DNA of 64,000 bases from Panopea generosa (lineage: Eukaryota; Mollusca; Bivalvia; Adapedonta; Hiatellidae): contig CM055897.1 of assembly GCA_029582155.1 (NCBI GenBank), positions 90,917,329 to 90,981,328 of the forward strand, in the 5' to 3' direction. Under the pieces are notes generated by a model that searched no databases, was not told the origin of the DNA, and was given only the letters and a program-made list of their open reading frames with translations. Position 1 is the stretch's first letter; each line of letters starts with the position of its first letter. The position numbers and the translations under genes are program-made. Positions 1 through 64,000 of the stretch are shown here, piece after piece.

Positions 1-244
1 GTGTCAATATATTTTGCAATTTGAATGGTCATATCATTTATTTATTTCGTTTGTATATATGTAAGTTGTTTGAACTATCGAAGTAATATGTTTGTTTGTA
101 TTGTATATATATGATTGTCATTTAATTGTCTATATGTGTATTATGTTTTTGTATATTTATTGTACTCCCATGTTGCTGTTTAAATGTTTATACTCACCTG
201 TATATTTGTACTATGGAGGAAATAAAGAATCAATCAATCAATCA
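1..244 (+). mobile_element. 3' end of a non-LTR retroelement with (CAAT)n tail
   Basis: The stretch is T-rich and non-coding. It ends in ATGGAGGAAATAAAGAAT followed by CAAT repeats, the usual 3' end of non-LTR retroelements or SINEs in molluscs. The same ending (AATGGAGGGAATAAAGAAT) closes the insertion at 11158-11790, so the two are probably one family. The 5' limit lies outside the window. No reverse transcriptase is visible, so the family assignment is inference. Confidence 0.5.
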
Positions 245-385
245 CTAAAAGCTCTAACTATAACCCGAAGATAGATCCTGACACTTGTTCACTAAAAGCT
301 CTAACTATAACCTGAAGATAGATCCTGACACTTGTTCACTAAAAGCTCTAACTATAAAGTGGAGCTATATACTGACACTTGTTCA
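245..385. repeat. 47-bp tandem repeat, three copies
   Basis: Three head-to-tail units start at 245, 292 and 339, each beginning CTAAAAGCTCTAACTATAA and ending GACACTTGTTCA. The third has diverged in its middle. The array directly abuts the CAAT tail of the preceding retroelement. Confidence 0.9.
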
Positions 386-1191
386 GTTCCATGGGTCCTG
401 TTTGCTGTTTTGTGACCACTGATGTGTCGAATACCCTTGCCACATGACATCTAGTGAGATATTGCCTGATCTGGATCAAAGTCAGTCAATGAAAAATTTG
501 GGACTAGCCCAAGGGCAAGTAAGTTGAAAAAATCTACGTGCCCTGGCTGAAAAATAACTTGCCCTGATCAACGGTTCACACGACGCCCAAATGTTTATTA
601 CCAATACACCTTGCTGTATAATATGAAATATGTAAACATAGACTTAAATGTATTCATTTTATGTAGGGTTAGCTCCCCTTAACATTATGCATGTGACTGT
701 CTAAATCACAAGTTTTTGAGTTAACGTAAGACCGGGAGAAGTGAGAGAATTTTGGGAGAACTACATGTCTATCAGTATGCCAAACTTATTATGTTGTATT
801 TAATCTTTGTTCTATAATGACTATCATTTCTGTTCTGTCAATTCTGTGGCAGTGTGGGAGCAGGAGTTTATTTAAAACATTATTTTAAATATATTTCTCT
901 TCTTTTCTAACTATTGCTGTCATAACATACAATAATGGCAATATCAAGCTTACAAAGCTATTCAATCTATCCAAGAGAACTATATGATAAATAAATGCAG
1001 TCTATTCAAATATCTAGAAAGTGCAACTAGCCATCTATATTTTAAATATAAAAAAAAAACATAATTGATCTTAATTGTTGTTTTATAGTGACTATAAATA
1101 ATAAATAGTCGATTATCCTAAAACAAGTGGATTTTTGTATTTTTCATACTTTTATGCCGCAATGGAGACGAGTAACACATATCTTACTCAC
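386..1191. other. Non-coding stretch, probable intron of the gene at 1192-1341
   Basis: No convincing exon is visible. At about 495-560 the words GCCCAAGGGCAAGT and AACTTGCCCTG form an inverted arrangement that looks like a dispersed repeat fragment. The remainder is AT-rich. If the exon at 1192-1341 is real, its next exon is to the left, here or outside the window. Confidence 0.4.
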
Positions 1192-1341
1192 CAGACCACT
1201 GATAAGTTCGGAAATAGTTTTGTCATCTTCGCTTAGCACATGCACTACATGTGTTAGTTTCGCAATTGTTTGCGTTGTTGGTAGAGACGTCGTTATAAAT
1301 GGGCAATGACATGCTTTCAAAAAAATGTCACCATTTGACAT
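1192..1341 (-). CDS. Likely first coding exon of an unrecognised gene (5' end only)
   Basis: On the minus strand an ATG at 1341 opens exactly 50 codons, starting MSNGDIFLKACHCPF and ending ISELISGL, and stops at a strong donor, CTG|GTGAGT, in phase 0. The residues are not low-complexity (LPTTQTIAKLTHVVHVLSED) and look like real protein, unlike most short open frames here. Upstream of the ATG on this strand is AT-rich DNA, with no clear promoter motif. The rest of the gene would run left, out of the window. I do not recognise the family. The alternative is a chance open frame, and the strong donor exactly in phase is the main argument against that. Confidence 0.45.
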
Positions 1342-4300
1342 TGTATCTTAACAGTGCCAAGCTTTATATATTACCGTGTCCGACTAATGGAACAAATAAA
1401 CGTGACTGTTTGGAATGCGATTAATTAATTCCAATATTTGATATTAAAGGCAATGCCACTATGTACGTTACGTCCAAACCGCTAAAATGAACAATAGGTC
1501 AAATCATTTACCATTCACAATTGTCCAAGCAATAACAGCCGCCAGGGAACTGACCGTTTGCCCATAACTGTTGCATACCAGTAATTGCCCTTTGGGTATT
1601 TGTAACAAAAGCGGTATGTCCAACATATTTTGTTAGAAATCAATTAAAGCAGTATGACATAATGTCAGTGAATTGCACACAGCTGTAATACAGAATATAT
1701 TCCCTTGATCACGAGTCTATTTATAATATGTCCCCTTGGTTATTAAATATACTAGATCCGCGTGAATATATTTATGACAACTGCCGTATTTGTAAGAGCA
1801 AGGTTACTTTTATTTACACCGCTTCGTTGCGAACGGTGGAGAACGAGGTTGCCGACAGTTCCGAGGCTATGACCCTTGTTTGAACTTTTCTGCCTGTATG
1901 TCTAGTGCTCGTGATGAGTCTACATATTGGTTAAGTTTATGCTATTTTTGTGGCTGTGTCATATAAACCCAACGCCTCCTGTTGAGTATATGTTTTATTA
2001 GTTTATGCTTGCGTTTTGTGCATAAAACGCCAAGGTATTTTAAAATCTTAAATAATTCCATTGATAACAAACATAGAAACATGTAGTTTGTAATCTTGAT
2101 GAAGAAAATAACGATATGCAAATAGCTGCTCAAAAATGACGGATATCGCTATATAACTAATGGAATACCGATTTTAACAAATCTCTGTTTGACAAAATTT
2201 AATGCATATCTAAAAGCAAATGACACGCTTTCCAATAAATTCTAACAATGAAATATTTTTTTTTGCCTGAAATGTAAATTCAAATATCATATTAATTGTA
2301 AATTCACAAATTTGCATAATTTTACGATTTCCCAGAGAATATTGATAATGCCATCCGGAAAACAAGAGTTATAATTGAAGTACATCAACCAGACAAAAAC
2401 GCTATGCTAGTCAAGATGTTCAATATGCAACTAAAAAGTTCAACAAGATTAACACGATGTCGTAATCTCTCTCTCCAAGAATTACTTAAACTTGTTTTCG
2501 AACCAAGTGGAGACACTACTGTCACAACGTCCATGTTTCGTTCATCCGATATATATTCATGGAAATAAGTTAAGGACCAAGGGTCCGGTTTACTATCGTT
2601 AGTAATTAAGTAGACTAAATATAAGATTTTTGCAAGAGAAAGAAAACATGAGCATGCACAAAGTTGTTTAGAATGTTAAGTTAGTGAAACAATGGTCGTG
2701 TTATTGTGATTAAGATCTAATCAACAAACGTCGTAACTTAACACTAAAACGATACGAATGTTGTCGATATGAATCCTTGATAATTTATTTCTCATATAAT
2801 TTACACTTACATGTTTCTTTAATTTTAACAATTGAACTGATAACTCCAATACCGTTTAATAATTAAGACCACATAAGTGAAATAATAACTTAAACTTCTC
2901 AAATTTGAGTAGAAAAAAACAACATATAAGTGAGATTTTCCCGACGTTTTTGTTCAGTTTGATTTTATTTTTAAACAATTGCAAGGTGGTTTTACAACTC
3001 TTCATATTACATTTAACTTTGTATGTAGTCAGGATTAAAATGATTCATTTTATTCTGGTAATCACTAAGGTTCTGAAGAGACAATACTATAAAAGTCATG
3101 GTTGCTCAAACTGAACATAGGTGATAATAGAAAATAAAACCCTCGTTATTCAAACAAAACGAACATGGTAAGATTAGTTAGAAGAAATGCTTTTTTAGTT
3201 TATGCACCCCACCCCCGCCCACCAAAACAAAAAAAAAAAAAAAAAAACAACAACAAAAAAACTAAAACGGGCCATAGCTAAAATTGGACTTGACCCATAG
3301 TTAATAGTTGTTGTACAGCTACACCCTGAAATTCAACTGAATACAAAGATCTTTGCAGAAGTTATTTATCGGAAGCAAATTTGACAGACAGACTAACGAA
3401 CGGACATGGGTAATACTTAATGCACTATCGCCATTCTTTAGATGACAGAGGGCATGGCGGAGGCATAACAAGAAGCTGTAAACTGTCTTGTTTTATTTGT
3501 CTAACTTTCGCCCAAAATTTACTTAAGTTATTCAAGCTTTATAAAACAATCAAAGGAACTGTCAGAAAGCTGGCGCGATAAATAAAAACATTTCGGTGCA
3601 TTTAATGAAAACAGTAAAGTGTACGACTTATGATTCTCAGAAAAAAAGTGCCATAATAACTCCATTATAACGTTGGTTGCAATGATGTTTATAGTGCGAG
3701 TAGTACTTAGATCAAAATGTATCAAACATATTTCCTCAAAATCACTTGCTGCCATTAAACAAACCGTAAGGAAAGAATTCCTTTAAATATAAAGTGTTGG
3801 ATTATTAAACACTAACTGATTGTAGATCTTTATACTTTGGCCAATTTGTTAATTTCGATATAATTGCTAGTAGAGAGGTTGCTTAAGATCTACAAAAGTG
3901 CATTACTGTTGTTTGGGCATGCGCATTAACACAGACCTAGACTGAGTCTCTACAATTCAATACACAAAGCTTATACAAAAACAAAACGCAGTTTGAATGT
4001 CCATGCATCCTTGTCAAGTCCAACTGAGTGGTCTGAACACCCCTCAAATACTTGTTTATCAATTCAATTGAAGAATTCTTGTACAAAAGCATTTTCTAGC
4101 GTAGACAATACCATATAACTTATAACCTTTACATAATAAATGTCATTCTAATACAGAAATGGTGAATTTCCGCTCCCATAATTATGTTTATAGTATACTT
4201 AGTTTTATTGTTTGATTTTACATTAGATATGACCTTCCTCCCTTTCATCATTCAACTCAAACTCGTCATTTAAGTATATCAGCATATATGTTGTTATTCC

Positions 4301-4885
4301 AATAACTGTTTTATAACTCCCCCGGCTATTGCTCACTAACGATAAACTCTGTCAGTTATATAAATTATACATATAGCAGAATGACTGTATAAAAACAAAA
4401 AGAGTCAATGTGGTGCAACTGTACTTTTATTTCGGTAGACGCGAGCAAATCGTCAGCTGGCCAGAAAATCACGTGATGACGATTTGAATTAGTGAGAGCG
4501 AGGAAAAATGAGATTAAATGTCGTTGAGGCTGAGAAATCGTCCGCTGATTTTGAGGGGGTGGGGTTCAGGCATTCCTAGTATACTACACATTAAATCTGA
4601 GATAACTTAAGTAACTGGAAATCCTTTCAGTGACTGCGGATTGAAACTTATATTGAAAATTACACCATTTGATTAAGATACATGATATGTAAATCTATAA
4701 ATAATGCATTGCCATTTGCTCCGTTGTTAATAAATATTCAGTTAATCGGTATCTTCTAAACCATTTAATTCGTACTGCATGTATTTGTGATCCTTACTAC
4801 AAATAAATGGATCTATTCAGTACATGTAATCTTCGGCTACAGAATACAATCACAGACAACGTTTGACTAAAGGATATAACCTTGA
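1342..4885. other. AT-rich intergenic stretch with no gene seen
   Basis: Only short open frames without codon or splice support occur. A pure A run lies at about 3229-3247. A few GC-richer words occur around 1820-1870 and 4440-4560, without recognisable structure. Confidence 0.5.
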
Positions 4886-7800
4886 ATGATAGAAGGATAC
4901 CACAAGTCACTTGTAATTAAAGTTTACCATCACAAGTCAAATGTGAATATAGGATACCATCACAAGTCACTTGTGATTATAGGATACCATCACAAGTCAT
5001 ATGTGATTATAATATACCATCACAAATCACATGTAATTACAATATACCATCACAAGACATATGTGATTATAATATACCATCACAAGACATATGTGATTAT
5101 AATATAGCACCACAAGTCACATGTGAATATAGGATACCATCACAAGTCACTTGTGATTATAGGATACCATCACAAGTCATATGTGATTATAATATACCAT
5201 CACAAATCACATGTGATTATAATATACCATCACAAGACATATGTGCTTATAATATACCATCACAAGACATATGTGATTATAATATAGCACCACAAGTCAC
5301 ATGTGAATATAGGATACCATCACAAGTCACTTGTGATTATAGGATACCATCACAAGTCATATGTGATTATAATATACCATCTCAAGACATATGTGATTAT
5401 AATATACCATCACAAGACATATGTGCTTATAATATACCATCACAAGACATATGTGATTATAATATAGCACCACAAGTCACATGTGAATATAGGATACCAT
5501 CACAAGTCACTTGTGATTAACGGATACCATCACAAGTCATATGTGATTATAATATACCATCACAAGTCAATTGTAATTATAGTTTACCATCAAAAGTCAC
5601 ATGTGATTATAATATACCATCAGAAGACATATGTGATTCTAATATACCATCACAAGTCATTTGTAATTATAGCATACCACCACAAGTCACATGTTATTAC
5701 AGGATACCATCACAAGTCATATGTGAATATAGGATACCCTCACAAGTCATATGTGATTACAGGAAACCATCACAAGTTACTTGAAATTATAGTGTGCCAT
5801 CACAAGTCACACATGATTACAAGATACCATCAGAAGTCAAATGTGATTACATGATATAATCACTTGTGATTATAGTATACCATAACAATTTACATCAGAA
5901 TATAGGATACCATCACAAGTCACATGTGACTAGAATATACCATCATAAGTCACTTGTGGTAACAGGATACCATCGCAAGCCACATGTGATTACAGGAGTA
6001 AATCACAAGTCACATGTGACTAACGATACCATCACAAATCACTTGTGATTATAAGAAACAAACACTTGTCACATGTGATTACAGTATACTCTCACAAGTC
6101 ACATGTGATAATATAATACAATCACAAGTCACATGTGATAATAGAATATAATTACAAGTCATATGTGATTATAGGAAACCATCACAAAAGTCACATGTGA
6201 TTACAGGATACCTTCACAAGTCACTTGTGCTTTTACAATCACATCACAAGACATTATTGATTACAGAATAGCATCACAAGACACGTGTGATTACAGAATA
6301 GCATCACAAGTCACTTGTGATTACAGAATAGTATCACAAGTCGCTTGTGATTACAGGATTCCATCACAAGTCACATGTGATTACCGGATAACATCACAAG
6401 TCACATGTGATTAAATGATACCAACACAAATCACATGTGATAACAGAGTTCCATTACAAGTCACATGTGATTACAGGATTACATCAAAAGACACATGTGA
6501 TTACAGGATTTCATCACAAATCACATGTGATTACAGGATACCATCACAAGTCACATGTGATTATAAGATTCCATCACAAGTGACATGTAATTTCAGGATA
6601 CCATCACAAGTGACATGTAATTACAGGATACCATCACAAGTGACATGTAATTACAGGATACCATCACAAGTGACATGTAATTACAGGATACCATCATAAG
6701 TGACATGTTATTATAGAAGTCCATCACAAGTGACATGTAATTACAGGATACCATTACAAGTGACATGTAATTACAGGATACCATCACAAGTGACATGTAA
6801 TTACATGATACCATCATAAGTGACATGTAATTACAGGATACCATCATAAGTGACATGTAATTACAGGATACCATCACAAGTGACATGTTATTATAGAAGT
6901 CCATCACAAGTGAGATGTTATTACAGGATACCATCATAAGTGACATGTAATTACAGGATACCATCACAAGTGACATGTTATTATAGAAGTCCATTACAAG
7001 TGACATGTAATTACAGGATACCATCATAAGTGACATGTAATTACAGGATACCATCATAAGTGACAAGTTATTATAGAAGTCCATCGCAAGTGACATGTAA
7101 ATAAAGGATACCATCACAAACGACATGTAATTACAGGATACCATCACAAGTGACATGTAATTACAGGATACCATCATAAGTGACATGTTATTATAGAAGT
7201 CCATCACAAATGACATGTAATTACAGGATACCATCATAAGTGACATGTAATTACAGGATACCATCACAAGTGACATGTAATTACAGGATACCATCATAAG
7301 TGACATGTAATTACAGGATACCATCACAAGTGACATGTAATTACAGGATACCATCATAAGTGACATGTTATTATAAAAGTCCATCACAAGTGACATGTAA
7401 ATACAGGATACCATCACAAACGACATGTAATTAAAGGAAACCATCACAAGTGACATGTAATTACAGGATACCATCATAAGTGACATGTTATTATAGAAGT
7501 CCATCACAAATGACATGTAATTACAGGATACCATCATAAGTGACATGTAATTACAGGATACCATCACAAGTGACATGTAATTACAGGATACCATCATAAG
7601 TGACATGTAATTACAGGATACCATCACAAGTGACATGTAATTACAGGATACCATCACAAGTGACATGTAATTACAGGATACCATCATAAGTGACATGTTA
7701 TTATAGAAGTCCATCATAAGTGACATGTAATTACAGGATACCATCACAAGTGACGTGTAATTACAGGATACCATCATAAGTGACATGTAATTACAGGATA

Positions 7801-10800
7801 CCATCATAAGTGACATGTTATTATAGAAGTCCATCACAAGTGACATGTAATTACAGGATACCATCATAAGTGACATGTAATTACAGGATACCATCACAAG
7901 TGACATGTAATTACAGGATACCATCATAAGTGACATGTTATTATAGAAGTCCATCACAAGTGACATGTAAATAAAGGATACCATCACAAACGACATGTAA
8001 TTACAGGATACCATCATAAGTGACATGTTATTATAGAAGTCCATCACAAGTGACATGTAAATAAAGGATACCATCACAAACGACATGTAATTAAAGGATA
8101 CCATCACAAGTGACATGTAATTACAGGATACCATCATAAGTGACATGTTATTATAGAAGTCCATCACAAATGACATGTAATTACAGGATACCATCATAAG
8201 TGACATGTTATTACAGGATACCATCACAAGTGACATGTAATTACAGGATACCATCATAAGTGACATGTAATTACAGGATACCATCATAAGTGACATGTAA
8301 TTACAGGATACCATCAAAAGTGACATGTAATTACAGGATACCATCAAAAGTGACATGTAATTACAGGATACCATCACAAGTGACATGTAATTACAGGATA
8401 CCATCATAAGTGACATGTAATTACAGGATACCATCATAAGTGACATGTTATTATAGAAGTCCATCACAAGTGACATGTGATTACAGGATACCATCACAAG
8501 TGACATGTAATTACAAGATACCATCTTAAGTGACATGTAATTACAGGATACCATCACAAGTAACATGTAATTACAGGATACCATCATAAGTGACATGTAA
8601 TTACAGGATACCATCATAAGTGACATGTAGTTACAGGATACCATCATAAGTGACAAGTTATTATAGAAGTCCATCACAAGTGACATGTAATTACAGGATA
8701 CCATCATAAGTGACATGTAATTACAGGATACCATCACAAGTGACATGTTATTATAGATGTCCATTACAAGTGACATGTAACTACAGGATACCATCATAAG
8801 TGACATGTTATTACAGGATACCATTATAAGTGACATGTTATTATACAAGTCCATCACAAGTGACATGTAATTACAGGATACCATCATAAGTGACATGTAA
8901 TTACAGGATACCATCACAAGTGACATGTAATTACAGGATACCATCATAAGTGACATGTTATTATAGAAGTCCATCACAAGTGACATGTAATTACAGGATA
9001 CCATCACAAATGACATGTAATTAAAGGATACCATCACAAGTGACATGTAATTACAGGATACCATCATAAGTGACATGTTATTATAGAAGTCCATCACAAG
9101 TGACATGTAATTACAGGATACCATCATAAGTGACATGTAATTACAGGATACCATCACAAGTGACATGTAATTACAGGATACCATCATAAGTGACAAGTTA
9201 TTATAGAAGTCCATCACAAGTGACATGTTATTACAGGATACCATCATAAATGACATGTAATTACAGGATACCATCACAAGTGACATGTTATTATAGAAGT
9301 CCATTACAAGTGACATGTAATTACAGGATACCATCATAAGTGACATGTTATTACAGGATACCATCATAAGTGACATGTTATTATAGAAGTCCATCACAAG
9401 TGACATGTAATTACAGGATACCATCATAAGTGACATGTAATTACAGGATACCATCACAAGTGACATGTAATTACAGGATACCATCATAAGTGACATGTTA
9501 TTATAGAAGTCCATCACAAGTGACATGTAAATGCAGGATACCGTCACAAATGACATGTAACTACAGGATACCATCACAAGTGACATGTAATTACAGGATA
9601 CCATCATAAGTGACATGTTATTATAGAAGTCCATCACAAATGACATGTAATTACAGGATACCATCATAAGGGACATGTTATTACAGGATACCATCACAAA
9701 TGACATGTAATTACAGGATACCATCATAAGTGACATGTAATTACAGGATACCATCATAAGTGACATGTTATTATAGAAGTCCATCATAAGTGACATGTAA
9801 TTACAGGATACCATCACAAGTGACATGTAATTACAGGATACCATCACAAGTGACATGTAATTACAGGATACCATCATAAGTGACATGTAATTAGAGGATA
9901 CCATCATAAGTGACATGTTATTATAGAAGTCCATCACAAGTGACATGTAATTACAGGATACCATCACAAGTAACATGTAATAACAGGATACCATCATAAG
10001 TGACATGTAATTACAGGATACCATCATAAGTGACATGTATTTACAGGATACCATCATAAGTGACAAGTTATTATAGAAGTCCGTCACAAGTGACATGTAA
10101 TTACAGGATACCATCATAAGTGACATGTAATTACAGGATACCATCACAAGTGACATGTTATTATAGAAATCCATTACAAGTGACATGTTATTACAGGATA
10201 CCAGCATAAGTGACATGTTATTACAGGATACCATCATAAGTGACATGTTATTATAGAAGTCCATCACAAGTGACATGTAATTACAGGATACCATCATAAG
10301 TGACATGTAATTACAGGATACCATCACAAGTGACATGTAATTACAGGATACCATCATAAGTGACATGTTATTATAGAAGTCCATCACAAGTGACATGTAA
10401 ATACAGGATACCATCACAAATGACATGTAATTAAAGGATACCATCACAAGTGACATGTAATTACAGGATACCATCATAAGTGACATGTTATTATAAAAGT
10501 CCATCACAAATGACATGTAATTACAGGATACCATCACAAATGACATGTAATTACAGGATACCATCACAAGTGACATGTAATTACAGGATACCATCATAAG
10601 TGATATGTAATTACAGGATACCATCATAAGTGACATGTTATAATAGAAGTCCATCATAAGTGACATGTTATTACAGGATACCATCACAAGTGACATGTAA
10701 TTACAGGATACCATCATAAGTGACATGTTATTATAGAAGTTCATCACAAGTGACATGTAATTACAGGATACCATCACAAGTGACATGTAATTACAGGATT

Positions 10801-11157
10801 CCATCACCAATCACATATGATACAGGATTCCAATACAAGTGAAAAGTAATTACAGGATACAATCACAAGTGACATTTAATTACAGGATACCATCATAAAA
10901 TTACAAGATATCATCACAAGTCACATGTGATTATAGGATACCATCACAAGTGACATGCAATTACAGGATACCATCACAAGTGACATGTACTTACAGAATA
11001 CCATCATTGAATTACAAGATACTATCACATGTCAATTATAGGATTACATCACAATTGACATGTTATTACAGAATACAATCGTAAGTGACATGTAATTATA
11101 GGATACAATCACAAGTCACATGTGATTACAGTTCACCGTCACAAACCACATGTATCT
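4886..11157. repeat. Giant 30-bp minisatellite, left block
   Basis: About 209 units of 30 bp, each containing GGATACCATCACAAG. From about 4890 to 5850 and from 6541 to 10800 the period stays exactly 30 with no indels. There are two sequence types. At 4886-6590 the units carry the perfect palindrome TCACATGTGA. At 6593-10800 nearly all carry TGACATGTAA instead. Higher-order structure is visible: a 180-bp (six-unit) period at 5101, 5281 and 5461, and in the centre a variant unit ending TTATTATAGAAGT recurring every few units in repeated patterns. Because 30 is a multiple of 3 and the central variant lacks a stop in one frame, the minus strand is open for 1405 codons (6593-10810) as an M-V-S-C-N-Y-M-S-L-V type decapeptide. 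I regard this as a by-product of the repeat, not a gene. Confidence 0.97.
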
Positions 11158-11790
11158 AACTTTCATTTAATATTAACAGACATGGTTATTCCCCCCCACC
11201 CCCTACCCCCAATTTTTCCCTATTTACTCAGTGAAAATATTGTACAAGAAATGACCAATGCAGTATGCATTAGTTTAGCTTATTCATATTCAGATACCGT
11301 CTGTGCACCTGATATTTCATTTCAATAAGGTTTTCATTAATCTCAAAATCCTGATATTTTTGTCTTTTTTCACTGTTAGTTTTTTTTTACTTTGTATTAT
11401 TTTGCTTTATTTTGTATAGTTTTAAGTTGACTCTCAGTCTGTGTATGTATGTACCTATTCATGCTTGTGCTCATATCCATGTGCCTGTGAAGATGAGGTA
11501 TATGCACATATGATTGCAAGTCTGTCTGCATGTCTGCTTGTACCTCACCACGCTTTTGTGCATGTATGTCTGTAATTGTATGTCTCTGTGAGTGTAAGTG
11601 TAATGTAGCGTTCTGCAATTTGAATGTTAAGTTATTGTCCGTATGCTTAACTATATTTAATATTGATATATTTTTGTATGTGATTTGCTGCTCACATTCA
11701 TGATTACAATTTTCTTTATGTAATAACATAAAATTATGTTGCTCTCCACTAATGGAGGGAATAAAGAATATATATATATATATTATACAT
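11158..11790 (+). mobile_element. Non-LTR retroelement fragment inserted in the minisatellite
   Basis: This unique sequence interrupts the 30-bp array. It ends CTAATGGAGGGAATAAAGAA followed by a TA microsatellite, and then the array resumes (CATAACAGGATACCATCACAAG). The ending matches the element at 1-244. No coding domain is visible, so it is a 5'-truncated LINE or a SINE-like 3' end. Its position inside the array shows it arrived after the array formed. Confidence 0.6.
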
Positions 11791-14310
11791 GTCATAACAG
11801 GATACCATCACAAGTCACTTGTGATTACAGGATACCATCACAAGTTATATGTGATTAAAAGATACCATTATAAGTCACATGTGATTACATGATACCATCA
11901 CAAGTCACATGTGATTACAGGATATCATGACAAGTCACATGTGATTAAAGGATACCATCACAAGTCACATGTGATTACAGGATACCATCACAAGTCACAT
12001 TAATGAGACTAAAGGATACCATCATAAGTTACATGTAATTACAGGACTCATACGTGATTACAGGATACCATCACAAGTCATTTGTGATTACAGGATACCA
12101 TTACAAGTCACATTAATGAGACTAAAGGATACCATCACAAGTCACATGTAATTACAGGACTCACATGTGATTACAAGATACCATCACAAGTCATTTGTGA
12201 TTACATGATACCATTACATTTCACATGTGATTACAGGATACAATTACAAGTCACATGTGATCATAGCATACAATCACAAGTCACATGTGATTACATGATA
12301 CCATTACAAGTCACATGTGATTACAGGAGATCATTGCAAGTTGCATGTGATTACAGGAGACCATTGTAAGTTACATGTGATTACAGGAGACCATTGCAAG
12401 TTACATGTGATTACAGGATACCATTTCAAGTGGCATGTGATTACAGGATACCATTTCAAGTCGCACGTGATTACAGGATACCATTTCAAGACACGTGTGA
12501 TTACAGGATACCACTACAAGGCACATGTGATCATAGCATACAATCACAAGTCACATGTGTTAACAGCATACCATTACAAGCTACATGCGATTACAGAATA
12601 CCATTATAAGTTACATGTGATTACAGGATACCAATGCAAGTTTCATGTGATTACAGGATACCATTGCAAGTCACATGTGATTACAGGATACAATCACAAG
12701 TCACATGTGATTACAGTATATCATTACAAGTCACATGTAATTACAGGTTACCATTACAAGTCACATGCAATTAACAGTACAGGATAACATTACAAGTCAC
12801 ATGCGATAACAGGATACCATTACAAGTCACATGTAATTACAGGTTACAATAACAAGTCACATGCGATAAAGGATACCATTACAAGTCACATATAGTTACA
12901 GGATACCATCACAAGTCACATGTGATTACAGGATAGCATTACAAGTCACATGTAATTACAGGATACCATCACAAGTCAAATGTGATAACAGGATTCATAC
13001 GTGATTACAGGGTACCATCACAAGTCATTTGTGATTACAGTATACCATTACAAGTCATATGTGATTACAGTATACCATTACAAGTCACATGTGATTACAG
13101 GATACCATTACAAGTCACATGTGATAACAGGATACAATCACATGTCACATGTGATTACAGGATACCATAACAAGTCACAGTGATTACAGGATACCATTAC
13201 AAGTCATATGTGATTACAGGATACCATCACAAGTCATATGTGATTACAGGATACCATTACAAGTCATATGTGATTACAGGATACCATTACAAGTCATATG
13301 TGATTACAGGATACCATCACAAGTCATATGTGATTACAGGATACAATCACATGTCACATGTGATTACAGGATACCATAACAAGTCACATGTGATTACAGG
13401 ATACCATTACAAGTCATATGTGATTACAGGATACCATCACAAGTCATATCTGATTACAGAGTACCATTACAAGTCACATGCAATAACCAGTACAGGATAC
13501 CATTACAAGTCACATGTGATTAAAGGATACCATTACAAGTCACAGGTGATTACATGATACCATCACAAGTCACATTTACGGGATAACAGGATACCATCAC
13601 AAGTCACATGTGATTACAGGAGTCATACATGATGCCAGTACACCATTACAAGTCACATGTAATAACAGGATACCATTACAAGTCACATGTAATTACAGGA
13701 TACCATTACAAGTCACATGTGATTACAGGATACCATTACAAGTCACATGCGATTACAGGATACCATCACAAGTCATATGTGATTACAAAATACCATTACA
13801 AGTCATATGTGATTACAGGATACTATCACAATTCATATGTGATTACAATATACCATTACAAGTCAAACGTGATTACAGGATACCATCACAAGTCACATAT
13901 GATTACAGGATACAATTACAAGTCACACGTGATTACAGGATACCATCACAAGTCACATGTGATTACAGGATACCATAACAAGTCACATGCGATTACGGGA
14001 TACAATCACAAGTCACATGTGATTACGGGATAACATCACAAGTCACATGTGATTACAGGATACCATAACAAGTCACATGCAATATCAGGTTACCATAACA
14101 AGTCGCATGCAATAACAGGATACAATCACAAGTCACATGCAATAACAGGATACAATCACAAGTCACATGTGATTACAGGATACAATCACTAGTCACATGC
14201 GATAAAAGAATACAAACATAAGTCACATGTGATTACAGGAAACCATTACAAGTCACATGCGATAACAGGATACCATTACAAGTCACTTATGATTAAAGAT
14301 TACATGGCCT
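11791..14310. repeat. 30-bp minisatellite, right block
   Basis: The array continues after the insertion with about 84 units. Here most units carry TCACATGTGATTACAGGATA, the palindromic form also seen at the far left edge, and often ACCATTACAAG in place of ACCATCACAAG. Indels are more common than in the left block (for example around 12000-12180, 12770 and 13580), so this block is less homogenised. Several multi-unit segments recur (about 13000-13180 and 13190-13480). Confidence 0.95.
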
Positions 14311-14756
14311 TTATTTATCCCAGTGCCCGTTGATTTGTACAATCTTAGAACTCTTATATAATTTATAGGCATAATCAATATCAAATATGAAAATCTGACT
14401 GACTGGTTGTTGAGAATAAGATTTTTTAAATTTTTCAATTTTAACCCTTTTGTAACCCCACCTTACCCCTTATATAGGGGTATGTGGGGGTGAGGGTGGG
14501 GGTGGTTACCTGTGGAGAGAGTGTATGAGGATGTTTCCACTGTAACATTTTGATAACTTAAATACCAAATGCTGCTTTATAGGGAGACTTTATGATAATA
14601 TATGGTTGTTATTTACTCCTGGGATCAATATTTTGTGACTTTTAAATGTTTTATTAAGATTTTTTTTTATTTTGTATTACAAAACGAACTTCCAACAGGT
14701 TTTAAACCCGGTACCTCATGCAATATGCGGGGAGATATGGGTACGTGAGTTCCCAG
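14311..14756. other. Intergenic spacer
   Basis: No gene is seen. It holds a short G-rich segment (GGGGGTGAGGGTGGGGGTGG, about 14486-14505) and T-rich runs. Confidence 0.4.
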
Positions 14757-15365
14757 CTACGAGGAGCCTCCCCGGAAAAAGTTGAATAGTTTGAAAACCA
14801 AATGCTGCATTCTTGTAGGTTTTTGTAAGAAAAAGAGCAGGAATGTAGCCATAAAGAAATTCATATCAAGGAAATGTCTTTGGCAGGGGCCAGGGAAATG
14901 CATGTGGCTTGCACCCTGAGGTGGAGAATAGTACCAAAGGGTTATCCCTTCCCACAATGGGGGTGGGAGGGGATGGGGCGTCTCCCCTTGGAAACTTTGG
15001 TTTTTTAAGTGCCAAATTGTGCATTTTGGTGCATTTTTAGGACCTGCCAGTCCTTTCATTATACTCGAATGGGGACTCCCCTGCTGCTGGAGGTCCCCAA
15101 AAATTTTGATATTTTAATAAGCAGATACTGCATTCTAGTTAGCTTAAGTGGAAAATAATTGTTAGTTACACTAGTGTGGGAGAGGGTGTCCCCTGCTGGT
15201 GAGACCATGGGAGCCTACCCCGGAAAAAAAAAGTTTGCTAAAACACCAAATACTAAGTATTAGTAAGTTTTCAGGATAAGAGATATGGTTATCAATTACT
15301 GCAGTTTGGTCTTGGATGGACTGTACTCTGCTAGTGGGGAAGAGTACCGTTGTCCTCTGCAAGGT
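14757..15365. repeat. Degenerate tandem repeat of roughly 110-200 bp
   Basis: Related blocks begin near 14765, 14970, 15075 and 15210. Each has a C-rich start (CTCCCCGGAAAAAGTT or similar) followed by a stretch like CCAAATACTGCATTCTAGT and TAGGTTTT. Divergence is high, so the array is old. Open frames across it are chance products. Confidence 0.55.
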
Positions 15366-15552
15366 CACCGGAAAACACTATGGACCATTTGATGACTCTT
15401 GGGAATACAGTTTTTGACAAATGGAGCTCAACGCAAAGCTTAACACGGGGCAAGTTATTCATATGTGTACAGCTTTGTAATAAAGGGAACTACGTACCAC
15501 TTAAAATGAATAAAATATTTGTTCAAATAATTGAGGGGATGTTACATGTGGA

Positions 15553-15690
15553 ACAAGTGGAAAAGTTATCAGTTACTTGCGGAGATGGGGTGTGCTTGAG
15601 TATTGGTTAACAGTTCAGCATCCCAATGCCGGAGGTTGTGTTTTTGATCTAAAACTAGACACAATGGCCTCTCAAATACAATACTCGGTA
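15553..15690 (+). mobile_element. SINE core fragment
   Basis: The word AAGTTATCAGTTACTTGCGG and the following GAGATGGGGTGTGCT-GAGTA-TGGTTAAC match the body of the SINE at 29925-30220 nearly base for base. The tRNA-like head is missing, so this is a 5'-truncated or eroded copy. Confidence 0.6.
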
Positions 15691-15949
15691 CCAATTCTAT
15701 CCAGGAAACAAAACTCAAGAGCTATTCATATAAATTCTGAGATTACTTCAAAATTGACTAAAATAAATTTGTATCAAATAATAAATTATAAAATTTAATC
15801 TGAACAAGAAATGTCACTTGTAAGTGTTTCGTGCCCACCAAATGGTCTGAAAATAACAATATATTTTACAATAAGTATCAATATATCCATGAATATCAAG
15901 AGTAATGGACTGACGTTTCAGACTAAAGATGCAATTTCATGTTTTTTTA

Positions 15950-16860
15950 CATTAAAGCATGACCTTGACCTTTGTGAAACCTTGACTGTGACATCTGATG
16001 TAAAGGTCCGGGTATTTTTACAGGTAAATGCAGGTGACATATCATCATGACATGCTGATCACTTGTGTCAAGCTATTTTGAAATACCTCCATGTAAGACA
16101 AAGTTACAGATCAGACATGAAATATCAAACAAACTGAGAGTGTGATTTACAGTCTTGATGTGACACTTCATCATGTCATGTTGATCAATTGATAAATTGA
16201 GCCAAGTTTTTTTGAAATCCATCCATGTATTATAAAGTTACAGGACGGACTTGAAATCTCAAACAGACTTAAAGTGTTGTCAAACAAACTCAAAGTGTGA
16301 CCTTGACCTTTGAGGTATGGGTCTAGGTCTTATGTGTGACACGTCTTCATGTCATCTTGGACAATTGAGCCAAGTGAAAGACAAAGTTACAGAACAGACA
16401 CGCAATATCAAACAAATTGAAAGTGTGAGCTTGACCTTTGAGGAAAGGTTCTGGGTCTTATATGCGACACTTTATTATGTCATGTTGAGTGTTCTTGAAA
16501 TTTATCCATAGGTGACAAAGTTACAAACTGGACATGAAATCTCAAACAGACAAAAAGAGTTCAAACAAAGTTAAATTGTGACCTTGACCTTTAAAGTGGG
16601 AGATTGGGTGTTAAGTGTGACACATCGTCATGTTATGTTGATCATTTGTTACACTTATTTATAAAATCCATCTCAGCATGACAAAGTTACAAGCCGGTGA
16701 TGAAATCTCACACAGACTCAAGTGTTGTCAAATAAACTCAAAGTATGACCTTGACCGTTGAGGTACGCATGTGGGTCTTAAGCGTGGCATGTTGTCATGT
16801 CATGTTGATGAATTGAGCCAAGTGTTTTTGAAATTTATCCATAGGTCACCTGGTGACAAA
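15950..16860. repeat. Degenerate ~130-170 bp repeats with TGACCTTGACCTTTGA
   Basis: Units recur with GTGACCTTGACCTTTGAGGT near 15961, 16297, 16427, 16577 and 16745, each followed by GGGTCTTA-GTGTGACA, CATGTCATGTTGATCA, GAGCCAAGT-TTTTGAAAT, CCATCCAT and GACAAAGTTACAGA. The repeat resembles dispersed TTGACCTTTGA-type repeats common in bivalve genomes. Read on the minus strand the shared word contains TCAAGGTCA, the consensus of an extended nuclear-receptor half-site. Confidence 0.75.
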
Positions 16861-16987
16861 GAAACAGACCAGACACAAAATCTCAATCAGACTGAAAGTG
16901 GCATCATTAAAATATTTAACATATAGGAAATGGCTCTTTAAGCTGGTTAGTCTTCACATATTCAAAAACTCATCCATGTACTATTTC

Positions 16988-16997
16988 TTTTATTTAT
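16988..16997 (-). promoter_or_regulatory. Polyadenylation signal of the 17-21 kb gene
   Basis: The minus strand reads AATAAATAAA about 70 bases beyond the stop codon at 17067, the expected distance for a 3' end. Confidence 0.5.
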
Positions 16998-17066
16998 TGA
17001 TACAAACTCATAACTTCAACACTAGTAACTATTGCTGGTACTAATTGTTTCTGAATATGTGCTCAA

Positions 17067-17906
17067 TTAAAGAATTTGATTCAATGTGTGGAGTAGAGAC
17101 AGTACAGAGTCACTCTGGTCCCATGTGATCAGTCCTGTTTCTGTCACGTGGTATGTTACATGTGGCTCTTGTTGTCTTCTTATTGCTACCAGTTTTAAAC
17201 CATCAACTACAACCACCAGACCATATATTAAGTCTTGGTTTACACCCAATGCTGCTAAACACAATGATACAATATGTTCTGTTGCTGCATAAACATGTAA
17301 ATCCAGATCTGATTGTGTAGGATTATCCCAGGATGACACATTCACAACAACTTTCACAGTCACTTGTTGTGTTACAACCTGTGGTTGAATTGGTTCTGCT
17401 GGCACGATGTTTGGCACTGGCACATCTCTGGTTTCATAAAACAAAATATCACATTTATAAGGCTGGAAGTACCTGTGATGTACTGCCGTTTTTAATCTAT
17501 AGTTATCTGGATTTCTTAACAGAGCATTTATGTCAGGTTCATGTTCTGGCGGCACCATAGTGGTAGAGTCTGTTTCCACATTATAATCATCATCCATGAG
17601 TGACCTTGACCTAGATCTTAACAAAATTTTGTAAGTAAGCTGCCTTTCCTCATCACCCTCCATCTCTCTAACTCGTTTTCTACCACGCAGCTGAGTGTCA
17701 TGGTAACCATACATTAAACAATGTGTTACCCCATCTCTTATGCTTGCATCTGTGGATATTTCATTTGGTGCCATGACCACACCCTTCCTACCAAACACAC
17801 GGCATGCTGGGAGAAGTTCCAGCAGCAACTGTTTAACACTGTCTTTTCCATTATTTAATCTTCCAAGGAGAGTTTGTATAAAATCTTCGACTGCAACACT
17901 GTCACT
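17067..17906 (-). CDS. Exon 4 (terminal) of the uncharacterised gene
   Basis: The acceptor TTTTCAG precedes SDSVAVEDFIQTLLGRL. The exon encodes 279 residues to a TAA at 17067. It contains the only large well-structured part of the protein, so homology searches should start here. Confidence 0.85.
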   Translation of the reverse strand, partial: SDSVAVEDFIQTLLGRLNNGKDSVKQLLLELLPACRVFGRKGVVMAPNEISTDASIRDGVTHCLMYGYHDTQLRGRKRVREMEGDEERQLTYKILLRSRSRSLMDDDYNVETDSTTMVPPEHEPDINALLRNPDNYRLKTAVHHRYFQPYKCDILFYETRDVPVPNIVPAEPIQPQVVTQQVTVKVVVNVSSWDNPTQSDLDLHVYAATEHIVSLCLAALGVNQDLIYGLVVVVDGLKLVAIRRQQEPHVTYHVTETGLITWDQSDSVLSLLHTLNQIL

Positions 17907-20900
17907 CTGAAAACAGAATTCATATAATATAGTCAAACAATACACATACCAATATGTATGGGAACTAGAAAATATGTATATGGGGTATAATTTAACCATT
18001 TTTCCATTTTAGTTGCCTGAAAATAACTATTGGTATTGATGTAAAAGAGAATTAATTTATCTTAAGCATAATTGTATACTGTTGATAAGCAATAACTATT
18101 TTATTAACCTTAAAATCGAAATAGCTACAATAATACTTTCTGCAGTACAAAATTTTAATTTGTGCATAAATTAAATGTAGGTGAAAATGTATTTAAATGG
18201 GAAAATTGAAGATTTTTCTATGAATGCTAGTGCATTAATGGTATTTTAAATACAAATAACAGTTTGAATACTGAATTAAGAGATTTTTTTAAATTCAGCT
18301 TCCTTACCACAATTTGCCATGAACAGTAATAATGTAGAGTTTGTTCTAGTGTGATCAGTAGCTCATAATATATATTCAGGGTTCCCAGTTAATTTGTCCT
18401 ATCACAAAACCAAGATTTACTTTAATAGCTGCTTTCCATACATCCAAAGACAGATAAATACAAATTTTATTGCAATTTTCAAGATAAATATATCTCTTGA
18501 AATAAATTACCATAAAACAAACATTTACATACCCAATAGCCTGCAGGCTGTAGTGTTTTTCTTAAATCTAAGCATTTTTGGTCAAGTCCTGTCCTATCAA
18601 ACTTATTTTCAGGACCTCCTCTCCAAACATTGTTTTGAAAACCTTCTAACAAGTTTCTAGGTATGATTCCATGTGTACCTGTCATCTGAAAAAGTATACA
18701 GTACTAAACTACAGTTTTAAGACTCCCATTTATCCCTCCCAATGCATTTTTGCAGGGAATACGCAATTGGACACAGGAATATAATACCAATTATGGGGAA
18801 TACTGTTCAAGATGACATCATGAAACTTTGTACACGTATTAACCCAGTGATCTAGTAGTGTTTTTGCTATTAAAAAAATCTCATTGTCAATGTTTTCTGT
18901 TACAATGAAAGAAAAGCAAAATCATGAAATTCTCTCCAAAACCATTCAAAATAACTTTGTACACATGTCAACCTAGTGAACCAGTAATGCCTTTTGCTAT
19001 TTGAGAGTTTTCATTTTTCAATATTTTTTTCTTTTACCATGGAAAATATAGTAAAAATTACAAAAAATTGCATTTCAGGAGCACAACTCAAAAACCTTGT
19101 GGTCTAGTAATGTCATTTGGGAGTTTTCATTTTCATATTTCAAAACTCAAAACATCTGAGTAAAATATCCCATGGCACAGGATATTGAAGACTATGTCTA
19201 CTTGTTATTTATGAAACTGTCAAACAACAGGTGTAATATTTTTTATGTGTTATCAAAGCTACTTGTGCATCCTTTCTTAATTTATTCTTGAATGCTTAAA
19301 ATCAGAAAATACTGTAGAATCGGGTAAATAAGTGAATATTAATTTTAGTGAAATACCAGTACTGACATGTGTTGGGAGCTACCTCCACTTATTTCATAAC
19401 TGATTTCACAAATATGAAATTTATCAAATTTATTAAACAGTTCAACATAATTATAATGTGCATGACACAGTTTAAGTTAAAGTATGCTATGGCTATTCCG
19501 CGTTGTCTCTATGTTGGTCTGTTTTGATAACGAGTAAGATTTCCATTTTAAAGGAGTTTTATCCATGATTAATATACACAAAATGACCACAAACAAACTG
19601 TTATGTATAACAACTTGAGCAATATACTAGTATCTAGTTTGTGTTTATAGTTGCTAAAAACCATTCAAACAACATGATTTTTGGAAAATGATTACGCTTC
19701 AATAGATGTGAAATACTTTTGTAACAATATATATTTGACGTTGACAGGCTACTCAACAGATAAGAACACTTTTCACCTTTATACACAATACTAGTAACCA
19801 AGTGTCACGGTATTGATAAAGACTGTTAGCAAGGTTTTTAGCCCCTAATTTGTTCTGATGTATTGGGATATATGCCTATTTTTAACACAAAATTATGATA
19901 AGATTTTAGCATGCGCTTATTATCGCATATAGAATGACGGTAAGTCTGTATGCGCTTAATTTTGGTAAACACTTATATTCAAGTATGTGCTTATTTACCA
20001 AATTCTATAGTATTAAGGTCAGTTTCTTAAATATTGTTAGTCATGGCAAGAAGATAATTTCCCCAGTTTTGGTCTAATTGCATACAACCTATATATAAAG
20101 CAGTTGAACCATTTTTGATCTATGGCGATGAAATGACATAAAAAGATCCTTTTTAGCTGATATTTTGTATGCAGTGTTTTTTCTCTTGTGCATATGATAT
20201 AGTATTTGCAGCTGTTTTCCCACGATGATTAAATTTACCTTGATTACAAAGTTTGAACATTAATTATTTTACAAATATAATCCATTATACAATCTAATCT
20301 TGCATATTATCAGTAGTTCTGATGAAAAAAGTTACAATTTGTCTTCATTAAGTGGTATAAAAAAAGAAGTAAAAATCTGTAGAATACATGTACTATTATT
20401 GTACTGAAATTTCATTAAATCATTAAAAATTGATTAAAATGTCCGATCATATATAATGAAAAGAATGTTACTCAATTATTGAAAATTGCAGTCAAGATAA
20501 CTACAATATTGAAACTCTAAACTGCATGTGATATTCTACAATTTGAATGAACAGGTTACTCTACCTGATTCAAGATGGCATTTTTGGCATGTCTCATAGT
20601 ATTTGTAAACTCATCCCATAGTGCAGGCCGGTAACCAGCTGCTGGGACTGGGACAAGTTGTAAGTTTGGTGGTACTGGAGGCCTTGATGGAGCATTCGGC
20701 CAAATGACAGGACAAAACTGGTCATCACCGATCACTGGACGTACAATACCTTTGTCAACTTTTTGGAAACTAACTCCTTTTATTTCTCTCAACTCGTCCA
20801 ATGCATTTCCTGGATCATTGTCAAACCCCAAACAAGTAATATATCCATTTGGTCTGAAAAAATAAAATAACATAGTATAGGGTTTATTACTACATTTATA

Positions 20901-21150
20901 TATGTTTTTCAAAATCTATAAGTTTCTGATCTTAAGTTGAATTTGGTCGTCATTAGTGTGTACTGTTATGGTATAGTATTTAAAGCACAAAAATGATCCA
21001 TGATGAAAAGCCATAAGAAAATTACCAAACTGATTATAATACCTTAACTTATTTTGCAATTCAGCTTAAATAAATTATAGATCAATACCTTAACTTAAAA
21101 CTTGTGTACTTGCAATAAGGATCCTCTCGAAGTTGGACAGTGTTGGCCAT
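17067..21150 (-). CDS. Uncharacterised four-exon gene, 447-residue protein
   Basis: Coding exons on the minus strand are 21089-21150, 20565-20853, 18533-18685 and 17067-17906. Every junction has GT/AG signals and phases that agree (2, 0, 0), giving 447 residues. The start ATG (MANTVQLREDPYCKY) has A at -3 and G at +4. An in-frame TAA lies 12 codons upstream with no AG between, so no upstream exon can extend the frame. Exon 2 is proline-rich in its second half (WPNAPSRPPVPPNLQLVPVP). Exon 4 holds a basic patch (LRGRKRVREMEGDEERQL, then RSRSRS) and ends in a mixed alpha/beta segment (SDLDLHVYAATEHIVSLCLA, IYGLVVVVDGLKLVAI). No signal peptide or membrane segment is visible. I do not recognise the family. 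The C-terminal pattern faintly recalls restriction-like folds of Crinkler-type proteins, but catalytic residues are not evident and I give this little weight. Confidence 0.8.
18533..18685 (-). CDS. Exon 3 of the uncharacterised gene
   Basis: It is flanked by TTTTTCAG and GTATGT and is exactly 51 codons in phase 0 (MTGTHGIIPRNLLEGFQNNV to LQPAGYW). It keeps the frame if skipped. Confidence 0.8.
20565..20853 (-). CDS. Exon 2 of the uncharacterised gene
   Basis: Acceptor TTTTTTCAG, donor CAG|GTAGAG. The exon has 289 bases, one completing a split arginine codon and then 96 codons (PNGYITCLGFDNDPG to MRHAKNAILNQ). The proline-rich middle suggests a flexible linker. Confidence 0.8.
21089..21150 (-). 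CDS. Exon 1 (start) of the uncharacterised gene
   Basis: An ATG at 21150 gives 20 codons plus two bases, ending TTA AG|GTATTG. The phase joins exactly to exon 2. It is too short to be found by length alone and is supported by the phase match and the upstream in-frame stop. Confidence 0.65.
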
Positions 21151-21369
21151 ATTTGAAATAATTAGAGAACAATATGTGGATATTTATCACAATAGGGCCA
21201 TGATGGCCCTAAATTGCTCACCTGTGGCACAGGAAACTAGATCTGATGGGATAAGTTATAACATCACTGTGCAAGTTTGGTGAGAATCTAGTAAAAATGC
21301 CAACATGACTGTGAGTCAGAGACATTATAACATTAAATAGGCTTTTATTTTTGATTTAAGTGTCATAGT

Positions 21370-21560
21370 CTGGCCTGGTTAGCTCAGTTGGTAGCAGGTA
21401 TTGACTATCAATCTTGAAGTCTTGAGTTTGAATCGCCACCTGTCGACAGTTTTCAGGATGATTTGATAATGATATTATGACATTGCGTCTCATTGCAATT
21501 TTCTCAAAATAACTGCTAAAAGTTTTGATGTATCTGTGATTAAAGACTTTGGAGAAAGTT
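21370..21560 (+). mobile_element. tRNA-derived SINE, degraded
   Basis: The head has an A-box-like GGTTAGCTCAGTTGGTAG and a B-box-like GAGTTTGAATCGCCACC, with TGACTATCAATC between, as in the copies at 29925 and 60275. The body includes TTGCGTCTCATT, shared with the 29925 copy. It is not a functional tRNA because the head cannot form a proper acceptor stem. Confidence 0.65.
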
Positions 21561-22323
21561 AAAAAGGCCCTGGACAATATTTCTTTTTTCCTAATTACAC
21601 TTCGAGAAATCACAAACTAATTATTTTGAAACTTCAAAGCCTCGTTTCCTCAGTGTGAAAGTCAGCTTTCACTGCAGATGTCAACAGACAATAAATGGTT
21701 TATTTCCTTTAATTAAAGATATTTTTTCGCTATAGAAATTAGAACGCAATGGGATTCATCATTGATGGTTTTACACACAATGGGCATTGCCGCAGGAGTG
21801 TAAAACTCTAAAAAAAAAAAGTGAATATATTTCTAGTTATAGTTATTTCGTTTACTTTCCTACATAACAAGACCACAGTTAACATTATCCAATAACCTCC
21901 AAATTAATAATGGACTAGTGCTCACTTTTAACGCTTTATTGTCTCTAAAATGTCTCCCCTAAATTATTTCTGGATACAAATTTCGGCCATTTTGGCAATT
22001 GAACCTAAACAATCTGTCTTCTGTGTTTTCATTGGTTATAATTATCCAATCAGGATGTTCTAACATGATTGTCTAGTATCACGACACTCGTGTGGTCGAT
22101 ACCAACTTATTGAGAAAGGGAACTATGCAAAATGACCAATGTAAACAAGGACTCTATATAATTCTGTAATGTAAATAATAATGTAACATTTAAAACATTC
22201 AATCGAAAAAGTCAAATTAATGTTTAGTGATACTGAGGCCAGATTTTTTTTCCATGGTGACACATTCGCAGAGCTGTTTAATAGGTTAAATAAAAAATGC
22301 AAATTTAAGCTTAAAAAAACCCA

Positions 22324-22324
22324 C

Positions 22325-22351
<27 letters not shown>
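22324..22351. repeat. Poly-A run
   Basis: An almost pure A tract that lies just left of a SINE-like fragment and could be part of its tail. Confidence 0.7.
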
Positions 22352-22356
<5 letters not shown>

Positions 22357-22392
22357 GATGGTACAATTATTTTTTAAACTTATTTGTTATAT

Positions 22393-22512
22393 ATCGACTG
22401 CGAAGCAAGTTCTTACAACTTATACAAATCACGCTCGCAGTCTTCCTGGGTAAAACCAGTACTAAGTACATGTGGAACAGCTCAAGGACACCACATGTAG
22501 GCCTACGCGGTC
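22393..22512 (-). mobile_element. SINE body fragment related to the copy at 28060
   Basis: It shares the ordered words AAGC-AGTTCTTACAACTT, GCTCG-AG-CTTCCT-GGTA, AACCAGTACTAAGTA and CAAGGACACCACA with 28062-28170. The tRNA-like head is too diverged to recognise here. Confidence 0.6.
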
Positions 22513-22693
22513 GTTGGGGAGTACCGAATTACTCTTTAAACATGTTTATATTATATACAAATCTCCCGGACCTACATCACGTCCATAAACAAGGAACAGA
22601 CCATGAAGCGTAATGAAACATCTAGAAATCAATAATATTCTGTTTAATAAACAATATGTTTTCCGATCCAAGCTAGCATCATGCAAAACTCAC

Positions 22694-22948
22694 CCTGTCG
22701 ATTTTCAGTCGGGAACTACAGCCATCGGCCATAACAATGATCCACTGGCCATCGTATTTTCCTATCGTGCCATCTCGTCGTAGGCTACCACTGACCCTCG
22801 CTTCGTATACCCTCGACCTCGCACACGCGCGCGTCTGCGTGTTGTGTTGTTGTTGTGTGCGTGCGTGTGTTGGGGTGGATGTAGCCTGATTAAATAAGGC
22901 GTGAATGGACAGCTTTTTTATTATTTTGATATCTGATCTGCTGTCCAT
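22694..22948 (-). CDS. Candidate 5' exon of an unrecognised protein
   Basis: An ATG at 22948 opens 85 codons (MDSRSDIKIIKKLSIHALF onward) to a strong donor, GACAGG|GTGAGT, in phase 0. The last 40 residues (SGSLRRDGTIGKYDGQWIIV, then MADGCSSRLKIDR) look protein-like. The middle encodes a CA/CG-rich microsatellite (THARTQQQHNTQTRACARSR) and may not be genuinely coding. It cannot be an upstream coding exon of the 17-21 kb gene because that start is closed by an in-frame stop. It could supply an alternative transcript or belong to another gene. A GGGCGG box lies just upstream on this strand's 5' side, at about 23005. Confidence 0.35.
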
Positions 22949-23543
22949 AACGCAAAATAACTTTTTTTAAAAGGCTGCCTAGAGACGTGCATTATGTCGC
23001 ACTAGGGCGGGTGCGTCCGTATAAAAAAAACTATTGCACGTAAATTGTATAATTAGGGTCTTCAAACCAATCAGGTAAAATTTAAAGCTCTATTTACGGC
23101 TTTTACAAATATTTAAATTGATATCATGGCAGATCAGGATGCCATTCGTTATTCATGTAAAGTAACAAGTATAATACATGTATAAAATATTTCGTAAAAC
23201 GTCTATATATATCCGGTCGTCTGTCAAACATAGACATAGCATACAAAATATCAATGTTCACACACAGACACACTTTAAAGAAAAAGTATATAAATTATTG
23301 AGGTGCCGATAATCTCCGTTTGTACATTTGACATTTTTACTGCAACTAGTTTGTTCTGTATCAAAATTCATTAAAATAGATCTATATATCAACCGATGAT
23401 AAAAGTAAATAATTAACCGGGGCTACATAAAATAAATGTTTGATTTAAAGATTCGTATCTATGTTCTAAGTAAAACACAGTCAATTAGAATATGACTTTC
23501 GTCTTGAGTTGCAGATGTATTAAAATAAACGACACATCTGTTC

Positions 23544-23680
23544 GCAGGCCGGTGTTTTCGGTCCGGTATATCTACCCGCAGGCCGGTGTTTTCGGTCCGG
23601 TATATCTACCCGCAGGCCGGTGTTTTCCGTCCGGTATATCTACCCGCAGGCAGGTGTTTTCCGTCCGGTATAACTACTCG
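23544..23680. repeat. 34-bp tandem repeat, four copies
   Basis: Units of GCAGGCCGGTGTTTTCGGTC plus 14 more bases are repeated head to tail four times. They are GC-rich compared with the surroundings. Confidence 0.9.
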
Positions 23681-24489
23681 TTTCTATCGCAAGTGGACGA
23701 TTGCAGCTTGCTTCTTGATTTAGCATGGATGCCTTGTCATATGACATAGTGTTCCGTTTTAAATACATTTATATTATTAAAGTCTATACGTTCTTACTAT
23801 ATTTTTGATACGAATATCTTTGGCATCACTCTTCTATGTAAACTATGGAATTACAATGGTAGTCCGTGTTCGTACCGCACATTGAACAGTACATTACACC
23901 CTTTTGAATATTCGTTGCTATACATGATAAAAAATAAAATTATTGAACCATTCAACCACCCATTCGATTAAAAACAACACCCTCATATACAGAAAAAAAT
24001 CAACAACAAAACAACGCACACGTTAGCATGTGCTGAAAAATAGAACAAAGCAAAACCACTATTAACAACAATTCCTGTTTGAGTAACAAAACAAATTTTA
24101 ATACTTTTAACGTATGTTCCGGCAAACATGATAGAAATAATAAATAAAAAACACATCATCATGTATAGCAATTGGTTATTATTATTCCATTGGCACAATA
24201 TTGTATTTATTAACATCAAAAGTAGAAAGTTATGATGCTATTAAATGCTATCCATCGCTTTCCGCCATTAATTATAGTAATGAAACGATGACACCAAGAG
24301 GGAATCACAAACTATATTTATGAGTTAAAATTTTCAATAATTGGTTTTACATGTATATAAAAGAAACTTGCTTTGATAAGCGTCTATATATGGTGTGAAC
24401 AAAGTCAAAGGTTATTGAAAGCAAACTCAATATTTGATTATCGTCTTTCGGAATTAAACTTGAATCTAACCATAACCATAACATTCTTA

Positions 24490-26315
24490 AGTAACTAGAT
24501 TCATACAAGCTACATAGCACATTCATGAGGAACTAGATTTATACAAGCTACATAGCACATTCATGAGGAGCTAGATTCATACAAGCTACATAGCACATTC
24601 ATGAGGAACTAGATTCATACAAGCTACATAGCACATTCATAAGGAACTAGATTCATACAAACTACATAGCACATTCACGAGGAGCTAGATTCATACAAGC
24701 TACATAGCACATTCATAAGGAACTAGATTCATACAAGCTACATAGCACATTCATAAGGAACTAGATTCATACAAGCTAAATAGCACATTCTCAAGGAACT
24801 CGATTCTTATAAGCTATATAGCACATTCATAACGAGCTAGATTTATACAAGCTACATAACACATTCATAAGGAACTAGATTCATACAACTTAAATAGCAT
24901 ATTCATAAGGAACTAGATTCATACAAGCTAGATTCATACAAGCTAAATAGCACACACTTAAGGAACTAGATTCATACAAGCTATATAGCAAATTCTAAAG
25001 GAACTAGATTCAATCAAGCTAAATAGCATATTCTTGAGGAACTATATTCATACAAGCTAAAAAGCATATTCATAAGGAGTAGATTCATACAAGCTACATA
25101 GCACATTCAGAAGGCACTAGATTCATACAACTTAAATAACACATTCATAAAGAACTAGACTATACAAGCTAAATAGCACACACTTAAGGAACAAGATTCA
25201 ATCAAGCTATATAGCAAATTCTAAAGGAACTAGATTCAATCAAGCTAAATAGCATATTCTTGAGGAACTATATTCATACAAGCTAAAAAGCATATTCATA
25301 AGGAGTAGATTCATACAAGCTACATAGCACATTCAGAAGGCACTAGATTCATACAACTTAAATAACACATTCATAAAGAACTAGACTATACAAGCTAAAT
25401 AGCACTCACTTAAGGAACTAGATTCAATCAAGCTATATAGCAAATTCTAAAGGAACTAGATTCAATCAAGCTAAATAGCATATTCTTGAGGAACTTAATT
25501 CATACAAGCTAAAAAGCATATTTTCAAGGAACTAGATTAATTCAAGCTAAATAGCACATTCTTAGGGCACTACACTCGTACATGCTAAATAGCACATTAA
25601 TAAGGAACTAAATTCATACACGCTATATAGCACATGCACATTGAACTAGATTCATACAAGTTACATAGCACATTCTTAAAGCACTAGACTCGTACATGCT
25701 AAAAAGCACATTCATAAGGAACTAAATTCATACAAGATAAATAGCACATTCTTAAGGCACCAGAATCGTACATGCTAAATAGCACATTCATAAGAAACTA
25801 TATTCATACAAGATAAATAGCACATTCTTAAGGCACCAGACTCGTACATGCTAAATAGCACATTAATAAGGAACTAAATTTATACACGCTAAATAGCACA
25901 TGCACATTGAACTAGATTCATACAAGTTACATAGCACATTCTTAAAGCACTAGACTCGTACATGCTAAATAGCACATTCATAAGGAACTAAATTCATACA
26001 CGCTAAATAGCACATTCATAAGGAACTAGATTCATACAAGCTACATAGCACATTCTTAAGGCACTAGACTGGTACAAGCTAATAGCACATTCATAATGAA
26101 CTGTATTCACACAATATAAAATGCATACTCAAAAGGAACTAGATTCATACACGTTAAATAGCACATTCATCTGGCACTAGATTCGTACACATTAAATAGC
26201 ACATTCATCTGGCACTAAATTCGTACACATTAAATAGCACATTCCTCTGGCACTAGATTCATACATGCTAAATAGAACATGCATAAGGAACTAGATTCAT
26301 ACAAGCTAAATAGCT
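24490..26315. repeat. 38-bp minisatellite
   Basis: About 48 units built on GGAACTAGATTCATACAAGC and TACATAGCACATTCATAA. The left part (24500-24790) is homogeneous and the right part has more substitutions and small indels. Longer blocks recur, for example 25050-25230 and 25260-25440. Confidence 0.95.
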
Positions 26316-27042
26316 TTTTAGTTAATCTCAATTATTTGAATTGTTTACCAATTGATGAATTGTAAATGTTATGTAATATACCTATGTGCAGTTTTTGAAC
26401 AAAAAAATGTTAAACCTATCGTATTTGCCTCCATTATCGAAGAGTTGCATACTTGAAAATTGAAATATGAATAACAGATATCCAATTAACATTGACATGA
26501 CTTTTTATTTAATAGTCGTTGTTTGGTAAAACAATTTAATCAACAGTTAGCAATGTTTAGTTCTTCTGACAATGTGAGGTTCCGCTCACTTAACATGGGT
26601 TTATATTCTTTTAGCAATCGTTGTCCTTGTGTATGTTTGTTTAAATATGCTTTATATACATGTTTAATAAATTATTTCGTACCCTCCGCGGTATTACCAT
26701 TTTTAAACATCAACAATGCCTTATTTTGTTTTATACATCATGCCCTGCTGCAATCCAGGCGCATGCATTTGGCTTGCAGTCTACCGATGGTTCAACTATA
26801 CGCCCCTCAGTCATCAGTCAGTTTTATAGTACTGCGCGTCGCAAGATACATAGTTTACACGTTGCCAAGAAAAAGATATACTTTCATTAAAAAAAGTTAA
26901 ATGGCAGGTATATGGCAATATTCAAAATTTGTTAAGTTGCATATACTATCACTTCGAATGGTGACTCAACATTAGTAATCTATTTGATTGTGTGTGTCTA
27001 ACTTCTCATAAAATGTTATCAATAACATCAGATACGCAGAGA
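26316..27042. other. Spacer between minisatellites, no gene seen
   Basis: A plus-strand open frame at 26523-26900 shows no recognisable domain. Part of it (TGCAATCCAGGCGCATG, 26750-26767) resembles 31010-31023 and a nearby repeat, so it is more likely repeat than gene. Confidence 0.4.
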
Positions 27043-27412
27043 AACAGATACATACCCATAACGTCACCTATCTATACAAACCCATACATACCCATAACGT
27101 CACCTATCTATACAAACAGATACATACCCATAACGTCACCTATCTATACAAACACATACATACCCATAACGTCACCTATCTATACAAACACATACATACC
27201 CATAACGTCACCTATCTGTACAAACACATACATACCCATAACGTCACCTATCTATACAAACACATACATACCCATAACGTCACCTATCTATACAAACACA
27301 TACATACCCATAACGTCACCAATCTGTACAAACACATACATACCCATAACGTCACCTATCTGTACAAACACATACATACCCATAACGTCACCTATCTGTA
27401 CAAACACATACA
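27043..27412. repeat. 36-bp minisatellite, about ten copies
   Basis: Very uniform units contain ACATACCCATAACGTCACCT and ATCTATACAAAC. The period is a multiple of 3, so the plus strand reads as a Y-I-P-I-T-S-P-I-Y-T-N-T repeat. I see no sign that it is translated. Confidence 0.95.
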
Positions 27413-27429
27413 ACAACCTTATTTAAGAA

Positions 27430-27800
27430 CATGTCTTTGTTCGAATAAATTATTCATTGCACCATGATGATGTAAACGTAACGCAGCGTGCAGTCATTGA
27501 CAAGGTAAATAACACTACAATACAATCCCTAATCAAAAACTAATTAAGTATTAAGTAAACTAATGAGTATACACTCGTCTTTGTGAAAAAGTAAAAATGA
27601 AAATATTAAATAATTAATTTATTTCCTAAAAAATCATTGACATGTTACAAATATCACGTGAATGTTTTACACATGGACTGTTAAACAAGATGATTGAAAC
27701 GTCATGCACCGCGCTGTCATTTACAAAATACGCGATATGGCACTAAAATGCAATTCCTTATCAAAAACTGTTATCAGTGTGATCAAGTAAAACGCATTTA
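27430..27800. repeat. Two diverged copies of an unclassified dispersed repeat
   Basis: Blocks at about 27440-27545 and 27660-27790 share GCGTGCAGTCATT-ACAA or close variants and CAAT-CCTTATCAAAAACT. A third copy lies at about 32105-32250 (TTGTGCAGTCATTTACA). Confidence 0.45.
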
Positions 27801-28059
27801 AATAATTAACCCGATTTTAACTTTCAAACTCACATCTCTCAGATCTCATTTAGATAAAATATTCTTTTTAATTGTAAAACAAACTTTTCAGTTCTAATGG
27901 TTCAGTGATGTTACTGTTATTTACAATATCGCGTATCTGATGATGCGACGGGGAAGAGCGAGGTACGATGCATATCTAAATCATGCTTAATCTCCCGAAT
28001 AGCGGTTTTGTATCTTCTTCTGAATATTGCTTTTGCTCTAAACATATTAATTTGTCATC

Positions 28060-28246
28060 GATTGTAAAGCGAGTTCTTACAACTTCGATACATACCGCTC
28101 GAAGCCTTCCTTGGTAGAACCAGTACTAAGTATATACGGATAAAGTGTCTTGTTCAAGGACACCACACATCTATAGCCGTGGTGGAGGATCGAACCCACA
28201 TCCCCATAACATTAGACCCGATCCTCTGCCACTGAGTCCCGTTTTT
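28060..28246 (-). mobile_element. tRNA-derived SINE
   Basis: On the minus strand the head reads GACTCAGTGGCAGAGGATCG (A-box-like), then GTGGGTTCGATCCTCCACC (B-box-like). The body follows to about 28062 and matches the fragment at 22393-22512. It is a different family from the copies at 21370, 29925 and 60275. Confidence 0.7.
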
Positions 28247-29924
28247 CATAAATTTTCTTACTATGACAAATATGATAATTATATACTAATTATGTTTATG
28301 CTGTCATGGAGGATATGTCCTTTGAACGCCATGTCCTATTGGACATAAATTATCTTATTTCGATGCTTCAATGTCATTGTTTATCAGAAGTTTTCTTTAC
28401 AATGAATATGCAACTGATGATCATTTATTGAGGCGTTTTTTTATATATGCAATGTTTTAAAAGAAATCACATCCCGCCCCTCCCGCCAAAACAACAAACA
28501 AACAAACAAAACAATAAAAATAAAACCATTAGGCAATTGCATTGCATGAGCTTAGTTGCTAAAATAGAATTTAACTAGTTTTGATTTTTAAGCAATATCA
28601 CTAGGGGCATGTGAACCAATTACGTTTTTAACTAATTGACTAATGTTTATTCCTTTTTTTGGTATATTTGGTGGCATTAATTTACAATCAGCAATCTTGT
28701 CAACATACATATAGAGTTTAATTTTACAAATGTGAATGTTAATTGACATTAAATGACATTCACTAATAAACATGTTTTCATGAAGTATGCTTTGAAGTTA
28801 ATAAAGAAAACACAAGAGTAAAAAGCAATGAAAAACATAATTAGATAAATATAACAAAATATATATTTATATGCAATGGATATCTTCGTCGTCGACTTCA
28901 TAGAAATATATTAATAGCGTTTTAATTTATGTCACGAAATAAACTTGAAATAATTAAATGGAAAATCTTTTTTACTTTTATTTCTTAAATCTGATTTTAA
29001 ATAAATATCAAAGTTACACGACTTCACAAATCTGCATTGCATTATAAATCAGAATAATACGAAACCTCCCTGCCACAAGAAAGATTAGAATTACCCATTA
29101 GTAATGCACAAACCTACTTTATAGATATGTATGGTATGAAGGAAAATATTCGGAGAAAACTAATTTAACAGAAGTTGACATTCTGTAAATCATTTTATGA
29201 TGCAGTCTACGAGTTTGATTATATGCATTGAGTCAATGAGTTCATAACGGAATAGATATATCAACCGGTATATTGCAAAATATAATAAGACAAACAATGC
29301 AGATTTTATTTAGTTATATTAACGTTTCATGTAATGTAAATGATTACAAGTAGATTTCCTGGACCAAGTTTGTCTGAGCCTAAAAGATGCATACAAAACG
29401 CATTTGTTAGCAGCATACATAATAAATTCATATTGCCCTTCTCCAGAAAGTTGCCGAGTTGATCAATCAACATTGGCAATGTAGCTTACAAGAAAGAAGG
29501 AAAAAGTGGAATGAAGTATTGTTTCAATATGTGTTCCATTACTCATTAAAATAATCTGCAGAATAGTCCGGAGTTTTGTCAAATAAATCTTTCACGGCAA
29601 ACACGTGTTCTATGAAACAAGACATTAATGCATGTTTTAATATCTTCGCACACGGATGTTGTATGCATTATAATTGATTCAAACGATCCGGTCAGTCCAA
29701 AACAATTCGAGCTTTTATTTTAATTTTAATTTTCATATATGCAGCTTTTAAAACGATCTCTGGCACTATCATCTTTTATTCAGAAACAATGGCTAATTTA
29801 AAAATGAATCGGGTCAGTAACTCATAAATACAAGGTAAAGCATAAGAGACCAAAATAATAAAGTGCTATTCAAATAGGCATATTATTTTATCGAGTGTAT
29901 AAACCGTTTAATTCATAAATAGCC
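28247..29924. other. AT-rich intergenic stretch, nothing recognised
   Basis: There are short random open frames only. A small (CAAA)n-like patch occurs near 28495. Confidence 0.4.
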
Positions 29925-30220
29925 GGACCCAATTAGCTCAGTCGTTAGCGCGTCTGACTATCAATCCAGGAGTTGTTAGTTCGAATTCCCGCCCAGCTAC
30001 AATCACAATTGTTGATATACGACACTGATTGCGTCTCATTATCATTCGTCTCTCACCGCTGATTCAAGTTGGAAGTTATCAGTTACTTGCGGAGATGGGG
30101 TGTGCTCGAGTACTGGTTAACCTTACAGGATCCCAGGAAACAGTGGTTAGGTTAACTGATCGTCTGTTAGCCCTCGAAATCATAAAATGACGCTAACTAT
30201 TCAATCAATTATTCAATAAT
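29925..30220 (+). mobile_element. tRNA-derived SINE, nearly full length
   Basis: The head has CAATTAGCTCAGTCGTTAGC, CTGACTATCAATCCAGG and TTAGTTCGAATTCCCGC. The body contains TTGCGTCTCATTATC, AAGTTATCAGTTACTTGCGG, GAGTACTGGTTAAC and AACAGTGGTTAGGTTAACTG. The tail ends in ATTCAATCAATTATTCAAT. It is the best copy of a family also present at 15553, 21370 and, inverted, 60275. Confidence 0.8.
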
Positions 30221-31699
30221 TCTCAAAGAGACCACACATTAACAGTTCATTCTAACAGTTTCCCAAACACAACACTAAAATATCATATGCACACCATGCC
30301 CTCATGCCAAATAAATAACAAAATAACAAACCAACGCAAACATATTATCAGCAACAATCCCACACACAACCCACAACCATAAAGGGGCCATAAGCGGTGT
30401 TGTATATGTCATTACTCCTTATCGAGTCTGCTATTTTTGGTTCGTTCTGTATTTCCAATAAATTATTTCATCGATAGCATTATTTATGTATAGAACTGTC
30501 TATATCATTATAAATGTCTACATGATTTAAAGCGAAATAAGTTAAGAAGTTATGAACAATATTTACCCGTTTTTCTTTGTATCAATCGTATTGTGGTAAG
30601 ATATGGTAAAAAACGAAAGCATTCTGTAATGTTTTGTTCTTCTAACATTACAAAAGCCTACCCATGAAACTACAGGCTACCCCGTCCCCACCGCCCCTAC
30701 CCCTGGCCGTCACTGTACTAAGTTGGTTTATATACTGTATGCATACATTTACATACATTTTTTTTGTATAATGTATGCAACTTATATTCATAGAATAAAT
30801 GATAACAACAAACGTATCGCCATAGACATGCACATGGATATGCAAATTAGACTTTCTTGTGAAACCGCTCAAGCGTAACACTTTTATTCAATGTTAACGA
30901 CAGTTTCGTAAGTTTAAAATATATTACGTACCATGAGAGCGATTGCGACTGGTAAACATACTAGTAGGCACATTGTAATCCTTCATGTATAGTTCTTGCC
31001 CTGACCGCAATCCAGGCACATGTTTGAAATCTTTAACGGCAAATGTATTTTTGTCACACCATAAGCACCTTATATACTTACCGTATTGGTTAAAATGTCT
31101 AAACAGAACAGCCTAAACCAAATACGTGGTTCCCTGAGTCACTAGTCGTTTCTCAAACTGTGTATCTTACGAAACAGATTAACAGGTGTGTACTGTTGCA
31201 ATATTTCTTGCACTTTGTCACAAAGGTGAAATATTTCTTATAAAACAGATACGTTTAATACCCATGCTACGTTCGTAGAAATCTACGTTCAGCAAATGAA
31301 TTAAATTTGATCACTCCAAAACCTAATGGGGAATTATTCAGAGGTAGTGTGTCCTACTCTGAAACTTTAATCTGGAATAGTATAACGGTACTATCAGGAA
31401 CTGTACTACAGTTGAAAGTTTTACAACAAATTATGTTAAATGGTTACAAACGGAATGAACTACTTCATATGTTCCGAATATAACATTTAGTAATAATTAA
31501 ACAACTATTATTGCAAGTTCTACAAATAAGTCTCCACCTCCAATGTACAAACATATATTATTAACTGTACATAAGTATAAATGTTGTTGTTATTTATTTA
31601 GTTGCTGTAATAGATGTAGCGAGATTACTTTTTTTATTAAAGAGACTTTCAAAGGGTTGCTTTAAAAATCTCAAAATTAACATTGTTCTCATTTTTCAT
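30221..31699. other. AT-rich intergenic stretch, nothing recognised
   Basis: No exon with splice signals is visible. The words GACCGCAATCCAGGCACATG at 31003-31022 resemble 26748-26767, pointing to an old dispersed repeat. Confidence 0.35.
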
Positions 31700-31876
31700 A
31701 TACAATCAATTTGCTTGCAATGCTTAAAATGCTTTTTTTTTTATTTTGTTTTGCTATTGTATGTTGTTGTAAATAATATGCAAACGTATCTTTAGAGGCC
31801 CCCAAGGAAGATCTGTTTCAAACTAACTGGGCTACCCTTTTTAAAAAAAGATTTTCATTTATTCATTCATTCATTC
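31700..31876 (+). mobile_element. 3' end of a non-LTR retroelement with (ATTC)n tail
   Basis: The order GAGGCCCCCAAGGAAGATCT, ACTGGGCTACCCTTTTTAAA, AAGATTTTCATTTATT and then ATTC repeats is the typical short 3' end of a molluscan non-LTR element. The body is truncated. Confidence 0.5.
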
Positions 31877-34800
31877 TTCTGTCTCCATAAATAGATTTCA
31901 ATGGCAGGTATACTGCATGTTTCAAGTTGAATTGCTTAGTGTGTGTTTTTTTTATCTCACCTTCAACTTGAGTCTATATTAGTAGTAATTTTGCCATTTT
32001 TCATATGTACAATCAATATCACGCACTGCACAGACAACGAGATAAATTTGAGTAACATCAACCAATAATACAAAATGAATAGACGTGGCAACCATTTAAA
32101 ACTGTCGTCGAATAAATATTTATTAGAACAGAACGTTTAACACGTCACGTATTGTGCAGTCATTTACACGCGACATATAACATTGAAATGCGACTCATAA
32201 TTATAAACTCATTATAACTATTGTAATGAGCACACCCACCTATGTAATAAAACACCCATTTAAGAAACCAATCTGAACATTCCAGCGAAACCATTAAAAC
32301 GTCACAGATATTATGAGTATTTGTCGCATTTTTTTACATTCATAATTCCAGTGGACGTGCCCGCACACCAAACAATTAGAAATAACTAGACATTACAAAT
32401 ATAGATACAATCTATATTTCTTCCATAGTTTGGAGAGCATTTTGATAAGAGGAAAGATTATAATTTTATGCGGACAACTTAATCGAGAGGAAAAACACAA
32501 TTCATATTTATAGTTCATAATTATGGTCTGATTGGTATTGCTTTTAAATTTACTTTGATGTAAAGTCTATTTTAAACAATGTCGTGCTATGCAATTTTCT
32601 AATTGTTTCACCCTAACTTATAGTTTCGTTAAGCATGGCCGTTATTATTACAGAACGCATCTATAAAAGATTGATTAGTAATATATGGTTGTATGTTAAA
32701 ATATTGTTTTCCACTATTGGTTTTTATTTAAATGTCATAATTATAGGACATGTTAATATACACTATATTGTCAATTAGATTTTGGTTGATATGTACCACT
32801 ATCATGGTGAAGCAATACCTTATCATACATGTCATAGCAATCATTATTATACGCTATTTAAAACACAAAGTTGCGTTTTATTTTCGAAATGTATTATAGT
32901 ATTCAAAGTTCCAATTTGAAATATTACAAACGTAATTAATGCGATACAATTATTGACATTTAATATTGACACAAGTTGAAACTCCTAATGAGCACCCGGT
33001 ATTGCGTACGCTTATCTGGATTTGATAATAGCTGATGAAATGATCCATTGAAACGTAACCAAAGAAAGAAAAAAAAACACACTCGGTTTTATTGAATATG
33101 TTCATGAGGTGGAATGAAGTATGCAACACCTGTACCCTCAAACACTTTGATATATTTGAATAAACAATATAAAGGTCATTCATTTCTCACGTGTTTTACA
33201 TACATTTTCCAGATAAACGTACTACAGCACCCATTTTTCAAGAATGTGTCTGCATCTCTGGCATGATGACATACTGATGTCAGTTAGTAACTTAACAACA
33301 TGCGCGTGATGTTCTGATAATTGATTATATATAGAACAAAGGATCTATTATATAAATATGTAATTCCTTGATACAACATACACAAATGTTATATATTAAG
33401 GGAACAAGAGATTTTAACATATACGATGTGGCTACGGAGATACCTTGGTTTGACGCTAGTGTATGCAAAGAATTACACAAACCAGATTGGCTTGTAGGTC
33501 CTTTCGTTTTAATGTTTAACATTTTATCGCAGACTCAATATCTTCAATTTATTTATTTTGAATTAAAACAAATTTAGCAAAAATAAATATACTATTTGCC
33601 GTAGCAATATATACTTATATATAGTATAATGTTATAACAACAAAACCCATAATGCCAAATAATCGGAGATTCCAGGACGTTATTTAGTGATATACTATGA
33701 TTTTGAGGAATATAGTTCATGGTCTTAACCTCATTACAAACTCAAAATTTTTAAAATTGTAAATTTACTTTATAACCATTTTAACAAGACAAGAATGTTA
33801 AGATATTTTCTTGAAAAAAAAGAAGAAATAATGCAAACATGAAGTCCCCCGATTATCTTAATACAACAATTGCAATTATGCGTAGATTTGAATTTTAAGA
33901 TGTTCTAGTCATACTCTAAGTTTAGTATTAGAAATATATGATAATTCACATTTGGTAAGTATACTGAAAGACATAGATTTAGTAAGACAATACGTGTAAA
34001 ACTACTTAGGGGACATTCAAAGCCTCATTGTTACGTGGCCAGTCTTGTGACTCACGCATGGCATCAATGAAAACTGAATTTTGAGTCGGTACCACACACT
34101 TTATTAAAAACGTAGTTTCCGATATTATGATACATTATATACTGTCTTATTTTACTGTGAAAGGGGCAATTTACCGAATATTGATCCTTCGGATACCTAA
34201 TACATGACATGGGATATACTTCTTCCTTTTATTTCCTGGCAAAATGTCTCTGCAGTCATACAAGTGTAAGGAATGCTTTAACATTAACACTTTTATATCA
34301 CGAAATACCATTTAACATAAAAGGTTACGTCTTGGAATTCATTGAACCATCAAATATCAAAATATAAATATTAATTTTAATATTAATTCATATTTATATG
34401 AAAAGACTTGCTAGAGCTATTTCTCTCAGTGAATTTTGTTTTATTATCAAAGTTATTGCATTTCCAGTTTCTGTATATATTCATTTATCACGTTTAAGCT
34501 TTAATAACTAAAATAACAAGCACAAAAGGCACAACTGTCCGTATATCACACATGCATCAATCGATCAATAGATTTCAGACATAAAGCATTCGACCCATGG
34601 TAATAATTTATTTGTTATTATCCAAAATGGAACTATAACTTGACATGCCTGATCAATTAGGAATTCTGTTTGAAATTTATTAGGCTCTCGGGGATATACA
34701 TTGTAGAAAGAAGACATGACTGATTGTATAATGATATTCTGGGCGGGAGGCGAATAGTAAATAAATCCTACATAATACACTGGAATAAACAATATTTATT

Positions 34801-36057
34801 AAAACATTACATTGACATCCCATTTCAGAATTGATGAATAAAGGACACATATGCTGAAATAGACATAAACATGTTAAGTAAGAACAAATATGAATAAGCA
34901 TATAACAATGCATTGAACACATATCAAAATGAAATTATCAAAATAAAACTATTAATTAAGGGATAATATACAAGTACACGTTGGCCATTTATAGTTTAAA
35001 TGGCATTTATAGTCATATCAAAATTATAGCATGGCAAACATAATATCAGTTGCATGTAGCAAAATATTTAATGTTTACAATAAAAATGTGTATGGCAGGG
35101 ATTCGGTTTTGGTTTTGGATAGAACGAGTCACCATCAATAAATTACCTTAGTTACAATCAAATAACCATCGTCATAACTGTATTAATGACTATAACTAAC
35201 ACATTGTTAAATTTATTTAATGATAATCTAGCTCTGAACAAACAATGATGATGAAGTAAGGTAGTTGTACAGGTACGATTGGGGAATATAGAGTAAGGGT
35301 ATAGACATGTAAACTGTTGTTGAACTGTTCATATTTCATTGAAGTAGCTAGAATCCATTAATGGTGTACAATGATACCAATTAGAATACAGACACTCGAT
35401 CAAATATGATGAAGATCGACAAGGTTGAAAAATTTGTGGATGTTAAAGAGTTTATACAATCTTTTATTTGAAACATCGATTTAGGACGTTGCATGCGTAC
35501 ATATTTTATTAATATATATTGTCTTACATTGTATAACTTTTCATTATCCACATTCTTATTATAACACTTGTGGTCGGATTAACTATAAACCATGTAGTAA
35601 AATAATAACCTATACAACATGGAGTAAATGGTATTTAAACTGGTTAACCATGGTCATAGCTGAGAAGCATTACTTGGCAAGTATCCGATTTAAATATAAA
35701 AGTTTTATAAAAAGCTCGAACTTGTATTGCATTTTACAGTCATAATCAATAAATATTTTGATTTTTTCCACAATGAAACATTATATATAATTAAATATAT
35801 TGTTCAATCTTCATGTTTTAACGGTTATTAATTTTCAAGCTTTGCATCATGCATTTTCATTATCCGTTTTATAGTAAAGTGAATTCCATTAAATTCACCT
35901 TGTCAGATATCATCTCAATGTTCTTTTATAAATTACATATATATGCTATAGCCTAATATTACACAGTTTCTTCTTTTTAAGAAATAAAGTTATCCCCTTT
36001 GTTTAACCATCGTCAAAACACAATAAACATAATTAAGTAGCAAAATGGAGTTTAAAA
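31877..36057. other. AT-rich intergenic stretch with an old repeat copy
   Basis: 32105-32250 is a diverged copy of the repeat at 27430-27800. Otherwise I find no exon, RNA gene or array. I looked on the minus strand for later DEG/ENaC exons (FPxVTICN, CxCPxPC, GxS motifs) to partner the exon at 36947 and saw none. Confidence 0.4.
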
Positions 36058-36230
36058 CTGGTTTCCCCGACCTCCCTCTTCCCACCTCGTCACGTGACAA
36101 GACAATGTAAACATGGATAACGGGTTCCCCGACCTCCCTCTTCCCGCTTCGTCACGTGACAAGCAAATTGGAAACCTGGTTAACGGGTTCCCCGATCTCC
36201 CTCTTCCCACTTCGTCACATGACGAGACAA
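36058..36230. repeat. Three ~62-bp repeats with palindromic GTCACGTGAC
   Basis: Three head-to-tail units contain TTCCCCGACCTCCCTCTTCC, a TCGTCACGTGACAAG core and GGATAACGGG-type ends. Two units have the perfect palindrome GTCACGTGAC, a CACGTG E-box. The third has CACATGAC in its place. Confidence 0.85.
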
Positions 36231-36946
36231 TGTTAATAACAGTATCCCGCTTGATTAACGACAGAACGAACATGTACACATATATAAAACCGAAATGTTC
36301 AAAATATATACATTTGTGCATCAAATGGGTATTGCCGTTATACTTCAAAGCATATAGGCAAGCTACATGGAGACTTGTAATTTTGTATGGTGTTTGGAGA
36401 AATAGCAATACCAATTACGTAATATAAAAACAAACAACAATTATATAAGCTATCGTTTGTGGTAATTGATTACAACACAAACACTTGTTTGACTTTTTTA
36501 AATATATTTAATCACCGAACTTACCTGTAGAGTGAATACTAAGATAAATATGATAGTCGACGAGTAATAAACATGTCATAAACACTGTGATGGAATGAAA
36601 AAGGGACATTCTTAATCCTTTGGTTTTGTATAACGACCTCCTGTCTTATGCGACCTTATAACCTGATTCCATTGGTAGGTCGTTATAAATACGAAAAAAG
36701 TGATGCTATACACAGATATACACTCATTGACTTTGCAGAACCGCAATCAGATCAATAAAATATCAATACAGTTAAATCTTTCTAAGATATAACGTAAGCC
36801 ATTTTATGAGTACCTTTCTTTATGAACGATTGTTAGAATTTCGGAAGGTATTAAATGTTTAGACTTAAATTAACGTTTAAATAAACTTTCTACATGCAGA
36901 CACAACATTTATAATATAAATATTCAGTATTTATAAAATATCGTAC
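36231..36946. other. Spacer or intron downstream of the DEG/ENaC first exon
   Basis: AT-rich. It contains a short inverted repeat, ATAACGACCT (about 36631) and AGGTCGTTAT (about 36676). No TM1 exon is visible. Confidence 0.4.
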
Positions 36947-37173
36947 CTGCGGAATATGGAACCTTGCTCTACTATGTACCGAACACCATGTAAAGTCGTA
37001 TTCTGTAGAAACTCCTTAAAATTTGGCAAAAAATCCGACTCTTCTTTCTGTAAAGGTAAAGTACGGTCTTCTTGGCTTCGAAATTCTATTTCCATTTTAT
37101 CGTCTGTTATCCTTTTATGTTTGGCAGGATAAAGAAGAGAATTTTGATAAACTTTTGTTGTCGCCATTTCCAT
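36947..37173 (-). CDS. Isolated first exon of a DEG/ENaC sodium channel
   Basis: An ATG at 37173 opens 75 codons plus two bases, ending TTC CGC AG|GTACGA. The residues (MEMATTKVYQNSLLYPAKHK ... FLQNTTLHGVRYIVEQGSIF) match the cytoplasmic N-terminus of DEG/ENaC channels, with the family's TTxHGxxxI gating motif at residues 57-65 just before TM1. The split arginine codon (phase 2) is exactly what the TM1 exon at 61734-61901 requires at its 5' side. However, that exon is 24.6 kb upstream in transcription order, so the two cannot be joined by ordinary cis-splicing. No TM1 exon is visible to the left. It may be a paralogue's first exon with a very distant partner, a remnant of a lost copy, or the true first exon displaced by rearrangement or misassembly. 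Confidence 0.8.
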
Positions 37174-38055
37174 GCGTCATGCACACACACACACACACTC
37201 AGCTGATCGGGTACGATTTAAAATACACACGAAAAAAATCCCCAGATAATATACATTTACAAACCACCCCAACTTTGTCCAGAGCAAGACATTTTGCTGC
37301 ATATATTAAGCACAAGCATGGCTTGTATAAGTGTCAAAAAAACTTTCAACAATCGATGTTTAATTAATAAGTTAAATTAGTTATCTTTGTTGCCACGTGA
37401 ACATTATTTCCGAGTGAGAACGTTTATTGTCTCTGTTTTCAATAAATAAGTGTGGACAATTCATCTGAAACGGATTGATGGTATTCATAAAACATGTTTT
37501 CTGTTTTAAAATCAATAACTTTTGTTAAGGATATTATGAAATAGTAATTTATTGTTTTAACCACCACGGACAATCAGGCGTTTCATGAATCAATTTTAAT
37601 GCCAAGCTTTAAGGTCAGACAGACGCTTTAATTGCAGATAATGGATTGCTATTTACCTTTTCTCAAATTCAATACACATTAGGTTTTATGTCTGGACAAA
37701 CAGAAGTAATTTGTATTGTTACCTAATGTTCGATATAGAAAATAATGAAATAAAATTAGTTCGTGACACTATCAATACTAGTTACACATAGTAAAATCTT
37801 ATGTGATATATAGTTAGTAAATATGTGCAAAATCAATATGATTTTAATATAAATAATTATGTTTGCGGCTAATATGTTTAAGATTAATACTAATGTTTGA
37901 AATCAATATGTCATATTAAAAAAAAATATATGCCGTAAGGCTATAAATAAAAATTGTTATTTTCTCCATTGTTGTTTGAGTAACGTTGATGTCGTTGCTA
38001 GGGGGCGTGACGAGTGCAATCCCTCAACAAAACGGATTCTGCTATTTTTCATTTA
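37174..38055. other. Spacer upstream of the DEG/ENaC first exon
   Basis: A short CA run lies at 37181-37198, inside the likely 5' leader of the exon. The remainder is AT-rich with no gene seen. Confidence 0.4.
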
Positions 38056-40910
38056 ATGTAATCAGATATCATTGGCTTTCACTGCAGCAGTCTAACGTGC
38101 TGTGTAACAACGTCATCATTGGCTATCACAACAGCAGTCTTACGTGCTGTGTAACAACTTCATCATTGGCTGTCACAGCAGCAGTCTTACGTGCTGTGTA
38201 ACGACGTCATCATTGGCTATCACAGCAGCAGTCTAACGTGCTATGTAACGACGTCATCATTGGCTATCACAGCAGCAGTCTTATGTGCTGAGTAACAACG
38301 TAATCATTGGCTATCACAGCAGCAATTTTACGTGCTGTATAACAACGTCATCATTGGCTATCACAGTAGCAGTCTAACGTGCTGTGTAACAACGTCATCA
38401 TTGGCTATCACAGCAACAGTATAACGTGCTGTGTAACAACGTCATCATTGACTACAACAGCAGCAGCCTCACGTGCTGTGTAACGGTGTAACGACGTCAT
38501 CATTGGCTACCACAGCGGCAGTCTAACATACTGTGTAACAACGTCATCATTGGCTACCACAGCAACAGTATAACGTGCTGTGTAACAACGTCATCATTGA
38601 CGATCACAGCAGCAGTCTGACATGCTGTGTAACAACGTCATCATTGGCTATCACAGCAGCAGTCTAACGTGCTGTGTAACAACGTCATCATTGGCTACCA
38701 AAGCAACAGTATAACGTGCTGTGTAACAACATCATCATTGACTAGCACAGCAGCAGTCATACGTGCTGTGTAACAACGTCATCATTGACAACCATAGCAG
38801 CAGCCTCACGGGCTGTGTAACGGTGTAACGAGGTCATCATTGGCTACCACAGCAGTAGTCTAACGTGCTGTTTAACAACGCTATCGTTGACTATCACGGC
38901 AGCAGTCTAACATGCTATGTAACAATGTTATCATTGACTATCACAACAACAGACTAACGTGCTGTGTAACAACGTCATCATTGACTATCACAGCAGCAGT
39001 CTTACGTGCTGTGTAACAAATATCATTGGCTAAAACAGCAGCAGTCTCACGAACTGTGTAACAACGTCATCATTGGCTATCACAGCAGCTGTCTAACGTG
39101 CTGTGTAACAACGTCATCATTGGCTATCACAGCAGCAGTCTAGCGTACTATGTAACAACGTCATCATTGGCAATCACAGCAGCAGTCTAACATGTTGTGT
39201 AACAACGTAAGCATTGACTATCACAGCAGCAGTCTAACGTGCTGTGTAACAATGTCATCATTGGCTATCACAGCAGCAGTCTTACGTACTGTGTAACAAC
39301 GTCATCATTGGCTATCACAACAGCAGTCTAACATGTTGTGTAACAACGTAATCAATGACTATCACAGCAGCAGCCTAACGTGCCGTGTAACAACGTCATC
39401 ATTGACTATCACGGCTGCAGTCTAAAGTGCTGTGTAACAATGTCATCATTAGCTTTCACAACAGCAGTCTTACGTGCTGTGTAACAACGTCACCAATGGC
39501 TACCACAGCAGCAGTCTAACGTGCTGTGTAACAACGTCACCATTGACTATCACAGCAGCAGTCTTACGTGCTGTGAAACAACGTCATCATTGGCTACTAC
39601 AACAGCAGTCTAACATGCGCATGAATAACATAATCATTGACTATCACAGCAGCAGTCTTACGTGCTGTGTAACAACGTCATCATTGGCTACTACAACAGC
39701 AGTCTAACATGCGCATTAACAACATAATCATTGACTATCACAGCAGCAGTCTAACGTGCTGTGTAACAACGTCATCATTGACTATCACAGCATTAGTCTC
39801 ACGTGCTGTGTAACAACGTCATCATTGGCTTTCACAGCAGCAGTCTAACGTGCTGTGTAACAACGTCATCATTGACTATCACAGCAGCAGTCTTTCGTGC
39901 TGTGTAACAACGTCATCATTGGCTATCACAGCAGCAGTCTGACTTGCTGTGTAACAACGTCATCATTGGCTATCACAGCAGCAGTCTTACATGCTGTGTA
40001 ACGACGTCATCATTGGTTACCACAGCAGCAGTCTCACGTGCTGTGTAACAACGTCATCATTGGCTACTACAACAGCAGTCTAACATGTGCAGTAACAACG
40101 TAATCATTGACTATGACAGCAGCAGTCTAACGTGCTGTGTAACAAGGTCATCATTGGCTATCACAACAGCAGTCTAACATGCTGTGTAACAACGTCATCA
40201 TTGGCTACTACAACAGCAATCTAACATGCGCAGTAACAACGTCATCATTGGCTACCACAACAGCATTCTAACGTGCTGTGTAAAAACGTCATCATTGACT
40301 ATCACAGCGGCAGTCAAATATGCGCAGTAACTACGTCATCATTGGCTACCACAGCAGTAGTCTCACGTGCTGTGTAACAACGTCATCATTGACTACCACA
40401 GCAGCAGTCTAACGTGATGTGTAACTACGTCACCATTGTCTATCACAGCAGCAGTCTAACATGTTGTGTAGCAACGTCATCATTGGCTACCACAGCAGCA
40501 GTCTCACGTGCTGTGTAACAACGTCATCATTGGCTACTAGAACAGCAGTCTCACGTGCTGTGTAACAACGTCATCATTGACTATCACAGCAGCAGTTTCA
40601 CGAGCTGTGTAACAACGTCATCATTGACTACTACAACAGCAGTCTAACATGCACAGTAACAAAGTCATCATTGGCTACTACAGCAGCACTCTAACGTGCT
40701 GTGTAACAACGTAATCATTGACTATCACAGCAGCAGCCTAACAAGCTGTGTAACAACGTCATCATTGACTATCACAGCAGCAGTCTAACATGCGCAGTAA
40801 CAACGTCATCATTGGCTACCACAGCAACAGTATCACGTGCTGTGTAACAACGTCATCATTGGCTACCACAGCAGCCATCTCACTCACGTGTTGTGTAACA
40901 ACATTTTATC
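38056..40910. repeat. 47-bp minisatellite, about 60 copies
   Basis: Units contain AACAACGTCATCATTGGCTA, then TCACAGCAGCAGTCTAACG and TGCTGTGT. Each unit has an inverted repeat, CACAGCA ... TGCTGTG, with about 11 bases between the arms, so each could form a small hairpin. Each also holds ATTGGCT (an inverted CCAAT box) five bases from ACGTCA (a CRE half-site). A second unit type with AACATGCGCAGTAAC recurs in the right half. Confidence 0.97.
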
Positions 40911-40914
40911 GTTG

Positions 40915-41090
40915 ATGTGGATAGCGAGGTTCAGTTGTAGGGCATCGGACACATGATCTGGCTTTGGGGTGGGGGAGGGGGGGGGGGGGGTGTCGTGAGT
41001 TCGATTTCCCATCGAACTGTGTGTTACAAGTCTCTGCATGTAATTTTGACCCCGCGGATGAGATATTTCTATCTCACATGGATACTCCTG
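40915..41090 (+). mobile_element. Probable tRNA-like SINE fragment with expanded G tract
   Basis: AGCGAGGTTCAGTTGTAGGG resembles an A-box region and GTGAGTTCGATTTCCCATCG a B-box region. Between them lies a G run of about 14 that has stretched the head. The body continues GTGTTACAAGTCTCTGCATG. Confidence 0.45.
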
Positions 41091-41845
41091 ATGCATTCTT
41101 ATAATTTAATGTCAACTTATGAAAATAGCAGCATCCATGACCAAAATATATTTTTTCACTTGTGTGGTAGATCTCGATCTAGTCTGTTTACAATATGTTT
41201 GTATATCGTTATTGTCACTATGTTTTCAAGCGTAATCGCAACGGACGTTGAAAACACAACTTTCCCTGTACAAGTTTTTCTTTCTTTCAATTTTTTTAAA
41301 CATACATCGATATGTACCATGCTGTTTGCCATGCTGTTCACTTTATTGATTTACGCTCCTGTTACTAAGATACCGACGAAAGTATTTCTGATATGATTTC
41401 GGCCTTATACGTATGTCTCGTATGACATCCACTAGTAATAAAGAGTGATTTTAACGTTGTAATAAGAAAACCAGTTGAATTGTAAGAACACTATCTATAT
41501 TAATGCTTTAGTGATTAGAAATATGGTTTTGCTTCAACGATGTCCATAATTATTGTTTTCCCAAGGGTGGCGCTAATAACATTGTCTTGATAATTAGATC
41601 CATTATCTATATGAACATCTAAAACATGTTTACATATCGTAAATACCACGTGTTTAAACATGAGATTTTGCTGAAAAATATGATAATAGATAATTTTTGC
41701 TACGACATTTATGAATAATTTACCAAGTAGATAATTGGTAATGTACGCTATATGATGAATAACATGAACATGTCAAATAGAAAATTGATTGGAAACGTAC
41801 TATAAGTAGATATATATGGTTGATAATGTTACCTATATTCGAACA
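41091..41845. other. Intergenic stretch, nothing recognised
   Basis: A plus-strand open frame crosses the G tract from 40953 to 41396 but has no splice or domain support. Confidence 0.35.
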
Positions 41846-42313
41846 AATATTTTCGTCCATCGCCTGTAAGGTTTATATAGTTTGATATGGATATTTTCGT
41901 CTATCGCCTGTAAAGTTTATGTAGTTTGATATGGATATTTTCGTCTATCGCCTGTAAGGTTTATGTAGGTTGTAAGGTTTATGTAGGTTGATATGCATAT
42001 TTTCGTCTATCGCCTGTAAGCTTTATGTAGGCCGATATGAATATTTGTCTATCGCCTGTAAGATTTATGTAGGTTGATATGGATATTTTCGTTTATCGTC
42101 TGTAAGGTTTATGTAGGTTGATATGAATATTTTCGTCTATCGCCTGTAATGTTTATGTAGATTGATATGAATAATTTCGTTTATCGTCTGTAAGGTTTAT
42201 GTAGGTTGATATGAATATTTTCGTCTATCTATCGCCTGTAAGGTTTATGTAGGTTGAAATGAATATTTTCATCTATCGCCTGTAAGATTTATGTAGGTTG
42301 ATATGAATAGTTT
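41846..42313. repeat. 44-bp minisatellite, about ten copies
   Basis: Units contain TTTTCGTCTATCGCCTGTAA and GGTTTATGTAGGTTGATATG. Small indels (an extra CTAT near 42230 and a doubled GGTTGTAAGGTTTATGTA near 41968) show slippage. Confidence 0.95.
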
Positions 42314-43294
42314 TATATAGGTTATATATAACGTAGAATCATAATATACTTTTGTGTAACAATTCCTCGCATGTCATTTTGTTCATAATATAATTTGAAA
42401 TAGTATAGTTTAAAGTCAGGGTTGAATACTAGGCCATGTATACACAACTGTTCGTCGAGTGTATTAAAAAGCGTAATAAAACATACCAACCCATCAGTGG
42501 AGTTAAACCTTCCTTTATCCTATTAGATATCAAAAGACTCAATTACTTAAGGTTGTATGGTAAATAATCATAAAAAGACATAAACATTATTTTTCACCTT
42601 GAATTCTCAAGAGACATATGTTAAACATCACCTTTTCGATTTTAATTTCAATATTTCGATGATTTAAGATATGTCGTTCTGCATCAACGATCTACCTAAG
42701 CAATTCCTAAGACAGTCAAATACAATATTTATGAGCAAGTTTAACTTAATCACAATTATTTTAACCGGAAGCGCGTATCAAATGTTGTATACAATTGATT
42801 AAATCAAAGCACTTGTCAGTGCAAACTAAGTCCTGCCTTGCAAAATGCAGCAAATTGCAAGATTATTCTGACAAAATAATTTCTATATGCCTTTTAGAAA
42901 TGTGTTGATTTTTTAAAAAAAATCACTTTTTTTAGGTAAATTTGTAAATTCTCCTAATACTGCCAGAAGAAAATGTACATAATATAAAGATGTTTAGCTT
43001 AGAATACAGTTACTGGATATATACATCTAAACATGTTCTATTTAATATATGACTATCTCTTTTAGCTAAGAATAGTTGTTTTAACATAAATAGGGAAACC
43101 AGGTGATACAACTGGTACACACAACGTTGAGTAGAACTATTGTTGTGAATGTATGGATCAAGAATTTGCTTAAGAAAACGCCACGTTGTCATTGTTGATC
43201 GTAATTACATCAGAGGTCGAGGGTTCAATTCCGGCCCAACCTTCATATATTAAATCACAAAAAAAAATTAAGTACATATTCTACGTTGGAAACA

Positions 43295-43297
<3 letters not shown>
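42314..43297. other. Intergenic stretch
   Basis: No gene is seen. At about 43200-43250, AGAGGTCGAGGGTTCAATTC resembles a lone B-box region of a decayed tRNA-like SINE. Confidence 0.35.

Positions 43298-43338
<41 letters not shown>
43298..43338. repeat. (GA)n microsatellite
   Basis: About 20 uninterrupted GA units. Confidence 0.95.
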
Positions 43339-43340
<2 letters not shown>

Positions 43341-44092
43341 GAAAAAACATAATGAGTACATACAAGCGCAATTAAATTCACCATGAAGAGTTGCAACAAC
43401 ATAGAGATCAAAAATTAGATTGACTTTGGTGAGTAGAAACAATTAAAACCAACATCAATATGTGATCAAACCTATTGTTATTCTACATTCTACATACAAT
43501 CCAGATTTGTAAAGAGAATCCGTTTGCACACATGTCTGAATAGTCTAACATTCGTATGCTCAATTACCCACTGTCACATGAAATTGAGTTATTTCAGAAG
43601 GCTAATTGCAAAGTTTCACCACAGACCCATATAGCTAAGTATGCAGATGGCTAATAAACATATTTTGTTTCCTGGGTCGTTCTATGAATCATGACGTAAA
43701 ATGCGATCAAAACTGTTTTCTCATCGGTTATAAAGCAGAAAAAAGATGCGTTGTAAATGACGTAACGCTGGCGTGTGACAACACTTCTCTAGTACATGCA
43801 ATGGCGTTATTTCAGAGGTTAATTGGCAATAACAGTATTATCTATGTTCATAAACTACATTTTCGTATGGTTGTTATTGTTGGAGTTATTTCTGTTTCAG
43901 TTTTATTGGCATAACGACAACACAGAATTGCCTACGGTCATTAACAATGTATGTTAAAAACAAACATGGTATATATAAAAAAAAAACATATTTACACATA
44001 AGTTATAGACACATTGACAATCTTACATATCAAATTTAGACATTACATTTTCAATAAGTTAATTCAGTGCATGTAGTTAAGAAGGAGTCATT

Positions 44093-44094
<2 letters not shown>
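43339..44094. other. Intergenic stretch, nothing recognised
   Basis: A 76-codon plus-strand frame at 43684-43914 ends in a hydrophobic run but has no initiation, splice or homology support. Confidence 0.35.

Positions 44095-44152
<58 letters not shown>
44095..44152. repeat. (AAT)n microsatellite
   Basis: About 19 AAT units. On the minus strand it forms the (ATT)n tail of the adjoining retroelement. Confidence 0.95.
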
Positions 44153-44760
44153 TCTTTATTTATAAAAGGTAACACATTATGACATAATACAATTGGATTC
44201 AAGGTATACATAATTTTTTCAATATGGCCTTCTGCAACAACATTTAAAACATTACAATATAATATTACAAATTACAATGTATAAATACTTGTGACAAACA
44301 CTCAATTTAGCAAAGCATGCAAACTAGCCTTTATAAATTAGTACTTTTATACTATTTTATTCAAACAATAACAAAAATCATTTATTCGGTGATTGGAAAA
44401 GGTAACTTCTATATTGACATTTAAATGAGTGAATATTTGAAAGATGTCTTATAGATACTGGTATAGCATTCCATATTAGTGTACTAGTATAACTAAAGCT
44501 ATTTTTTAAATAATTGGTAAAAGCCTTTTGATATAGGGTGATGCTATGTTTTTAATAGCTTTATATACTAAAACAGCAGTGTGATAGATACATCTTTTGG
44601 GAAACAGAAGCCATTGCAATTTATTGAACATTTCATGAGAAATCAAGGCAGTTTTTCTTAGCATAAAAGTCTTAAAAATATACCTTGTTATCAATCTTTC
44701 ATTTGTAGATGAAACTAGATTTATAAATTTATAGACAGTGGTAAATATTGTATTTTCAAA
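44153..44760 (-). mobile_element. 3' part of a minus-strand non-LTR retroelement
   Basis: The minus strand ends CTTTTATAAATAAAGATATT and then (ATT)n, a standard non-LTR tail. The words TTCAATATGGCC-TC, ACATTTAAAACATTACAATA and GCATTCCATATTAGTGTACTA match, with divergence, 55058-55100 and the region around 55280. The two are copies of one family. No reverse transcriptase is visible, so both are 5'-truncated. Confidence 0.55.
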
Positions 44761-45692
44761 TATTTAGTTCGTATTGTACTGTATTTCAGAAATCATAAAA
44801 GAAAAAGATACTCTGATTAAACAACATTTAAGGAACACAATTTTGATTACTTTTTCCTACATTTATGTATCTGCCTGGTTCTACTTTTAAAGTATTGGCA
44901 GGTAAACGTGTCCAATCTTTGTGATTCATTTTGTTTTGTAAAGGTTATTACTGTTAAGCAAACAACTATTTGTGCATATCCGTGCAAGTTCACGGACATA
45001 TCTCATAATATGAAAATGAATTGTCAGATATATCTTGAGTTTTACATTATATTTATTATATTATATTTAACTAAATGCAAACCGTATGCAAACTATGAAG
45101 AAAACATATATTCAAATAAAATAGTTACATCTATTACAAACATGGGATGTATGTCTATCGTACATTCTCTATGTTTCATTAAATAACCGGTAATAACAAA
45201 AGAAACACAGACTATTTATGTATGCCTAGCCTCTGCCATCAACCTTCCAACTAATACACGTTTTAAAAACACCTTTGTTCAAGGGGCTAGAATTTATATA
45301 ATTTAAACTCAACATATTGTTACTTCTGGTTTCTTGGAATAACAGTTCTTTTTTAATATTACTTGAAAATACATAACGCTGTACAAATTAACAAATAACG
45401 AGTAGACTATGTAATGTCTTCGATTTCTTTTTTACCAAGAAACTATTTTATAAGTCGAGAAAAAATCAATTTAAAACTAAACAGTGTTCCTATTTCTGGA
45501 TATGCAAAATATGATTATTACTACTGTAATATAAGTATATAATATATGTATGTTTAAATGAATGAAAAATATTGCTGAACTATAATTCACTAAAGATTGT
45601 AAATTAATTGAGATTAATTAATACATTTGTAAATCAAATTTTATTTATTAATTGTAGGAAAACAGAAAGGCGGTGTTGTGTTTATAATGTGG
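44761..45692. other. Intergenic stretch, nothing recognised
   Basis: AT-rich, with short frames only. Confidence 0.35.
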
Positions 45693-45696
45693 TATA

Positions 45697-46168
45697 GGAC
45701 TCACACCACTATTATCTCCCTTGAGTACTCCGGACCTACAGATGAAGGAGGTAGAAATAAAACTTTAGTTCTCTTTTTCTTCTTTTTTCAGGGCTTTGTA
45801 CTGCAGTGTTTTGTTTTTTGCTAGCATGAGTTAAATGGTCAGTATTTTAGAAATCACCACTAAAAAATTTGATGCTGATACCAGCTTTCTGGACAATTCT
45901 GTGTCATTTCAGAATTGTTGGTTCGAACCGCATCTAGGGCGAATAGTTGACATATCGTTACTCTGGAAATTGATAGGTCTCACAAAAGCATTGAATTTAA
46001 AAAAAAACAACCTGGTCAAGGTATACTTTTTTTTCTTTATAATTGCATATCTTGAACCAATGAAGAATTTGAGCCCAGACACATGCTGCAGAATTTAATT
46101 TTTAACTCTGTTTTGGACATAAATGTTACAATGGAGCCCTATGGGAAACGTAATAGTGGTGTGAGACG
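45697..46168. repeat. Left 472-bp terminal copy
   Basis: Its ends form the inverted pair CTCACACCACTATTA / TAATAGTGGTGTGAG. It contains an 87-codon open frame, also present in the right copy, which I do not regard as a gene. Confidence 0.85.
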
Positions 46169-47534
46169 TTAACAGAAACTGACAGATCTGCATGTTGCAG
46201 TGTTGAGGAATGCTGATTTCTTTAAATAGAAGGTATTAAACTATAATGTGGACATGTTATGAATAGTTGAACACAATCTGAGTTTTTAAACATTTCAATA
46301 TAACTGATGGTGCAGATTTGCATTTTTTTTTCATGCATTTATGATAGAGATTACACACATTGACCAAACTTTGTATATGTCAATTTCTTGATATTCATGT
46401 TATCCATGTATGATTTAGTATTCTGTTAAATGTGGAAACAAAAAGAGAGATACATCATGTCTAATGCATGGCAGAATGCTGGTTTACTCTGTAGATGGTC
46501 ATTTTGGTGTTTCCTTGCCCTAAGTTTAGGTTTATGAGCAGTGTCCAGTCTCATATTTCATGAACACCTGTCCTCATAGACAGATCCCATTTGTGACACT
46601 CTCTCCATCATGTGTGGTTTTGCCATATTTCTGTAGAACTACCAACCCTTAATTCAGGTTGAAGTATCTGCAAGATCACACTGAATTCCAGTGGGCATGC
46701 TTATTGCTCAGATTGTGAATTTTAAGCTGATATTTACATTAATTTATTACCCCACCCACTTATTTCTGAATACAAAAATAGAATTGTTTGCAAAATGAAA
46801 TAAATTGCATATTTACAGTGAAACGGGAGTTTGTACTAATTTTTATTGTTTAATTATGAAAAGGCAGTAGTTGCAATCTTGCCAAGTGGCCAGTTTACGG
46901 TTAACTTCGGTTGTTTTCGGTTGTCGTCGCATTAAATTCTGCGTCGAATCATTGAATTTGGCGAAGTTTTTGCTTGTACTTCATTTTTATAGAAAATGCT
47001 ATAAATATGCAGAATTTTACATTGAATGTCATGTATGCATTATCTATTGAGCCTGTGTTGCCCTTTTTATATTGAAATTGATGTGTAGACAGGGTAATGG
47101 AGTACTTTAGCATGAAAATAGCTTGAATTGTTTGCTTGTGCTGCTGCCATATCATTCTGATATTGAAATTTTATCTAAAATATGTTAAGTTTAATAAGTT
47201 TTGTTCCACAATGTCATTTTTTTTGTCATCAAGATGTCTGTTTTTCTTCCCATTTTCAGACACCTTTTCATTTTACCATGTAGTTGTGAAAGTTTCAGAC
47301 CTTTTTAGATACAATTGGTCAAGTTATCATGAAATTTAGACTGTAGGGTTGTGAATTCTTGCTTTTTTACATGAAATGGCAGCATTTTGACTGAAACCAT
47401 GTGTCACTAAAACTTATTTTATTTCAGAACTAGTTTAGATATGGGGATGCATTTAGCTTTATTGAACTTGTATTGAGTATTGTTACATAATATGAAAATT
47501 TAGAATCTTAAATTAAAAAAAAAAGCCCTCTTCA

Positions 47535-48006
47535 GGACTCACACCACTATTATCTCCCTTGAGTACTCCGGACCTACAGATGAAGGAGGTAGAAATAAAA
47601 CTTTAGTTCTCTTTTTCTTCTTTTTTCAGGGCTTTGTACTGCAGTGTTTTGTTTTTTGCTAGCATGAGTTAAATGGTCAGTATTTTAGAAATCACCACTA
47701 AAAAATTTGATGCTGATACCAGCTTTCTGGACAATTCTGTGTCATTTCAGAATTGTTGGTTCGAACCGCATCTAGGGCGAATAGTTGACATATCGTTACT
47801 CTGGAAATTGATAGGTCTCACAAAAGCATTGAATTTAAAAAAAACCAACCTGGTCAAGGTATACTTTTTTTTCTTTATAATTGCATATCTTGAACCAATG
47901 AAGAATTTGAGCCCAGACACATGCTGCAGAATTTAATTTTTAACTCTGTTTTGGACATAAATGTTACAATGGAGCCCTATGGGAAACGTAATAGTGGTGT
48001 GAGACG
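47535..48006. repeat. Right 472-bp terminal copy
   Basis: The same length and orientation as the left copy, about one substitution apart. It is preceded by an A-rich run and CCCTCTTCA. Confidence 0.85.
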
Positions 48007-48010
48007 TATA

Positions 48011-48797
48011 AGAAATGAAAAAGAACAACGAATGCTATGAATTGAATTTGACTTATTATAAAATTGGCCTTGAATTAATATTTACCTCCGAAAAGGTATA
48101 CTTTTATTGCACGATATATCTAGCTCCGCGAAACCTTATATTTAAAAAAAACAACAACACAAAATAAGTAACGTCTTTAATCCAGCGTCATTAGCAACAT
48201 TACATTATTTAGTTAATTTCATGCATTATTAAACAAGTCTAGAACGTTTTTTTTTTCATGAATATATAATTAGTACTTATATTGCGTTTATCTCACGTGA
48301 CCTTTTGGACCAGATGAGCTCCATTGAATTACGTAGCGTCAAACTAGAATAGTCTAATATTACAGCTATCACTAGCTGGTAGGTGATGATTATTGGGACG
48401 CAGACACTTTAAAAGTAAGGTGCGCTTTGCAACGTGATTCTCATGTGAGTGTTAGTAGAACAGCGCACCGTCCCTTTAGACATTTGGAATTAAGGTAATG
48501 TAGTAAGAAAGTACATGCAGGCAAAAAATCTATTTGTTTCCCTCCCACCACGCAAAAAATCTTGTTAACACTTTTCATTTAATTGCCACCTTTCAATCAT
48601 TTGCAAAACATTTTACACGAGTATACAATAAAAAAATATTGCATTGAAGTCCTCTGTTTTACAAACGCAATGAAGCAACATAATTTAAAGGTTTTGAAAT
48701 TTGAAACGCGTAAAACAAGCTATTAATATCTTGACCATTTTAATTAGTATAATTAAGAAGAGATACATTTTTTTGTTTGTTTTTATGAATGTTGCAG
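48011..48797. other. Intergenic stretch, nothing recognised
   Basis: AT-rich and without arrays. A slightly more GC-rich patch lies at about 48290-48480, without recognisable features. Confidence 0.35.
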
Positions 48798-48910
48798 GTT
48801 TCCATACTATAGAGATATATCATTTGGACATGGAACATGACTGTTACACATACCCGACGTCGCCGCTCAATCCCGACCTACCCTACAATGCTACGGCTCA
48901 ATATGGTTGA
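48798..48910 (+). other. Possible 3' terminal exon, weak
   Basis: After an acceptor-like ATGTTGCAG, a frame reads FHTIEIYHLDMEHDCYTYPT and PLNPDLPYNATAQYG to a TGA. Its codons are GC-richer than the surroundings, and AATAAAAC follows about 110 bases later. No upstream plus-strand exon is visible, so this may be chance. Confidence 0.2.
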
Positions 48911-49756
48911 AAACTTTGCGACCAGCGAAATATTAAAGAGTTTATGACAAATAGAATTTGTGTTTCCAATCACTGTCACTCAGGATTGGTTTCATTCAGT
49001 TTAGCCGAACGTTTCATGTGAAATAAAACTTGAAAGAACATGTACAATTTTAACTTATATGTGAAATGTTTGCCTCATAAAGGGGTCTGTGCTTTATATT
49101 AGCTATTGCCCCAAGAAGGGGATTATGATTTGTGTGAATTATTTGCCCCATGAAGGGGATTGTTTTTGTTGAGGGCTGCCTAACTGTGGTTGACGGCAGC
49201 CCGAAACATTGAGCCGTAGCCAAACAATGCCAAATTTAAAATAAAATATAACGAACTACTACTATCTGTTGTTCTGCATTATCTAATAATATGTATTAAT
49301 GAGCTCAAAATAGTGAAAGCTATAAAGTTGATGGCATAGGGTTATTTCACGAATGCATTATATATTGGTAAAAAAACACCTGCAAAAAAACATGTGTTAC
49401 TTATATTATTTAACATCCCTGAACCAAGGTAACATATAGTTATCAACCATTCAGGTTTTAATTATACAATACTGTACTGCCGGTCCATCAGATCTGGGTG
49501 TCATTACTTATCTACAGCTCAAGCTGTTCTCACTAGTTCACCTCCGGCCAAGTGTAGAAGAGTACAGGGCTGCGTTTAGTCCTAGACATGGGCTCAGTCT
49601 CAAACACATTAAATTTCACGGTACAAGTCAGCAAATGTGTTTGCCGTATAATTGTTCTGAACGCAACCTGCTGATAGCTGCACTACTTTATTGCATTTGC
49701 CATCAGACTATACGGTCTTGTTTGTAGAACATATTAACAGTACTATTTATGACAAA
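48911..49756. other. Intergenic stretch with a short GC-richer patch
   Basis: At 49078-49205 the words AAGGGG-T and TGCCCC recur three times (TAAAGGGGTC, AGAAGGGGATTATG, TGAAGGGGATTG), followed by GGCTGCC ... GGCAGCC, an inverted repeat. The function is unknown. Confidence 0.4.
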
Positions 49757-49836
49757 CACATATATAGTTATGCCATGCACACACATATATAGTTATGCCA
49801 TGCACACACATATATAGTTATGCCATGCACACACAT
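49757..49836. repeat. 25-bp tandem repeat, about three copies
   Basis: Units of CACATATATAGTTATGCCAT plus GCACA. Confidence 0.9.
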
Positions 49837-49995
49837 TATTGTAGAAACTGGATATGTTTAATTGTTGAACACACAGTACCAATTATATATGTTTGTAATA
49901 TTTTTATATATTTCAATACTTTTTGTAATATTGTTATTATGCTTTGTGTTTGCTCACGGTCGTTTAAGTCTGCATATATTGGTATTTGGTTACTT

Positions 49996-50101
49996 TTCTT
50001 CTTCTTCTCCTCCTCCCACTCCTCTTCCTCCTCCTCCTCCTCCTTCTTCTTCTTCTTCTTCTTCTTCTTCTTCTTCTTCTTTTTCTTCTTCTTCTTCTTC
50101 T
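49996..50101. repeat. Polypyrimidine (CTT/CCT)n tract
   Basis: About 105 bases of almost pure pyrimidine made of CTT and CCT triplets. Open frames across it (poly-S or poly-F on plus, poly-E on minus) are artefacts. Confidence 0.95.
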
Positions 50102-50812
50102 ATACACAAACTTTTAGAACATTTAAAACGTAAAAAAAACCCAATAATATTGCGGATATGGGTCCAGGACAATTTCTCAATTACTTTCAGTTCAGTGGAA
50201 GGTGAATGATAAGATACTCAGATATTATTTCATTGGTAATTAATTATTCAAGTTACATAATAAAATTCAGACAGATTGACAGATAAAAATAAAACTTTTT
50301 ACTAAAAGGCACTAAGTGCATTCAAGTTGGTACAGTGCGACAATGCGCGGTAGTCGCGTATTTACAATTAGGAAACACTGTAGTAACACAGTAGTAAGTT
50401 CCAAATATAAATGCATAGAATATCATATATATTTGTTCGATTTTTCGCAATATAAGAATCGTGTTAAGCTGAAAACATGCTTGGCGATTTTATAAAATGA
50501 TATTCCTGCCAATTCCGTCAATTTTGCAACTATTGACACATGGAAAATCACGACATATTCCTTGCCGTCTTGTAAATGTACGACGACAGGAAGGATTTAA
50601 TAATAGCAAATTCCTCTGAAAGTGTGTAATGGACGCTGTTTACTTATCATTATCACCGCCTCGTCATACCCTTAGTTTATGCCGCTGCTGCTCTTGTCTT
50701 TGCAAATCAGTCGATTTAATCCAAGTATTGCATACTTTATGTCTTGTTTTTGTTATGTACTTACTCTAACAATATTGTGTTTTACACCTCACAAGTATGC
50801 ATGCTTGCGCAT
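50102..50812. other. Intergenic stretch, nothing recognised
   Basis: No exon, RNA gene or repeat family is identified. Confidence 0.35.
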
Positions 50813-52585
50813 TTATCTGAGATTGTCTGGATGTGCTAGTTTTATTTACTCTGTCTTGTTTAATGATTAGACATTTATCTGAGATTGTTTGAAGGCGCTA
50901 CTGTCTTGTTTTATGATGTTACCTTTATCTGAGATTGTCTGGAGGCGCTACTGTCCTGTTTTTTGACGTGACACCGGAGAGAAGCTTTTTTTAAGATTGT
51001 CTGGATGCACTAGTTTTATTTACTCTGCCTTGTTTATGATGTGACATTTATCTGAGCTTGTTTGGAGCCGTTACTGTCTTACGGTCTTTTTTTATGGTGT
51101 GAAACCGGAGAGAAGCTTTTATCTGAGATTGTCTGGATGCGCTAGTTTTATTAACTCTGTTTTGTGTTATGATGTGACATTTATCTGAGATTGTCTTGAA
51201 GCGCTACTGTCTTGTTTTATGATGTGACACCTGAGAGAATCTTTTATCTGAGATTGTCAGGAGATGCTACTGTCTTGTTTCATACTATGACACCAGAGAG
51301 AAGCTTTTATCTGAGATTGTCTGAAGGCGATAGTTTTATTTACTGTGTGTTGTTTTATGATGTGACACTGGAGAGAAGGTTTTATCTGAGATTGTCTGGA
51401 GCCGTTACTGTCTTACTGTCTTGTTTTATGATGTGACACCGGAGAGAAGCTTTTATCTGAGATTGTCTGGATGCGCTAGTTTTATTTACTCTTGTCTTGT
51501 GTTATGATGTGACATTTATTTGAAATTGTCTGGAGGCGCTACTGTCTTGTTTTATGATGTGACACCAGAGAGAAGCTTTTATCTGAGATTGTCCGGAGAC
51601 GCTACTGTCTTGTTTTAAGCTGTGACACCGGAGAGAAGCTTTTATCTGAGATTGTCTGGATGCGCTAGTTTTATTTACTCTTGTCTTGTGTTATGATGTG
51701 ACATTTATTTGAAATTGTCTGGAGGCGCTACTGTCTTGTTTTATGATGTGACACCAGAGAGAAGCTTTTATCTGAGATTGTCCGGAGACGCTACTGTCTT
51801 GTTTTAAGCTGTGACACCGGAGAGAAGCTTTTATCTGAGATTATCTGGATGCGCTAGTTTTATTAACTCTGTCTTGTTTATGATGTGACATTTATCTTAG
51901 ATTGTCTGGAGGCGCTACTGTCTTATTTTATGATGTGATATGGAGAGAAGCATTTATCTGAGATGGTCTTGAGGCGCTACTGTATTGTTTTATGATGTGT
52001 AATTTATCTGAGTTTGTCAAGAGGCGCTACTGTATTGTTTTATGATGTGAACGGAGAGAAGCTTTTATCTGGGATTGTCTGGAGGCGCTAGTTTTATTTA
52101 CTCTCTCTCCTATTTGATGATGTGACATTTATCTGTGATTGTCTGGGACGCCACTGTCTTGTTTTATGATGTGACACTGGAGAGAAGCTTTTATCTGAGA
52201 TTGTCTGGAGGAGTTAGTTTTATTTACATTATCTGTTTTGTGTTGTGACACTGGAGAGAAGCTTTTATCTGAGATTGTCTGGATGCGCCACTGTCTTGTT
52301 TTATGATGTGCCATCGGAGAGAAGCATTTGTCTGAGATTGTCTGGATGTGCTAGATTTGTTTACATTATCTGTTTTATGTTGTGACACTGGAGAGAAGCT
52401 TTTATCTGAGATTGTCTGGATGCGCTATTGTTTTTTTTTATGATATGACATTTATCTGAGATTGACTGGAGGCGCTACTGACTTGTTTTATTATGTGACA
52501 CCGGAGAGAAGCTTTTTATCTGAGATTGTCTGGATGCGCTAGTTATATTTACTCTGTCTTGTTTTATGATGTGACATCGCAGTGA
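50813..52585. repeat. ~63-bp minisatellite with two unit types and a 189-bp higher-order copy
   Basis: About 28 units all begin GAGATTGTCTGGA-GCGCTA. Type A continues with TTTTATTTACTCTGTCTTG and GATGTGACATTTATCT. Type B continues with CTGTCTTGTTTTATGATGTG and ACACCGGAGAGAAGCTTTTA. The types are interspersed. A three-unit block at about 51472-51660 is repeated essentially unchanged at 51661-51849, a recent 189-bp duplication. The array ends about 570 bases beyond the stop codon of the DEG/ENaC gene. Confidence 0.95.
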
Positions 52586-52974
52586 AGAAAAGGATTGACT
52601 GCACCCGTTAACGAGCTACCCAATTGTGTTATTTTGCATTCACTCACTAAGTACTTATCCTCAAATGCGTTAGCTCTTGTTATCACTTCTTTTGTGCGTA
52701 TACATTAGATTGATTTATACAATTGTTGTTGTGGCTGTTTAGTTGACTGTATCCTCTCCTGGTGTATATATATTTTCTGATTTTTATGAATAATTTACAG
52801 ACTTAAATTTTAATAGATGTTTTAATGTTGGTAAAGAAATGAATATACAACTCCAGTCGATATAATTGTGTGTGGGACAGCTGTTATATGTTACTCTTCA
52901 TGAACATACTCATTAAACTCGAGTGAACGGTTTACTTTTGCTTCAAATGGATACTTTTATCAAACGTTACTACA

Positions 52975-52980
52975 TTTATT
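52975..52980 (-). promoter_or_regulatory. Polyadenylation signal of the DEG/ENaC gene
   Basis: AATAAA on the minus strand, about 176 bases beyond the stop codon at 53156. Confidence 0.5.
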
Positions 52981-53155
52981 GGCTGTTTGCTACTTTGATA
53001 CTTATCCAAAATCTCTGATTTGACTACAGGCCTTATTATCGGTGATATTTCTGTAGTTGATGGGCAGCGTGGTAGACGAGCACAGTGTCGGAAACATACA
53101 AATCATCCCCATTAATGATGAATAATATTTGATAGTCAAAGTCACGATTCGCTGA

Positions 53156-53283
53156 TTATTTACGTTTTGGTGACTTAAATCGATGCTTGATGAGAGGAAT
53201 TTGTATCAAAAACAAGTCTAATATTTCTGCTATGGTTAGCATACTGGCTCCTATGAAGAGTCCCATCGAGCCACCAATATCGC
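53156..53283 (-). CDS. DEG/ENaC exon 10: TM2 and selectivity filter, stop
   Basis: Acceptor ACATTTCAG. It encodes DIGGSMGLFIGASMLTIAEI and LDLFLIQIPLIKHRF, then KSPKRK and TAA. The GAS filter and acidic TM2 end (E, D) are intact, so a working pore is plausible. The cytoplasmic tail is only about 12 residues. Confidence 0.95.
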
Positions 53284-56200
53284 CTGAAATGTAGAAAAGT
53301 GTCCTTTAACTACCATGATGATATGACTGTAACAAATCCATGTATTTTGATATAAACATATTTCAGTATTAGTTATTTATGTAGGATACTTCTATAAGAC
53401 AGTGTGTAAGGCGAACTCGCAAGGCGAGACACGGGAATTGATGACCCGTTAGGAGATAGTGTGCGGCAGGGTTTTACTATCATTTCTAAACATGCCTGGT
53501 GATACAGTAAATACTAATTAGTGACAATAAACCATTAGTTCGACTCTCACGTACTCTCGGATTCTCTGTTATATGATAAATCACCAGTCAGTGGTCAGAC
53601 GTTCGGAGCCGGTTGGAAAGCGAGAATGGAATTACAATGACTGTTTATGACAAATACATGTAGTGGGATTTTACTCATGTTGTTATTGTCGTGGTTATGT
53701 GTTATTAGCTGCATTAATGAGCATATGATTCCTATAAAAAGAGGATGGAAAAGCGATAAAGTAATATTGCCTGAATTATGCCTTGATATGATCGTATATT
53801 TATATGTAAGTACTAGAAATAGCCGTTAAAAAGTGTTAGTATACTCGGACACTTCTTCAAATTGTTATTTCGTAACAAAATTACCAAATATTATTATTTG
53901 CTTGGCAAAAAAACATTATTTTTATTGTACATTAAAGAAGGTAAAATGCATGAGTTGCAACTTTTTCTTTTGAGTATATCACAAAAAAGACATGTTATAT
54001 AGCATATTTACAGTCTGTTTATTAGGTAAGTTAATATATATGTCCAAAAAGAAGTGTAAAACAGTAAAGTACAAAACATGATTACTTACATATCAAAGCA
54101 AAAAAATCGTACGCCTTCTGCTGTGTGATCTGTTCATAACTCAACTGTCGAAAAAACACGTCCAGTTGTAAAAAGTTTTGCCTGAAATTTAAATATAATA
54201 TATGTACAATATCTTAGTATTTCATTATTATGGTTTGGCATTATAATATGCTTGTGCCAATATAGACGTGTTAATGTGCATAGTGAATAAACGTTATAAA
54301 GTGTGTATGTTACTTTGTATAGTCATTTATCATGGGTGTGGGAGAGTTTCAATTATTGGGGTGGGGTGGGGACGCGGATGCAACCTGGGGAGAGAGTGTA
54401 TGAGGATGTACTTCAAGGCTCCAAAGTATATGCTGAAACTGAATATTGGGGTAGGGGGGGGGGATGGGGGGACGGGCGTTGGCCGCCTTGGCCCCAACTC
54501 CTACGCCTATGTTTGAGTAGTATATGATACTTGACCACATGGAATTGGAATGTTTCATGTAGGCCAATCTAAATCTAAAAAATAAAATGTTTCGCTCACG
54601 TCATCAACTCAACTGAATATGGAAAAATAATGTCTATATATATAACAATAGAATCCATTCAAAGTATCGTTACTCATTACGGTCATTCAAATCTTAAATA
54701 GTTCGAGTCCCGCTCTTTCCAAAAACTTTATGTGAGAAAGTTACTTGCGGAAGGACGATGGTTCTTCTCAGTCTAAATCAGTCTGGTCTTCCTCCACCAG
54801 TAAAACTGGTTATACCATATATAACCTGAAATGCGTTAAACCTCATTAAAAATATTAAATATCTAACAAAAGTAGTTGGTAAACATTGATTGTATTTCAT
54901 TAGGAAACTGAATAAATTCTGAACCTAGAAACCCTTTCTTATTTAAAAAATTAAAAAATAAGTTTAATAAAAGTATTTATAATAATGATAATAATACTAC
55001 TAATAATAAAGACTTGTATAAACGAGAGAACTCATTTGAATAAATTCAATCTTCCATATGGCCCTCAACATATTTACAAAGTAAAACATTATTTAATATA
55101 TGAACAAAAGAAGTAAACAAGTATATACATAAATGTGTAATAATGTATATCAAATTTAATGAGAATTACCCGATTTTTTAGAGTTGCTAAGAATCTTTAC
55201 TCCATTGTAAATATAAAGCTTTGAACTGATTAATATAATTTTTTATGCATTTTTTATATAAGACTGAATAGAGTTCCACAAACAAGAGCCTGAATAAGCA
55301 AACGAATTTCGACATTTCAGAATTAGGCTTAGGAGAATATAACTGTAGATTAGATGATGACCGTAATGTGAGTGTATGGACATTTGCTGTTAGAGTATCT
55401 TTTGGTGTCCTTTCGTTTTGCGCGATATAATGATCCTGTCATTGGTTTATAACATACATGTAAGTTAAACATATATTATTAAATTAGTATTATAAACTAC
55501 CTTAAAAATGTACTGTCAACCTTTATTGAATCCTTGAAAGCCTGTAAATGATTTGTTACATCGGCAAGTGCGACAAAGAAAGCTTCGTCATTATTTGCTA
55601 TGTGTGACCGTACATCAAATTCCTTTATTTTAGTATACTTTGTGTTCCATAGATCGATCACATCTGTAAGGTTTTGAAGAAACTCAGTATTGTTTGTATA
55701 CTCGTAGTACTCTATCATGTCTTCATCGTTGATAATTTTGTTCCAAATAGCATATGTTGGAACTGGAATGACACTCCATATATCATTTAGATATTGTCCT
55801 CTCGACTTAATTTCTTGGAAAAATAATTTCAGTTCACCCTCTATAATATTTGTTTCGTTTGATAGAAAGGTATTAGCCAATTGGGTCAAACTAGTGTTAC
55901 CAAATTCAAGATAGAAATTGAGCTTTGATAGTTTATTTTCCAACTCTGGCAAAACATTTTTATTCATTTGTGACATAGTCTCTGTTAATGACTTTATAGT
56001 TTGATTTGCAGAAGATATTTTGGATTTAAATTCTTCCCATGCGTTGTTAAAATCCAACAGTCTCTCCTTCAATATCTTGGAAGGAAGTTCTATTCCTTGA
56101 CTATACACCACACTTTTACTGAACATAAGTGTTCTACATGCATACTGAAATCTTTCAAAAACATAGTTTAGTTGGGTGTCGTTAACTGTACGGTTGAAAT

Positions 56201-59200
56201 AAGCGTTGCTTGTTTCATTGATAAACATTTCTAATACAGAATACAGTAAATCGAAATCGTTCGTACGTAGTTTCGGAACATATTTTTCCATATACCAGTT
56301 ATGATTCAGAGAATGATTAAGTAATGGTTTAGGAATTATAAATGGATTATGAGATCTGTCAATGTCTTCGAATTTATAGTTGAAAATAGCTGTGCCGTTC
56401 AAAAAAGCATCTAAAAGAAGAGACATATTGTCTCTCGCTAATTCAACTACTTCCTGTTTAACAGTTATATAGTCAATTATAAGTCCATACAAAATCTCTC
56501 TTTCAATTTCTTTGAATTCATCCATTGCTGCCAGTCGTCGTATTTGTCTGGCAGTAATCTTGGCAAACTCGGCATATGAGTCAACAAGTGTTCTCAAAGT
56601 TCTTTCTTCCATTGCTTCTCTGCCTCGTAGAAAGTTCTTTTCTATAGCATATTCTTGATATCTATATAAGCGTTCCTTTTTAGTATATGCATTCATCATA
56701 TCGGTAAATACGACCTGTGTTGCATTATGCTGTATCTTAAGACACTTTGTAACGAAATCGATAACCGTTTTGATGTCACTTAAACTTTCATTAAATAGTT
56801 TAATAATTCTTTTAAAGTTATTAAATTCAATTATATCCATACGAGCAGTCACTTCTGAAGCGTGTAATAAATTGTCCACCAGTCTTGATGTTTCTGTTCT
56901 TGTGAGAAGTTTACCAACTAGATAATTCGATATGGTTGCATAGGAAACAGATGGATCAAACAAAGCAAACTGGCAAGGCACTGGACACTGACAATCTACC
57001 CGCATCTCCTTAATAAATGTTTCTGAAAATACATTAACGTATATGTACAGTTGATAGAGGCAAGTAGTTTCATTAACGCGATTAGCGGAACATTTTATTA
57101 TTTTGATAAAAAAGACATGTTTCGTTTTCTATCTTATCTCATTATGATTAAGTAATTCGTAAACTCACGTATTATAACTGAAGCGTTTGTGTATACGTAC
57201 GCATGTAATGGATGGCATAAAAACATAAATTGGTTAATGATTAGATTTAATAGGCAACTAGAAAAAGTGATGCTTTTTGCCTTAAATGCACTTAATGCAC
57301 ATTTAATCACATTTAATCTTAAAATGATTTACATATCTTGCTTTTAATATGTATCTTATCTACATTATATATATTAGAGGTTAGCCTTGACAGAAACACA
57401 TTTTTAAAACAATGTTGAAAGTTAAAACATATAAATATACACGCTATAAGTAAAGCCTTTAAACGCGTATTCTTAAATTATTCATACGGACATGAAACTA
57501 TGTTTTTTTCTTATATCATGATGTGTTGTTATTTGCTAATAGCCACAACATAGTTTCTTTCATCAAATCGTTCCTGAAAATATCAACAAACCTTTAAGTT
57601 CCTCGAGGCAAGTGTAATATTTTTCCAAACTACACACGGGTGGCAAACCTGAAATTAGACATACCTTTATTGAATTTATATAATTTCTGGAGATAAGGAT
57701 TGGAAAAATTACATACACCTTACAATTTATTTTGAAAGTAAGAACTACAACAGTAAAACAATCCCTACAAAACCAACCAAGGTAGAAATTCGCATGCGCA
57801 ATGAATTACCCATGTTCATTGCTCATAGAGCAAGAATATTATAACAGTAATATTCAAATTTCCAAGTAAAAAGTGTATATAAATAATAAGTGCTAAATAC
57901 ACATCTGAAATAAGTAATTAGTTTTTACTAAATATCCTGATGTTCATATTTTTTAGGGATAAAGTTGACTTAATTTGAAAATATAACGCAATATGTTTGT
58001 TGTCTTAATTACATGACATGTGTTTTGACTGTTCTGTTGTGTTGTAACTTTTATTTTAATGTCCGACAGTGGTATGCAACTCTAAATAATATTACAACTG
58101 AAAGCCAATGCAATATTTAAATTATTTACTTAATTATAGGATTTATAGTTATAGGATTTCTATTTGTATTACTGTGACAGATGATAAAATCATTTTAAAA
58201 AAGGATGTTTGCAATATTAATGATTTCATTTAATTAATACTGTTTGTTACGTTTATTTCTCGATTGTATATTGTTAAATATTGATATTTGTAAATGTAAA
58301 ATGTGTCAGTAATAAGAAACAATGTTGCCTGTAGGGGATAGTTTGATAACAATGAAGTTTACCATCAACATGCGGCATGTAACTGTCCCTGCAACCACAC
58401 TTTGCGGCGGCTAACCCTACCAGACAATCAGCGTAACATTCCTCAGTCGTATAATAGTCTGTATGACGTAAGCGTTTAAAATCACACTCGCCGTAAGGCA
58501 TGGGTAAGTTCTCAATCTACAAATACATTTGAAAATAAGGTTTTTTAATAAGTTTTTTTTATTGAACAACATTAACATGACTGTTTTCGACATGCTCTAC
58601 GTACCTTTTAATTTTACACCACTGTTATAAACATATGTACATTACATATTTATTATTCATTAAGCTTCACATTTAAACGATGTGTAGTGTAATACAGCCA
58701 TTATATGTAGTTATATGTATCTAGTGATAAATCCAACATACATAACAATTGGACTCAAATGTGTTATTAATTACATATATTGGTCATTTTTGATTTATCT
58801 GTTTGATTACATATTCATACTGTTTTATCTTATGCATATTAAAATATGTAAAATTGCACATCTATATATTCAATCTTTATCCCTCCCCACCATCATGTGA
58901 CCTATGGTGTCAGATATGGGATCTTCATACATTATAACGGAACGCCGTCACGACGATTCTTAAGAACGAGGCTTGAGGGGAAATTATTACGAACTGAATA
59001 TTAATTTTAAAGCGCATCGTGAAACAATGCAATGAACTGGGTCTGCTATTGTATTTTCTTGGTTGCGTCTCCAAGATCTTTAAATCAAGTAGTACTGGCT
59101 ATCACAACAGAGCTGTCTGACGGCCGTGTAAAATACTTTCGCCCTGTACTTCATTGTTATAGGAAACAGAGTTCATTTTGTCTTGCCCAAATAAAAATAC

Positions 59201-61901
59201 TGCTTAAGTGTAATGGGAGTGGAGAATGTTACCGAGTTAACTACGATTTCGGCTGCGTTCTCAAGAAAAATGGAAGTAGAGAAAGTTGCAGACTTCACTA
59301 CCCTTTTAACTGTATTCTCTTGGTTGCGTTTTGTACTTCAAAACGATACTTTTGTGTTTTCAGATATCGGTTATTATATTTTCGGAAATAAACTTATCTT
59401 AAAGAGCATCGTTGTAATGTTGTCAACAACATTTACAATTAAACCTCGTACATAAACATCTCTTAATAAAGGTAGCCCAACCGTCATGAATTTAACACCC
59501 ACGAAGGCGTGGGTGCCAGTAGGTATTGCTTGTCCAAGCTCGTGTACAAATGGCATTTCTCTAGGATCGTGCAGCAGCATTTTTATTCCAGCGGAATCAT
59601 GCGGTCCCGTCATGTACTCATATTGTTCAACATTTAATGTAAGTCGTAATCCGGAATCGACACCTGAAATGTTGTGTTTAACAGGTATTTATAAGCAATA
59701 TCATTTGATTTGGTCGAATACAAATGATAACTCTAAGGATAAGATAATTACATCGTTAAATGTTGATATTAAATGCTATTTCTGTAATTAATATCATAAT
59801 ATGACTTCAGACATTTCACAATTTAGTTTGACTTTTTAGCGACTGCATACATGCAAGTATATAAGTTAAATAACTGGTTTTAGTAGATATTATAAAGGAG
59901 ACTGTATATTGAGACATGATGAAATTGTAAAAAGATCTACAATACATATACGAATGCAGATTTTTAATTAGTTTTATTTAAACACGACGTGACACTCAAT
60001 CGAACCATAGTTGTGTTTTGTCATGCTTTAACACAGGTGAAAAAGCACTCATCAATTTATACAATTAAAATATAAAAAAATGTTTTGCATAATAAATGTC
60101 TCAATTTATCAACAACAAATTATTTCAAAGTAAGTAATATTATGAACATGATGTCAAAAGTCGTACCAAATCTCATTGGTTTGTAAATAGTTTTCCTTCT
60201 ATCTCGTAATGCACAAAAAATTAAGTTACTTACAAAGCTATACTTGTGTTTGTTTTTTAATATTTAGCGTTATTTTTAATCCATCGAGGATTAACAAAAC
60301 CACTTTTTATTGGGATTCCAAAAGACGAACCAGTACTCGAAAACCGTTACTTCAAGGCGACTGTGGCCGAGCGGGTATTCGAACTGAAGACCCCTGGAAT
60401 GATAGTCAGATGCGCTATCGACTGAGCTAACGGGGTCTGGATGTTACACTGATGATTACGAATACTAACCTGAAGAGGAAACGTACATATCTTCTTCCTT
60501 ACTCATAAAACTGTAACACACGCCGTGGTCTGTCAATTTTCGACTGAAGTCGTCAGCTTTGCACTTTTGTTTATTCCACTCACAGCTGCAGTATACATGC
60601 GAAACATTAAGGATATACTTATTTCCACAAGTTTCTGAGCAAACGTAATAAAAAAGTTGGGTTATTTTACCTTTTACCCATAAATCAACATTTTCAAAGT
60701 TGATGAGTATCGGAACTGGTCCAAACTGATAAGTATGAAATGTTAGGGAAACATTGTTGATATTGTTTTTCTTGTTGTTTTGAAGTGTAATTTGTAAGCT
60801 TATTGCAGGCAGCAGTTAATTCTAAGACCAAATACCTTATCTACAATTCAATCAATCAAATATATTATGTTAATGTAAAATGGGATACTGATTGCTTAGA
60901 ACAATCAGAGTACTACTGTTTTTCAAGACCTTCATATTAAATTACAAACAAACCTAACAATAAGGTCTTCCTTTTGATGTGAAAGGGATGTGTATAAGTC
61001 ATCAAGTTTGAGATCTGTGGCATTGTGTCTCTGAAGATCTTCAACGGTAAGCACGTGCGATTTCGAAAACATATCTTCTATCAGCCGGTAACGTTTGTCA
61101 CGTGCAGCTGATGTGGCTCTGAAACAAAGAGTTGTATTGAATCGTAATGTCAGAAATTAACTGCAAACTGATTATTTTCTAAAACAGTTGTTATTTATTG
61201 TTTCCTTTTCTACTCAGTTTAGATTATATATTTTATACTGATTTATATCAGCAGCTCACCGTTGTTAAAAATGTTCGATCTAATAACTGAGAATATTTCA
61301 TTGGTTTGAGCTTCCGATAGAAAGTCCCGGAGTTTAACTGTTTTTGAGTGAATGTGTCTCTTCCGGGTTACCGCGAAAACAGTAGGAAAGAAATTAATCA
61401 TCCGAACAGCGGAAGATACTTATTTTATTACAATTCATCATTTACTTTTTTACGATAGCTTTTACGACGTTAAATGACATAAATTATATCGCATCTCTTA
61501 TACGTCACGGCATATATAGTTCCACTGCCACAGAAAGGGAACGGCCCTATGGTGAACTATAAATACCGCTAAACTATATCCTTGTCAAGTTTGCGAGAAT
61601 ATTGATATATGTACCAACAAATAAACCAACTAAATCTTGATATACTTCTAGACATAGTGTATTTTGTTAGTTAACCATCCCACATCAACCTCCTTGCACT
61701 TATATACAGGCGTAACACCAATAGTTAACTTACCTGAAAGAATTTTGATTACATATGGTAACTGCGGGGAACTTTAGCGTCTGATTGTAGTTTATTTTTA
61801 CATTCACATTCAGTGGCAGTGATTCGAAGTACTGGACGCGGTCTACAATCTGTATGACCACAGCGGCGAAACATGACAGCACAAACAGGATCCACATACA
61901 T
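53156..61901 (-). CDS. DEG/ENaC-family sodium channel with giant ectodomain insertion (first exon outside window)
   Basis: Nine minus-strand exons: 61734-61901, 60954-61118, 60470-60585, 59482-59663, 58321-58516, 57592-57648, 55501-57022, 54090-54181, 53156-53283. Their phases agree and give 875 residues. Numbered from the first residue in the window: TM1 about 3-25 (MWILFVLSCFAAVVIQIVDR), FPAVTICN 45-52, finger and palm segments with TDHGVCYSF and LPMPYGEC, YTTEECYADC and CGCRDSYMP, CQCPVPC 306-312, then TM2 with GGSMGLFIGAS and the Gly-Ala-Ser selectivity filter at 845-847, and a short basic C-terminus ending SPKRK. These channels are trimeric, amiloride-type sodium channels of the plasma membrane, gated by acid, peptides or force depending on the member. 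Cys 312 to the filter is about 530 residues, against roughly 80-100 in known members. The donors of exons 60954, 59482 and 58321 are weak but give the conserved sequence. The ligand cannot be inferred. Confidence 0.92.
54090..54181 (-). CDS. DEG/ENaC exon 9: pre-TM2 strand
   Basis: Acceptor AATTTCAG, donor ATAT|GTAAGT. It encodes QNFLQLDVFFRQLSYEQITQ and KAYDFFALI, the family's conserved strand leading into TM2. It shows that the channel resumes its normal order after the insertion. Confidence 0.92.
54282..54530. other. G-rich patch in the DEG/ENaC last introns
   Basis: The plus strand has GGGGTGGGGTGGGGA and GGGGTAGGGGGGGGGGATGG, and the intron on the minus strand is correspondingly C-rich. 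Overlapping open frames in three readings are artefacts of composition. Confidence 0.5.
54688..54842 (+). mobile_element. SINE 3' part
   Basis: It contains AGTTCGAGTCCCGCTC (B-box region), GTGAGAAAGTTACTTGCGGA, GGTCTTCCTCCACCAGTAAA and AAATGCGTTAAACCTCATTA. This order is typical of a widespread bivalve tRNA-derived SINE ending CGTTAAAC. The A-box part is missing. Confidence 0.6.
54960..55440 (-). mobile_element. 3' part of a minus-strand non-LTR retroelement in an intron
   Basis: The left side is an imperfect AAT tract ending AATAATAAAGAC. TTCCATATGGCCCTCAACAT and ACAAAGTAAAACATTATTTA follow, related to 44153-44300. It sits 60 bases from the donor side of the giant DEG/ENaC exon. Confidence 0.5.
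55501..57022 (-). CDS. DEG/ENaC exon 8: CxCPxPC plus ~450-residue insertion
   Basis: The acceptor TATTTTCAG starts TFIKEMRVDCQCPVPC. The donor is AG|GTAGTT. After CQCPVPC the exon encodes about 490 more residues where the family usually has a short linker. The extra part has at least 12 N-glycosylation sequons (NES, NAT, NMS, NGT, NHS, NET, NRT, NDT, NQT, NTS, NLT and others), only two cysteines, and long charged amphipathic stretches (MDEFKEIEREILYGLIIDYI, AWEEFKSKISSANQTIKSLT) that suggest a helical bundle. No membrane segment is visible in it, so it should be extracellular. I recognise no domain. Confidence 0.92.
57023..57591 (-). other. Intron between microexon 7 and giant exon 8
   Basis: AT-rich; nothing else seen. 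Confidence 0.5.
57592..57648 (-). CDS. DEG/ENaC exon 7: 57-bp microexon
   Basis: Acceptor AATTTCAG, donor AAAG|GTTTGT. It encodes LPPVCSLEKYYTCLEELK, supplying two of the ectodomain cysteines expected just before CxCPxPC. It is too short to find by length and is supported by phase on both sides. Confidence 0.85.
58321..58516 (-). CDS. DEG/ENaC exon 6: conserved cysteines
   Basis: Acceptor TTTGTAG. It encodes IENLPMPYGECDFKRLRHTD, then YYTTEECYADC and KCGCRDSYMPHVDGKLHC. It ends CAT T|GTTTCT, and the split Cys codon is completed by exon 7. Confidence 0.9.
58517..59481 (-). other. Intron with degenerate ~65-bp internal repeats
   Basis: At about 59040-59340 related blocks recur: AATGGGAGTGGAGAATGTTA, AATGGAAGTAGAGAAAGTTG, and ATTTTCTTGGTTGCGT / ATTCTCTTGGTTGCGT. 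An open frame across them on the plus strand is not supported as a gene. Confidence 0.45.
59482..59663 (-). CDS. DEG/ENaC exon 5: palm domain
   Basis: Acceptor CATTTCAG. It encodes VDSGLRLTLNVEQYEYMTGP through AGIKMLLHDPREMPF to HAFVGVKFMT, the family's G..GxxxxLHxPxExP region. The donor ACG|GTTGGG is weak, but joining here restores the conserved LPMPYGEC. Confidence 0.88.
60275..60440 (-). mobile_element. tRNA-derived SINE in intron of the DEG/ENaC gene
   Basis: On the minus strand the head reads CCCGTTAGCTCAGTCGATAG, CTGACTATCATTCCAGG and CAGTTCGAATACCCGC. The body contains GAGTACTGGTTCGTC, GGAATCCCAATAAAAAGTGG and TTTTGTTAATCCTCG, matching the copy at 29925 in order. It lies 30 bases inside the intron after exon 4. 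Confidence 0.75.
60470..60585 (-). CDS. DEG/ENaC exon 4: cysteine-rich segment
   Basis: Acceptor ATACTGCAG, donor TCAG|GTTAGT. It encodes CEWNKQKCKADDFSRKLTDH and GVCYSFMSKEEDMYVSSS, the family's CxxxxxxC...TxxGxCYxF pattern. Upstream the frame stays open for about 47 residues (to FGPVPILINF). A longer exon using a different donor in exon 3 is therefore formally possible but breaks the conserved spacing. Confidence 0.85.
60954..61118 (-). CDS. DEG/ENaC exon 3: ectodomain finger
   Basis: Acceptor TGTTTCAG. It encodes ATSAARDKRYRLIEDMFSKS to SLSHQKEDLIV. The donor AG|GTTTGT is weak but in phase with the next exon. Confidence 0.85.
61734..61901 (-). CDS. DEG/ENaC exon 2: TM1 and FPAVTICN
   Basis: Acceptor ATTTAAG, donor AG|GTAAGT. 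One base completes a split codon from a first exon that I could not find up to position 64000. It then encodes CMWILFVLSC onward and LKFPAVTICNQNSF. The reading frame differs from the longest open frame here, so it is easily missed. Confidence 0.92.
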
Positions 61902-64000
61902 CTTAAATATAACAGGAAAACATTTTATTCGCATTAATAATCCTTGTAATCATAATGTATGTCAATTTTCAAATTGAGATATAGTATGTGTATTTGTTTG
62001 AAACATAATAGATATACAATTACATACAAACCACATAACATCTCAAATATATATACATATAGATTAGCAGGACAAACATTTTACGTGCTTTAACCACATT
62101 AATGCAGCAAAGCAAAGTTGGTTAGCAGAAAATCAGCAGATATATGAAATGCATCATAGAGAACTAGCCTACAGCAGACGACATTTGTAACTTCAATGTA
62201 GTGGGAATACTGTCCCAAACAGAACCATTCGTTGTCAAAATGATCGAAATCTAAAAATGTAAATACTCTATGCGATACAATAATATATGAAATGACTGCA
62301 TGTGTCATCATTCATATAGGGGAACCAATACCAAGTAAATACGACATACCCGTTTAAGGGCTTAATGTAATATTGATAATCAACTACCTATATAAAGAAC
62401 TCCCGTCTGTGTTGTATTTATCTTGGCTATTATTTAACCGTATAAAGTGATTGTCTGTATTACCCATGATAACCTTCGCTGAATGATTCAATACCATGAC
62501 ATTAGCGAGTTCAAATAATTAAAATAAGAAAGAACAAGAATAATCAATTTGCACAAAGTAAATAAAGCTAAAACTAATGGTTTGTCGTTACAGTTCGATA
62601 TAATCAATGATGGGTTGCAATTACGATTCAATTTACTTTAAATTGTTATATAATTTGCGAAATTCGATAGTTTAAAAGGAAGATAATACATTTTTTTCAG
62701 CCGATGATATGTTATGTTTAATACATGCGGATCGTTTAAAGAAGTTTAGTATGTTTCGGTGGCTGCTTTTTTAAATGTTTGTCTCCTGGTGATTATATGT
62801 TTTGTGCTTTAGAAATAGAAATTTGATCGATGTTCAAAAGTTTTTAATAATTTGTAAATTTATAATGAACTGAAATGAACTCCCTTTCAGCAACTATTGT
62901 CAATGTGTTAATGGACAATATACTCATTTTTTAATTAATTTAATATTAGTACGAGAATAGAAGTAATATGAAGAAATTTGGATGAGTTATCTTGTTTATA
63001 CATATATTAGTTTGTTTGCAAGGTGTAGACTTCAGAAGTGGTATTATTTGTAACTAACGTATTATAATATTTGATATTTTGTTTACTTGTTGCAATACAA
63101 TAACATTTTGAGTAAGATAGATCCAGTTTTTTAAAAATCATTAAACTGCTTCTACGACGCTTATTATTTTAAGGCAGCGTTATAGATATTCAATAGAACA
63201 GATCCATCATTTGTACAAACATACACATGTGTTAAAATAACCTGCATTCACTGACCAATATTTAGTTCGTAAACTTATAACATAAACAGCGTTGGCGAAT
63301 TGTTAAATTGTTGAAATGACAAAAAGAGAATAAAAGTACGAAATTAATTTAGATATGTCACTTTTACCACGATCATTGGTTGATTAGTATCCAATCGAAT
63401 AACACACATATAAATATACAATACAATTATGGATCATGGCAGAATATAACAATAGAATATAACCATAATTTTCGCCGTGGAAAGTGTACATACGTGAAGA
63501 AGCTATGGCAGAGAACATTTTGTTTGATAACTATATAATATTATGTAAAATGAAGATAAAAAAGAAAACGCATAGAGAAAACATTAAAATAAGTTTATCG
63601 AGACATATGATGAGAAAGAACAAAAGTTTAGAAATAAAATACCACTAGTTAATGAGATTATTTCATTTTAAAACATTTAAACCACTTCTATAAACAAAAC
63701 TTTACTTAAAGGGTGAATTTATTCTCCTATATTCAACCTTTTTTTACCTGTCACCTAAAGGGTTGAATAAAGTTTTTCATCTACTGTGTGAGGCGTTTGA
63801 TATAGACAATATTTCAGTTGAATAGTTTTTTCTTCGTTTTAAAAAAAATCAGTTAAATAATGTTAATTTTTGAAGGCAAATTCCAGTTAAAACAGTTAAA
63901 AAACGATGTATGAACTTTTTTTCATGTTGAAATTTGTATAAATTCATAAAATACCAATATTTAAAAAAACGATGATCATCTTCTCAAAATGTTTTTCACC
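61902..64000. other. Probable first intron of the DEG/ENaC gene, no exon found
   Basis: I searched the minus strand for a TTxHG-type N-terminal exon ending in phase 2 and found none. AT-rich DNA continues to the window end, so the true first exon should lie beyond it. Confidence 0.45.

Follow-up and report, generated by a model that had tools for sequence, protein, structure and literature searches.

A domain-sized insertion in the knuckle of three DEG/ENaC channels of the bivalve Panopea generosa

The knuckle in described DEG/ENaC channels

The ectodomains of DEG/ENaC channels decide what these channels sense. In the degenerins MEC-4 and MEC-10 the ectodomain is likewise enlarged, but in the finger, unlike the knuckle insert described below. 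Mechanosensory roles are assigned to the family members mec4 and mec10 in an excerpt of one report (PMC7992859). According to excerpts of two studies, the knuckle lies at the distal face of the ectodomain beside the finger of the neighbouring subunit (PMC6827283, PMC11026163), the three knuckles together forming the upper vestibule of the pore (PMC6827283), while helix alpha6 of the knuckle contributes to the FMRFamide site that spans the border between subunits (excerpts of PMC11026163, PMC11993918). Loop insertions at the same knuckle site have already been published for the placozoan TadNaC channels; in the excerpt of that paper they are predicted loops, and no domain of more than 450 residues is mentioned there (PMC6827283). 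The insert described below is thus a further form of a kind of insertion already known from these placozoan channels.

The closest solved structures to the channel considered here are ASIC1, ASIC2 and ASIC5, whose core aligns with it on both sides of the insert. In an excerpt of PMC9949801, residues H73, D78, K211, E411 and E416 are given as fairly conserved in ASICs, and no ASIC is reported in the molluscs named there (Acanthopleura, Crassostrea). The FaNaCs (Aplysia 7yvb, Malacoceros FaNaC1 8on7) belong to the same DEG/ENaC family; their knuckle stretch is also longer than that of the ASICs, and their alpha6 adjoins the insertion point.

Gene model and authenticity of the long exon

The window, that is, the whole stretch of 64,000 nucleotides that was analysed, carries on its minus strand a DEG/ENaC channel gene (gene A), in which a coding exon of 1522 bp (57022-55501) opens just upstream of the conserved CQCPVPC (56973..56993), runs through the equivalent of knuckle helix alpha6 and continues into an inserted module of 465 residues (55509..56903), recognized by ASIC alignment, paralogue conservation, glycosylation sequons and periodicity. 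The first base of the exon (57022) is preceded by an AG acceptor and the last (55501) followed by a GT donor, and the stop-free frame around the exon comprises 543 codons (57128-55497). Upstream, the gene model contains exons for TM1 and the post-TM1 region (CMWILFVLS...FPAVTICNQNSFR, 61734..61901, with an ASC match), for the finger region (60954..61118) and the CxW...HGVCYSF region (60470..60585), both kept in two paralogues, for the palm and beta-ball (GLRLTLNVEQYEY, 59482..59663, with an ASC match and, by its alignment column, the K211-equivalent lysine), for the cysteine-rich thumb region (58363..58516, 87% identical to paralogue B) and for a short piece of the thumb (GLPPVCSLEKYYTCLEELK, 57592..57648); the HG motif is probably encoded by a still earlier exon beyond the window, at about C4:90984614. 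Downstream, the ordinary pre-TM2 exon with the strand leading to TM2 (RQNFLQLDVFFRQLSYEQITQQKAYDFFALI, 54090..54181) is followed by the last exon (53156..53283), which comprises DIGGSMGLFIGASML, the GAS selectivity-filter codons (53243..53251), TM2 and the stop codon. All these exons within the window lie on the minus strand and have GT-AG borders, and TM1, FPAVTICN, the cysteine-rich ectodomain, DIGG with the GAS filter and TM2 are all found in one spliced frame. A profile search with Pfam PF00858 (ASC) on the spliced product gave 304.1 bits in two stretches (cut-off 23.6), which upholds the assignment to DEG/ENaC channels made in the earlier note.

The distance from CQCPVPC is 497 residues to the next exon boundary and 529 residues to DIGG, versus ~73 for the same span in ASIC1 and ASIC2 (67 and 66 on partial sequences, plus 6 and 7 residues missing from them), 93-97 in the C5 DEG/ENaC genes of the Panopea genome and, from CxC..C to DIGG, 101 in Malacoceros FaNaC1 and 119 in the FaNaC of Panopea. 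The figures of ~490 open and ~450 extra residues proposed from the first reading of the DNA are therefore correct.

The unusual length of the exon might point to an artefact, i.e., an unspliced intron, a pseudogene or an assembly error. A run of 497 codons without a stop would, however, arise with a probability of ~2e-18 at the base composition of the exon itself, and still stronger proof of coding comes from the conservation of the module at the same place in two paralogues of the Panopea genome, B and C (57% and 31% identity to the gene A module), which encode related protein with different DNA. The three loci, namely gene A, a neighbour at ~80 kb on the same contig and a third on C17, were returned by genome searches both with the A query (at E up to 0.001, 5 matched stretches among 10 scored candidates) and with the C query (at E up to 1, 3 among 9), and their GT-AG-bounded models extend from TM1 to the stop over 860, 866 and 866 residues. 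An intron interrupts the module region of both paralogues, ~69 residues beyond CxCPxxC in B and ~40 in C, and their module exons total 1 modulo 3, as does the 1522 bp exon of gene A. The codon differences between the A and B modules (153, 102 and 263 of 466 at positions 1, 2 and 3) are most numerous at third positions, as coding sequence would have it; the corresponding dN is 0.33, while dS was not computable, which reads as saturation, the sole finite dS among the region pairs computed being that of the 63 codons after the insert (A-B, YN00: dN 0.094, dS 0.835). A retained intron or pseudogene is ruled out by the paralogues together with the GT-AG gene models, and an artefact in general appears extremely improbable. 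Judging from these comparisons, the module is real and conserved across three sister genes. Transcripts skipping the long exon are unlikely to yield a working product, since a length of 1 modulo 3 means that skipping would shift the frame, and the conserved CxCPxPC would be removed as well; skipping as the normal form was rejected on these grounds, but splicing within the exon may still occur. Long exons had also been suggested by open-frame lengths in two C11 genes; none was found on reading the DNA.

By the alignments, the module has changed faster than the core of the channel, with identities of 57% for A-B and 31% for A-C, against 74% and 47% in the core. In its best-kept stretch 53 of 150 residues are identical in A, B and C, and 8/60, 21/150 and 28/105 elsewhere, as one would expect if the domain had a specific surface or core. 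The best-kept stretch comprises the specific block KERLYRYQ...KNFxRxREAMEERTL and IFNYK...FIxPxPLLNxS, kept in all three genes.

Placement, composition and kinship

In the alignment to ASIC2 the insert of gene A falls between residues 389 and 397, where ASIC2 has 7 residues and gene A 463, and genes A, B and C align there alike. By this alignment, the insertion point is in the knuckle loop, after the alpha6 equivalent and before the strand that runs to TM2. This loop belongs to the outer crown of the ectodomain, on its distal face, where the finger of the neighbouring subunit adjoins it. The extra part is thus located in the ectodomain, as had been supposed, whereas its placement at the wrist/thumb side was not borne out, and proximity to the pore entrance holds only for the outer mouth, i.e., the upper vestibule formed by the knuckles (excerpt of PMC6827283).

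The three modules contain 13, 11 and 13 N-glycosylation sequons versus 4.3-5.3 expected, in agreement with the earlier count of at least 12 in gene A, and five sequon columns are common to all three genes. The long amphipathic helices predicted previously found partial confirmation: the hydrophobic periodicity at 100 degrees, typical of such helices, is pronounced (z = 6.0 versus shuffles), yet the Chou-Fasman averages for helix are hardly above those for strand (1.05 versus 1.01-1.04), and the two largely helical models that AlphaFold2 returned without relatives were of very low confidence (mean pLDDT 35 and 39). Internal repeats were not detected, hhalign probability being at most 3.1% in all 28 pairs of module segments compared. 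The earlier statement that no described domain matches holds for Pfam and PDB sequences: the gene A insert gave nothing above the Pfam cut-off, the best E among the families listed for the B and C inserts was 0.079 or worse, and no PDB sequence matched at E up to 10 in the single-sequence search (best profile E 0.12). The weak Pfam matches PAH_ZNF598, Laminin_II and Spectrin_Anc-1 each concern one of the three members and are below the cut-off there. Titles and abstract openings of CC-licensed PMC papers, among the matches listed, contained no such domain in a DEG/ENaC channel. A bacterial or viral origin was rejected, no relative being found in prokaryotic or viral contigs: of the 174 and 184 matches, respectively, to short peptide patterns (two patterns per collection), none was confirmed at E 1e-3.

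The best PDB matches of gene A are ASIC1/2 (175 bits), followed by FaNaC (122) and ENaC (107). In a tree of 12 rows, which is without HyNaC, NeNaC, TadNaC, PPK and BASIC, genes A, B and C join ASIC1/ASIC2 at 100/97, while two FaNaCs and a Panopea gene on C10 form a separate branch (99/98). The latter gene is Panopea's own FaNaC (618 bits to Aplysia FaNaC); membership of gene A in the FaNaCs was rejected on the separate branch in this 12-row tree and the lower score. Of the five ASIC residues listed above, the equivalents of K211 and E416 are kept in A, B and C, whereas those of H73, D78 and E411 are lost; the E416 equivalent says little, because the C5a gene has it too.

Possible role of the module

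Most likely, the module serves for recognition on the extracellular side and acts on gating via the knuckle, a reading to which we would give about an even chance. In this subfamily of three mollusc channels the short knuckle loop is replaced by a sequon-rich domain of ~465 residues; three such domains would crown the extracellular top of the trimer beside the fingers of the neighbouring subunits, each may bind an extracellular partner, be it a protein or peptide ligand or the matrix, and binding would change gating by moving the alpha6/finger interface, which in FaNaCs is part of the FMRFamide pocket (excerpts of PMC11026163, PMC11993918). The GT-AG models, the insertion point, the conserved stretch, the shared sequons and the role of alpha6 favour recognition; the unusable AlphaFold2 models, the near-even Chou-Fasman values and the weak, sub-cut-off Pfam matches weaken it, as does the faster evolution of the module, which is expected for a passive shield too.

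Indeed, sequon enrichment, identity lower than in the core, and the lack of internal repeats and of a recognised binding domain would equally suit a glycosylated spacer or shield, or an element of assembly or trafficking, with no sensing role; the specific block kept in three paralogues is more than a spacer should need, and we regard such a passive role as possible, though rather unlikely. A special form of the recognition reading is a mechanical tether, gripping the matrix or an opposing cell and pulling the channel open. The amphipathic periodicity, the outward-facing insertion site and the existence of mechanosensory DEG/ENaC members (mec4, mec10; excerpt of PMC7992859) are consistent with it, but no matrix-binding domain was recognised above cut-off, and a tether seems to us improbable. 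Compatible with any of these roles, the genes could be molluscan ASICs in disguise, proton-gated and supplied with an added domain. The PDB scores, the tree and the two kept residues point that way; on the other hand, three of the five residues are lost, the E416 equivalent is shared with C5a, orthology is beyond the reach of a tree lacking the five groups named above, and PMC9949801, in its excerpt, reports no ASIC in Acanthopleura and Crassostrea; we regard this reading as quite doubtful.

Returning to recognition, its boldest version would be that an ASIC-lineage channel survives in molluscs, the reported losers of ASICs, with a receptor domain of ~465 residues and of new fold on its knuckle, and that an extracellular protein or matrix partner, instead of protons, gates it across the same subunit border at which FMRFamide acts in FaNaCs; this we advance as a tentative and, on balance, unlikely proposal. 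A domain-sized knuckle insertion kept in three paralogues is a natural experiment in how an added extracellular module may be wired to gating, and the genes bearing it have a bearing on whether molluscs truly lost the ASIC lineage.

Structure of gene A and position of the insert

The window belongs to contig C4 in an assembly of 1.47 Gb. Its minus strand carries nine exons of one DEG/ENaC gene (gene A; 61901 to 53156), separated by GT-AG introns; the spliced product is 860 residues long, counted from TM1 to the stop. A tenth, N-terminal exon with the HG motif probably lies 3.3 kb beyond the window edge. With this exon included, the protein matched the Pfam ASC family in two stretches (304 bits), which confirmed the DEG/ENaC identity proposed in the earlier note. 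The long exon (57022-55501) starts just upstream of the CQCPVPC motif and keeps an open frame up to its donor, so that 497 residues separate the motif from the next exon boundary. The distance from CQCPVPC to DIGG is 529 residues in A versus about 73 in ASIC1 and ASIC2 (67 and 66 as measured, plus 6 and 7 residues absent from the compared pieces), 101 in Malacoceros FaNaC1, 119 in the genome's own FaNaC on C10 and 93-97 in its ASC-family genes on C5; the knuckle stretch of FaNaCs is longer than that of ASICs.

The phmmer alignment to ASIC2 broke at residue 389 (query 361) and restarted at 397 (query 825). In the MAFFT alignment the insert immediately followed the stretch equivalent to the knuckle helix α6, the second knuckle helix being α7. 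Both alignments thus give the knuckle and rule out the wrist/thumb side, where the insert had previously been placed. In Aplysia FaNaC the α6-equivalent stretch includes F453 (position from a hand count), a residue assigned to α6 in a portion of PMC11993918; the α6 residue range given in the literature for Malacoceros FaNaC1 did not fit the printed chain letter for letter. According to excerpts of two papers, the knuckle consists of two closely linked helices, three copies of which form the upper vestibule at the extracellular face (PMC6827283), and α6 adjoins the finger of the neighbouring subunit and the FMRFamide pocket (PMC11026163). Since the alignments put the insert at the knuckle, at the extracellular face, the module should crown the ectodomain.

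Several further features were observed in the window. A huge minisatellite (4901-14295) has a 30-bp unit, with 204 copies to 11006 and 84 more from 11787, and creates a 1405-codon open frame (6593-10810, minus strand) that looks spurious. Other minisatellites have units of 47 bp (38068-40875) and 38 bp (24481-26314), and a 63/126-bp tandem array (50901-52541) starts about 600 bp 3' of the stop codon of A. A 313-codon open frame (17067-18008, minus strand) did not look repeat-like by eye. A tRNA-like stretch seen by eye inside an intron of A (about 60440-60360, minus strand), for which ARAGORN reported no tRNA, may by its resemblance be a tRNA-derived SINE.

Paralogues with the module and evidence for coding

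Protein search of the assembly, with the best candidates scored, found the module at two further loci, and the most divergent copy as query (E up to 1) returned the same three loci and no fourth among the best candidates scored; for scale, the assembly has at least 37 matches to ASC exons with E no higher than 0.001. Rebuilt exon by exon with GT-AG introns, paralogue B (C4:90869514-90889875) and paralogue C (on C17) each measure 866 residues between the start of TM1 and the stop. Upstream of the motif, the core of A is 74% identical to that of B and 47% to that of C; the corresponding values are 57% and 31% for the module, and 82% and 61% for the part downstream of the module. An intron interrupts the module region about 69 residues past CxCPxxC in B and about 40 in C; A has none there.

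The A and B modules differ at 153, 102 and 263 first, second and third codon positions, respectively, of 466 codons. Their dN is 0.33, and dS was not computable, which we read as saturation; the only finite dN/dS, 0.11, belongs to the 63 codons that follow the insert. It is therefore the conserved protein and the codon-position pattern, rather than a dN/dS ratio, that suggest purifying selection on the module. On the evidence of the paralogues, the long exon is real coding sequence.

Relationships within the DEG/ENaC family

The closest solved relatives of A are ASICs (175 bits), followed by FaNaC (122) and ENaC (107). In a 12-sequence tree built without other ASIC-side families, A, B and C grouped with ASIC1 and ASIC2 (100/97) and separately from FaNaC, ENaC and the C5 and C10 genes of this genome. 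The C10 gene matched Aplysia FaNaC with 618 bits over 509 residues and the annelid Malacoceros FaNaC1 with 193 bits; judged by this one gene, the genome is very probably molluscan. ASIC is reported absent from the molluscs named in a part of PMC9949801.

Of 13 further stretches around other ASC loci, 11 matched tree sequences; palm exons, and TM2 exons on C17 and C18, fitted the C5 genes best. The pre-TM2 exon IYFKDLIFEQVEQQKAYE (L022 2228-2109 and L025 728-609, two loci on C11) matched only A and C among the 12 sequences, the best match of a C11 TM1 exon was B, and two C8 TM1 exons were closest to FaNaC1, with ASIC1 next and B after it. The two C11 genes may, on the match of their pre-TM2 exon, be ASIC-side channels devoid of the module. 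Because the C11 and C8 exons match A, B, C, FaNaC1 or ASIC1, we do not claim A, B and C as the sole ASIC-side genes of the genome.

L022 (C11:66.79 Mb) and L025 (C11:65.66 Mb) are near-identical, as are L004 (C5:63934300) and L005 (C5:64198112), which lie in opposite orientation; each same-contig pair represents either a recent segmental duplication or assembly duplicates. Open frames of 639-640 aa listed at C11:66793949 and C11:65661512 were rejected, the DNA there being a short exon with stops on both sides; open-frame lengths listed by the genome search are unreliable for matches of this kind.

Composition and possible role of the module

The module is 465 residues long in A, 464 in B and 471 in C; in the same order it contains 8, 7 and 4 prolines, 7, 8 and 9 glycines, and 2, 1 and 3 cysteines. 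Its best-conserved block is residues 381-530 of A, where 53 of 150 positions are the same in A, B and C; elsewhere 8/60, 21/150 and 28/105 are identical. No internal repeats were found in it, no Pfam family exceeded its cut-off for the module of A, none had E under 0.079 for those of B and C, and the PDB gave no credible match. Hydrophobicity in the module peaked at 0.273 at 100 degrees (z 6.0 versus shuffles); in the core ectodomain it was lower and broader, with a maximum of 0.194 at 90 degrees (no shuffle baseline). Mean Chou-Fasman values barely favour helix (1.05) over strand (1.01-1.04), and AlphaFold2 run without relatives gave mean pLDDT of 35 and 39, so that the helical character suggested for the module rests mainly on the 100-degree periodicity.

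Placozoan channels have published knuckle insertions, described as loops in a section of PMC6827283; a knuckle module of over 450 residues was not found in the literature searched, and the domain may already be present, unremarked, in databases such as annotated mollusc proteomes.

Taken together, the results show that an intact-looking channel gene encodes a conserved module at its knuckle loop. Part of PMC9949801 names five residues fairly conserved in ASICs (H73, D78, E411, E416 and K211). The equivalents of K211 and E416 are kept in A, B and C, that of E416 being matched also in the C5a gene, and none of the three retains those of H73, D78 and E411; a proton-gated ASIC is among the less likely readings, together with a module serving as a mechanical tether. 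Sequons number 13, 11 and 13 in the modules of A, B and C, against shuffled expectations of 5.3, 4.7 and 4.3 (P = 0.001, 0.0026 and 0.0002), and six sequon columns are common to all three proteins, five of them within the module; the main rival to the working that we propose is that the module serves as a glycan shield or an assembly element. We infer that the module would recognise an extracellular partner and would act on gating via the knuckle-finger border.
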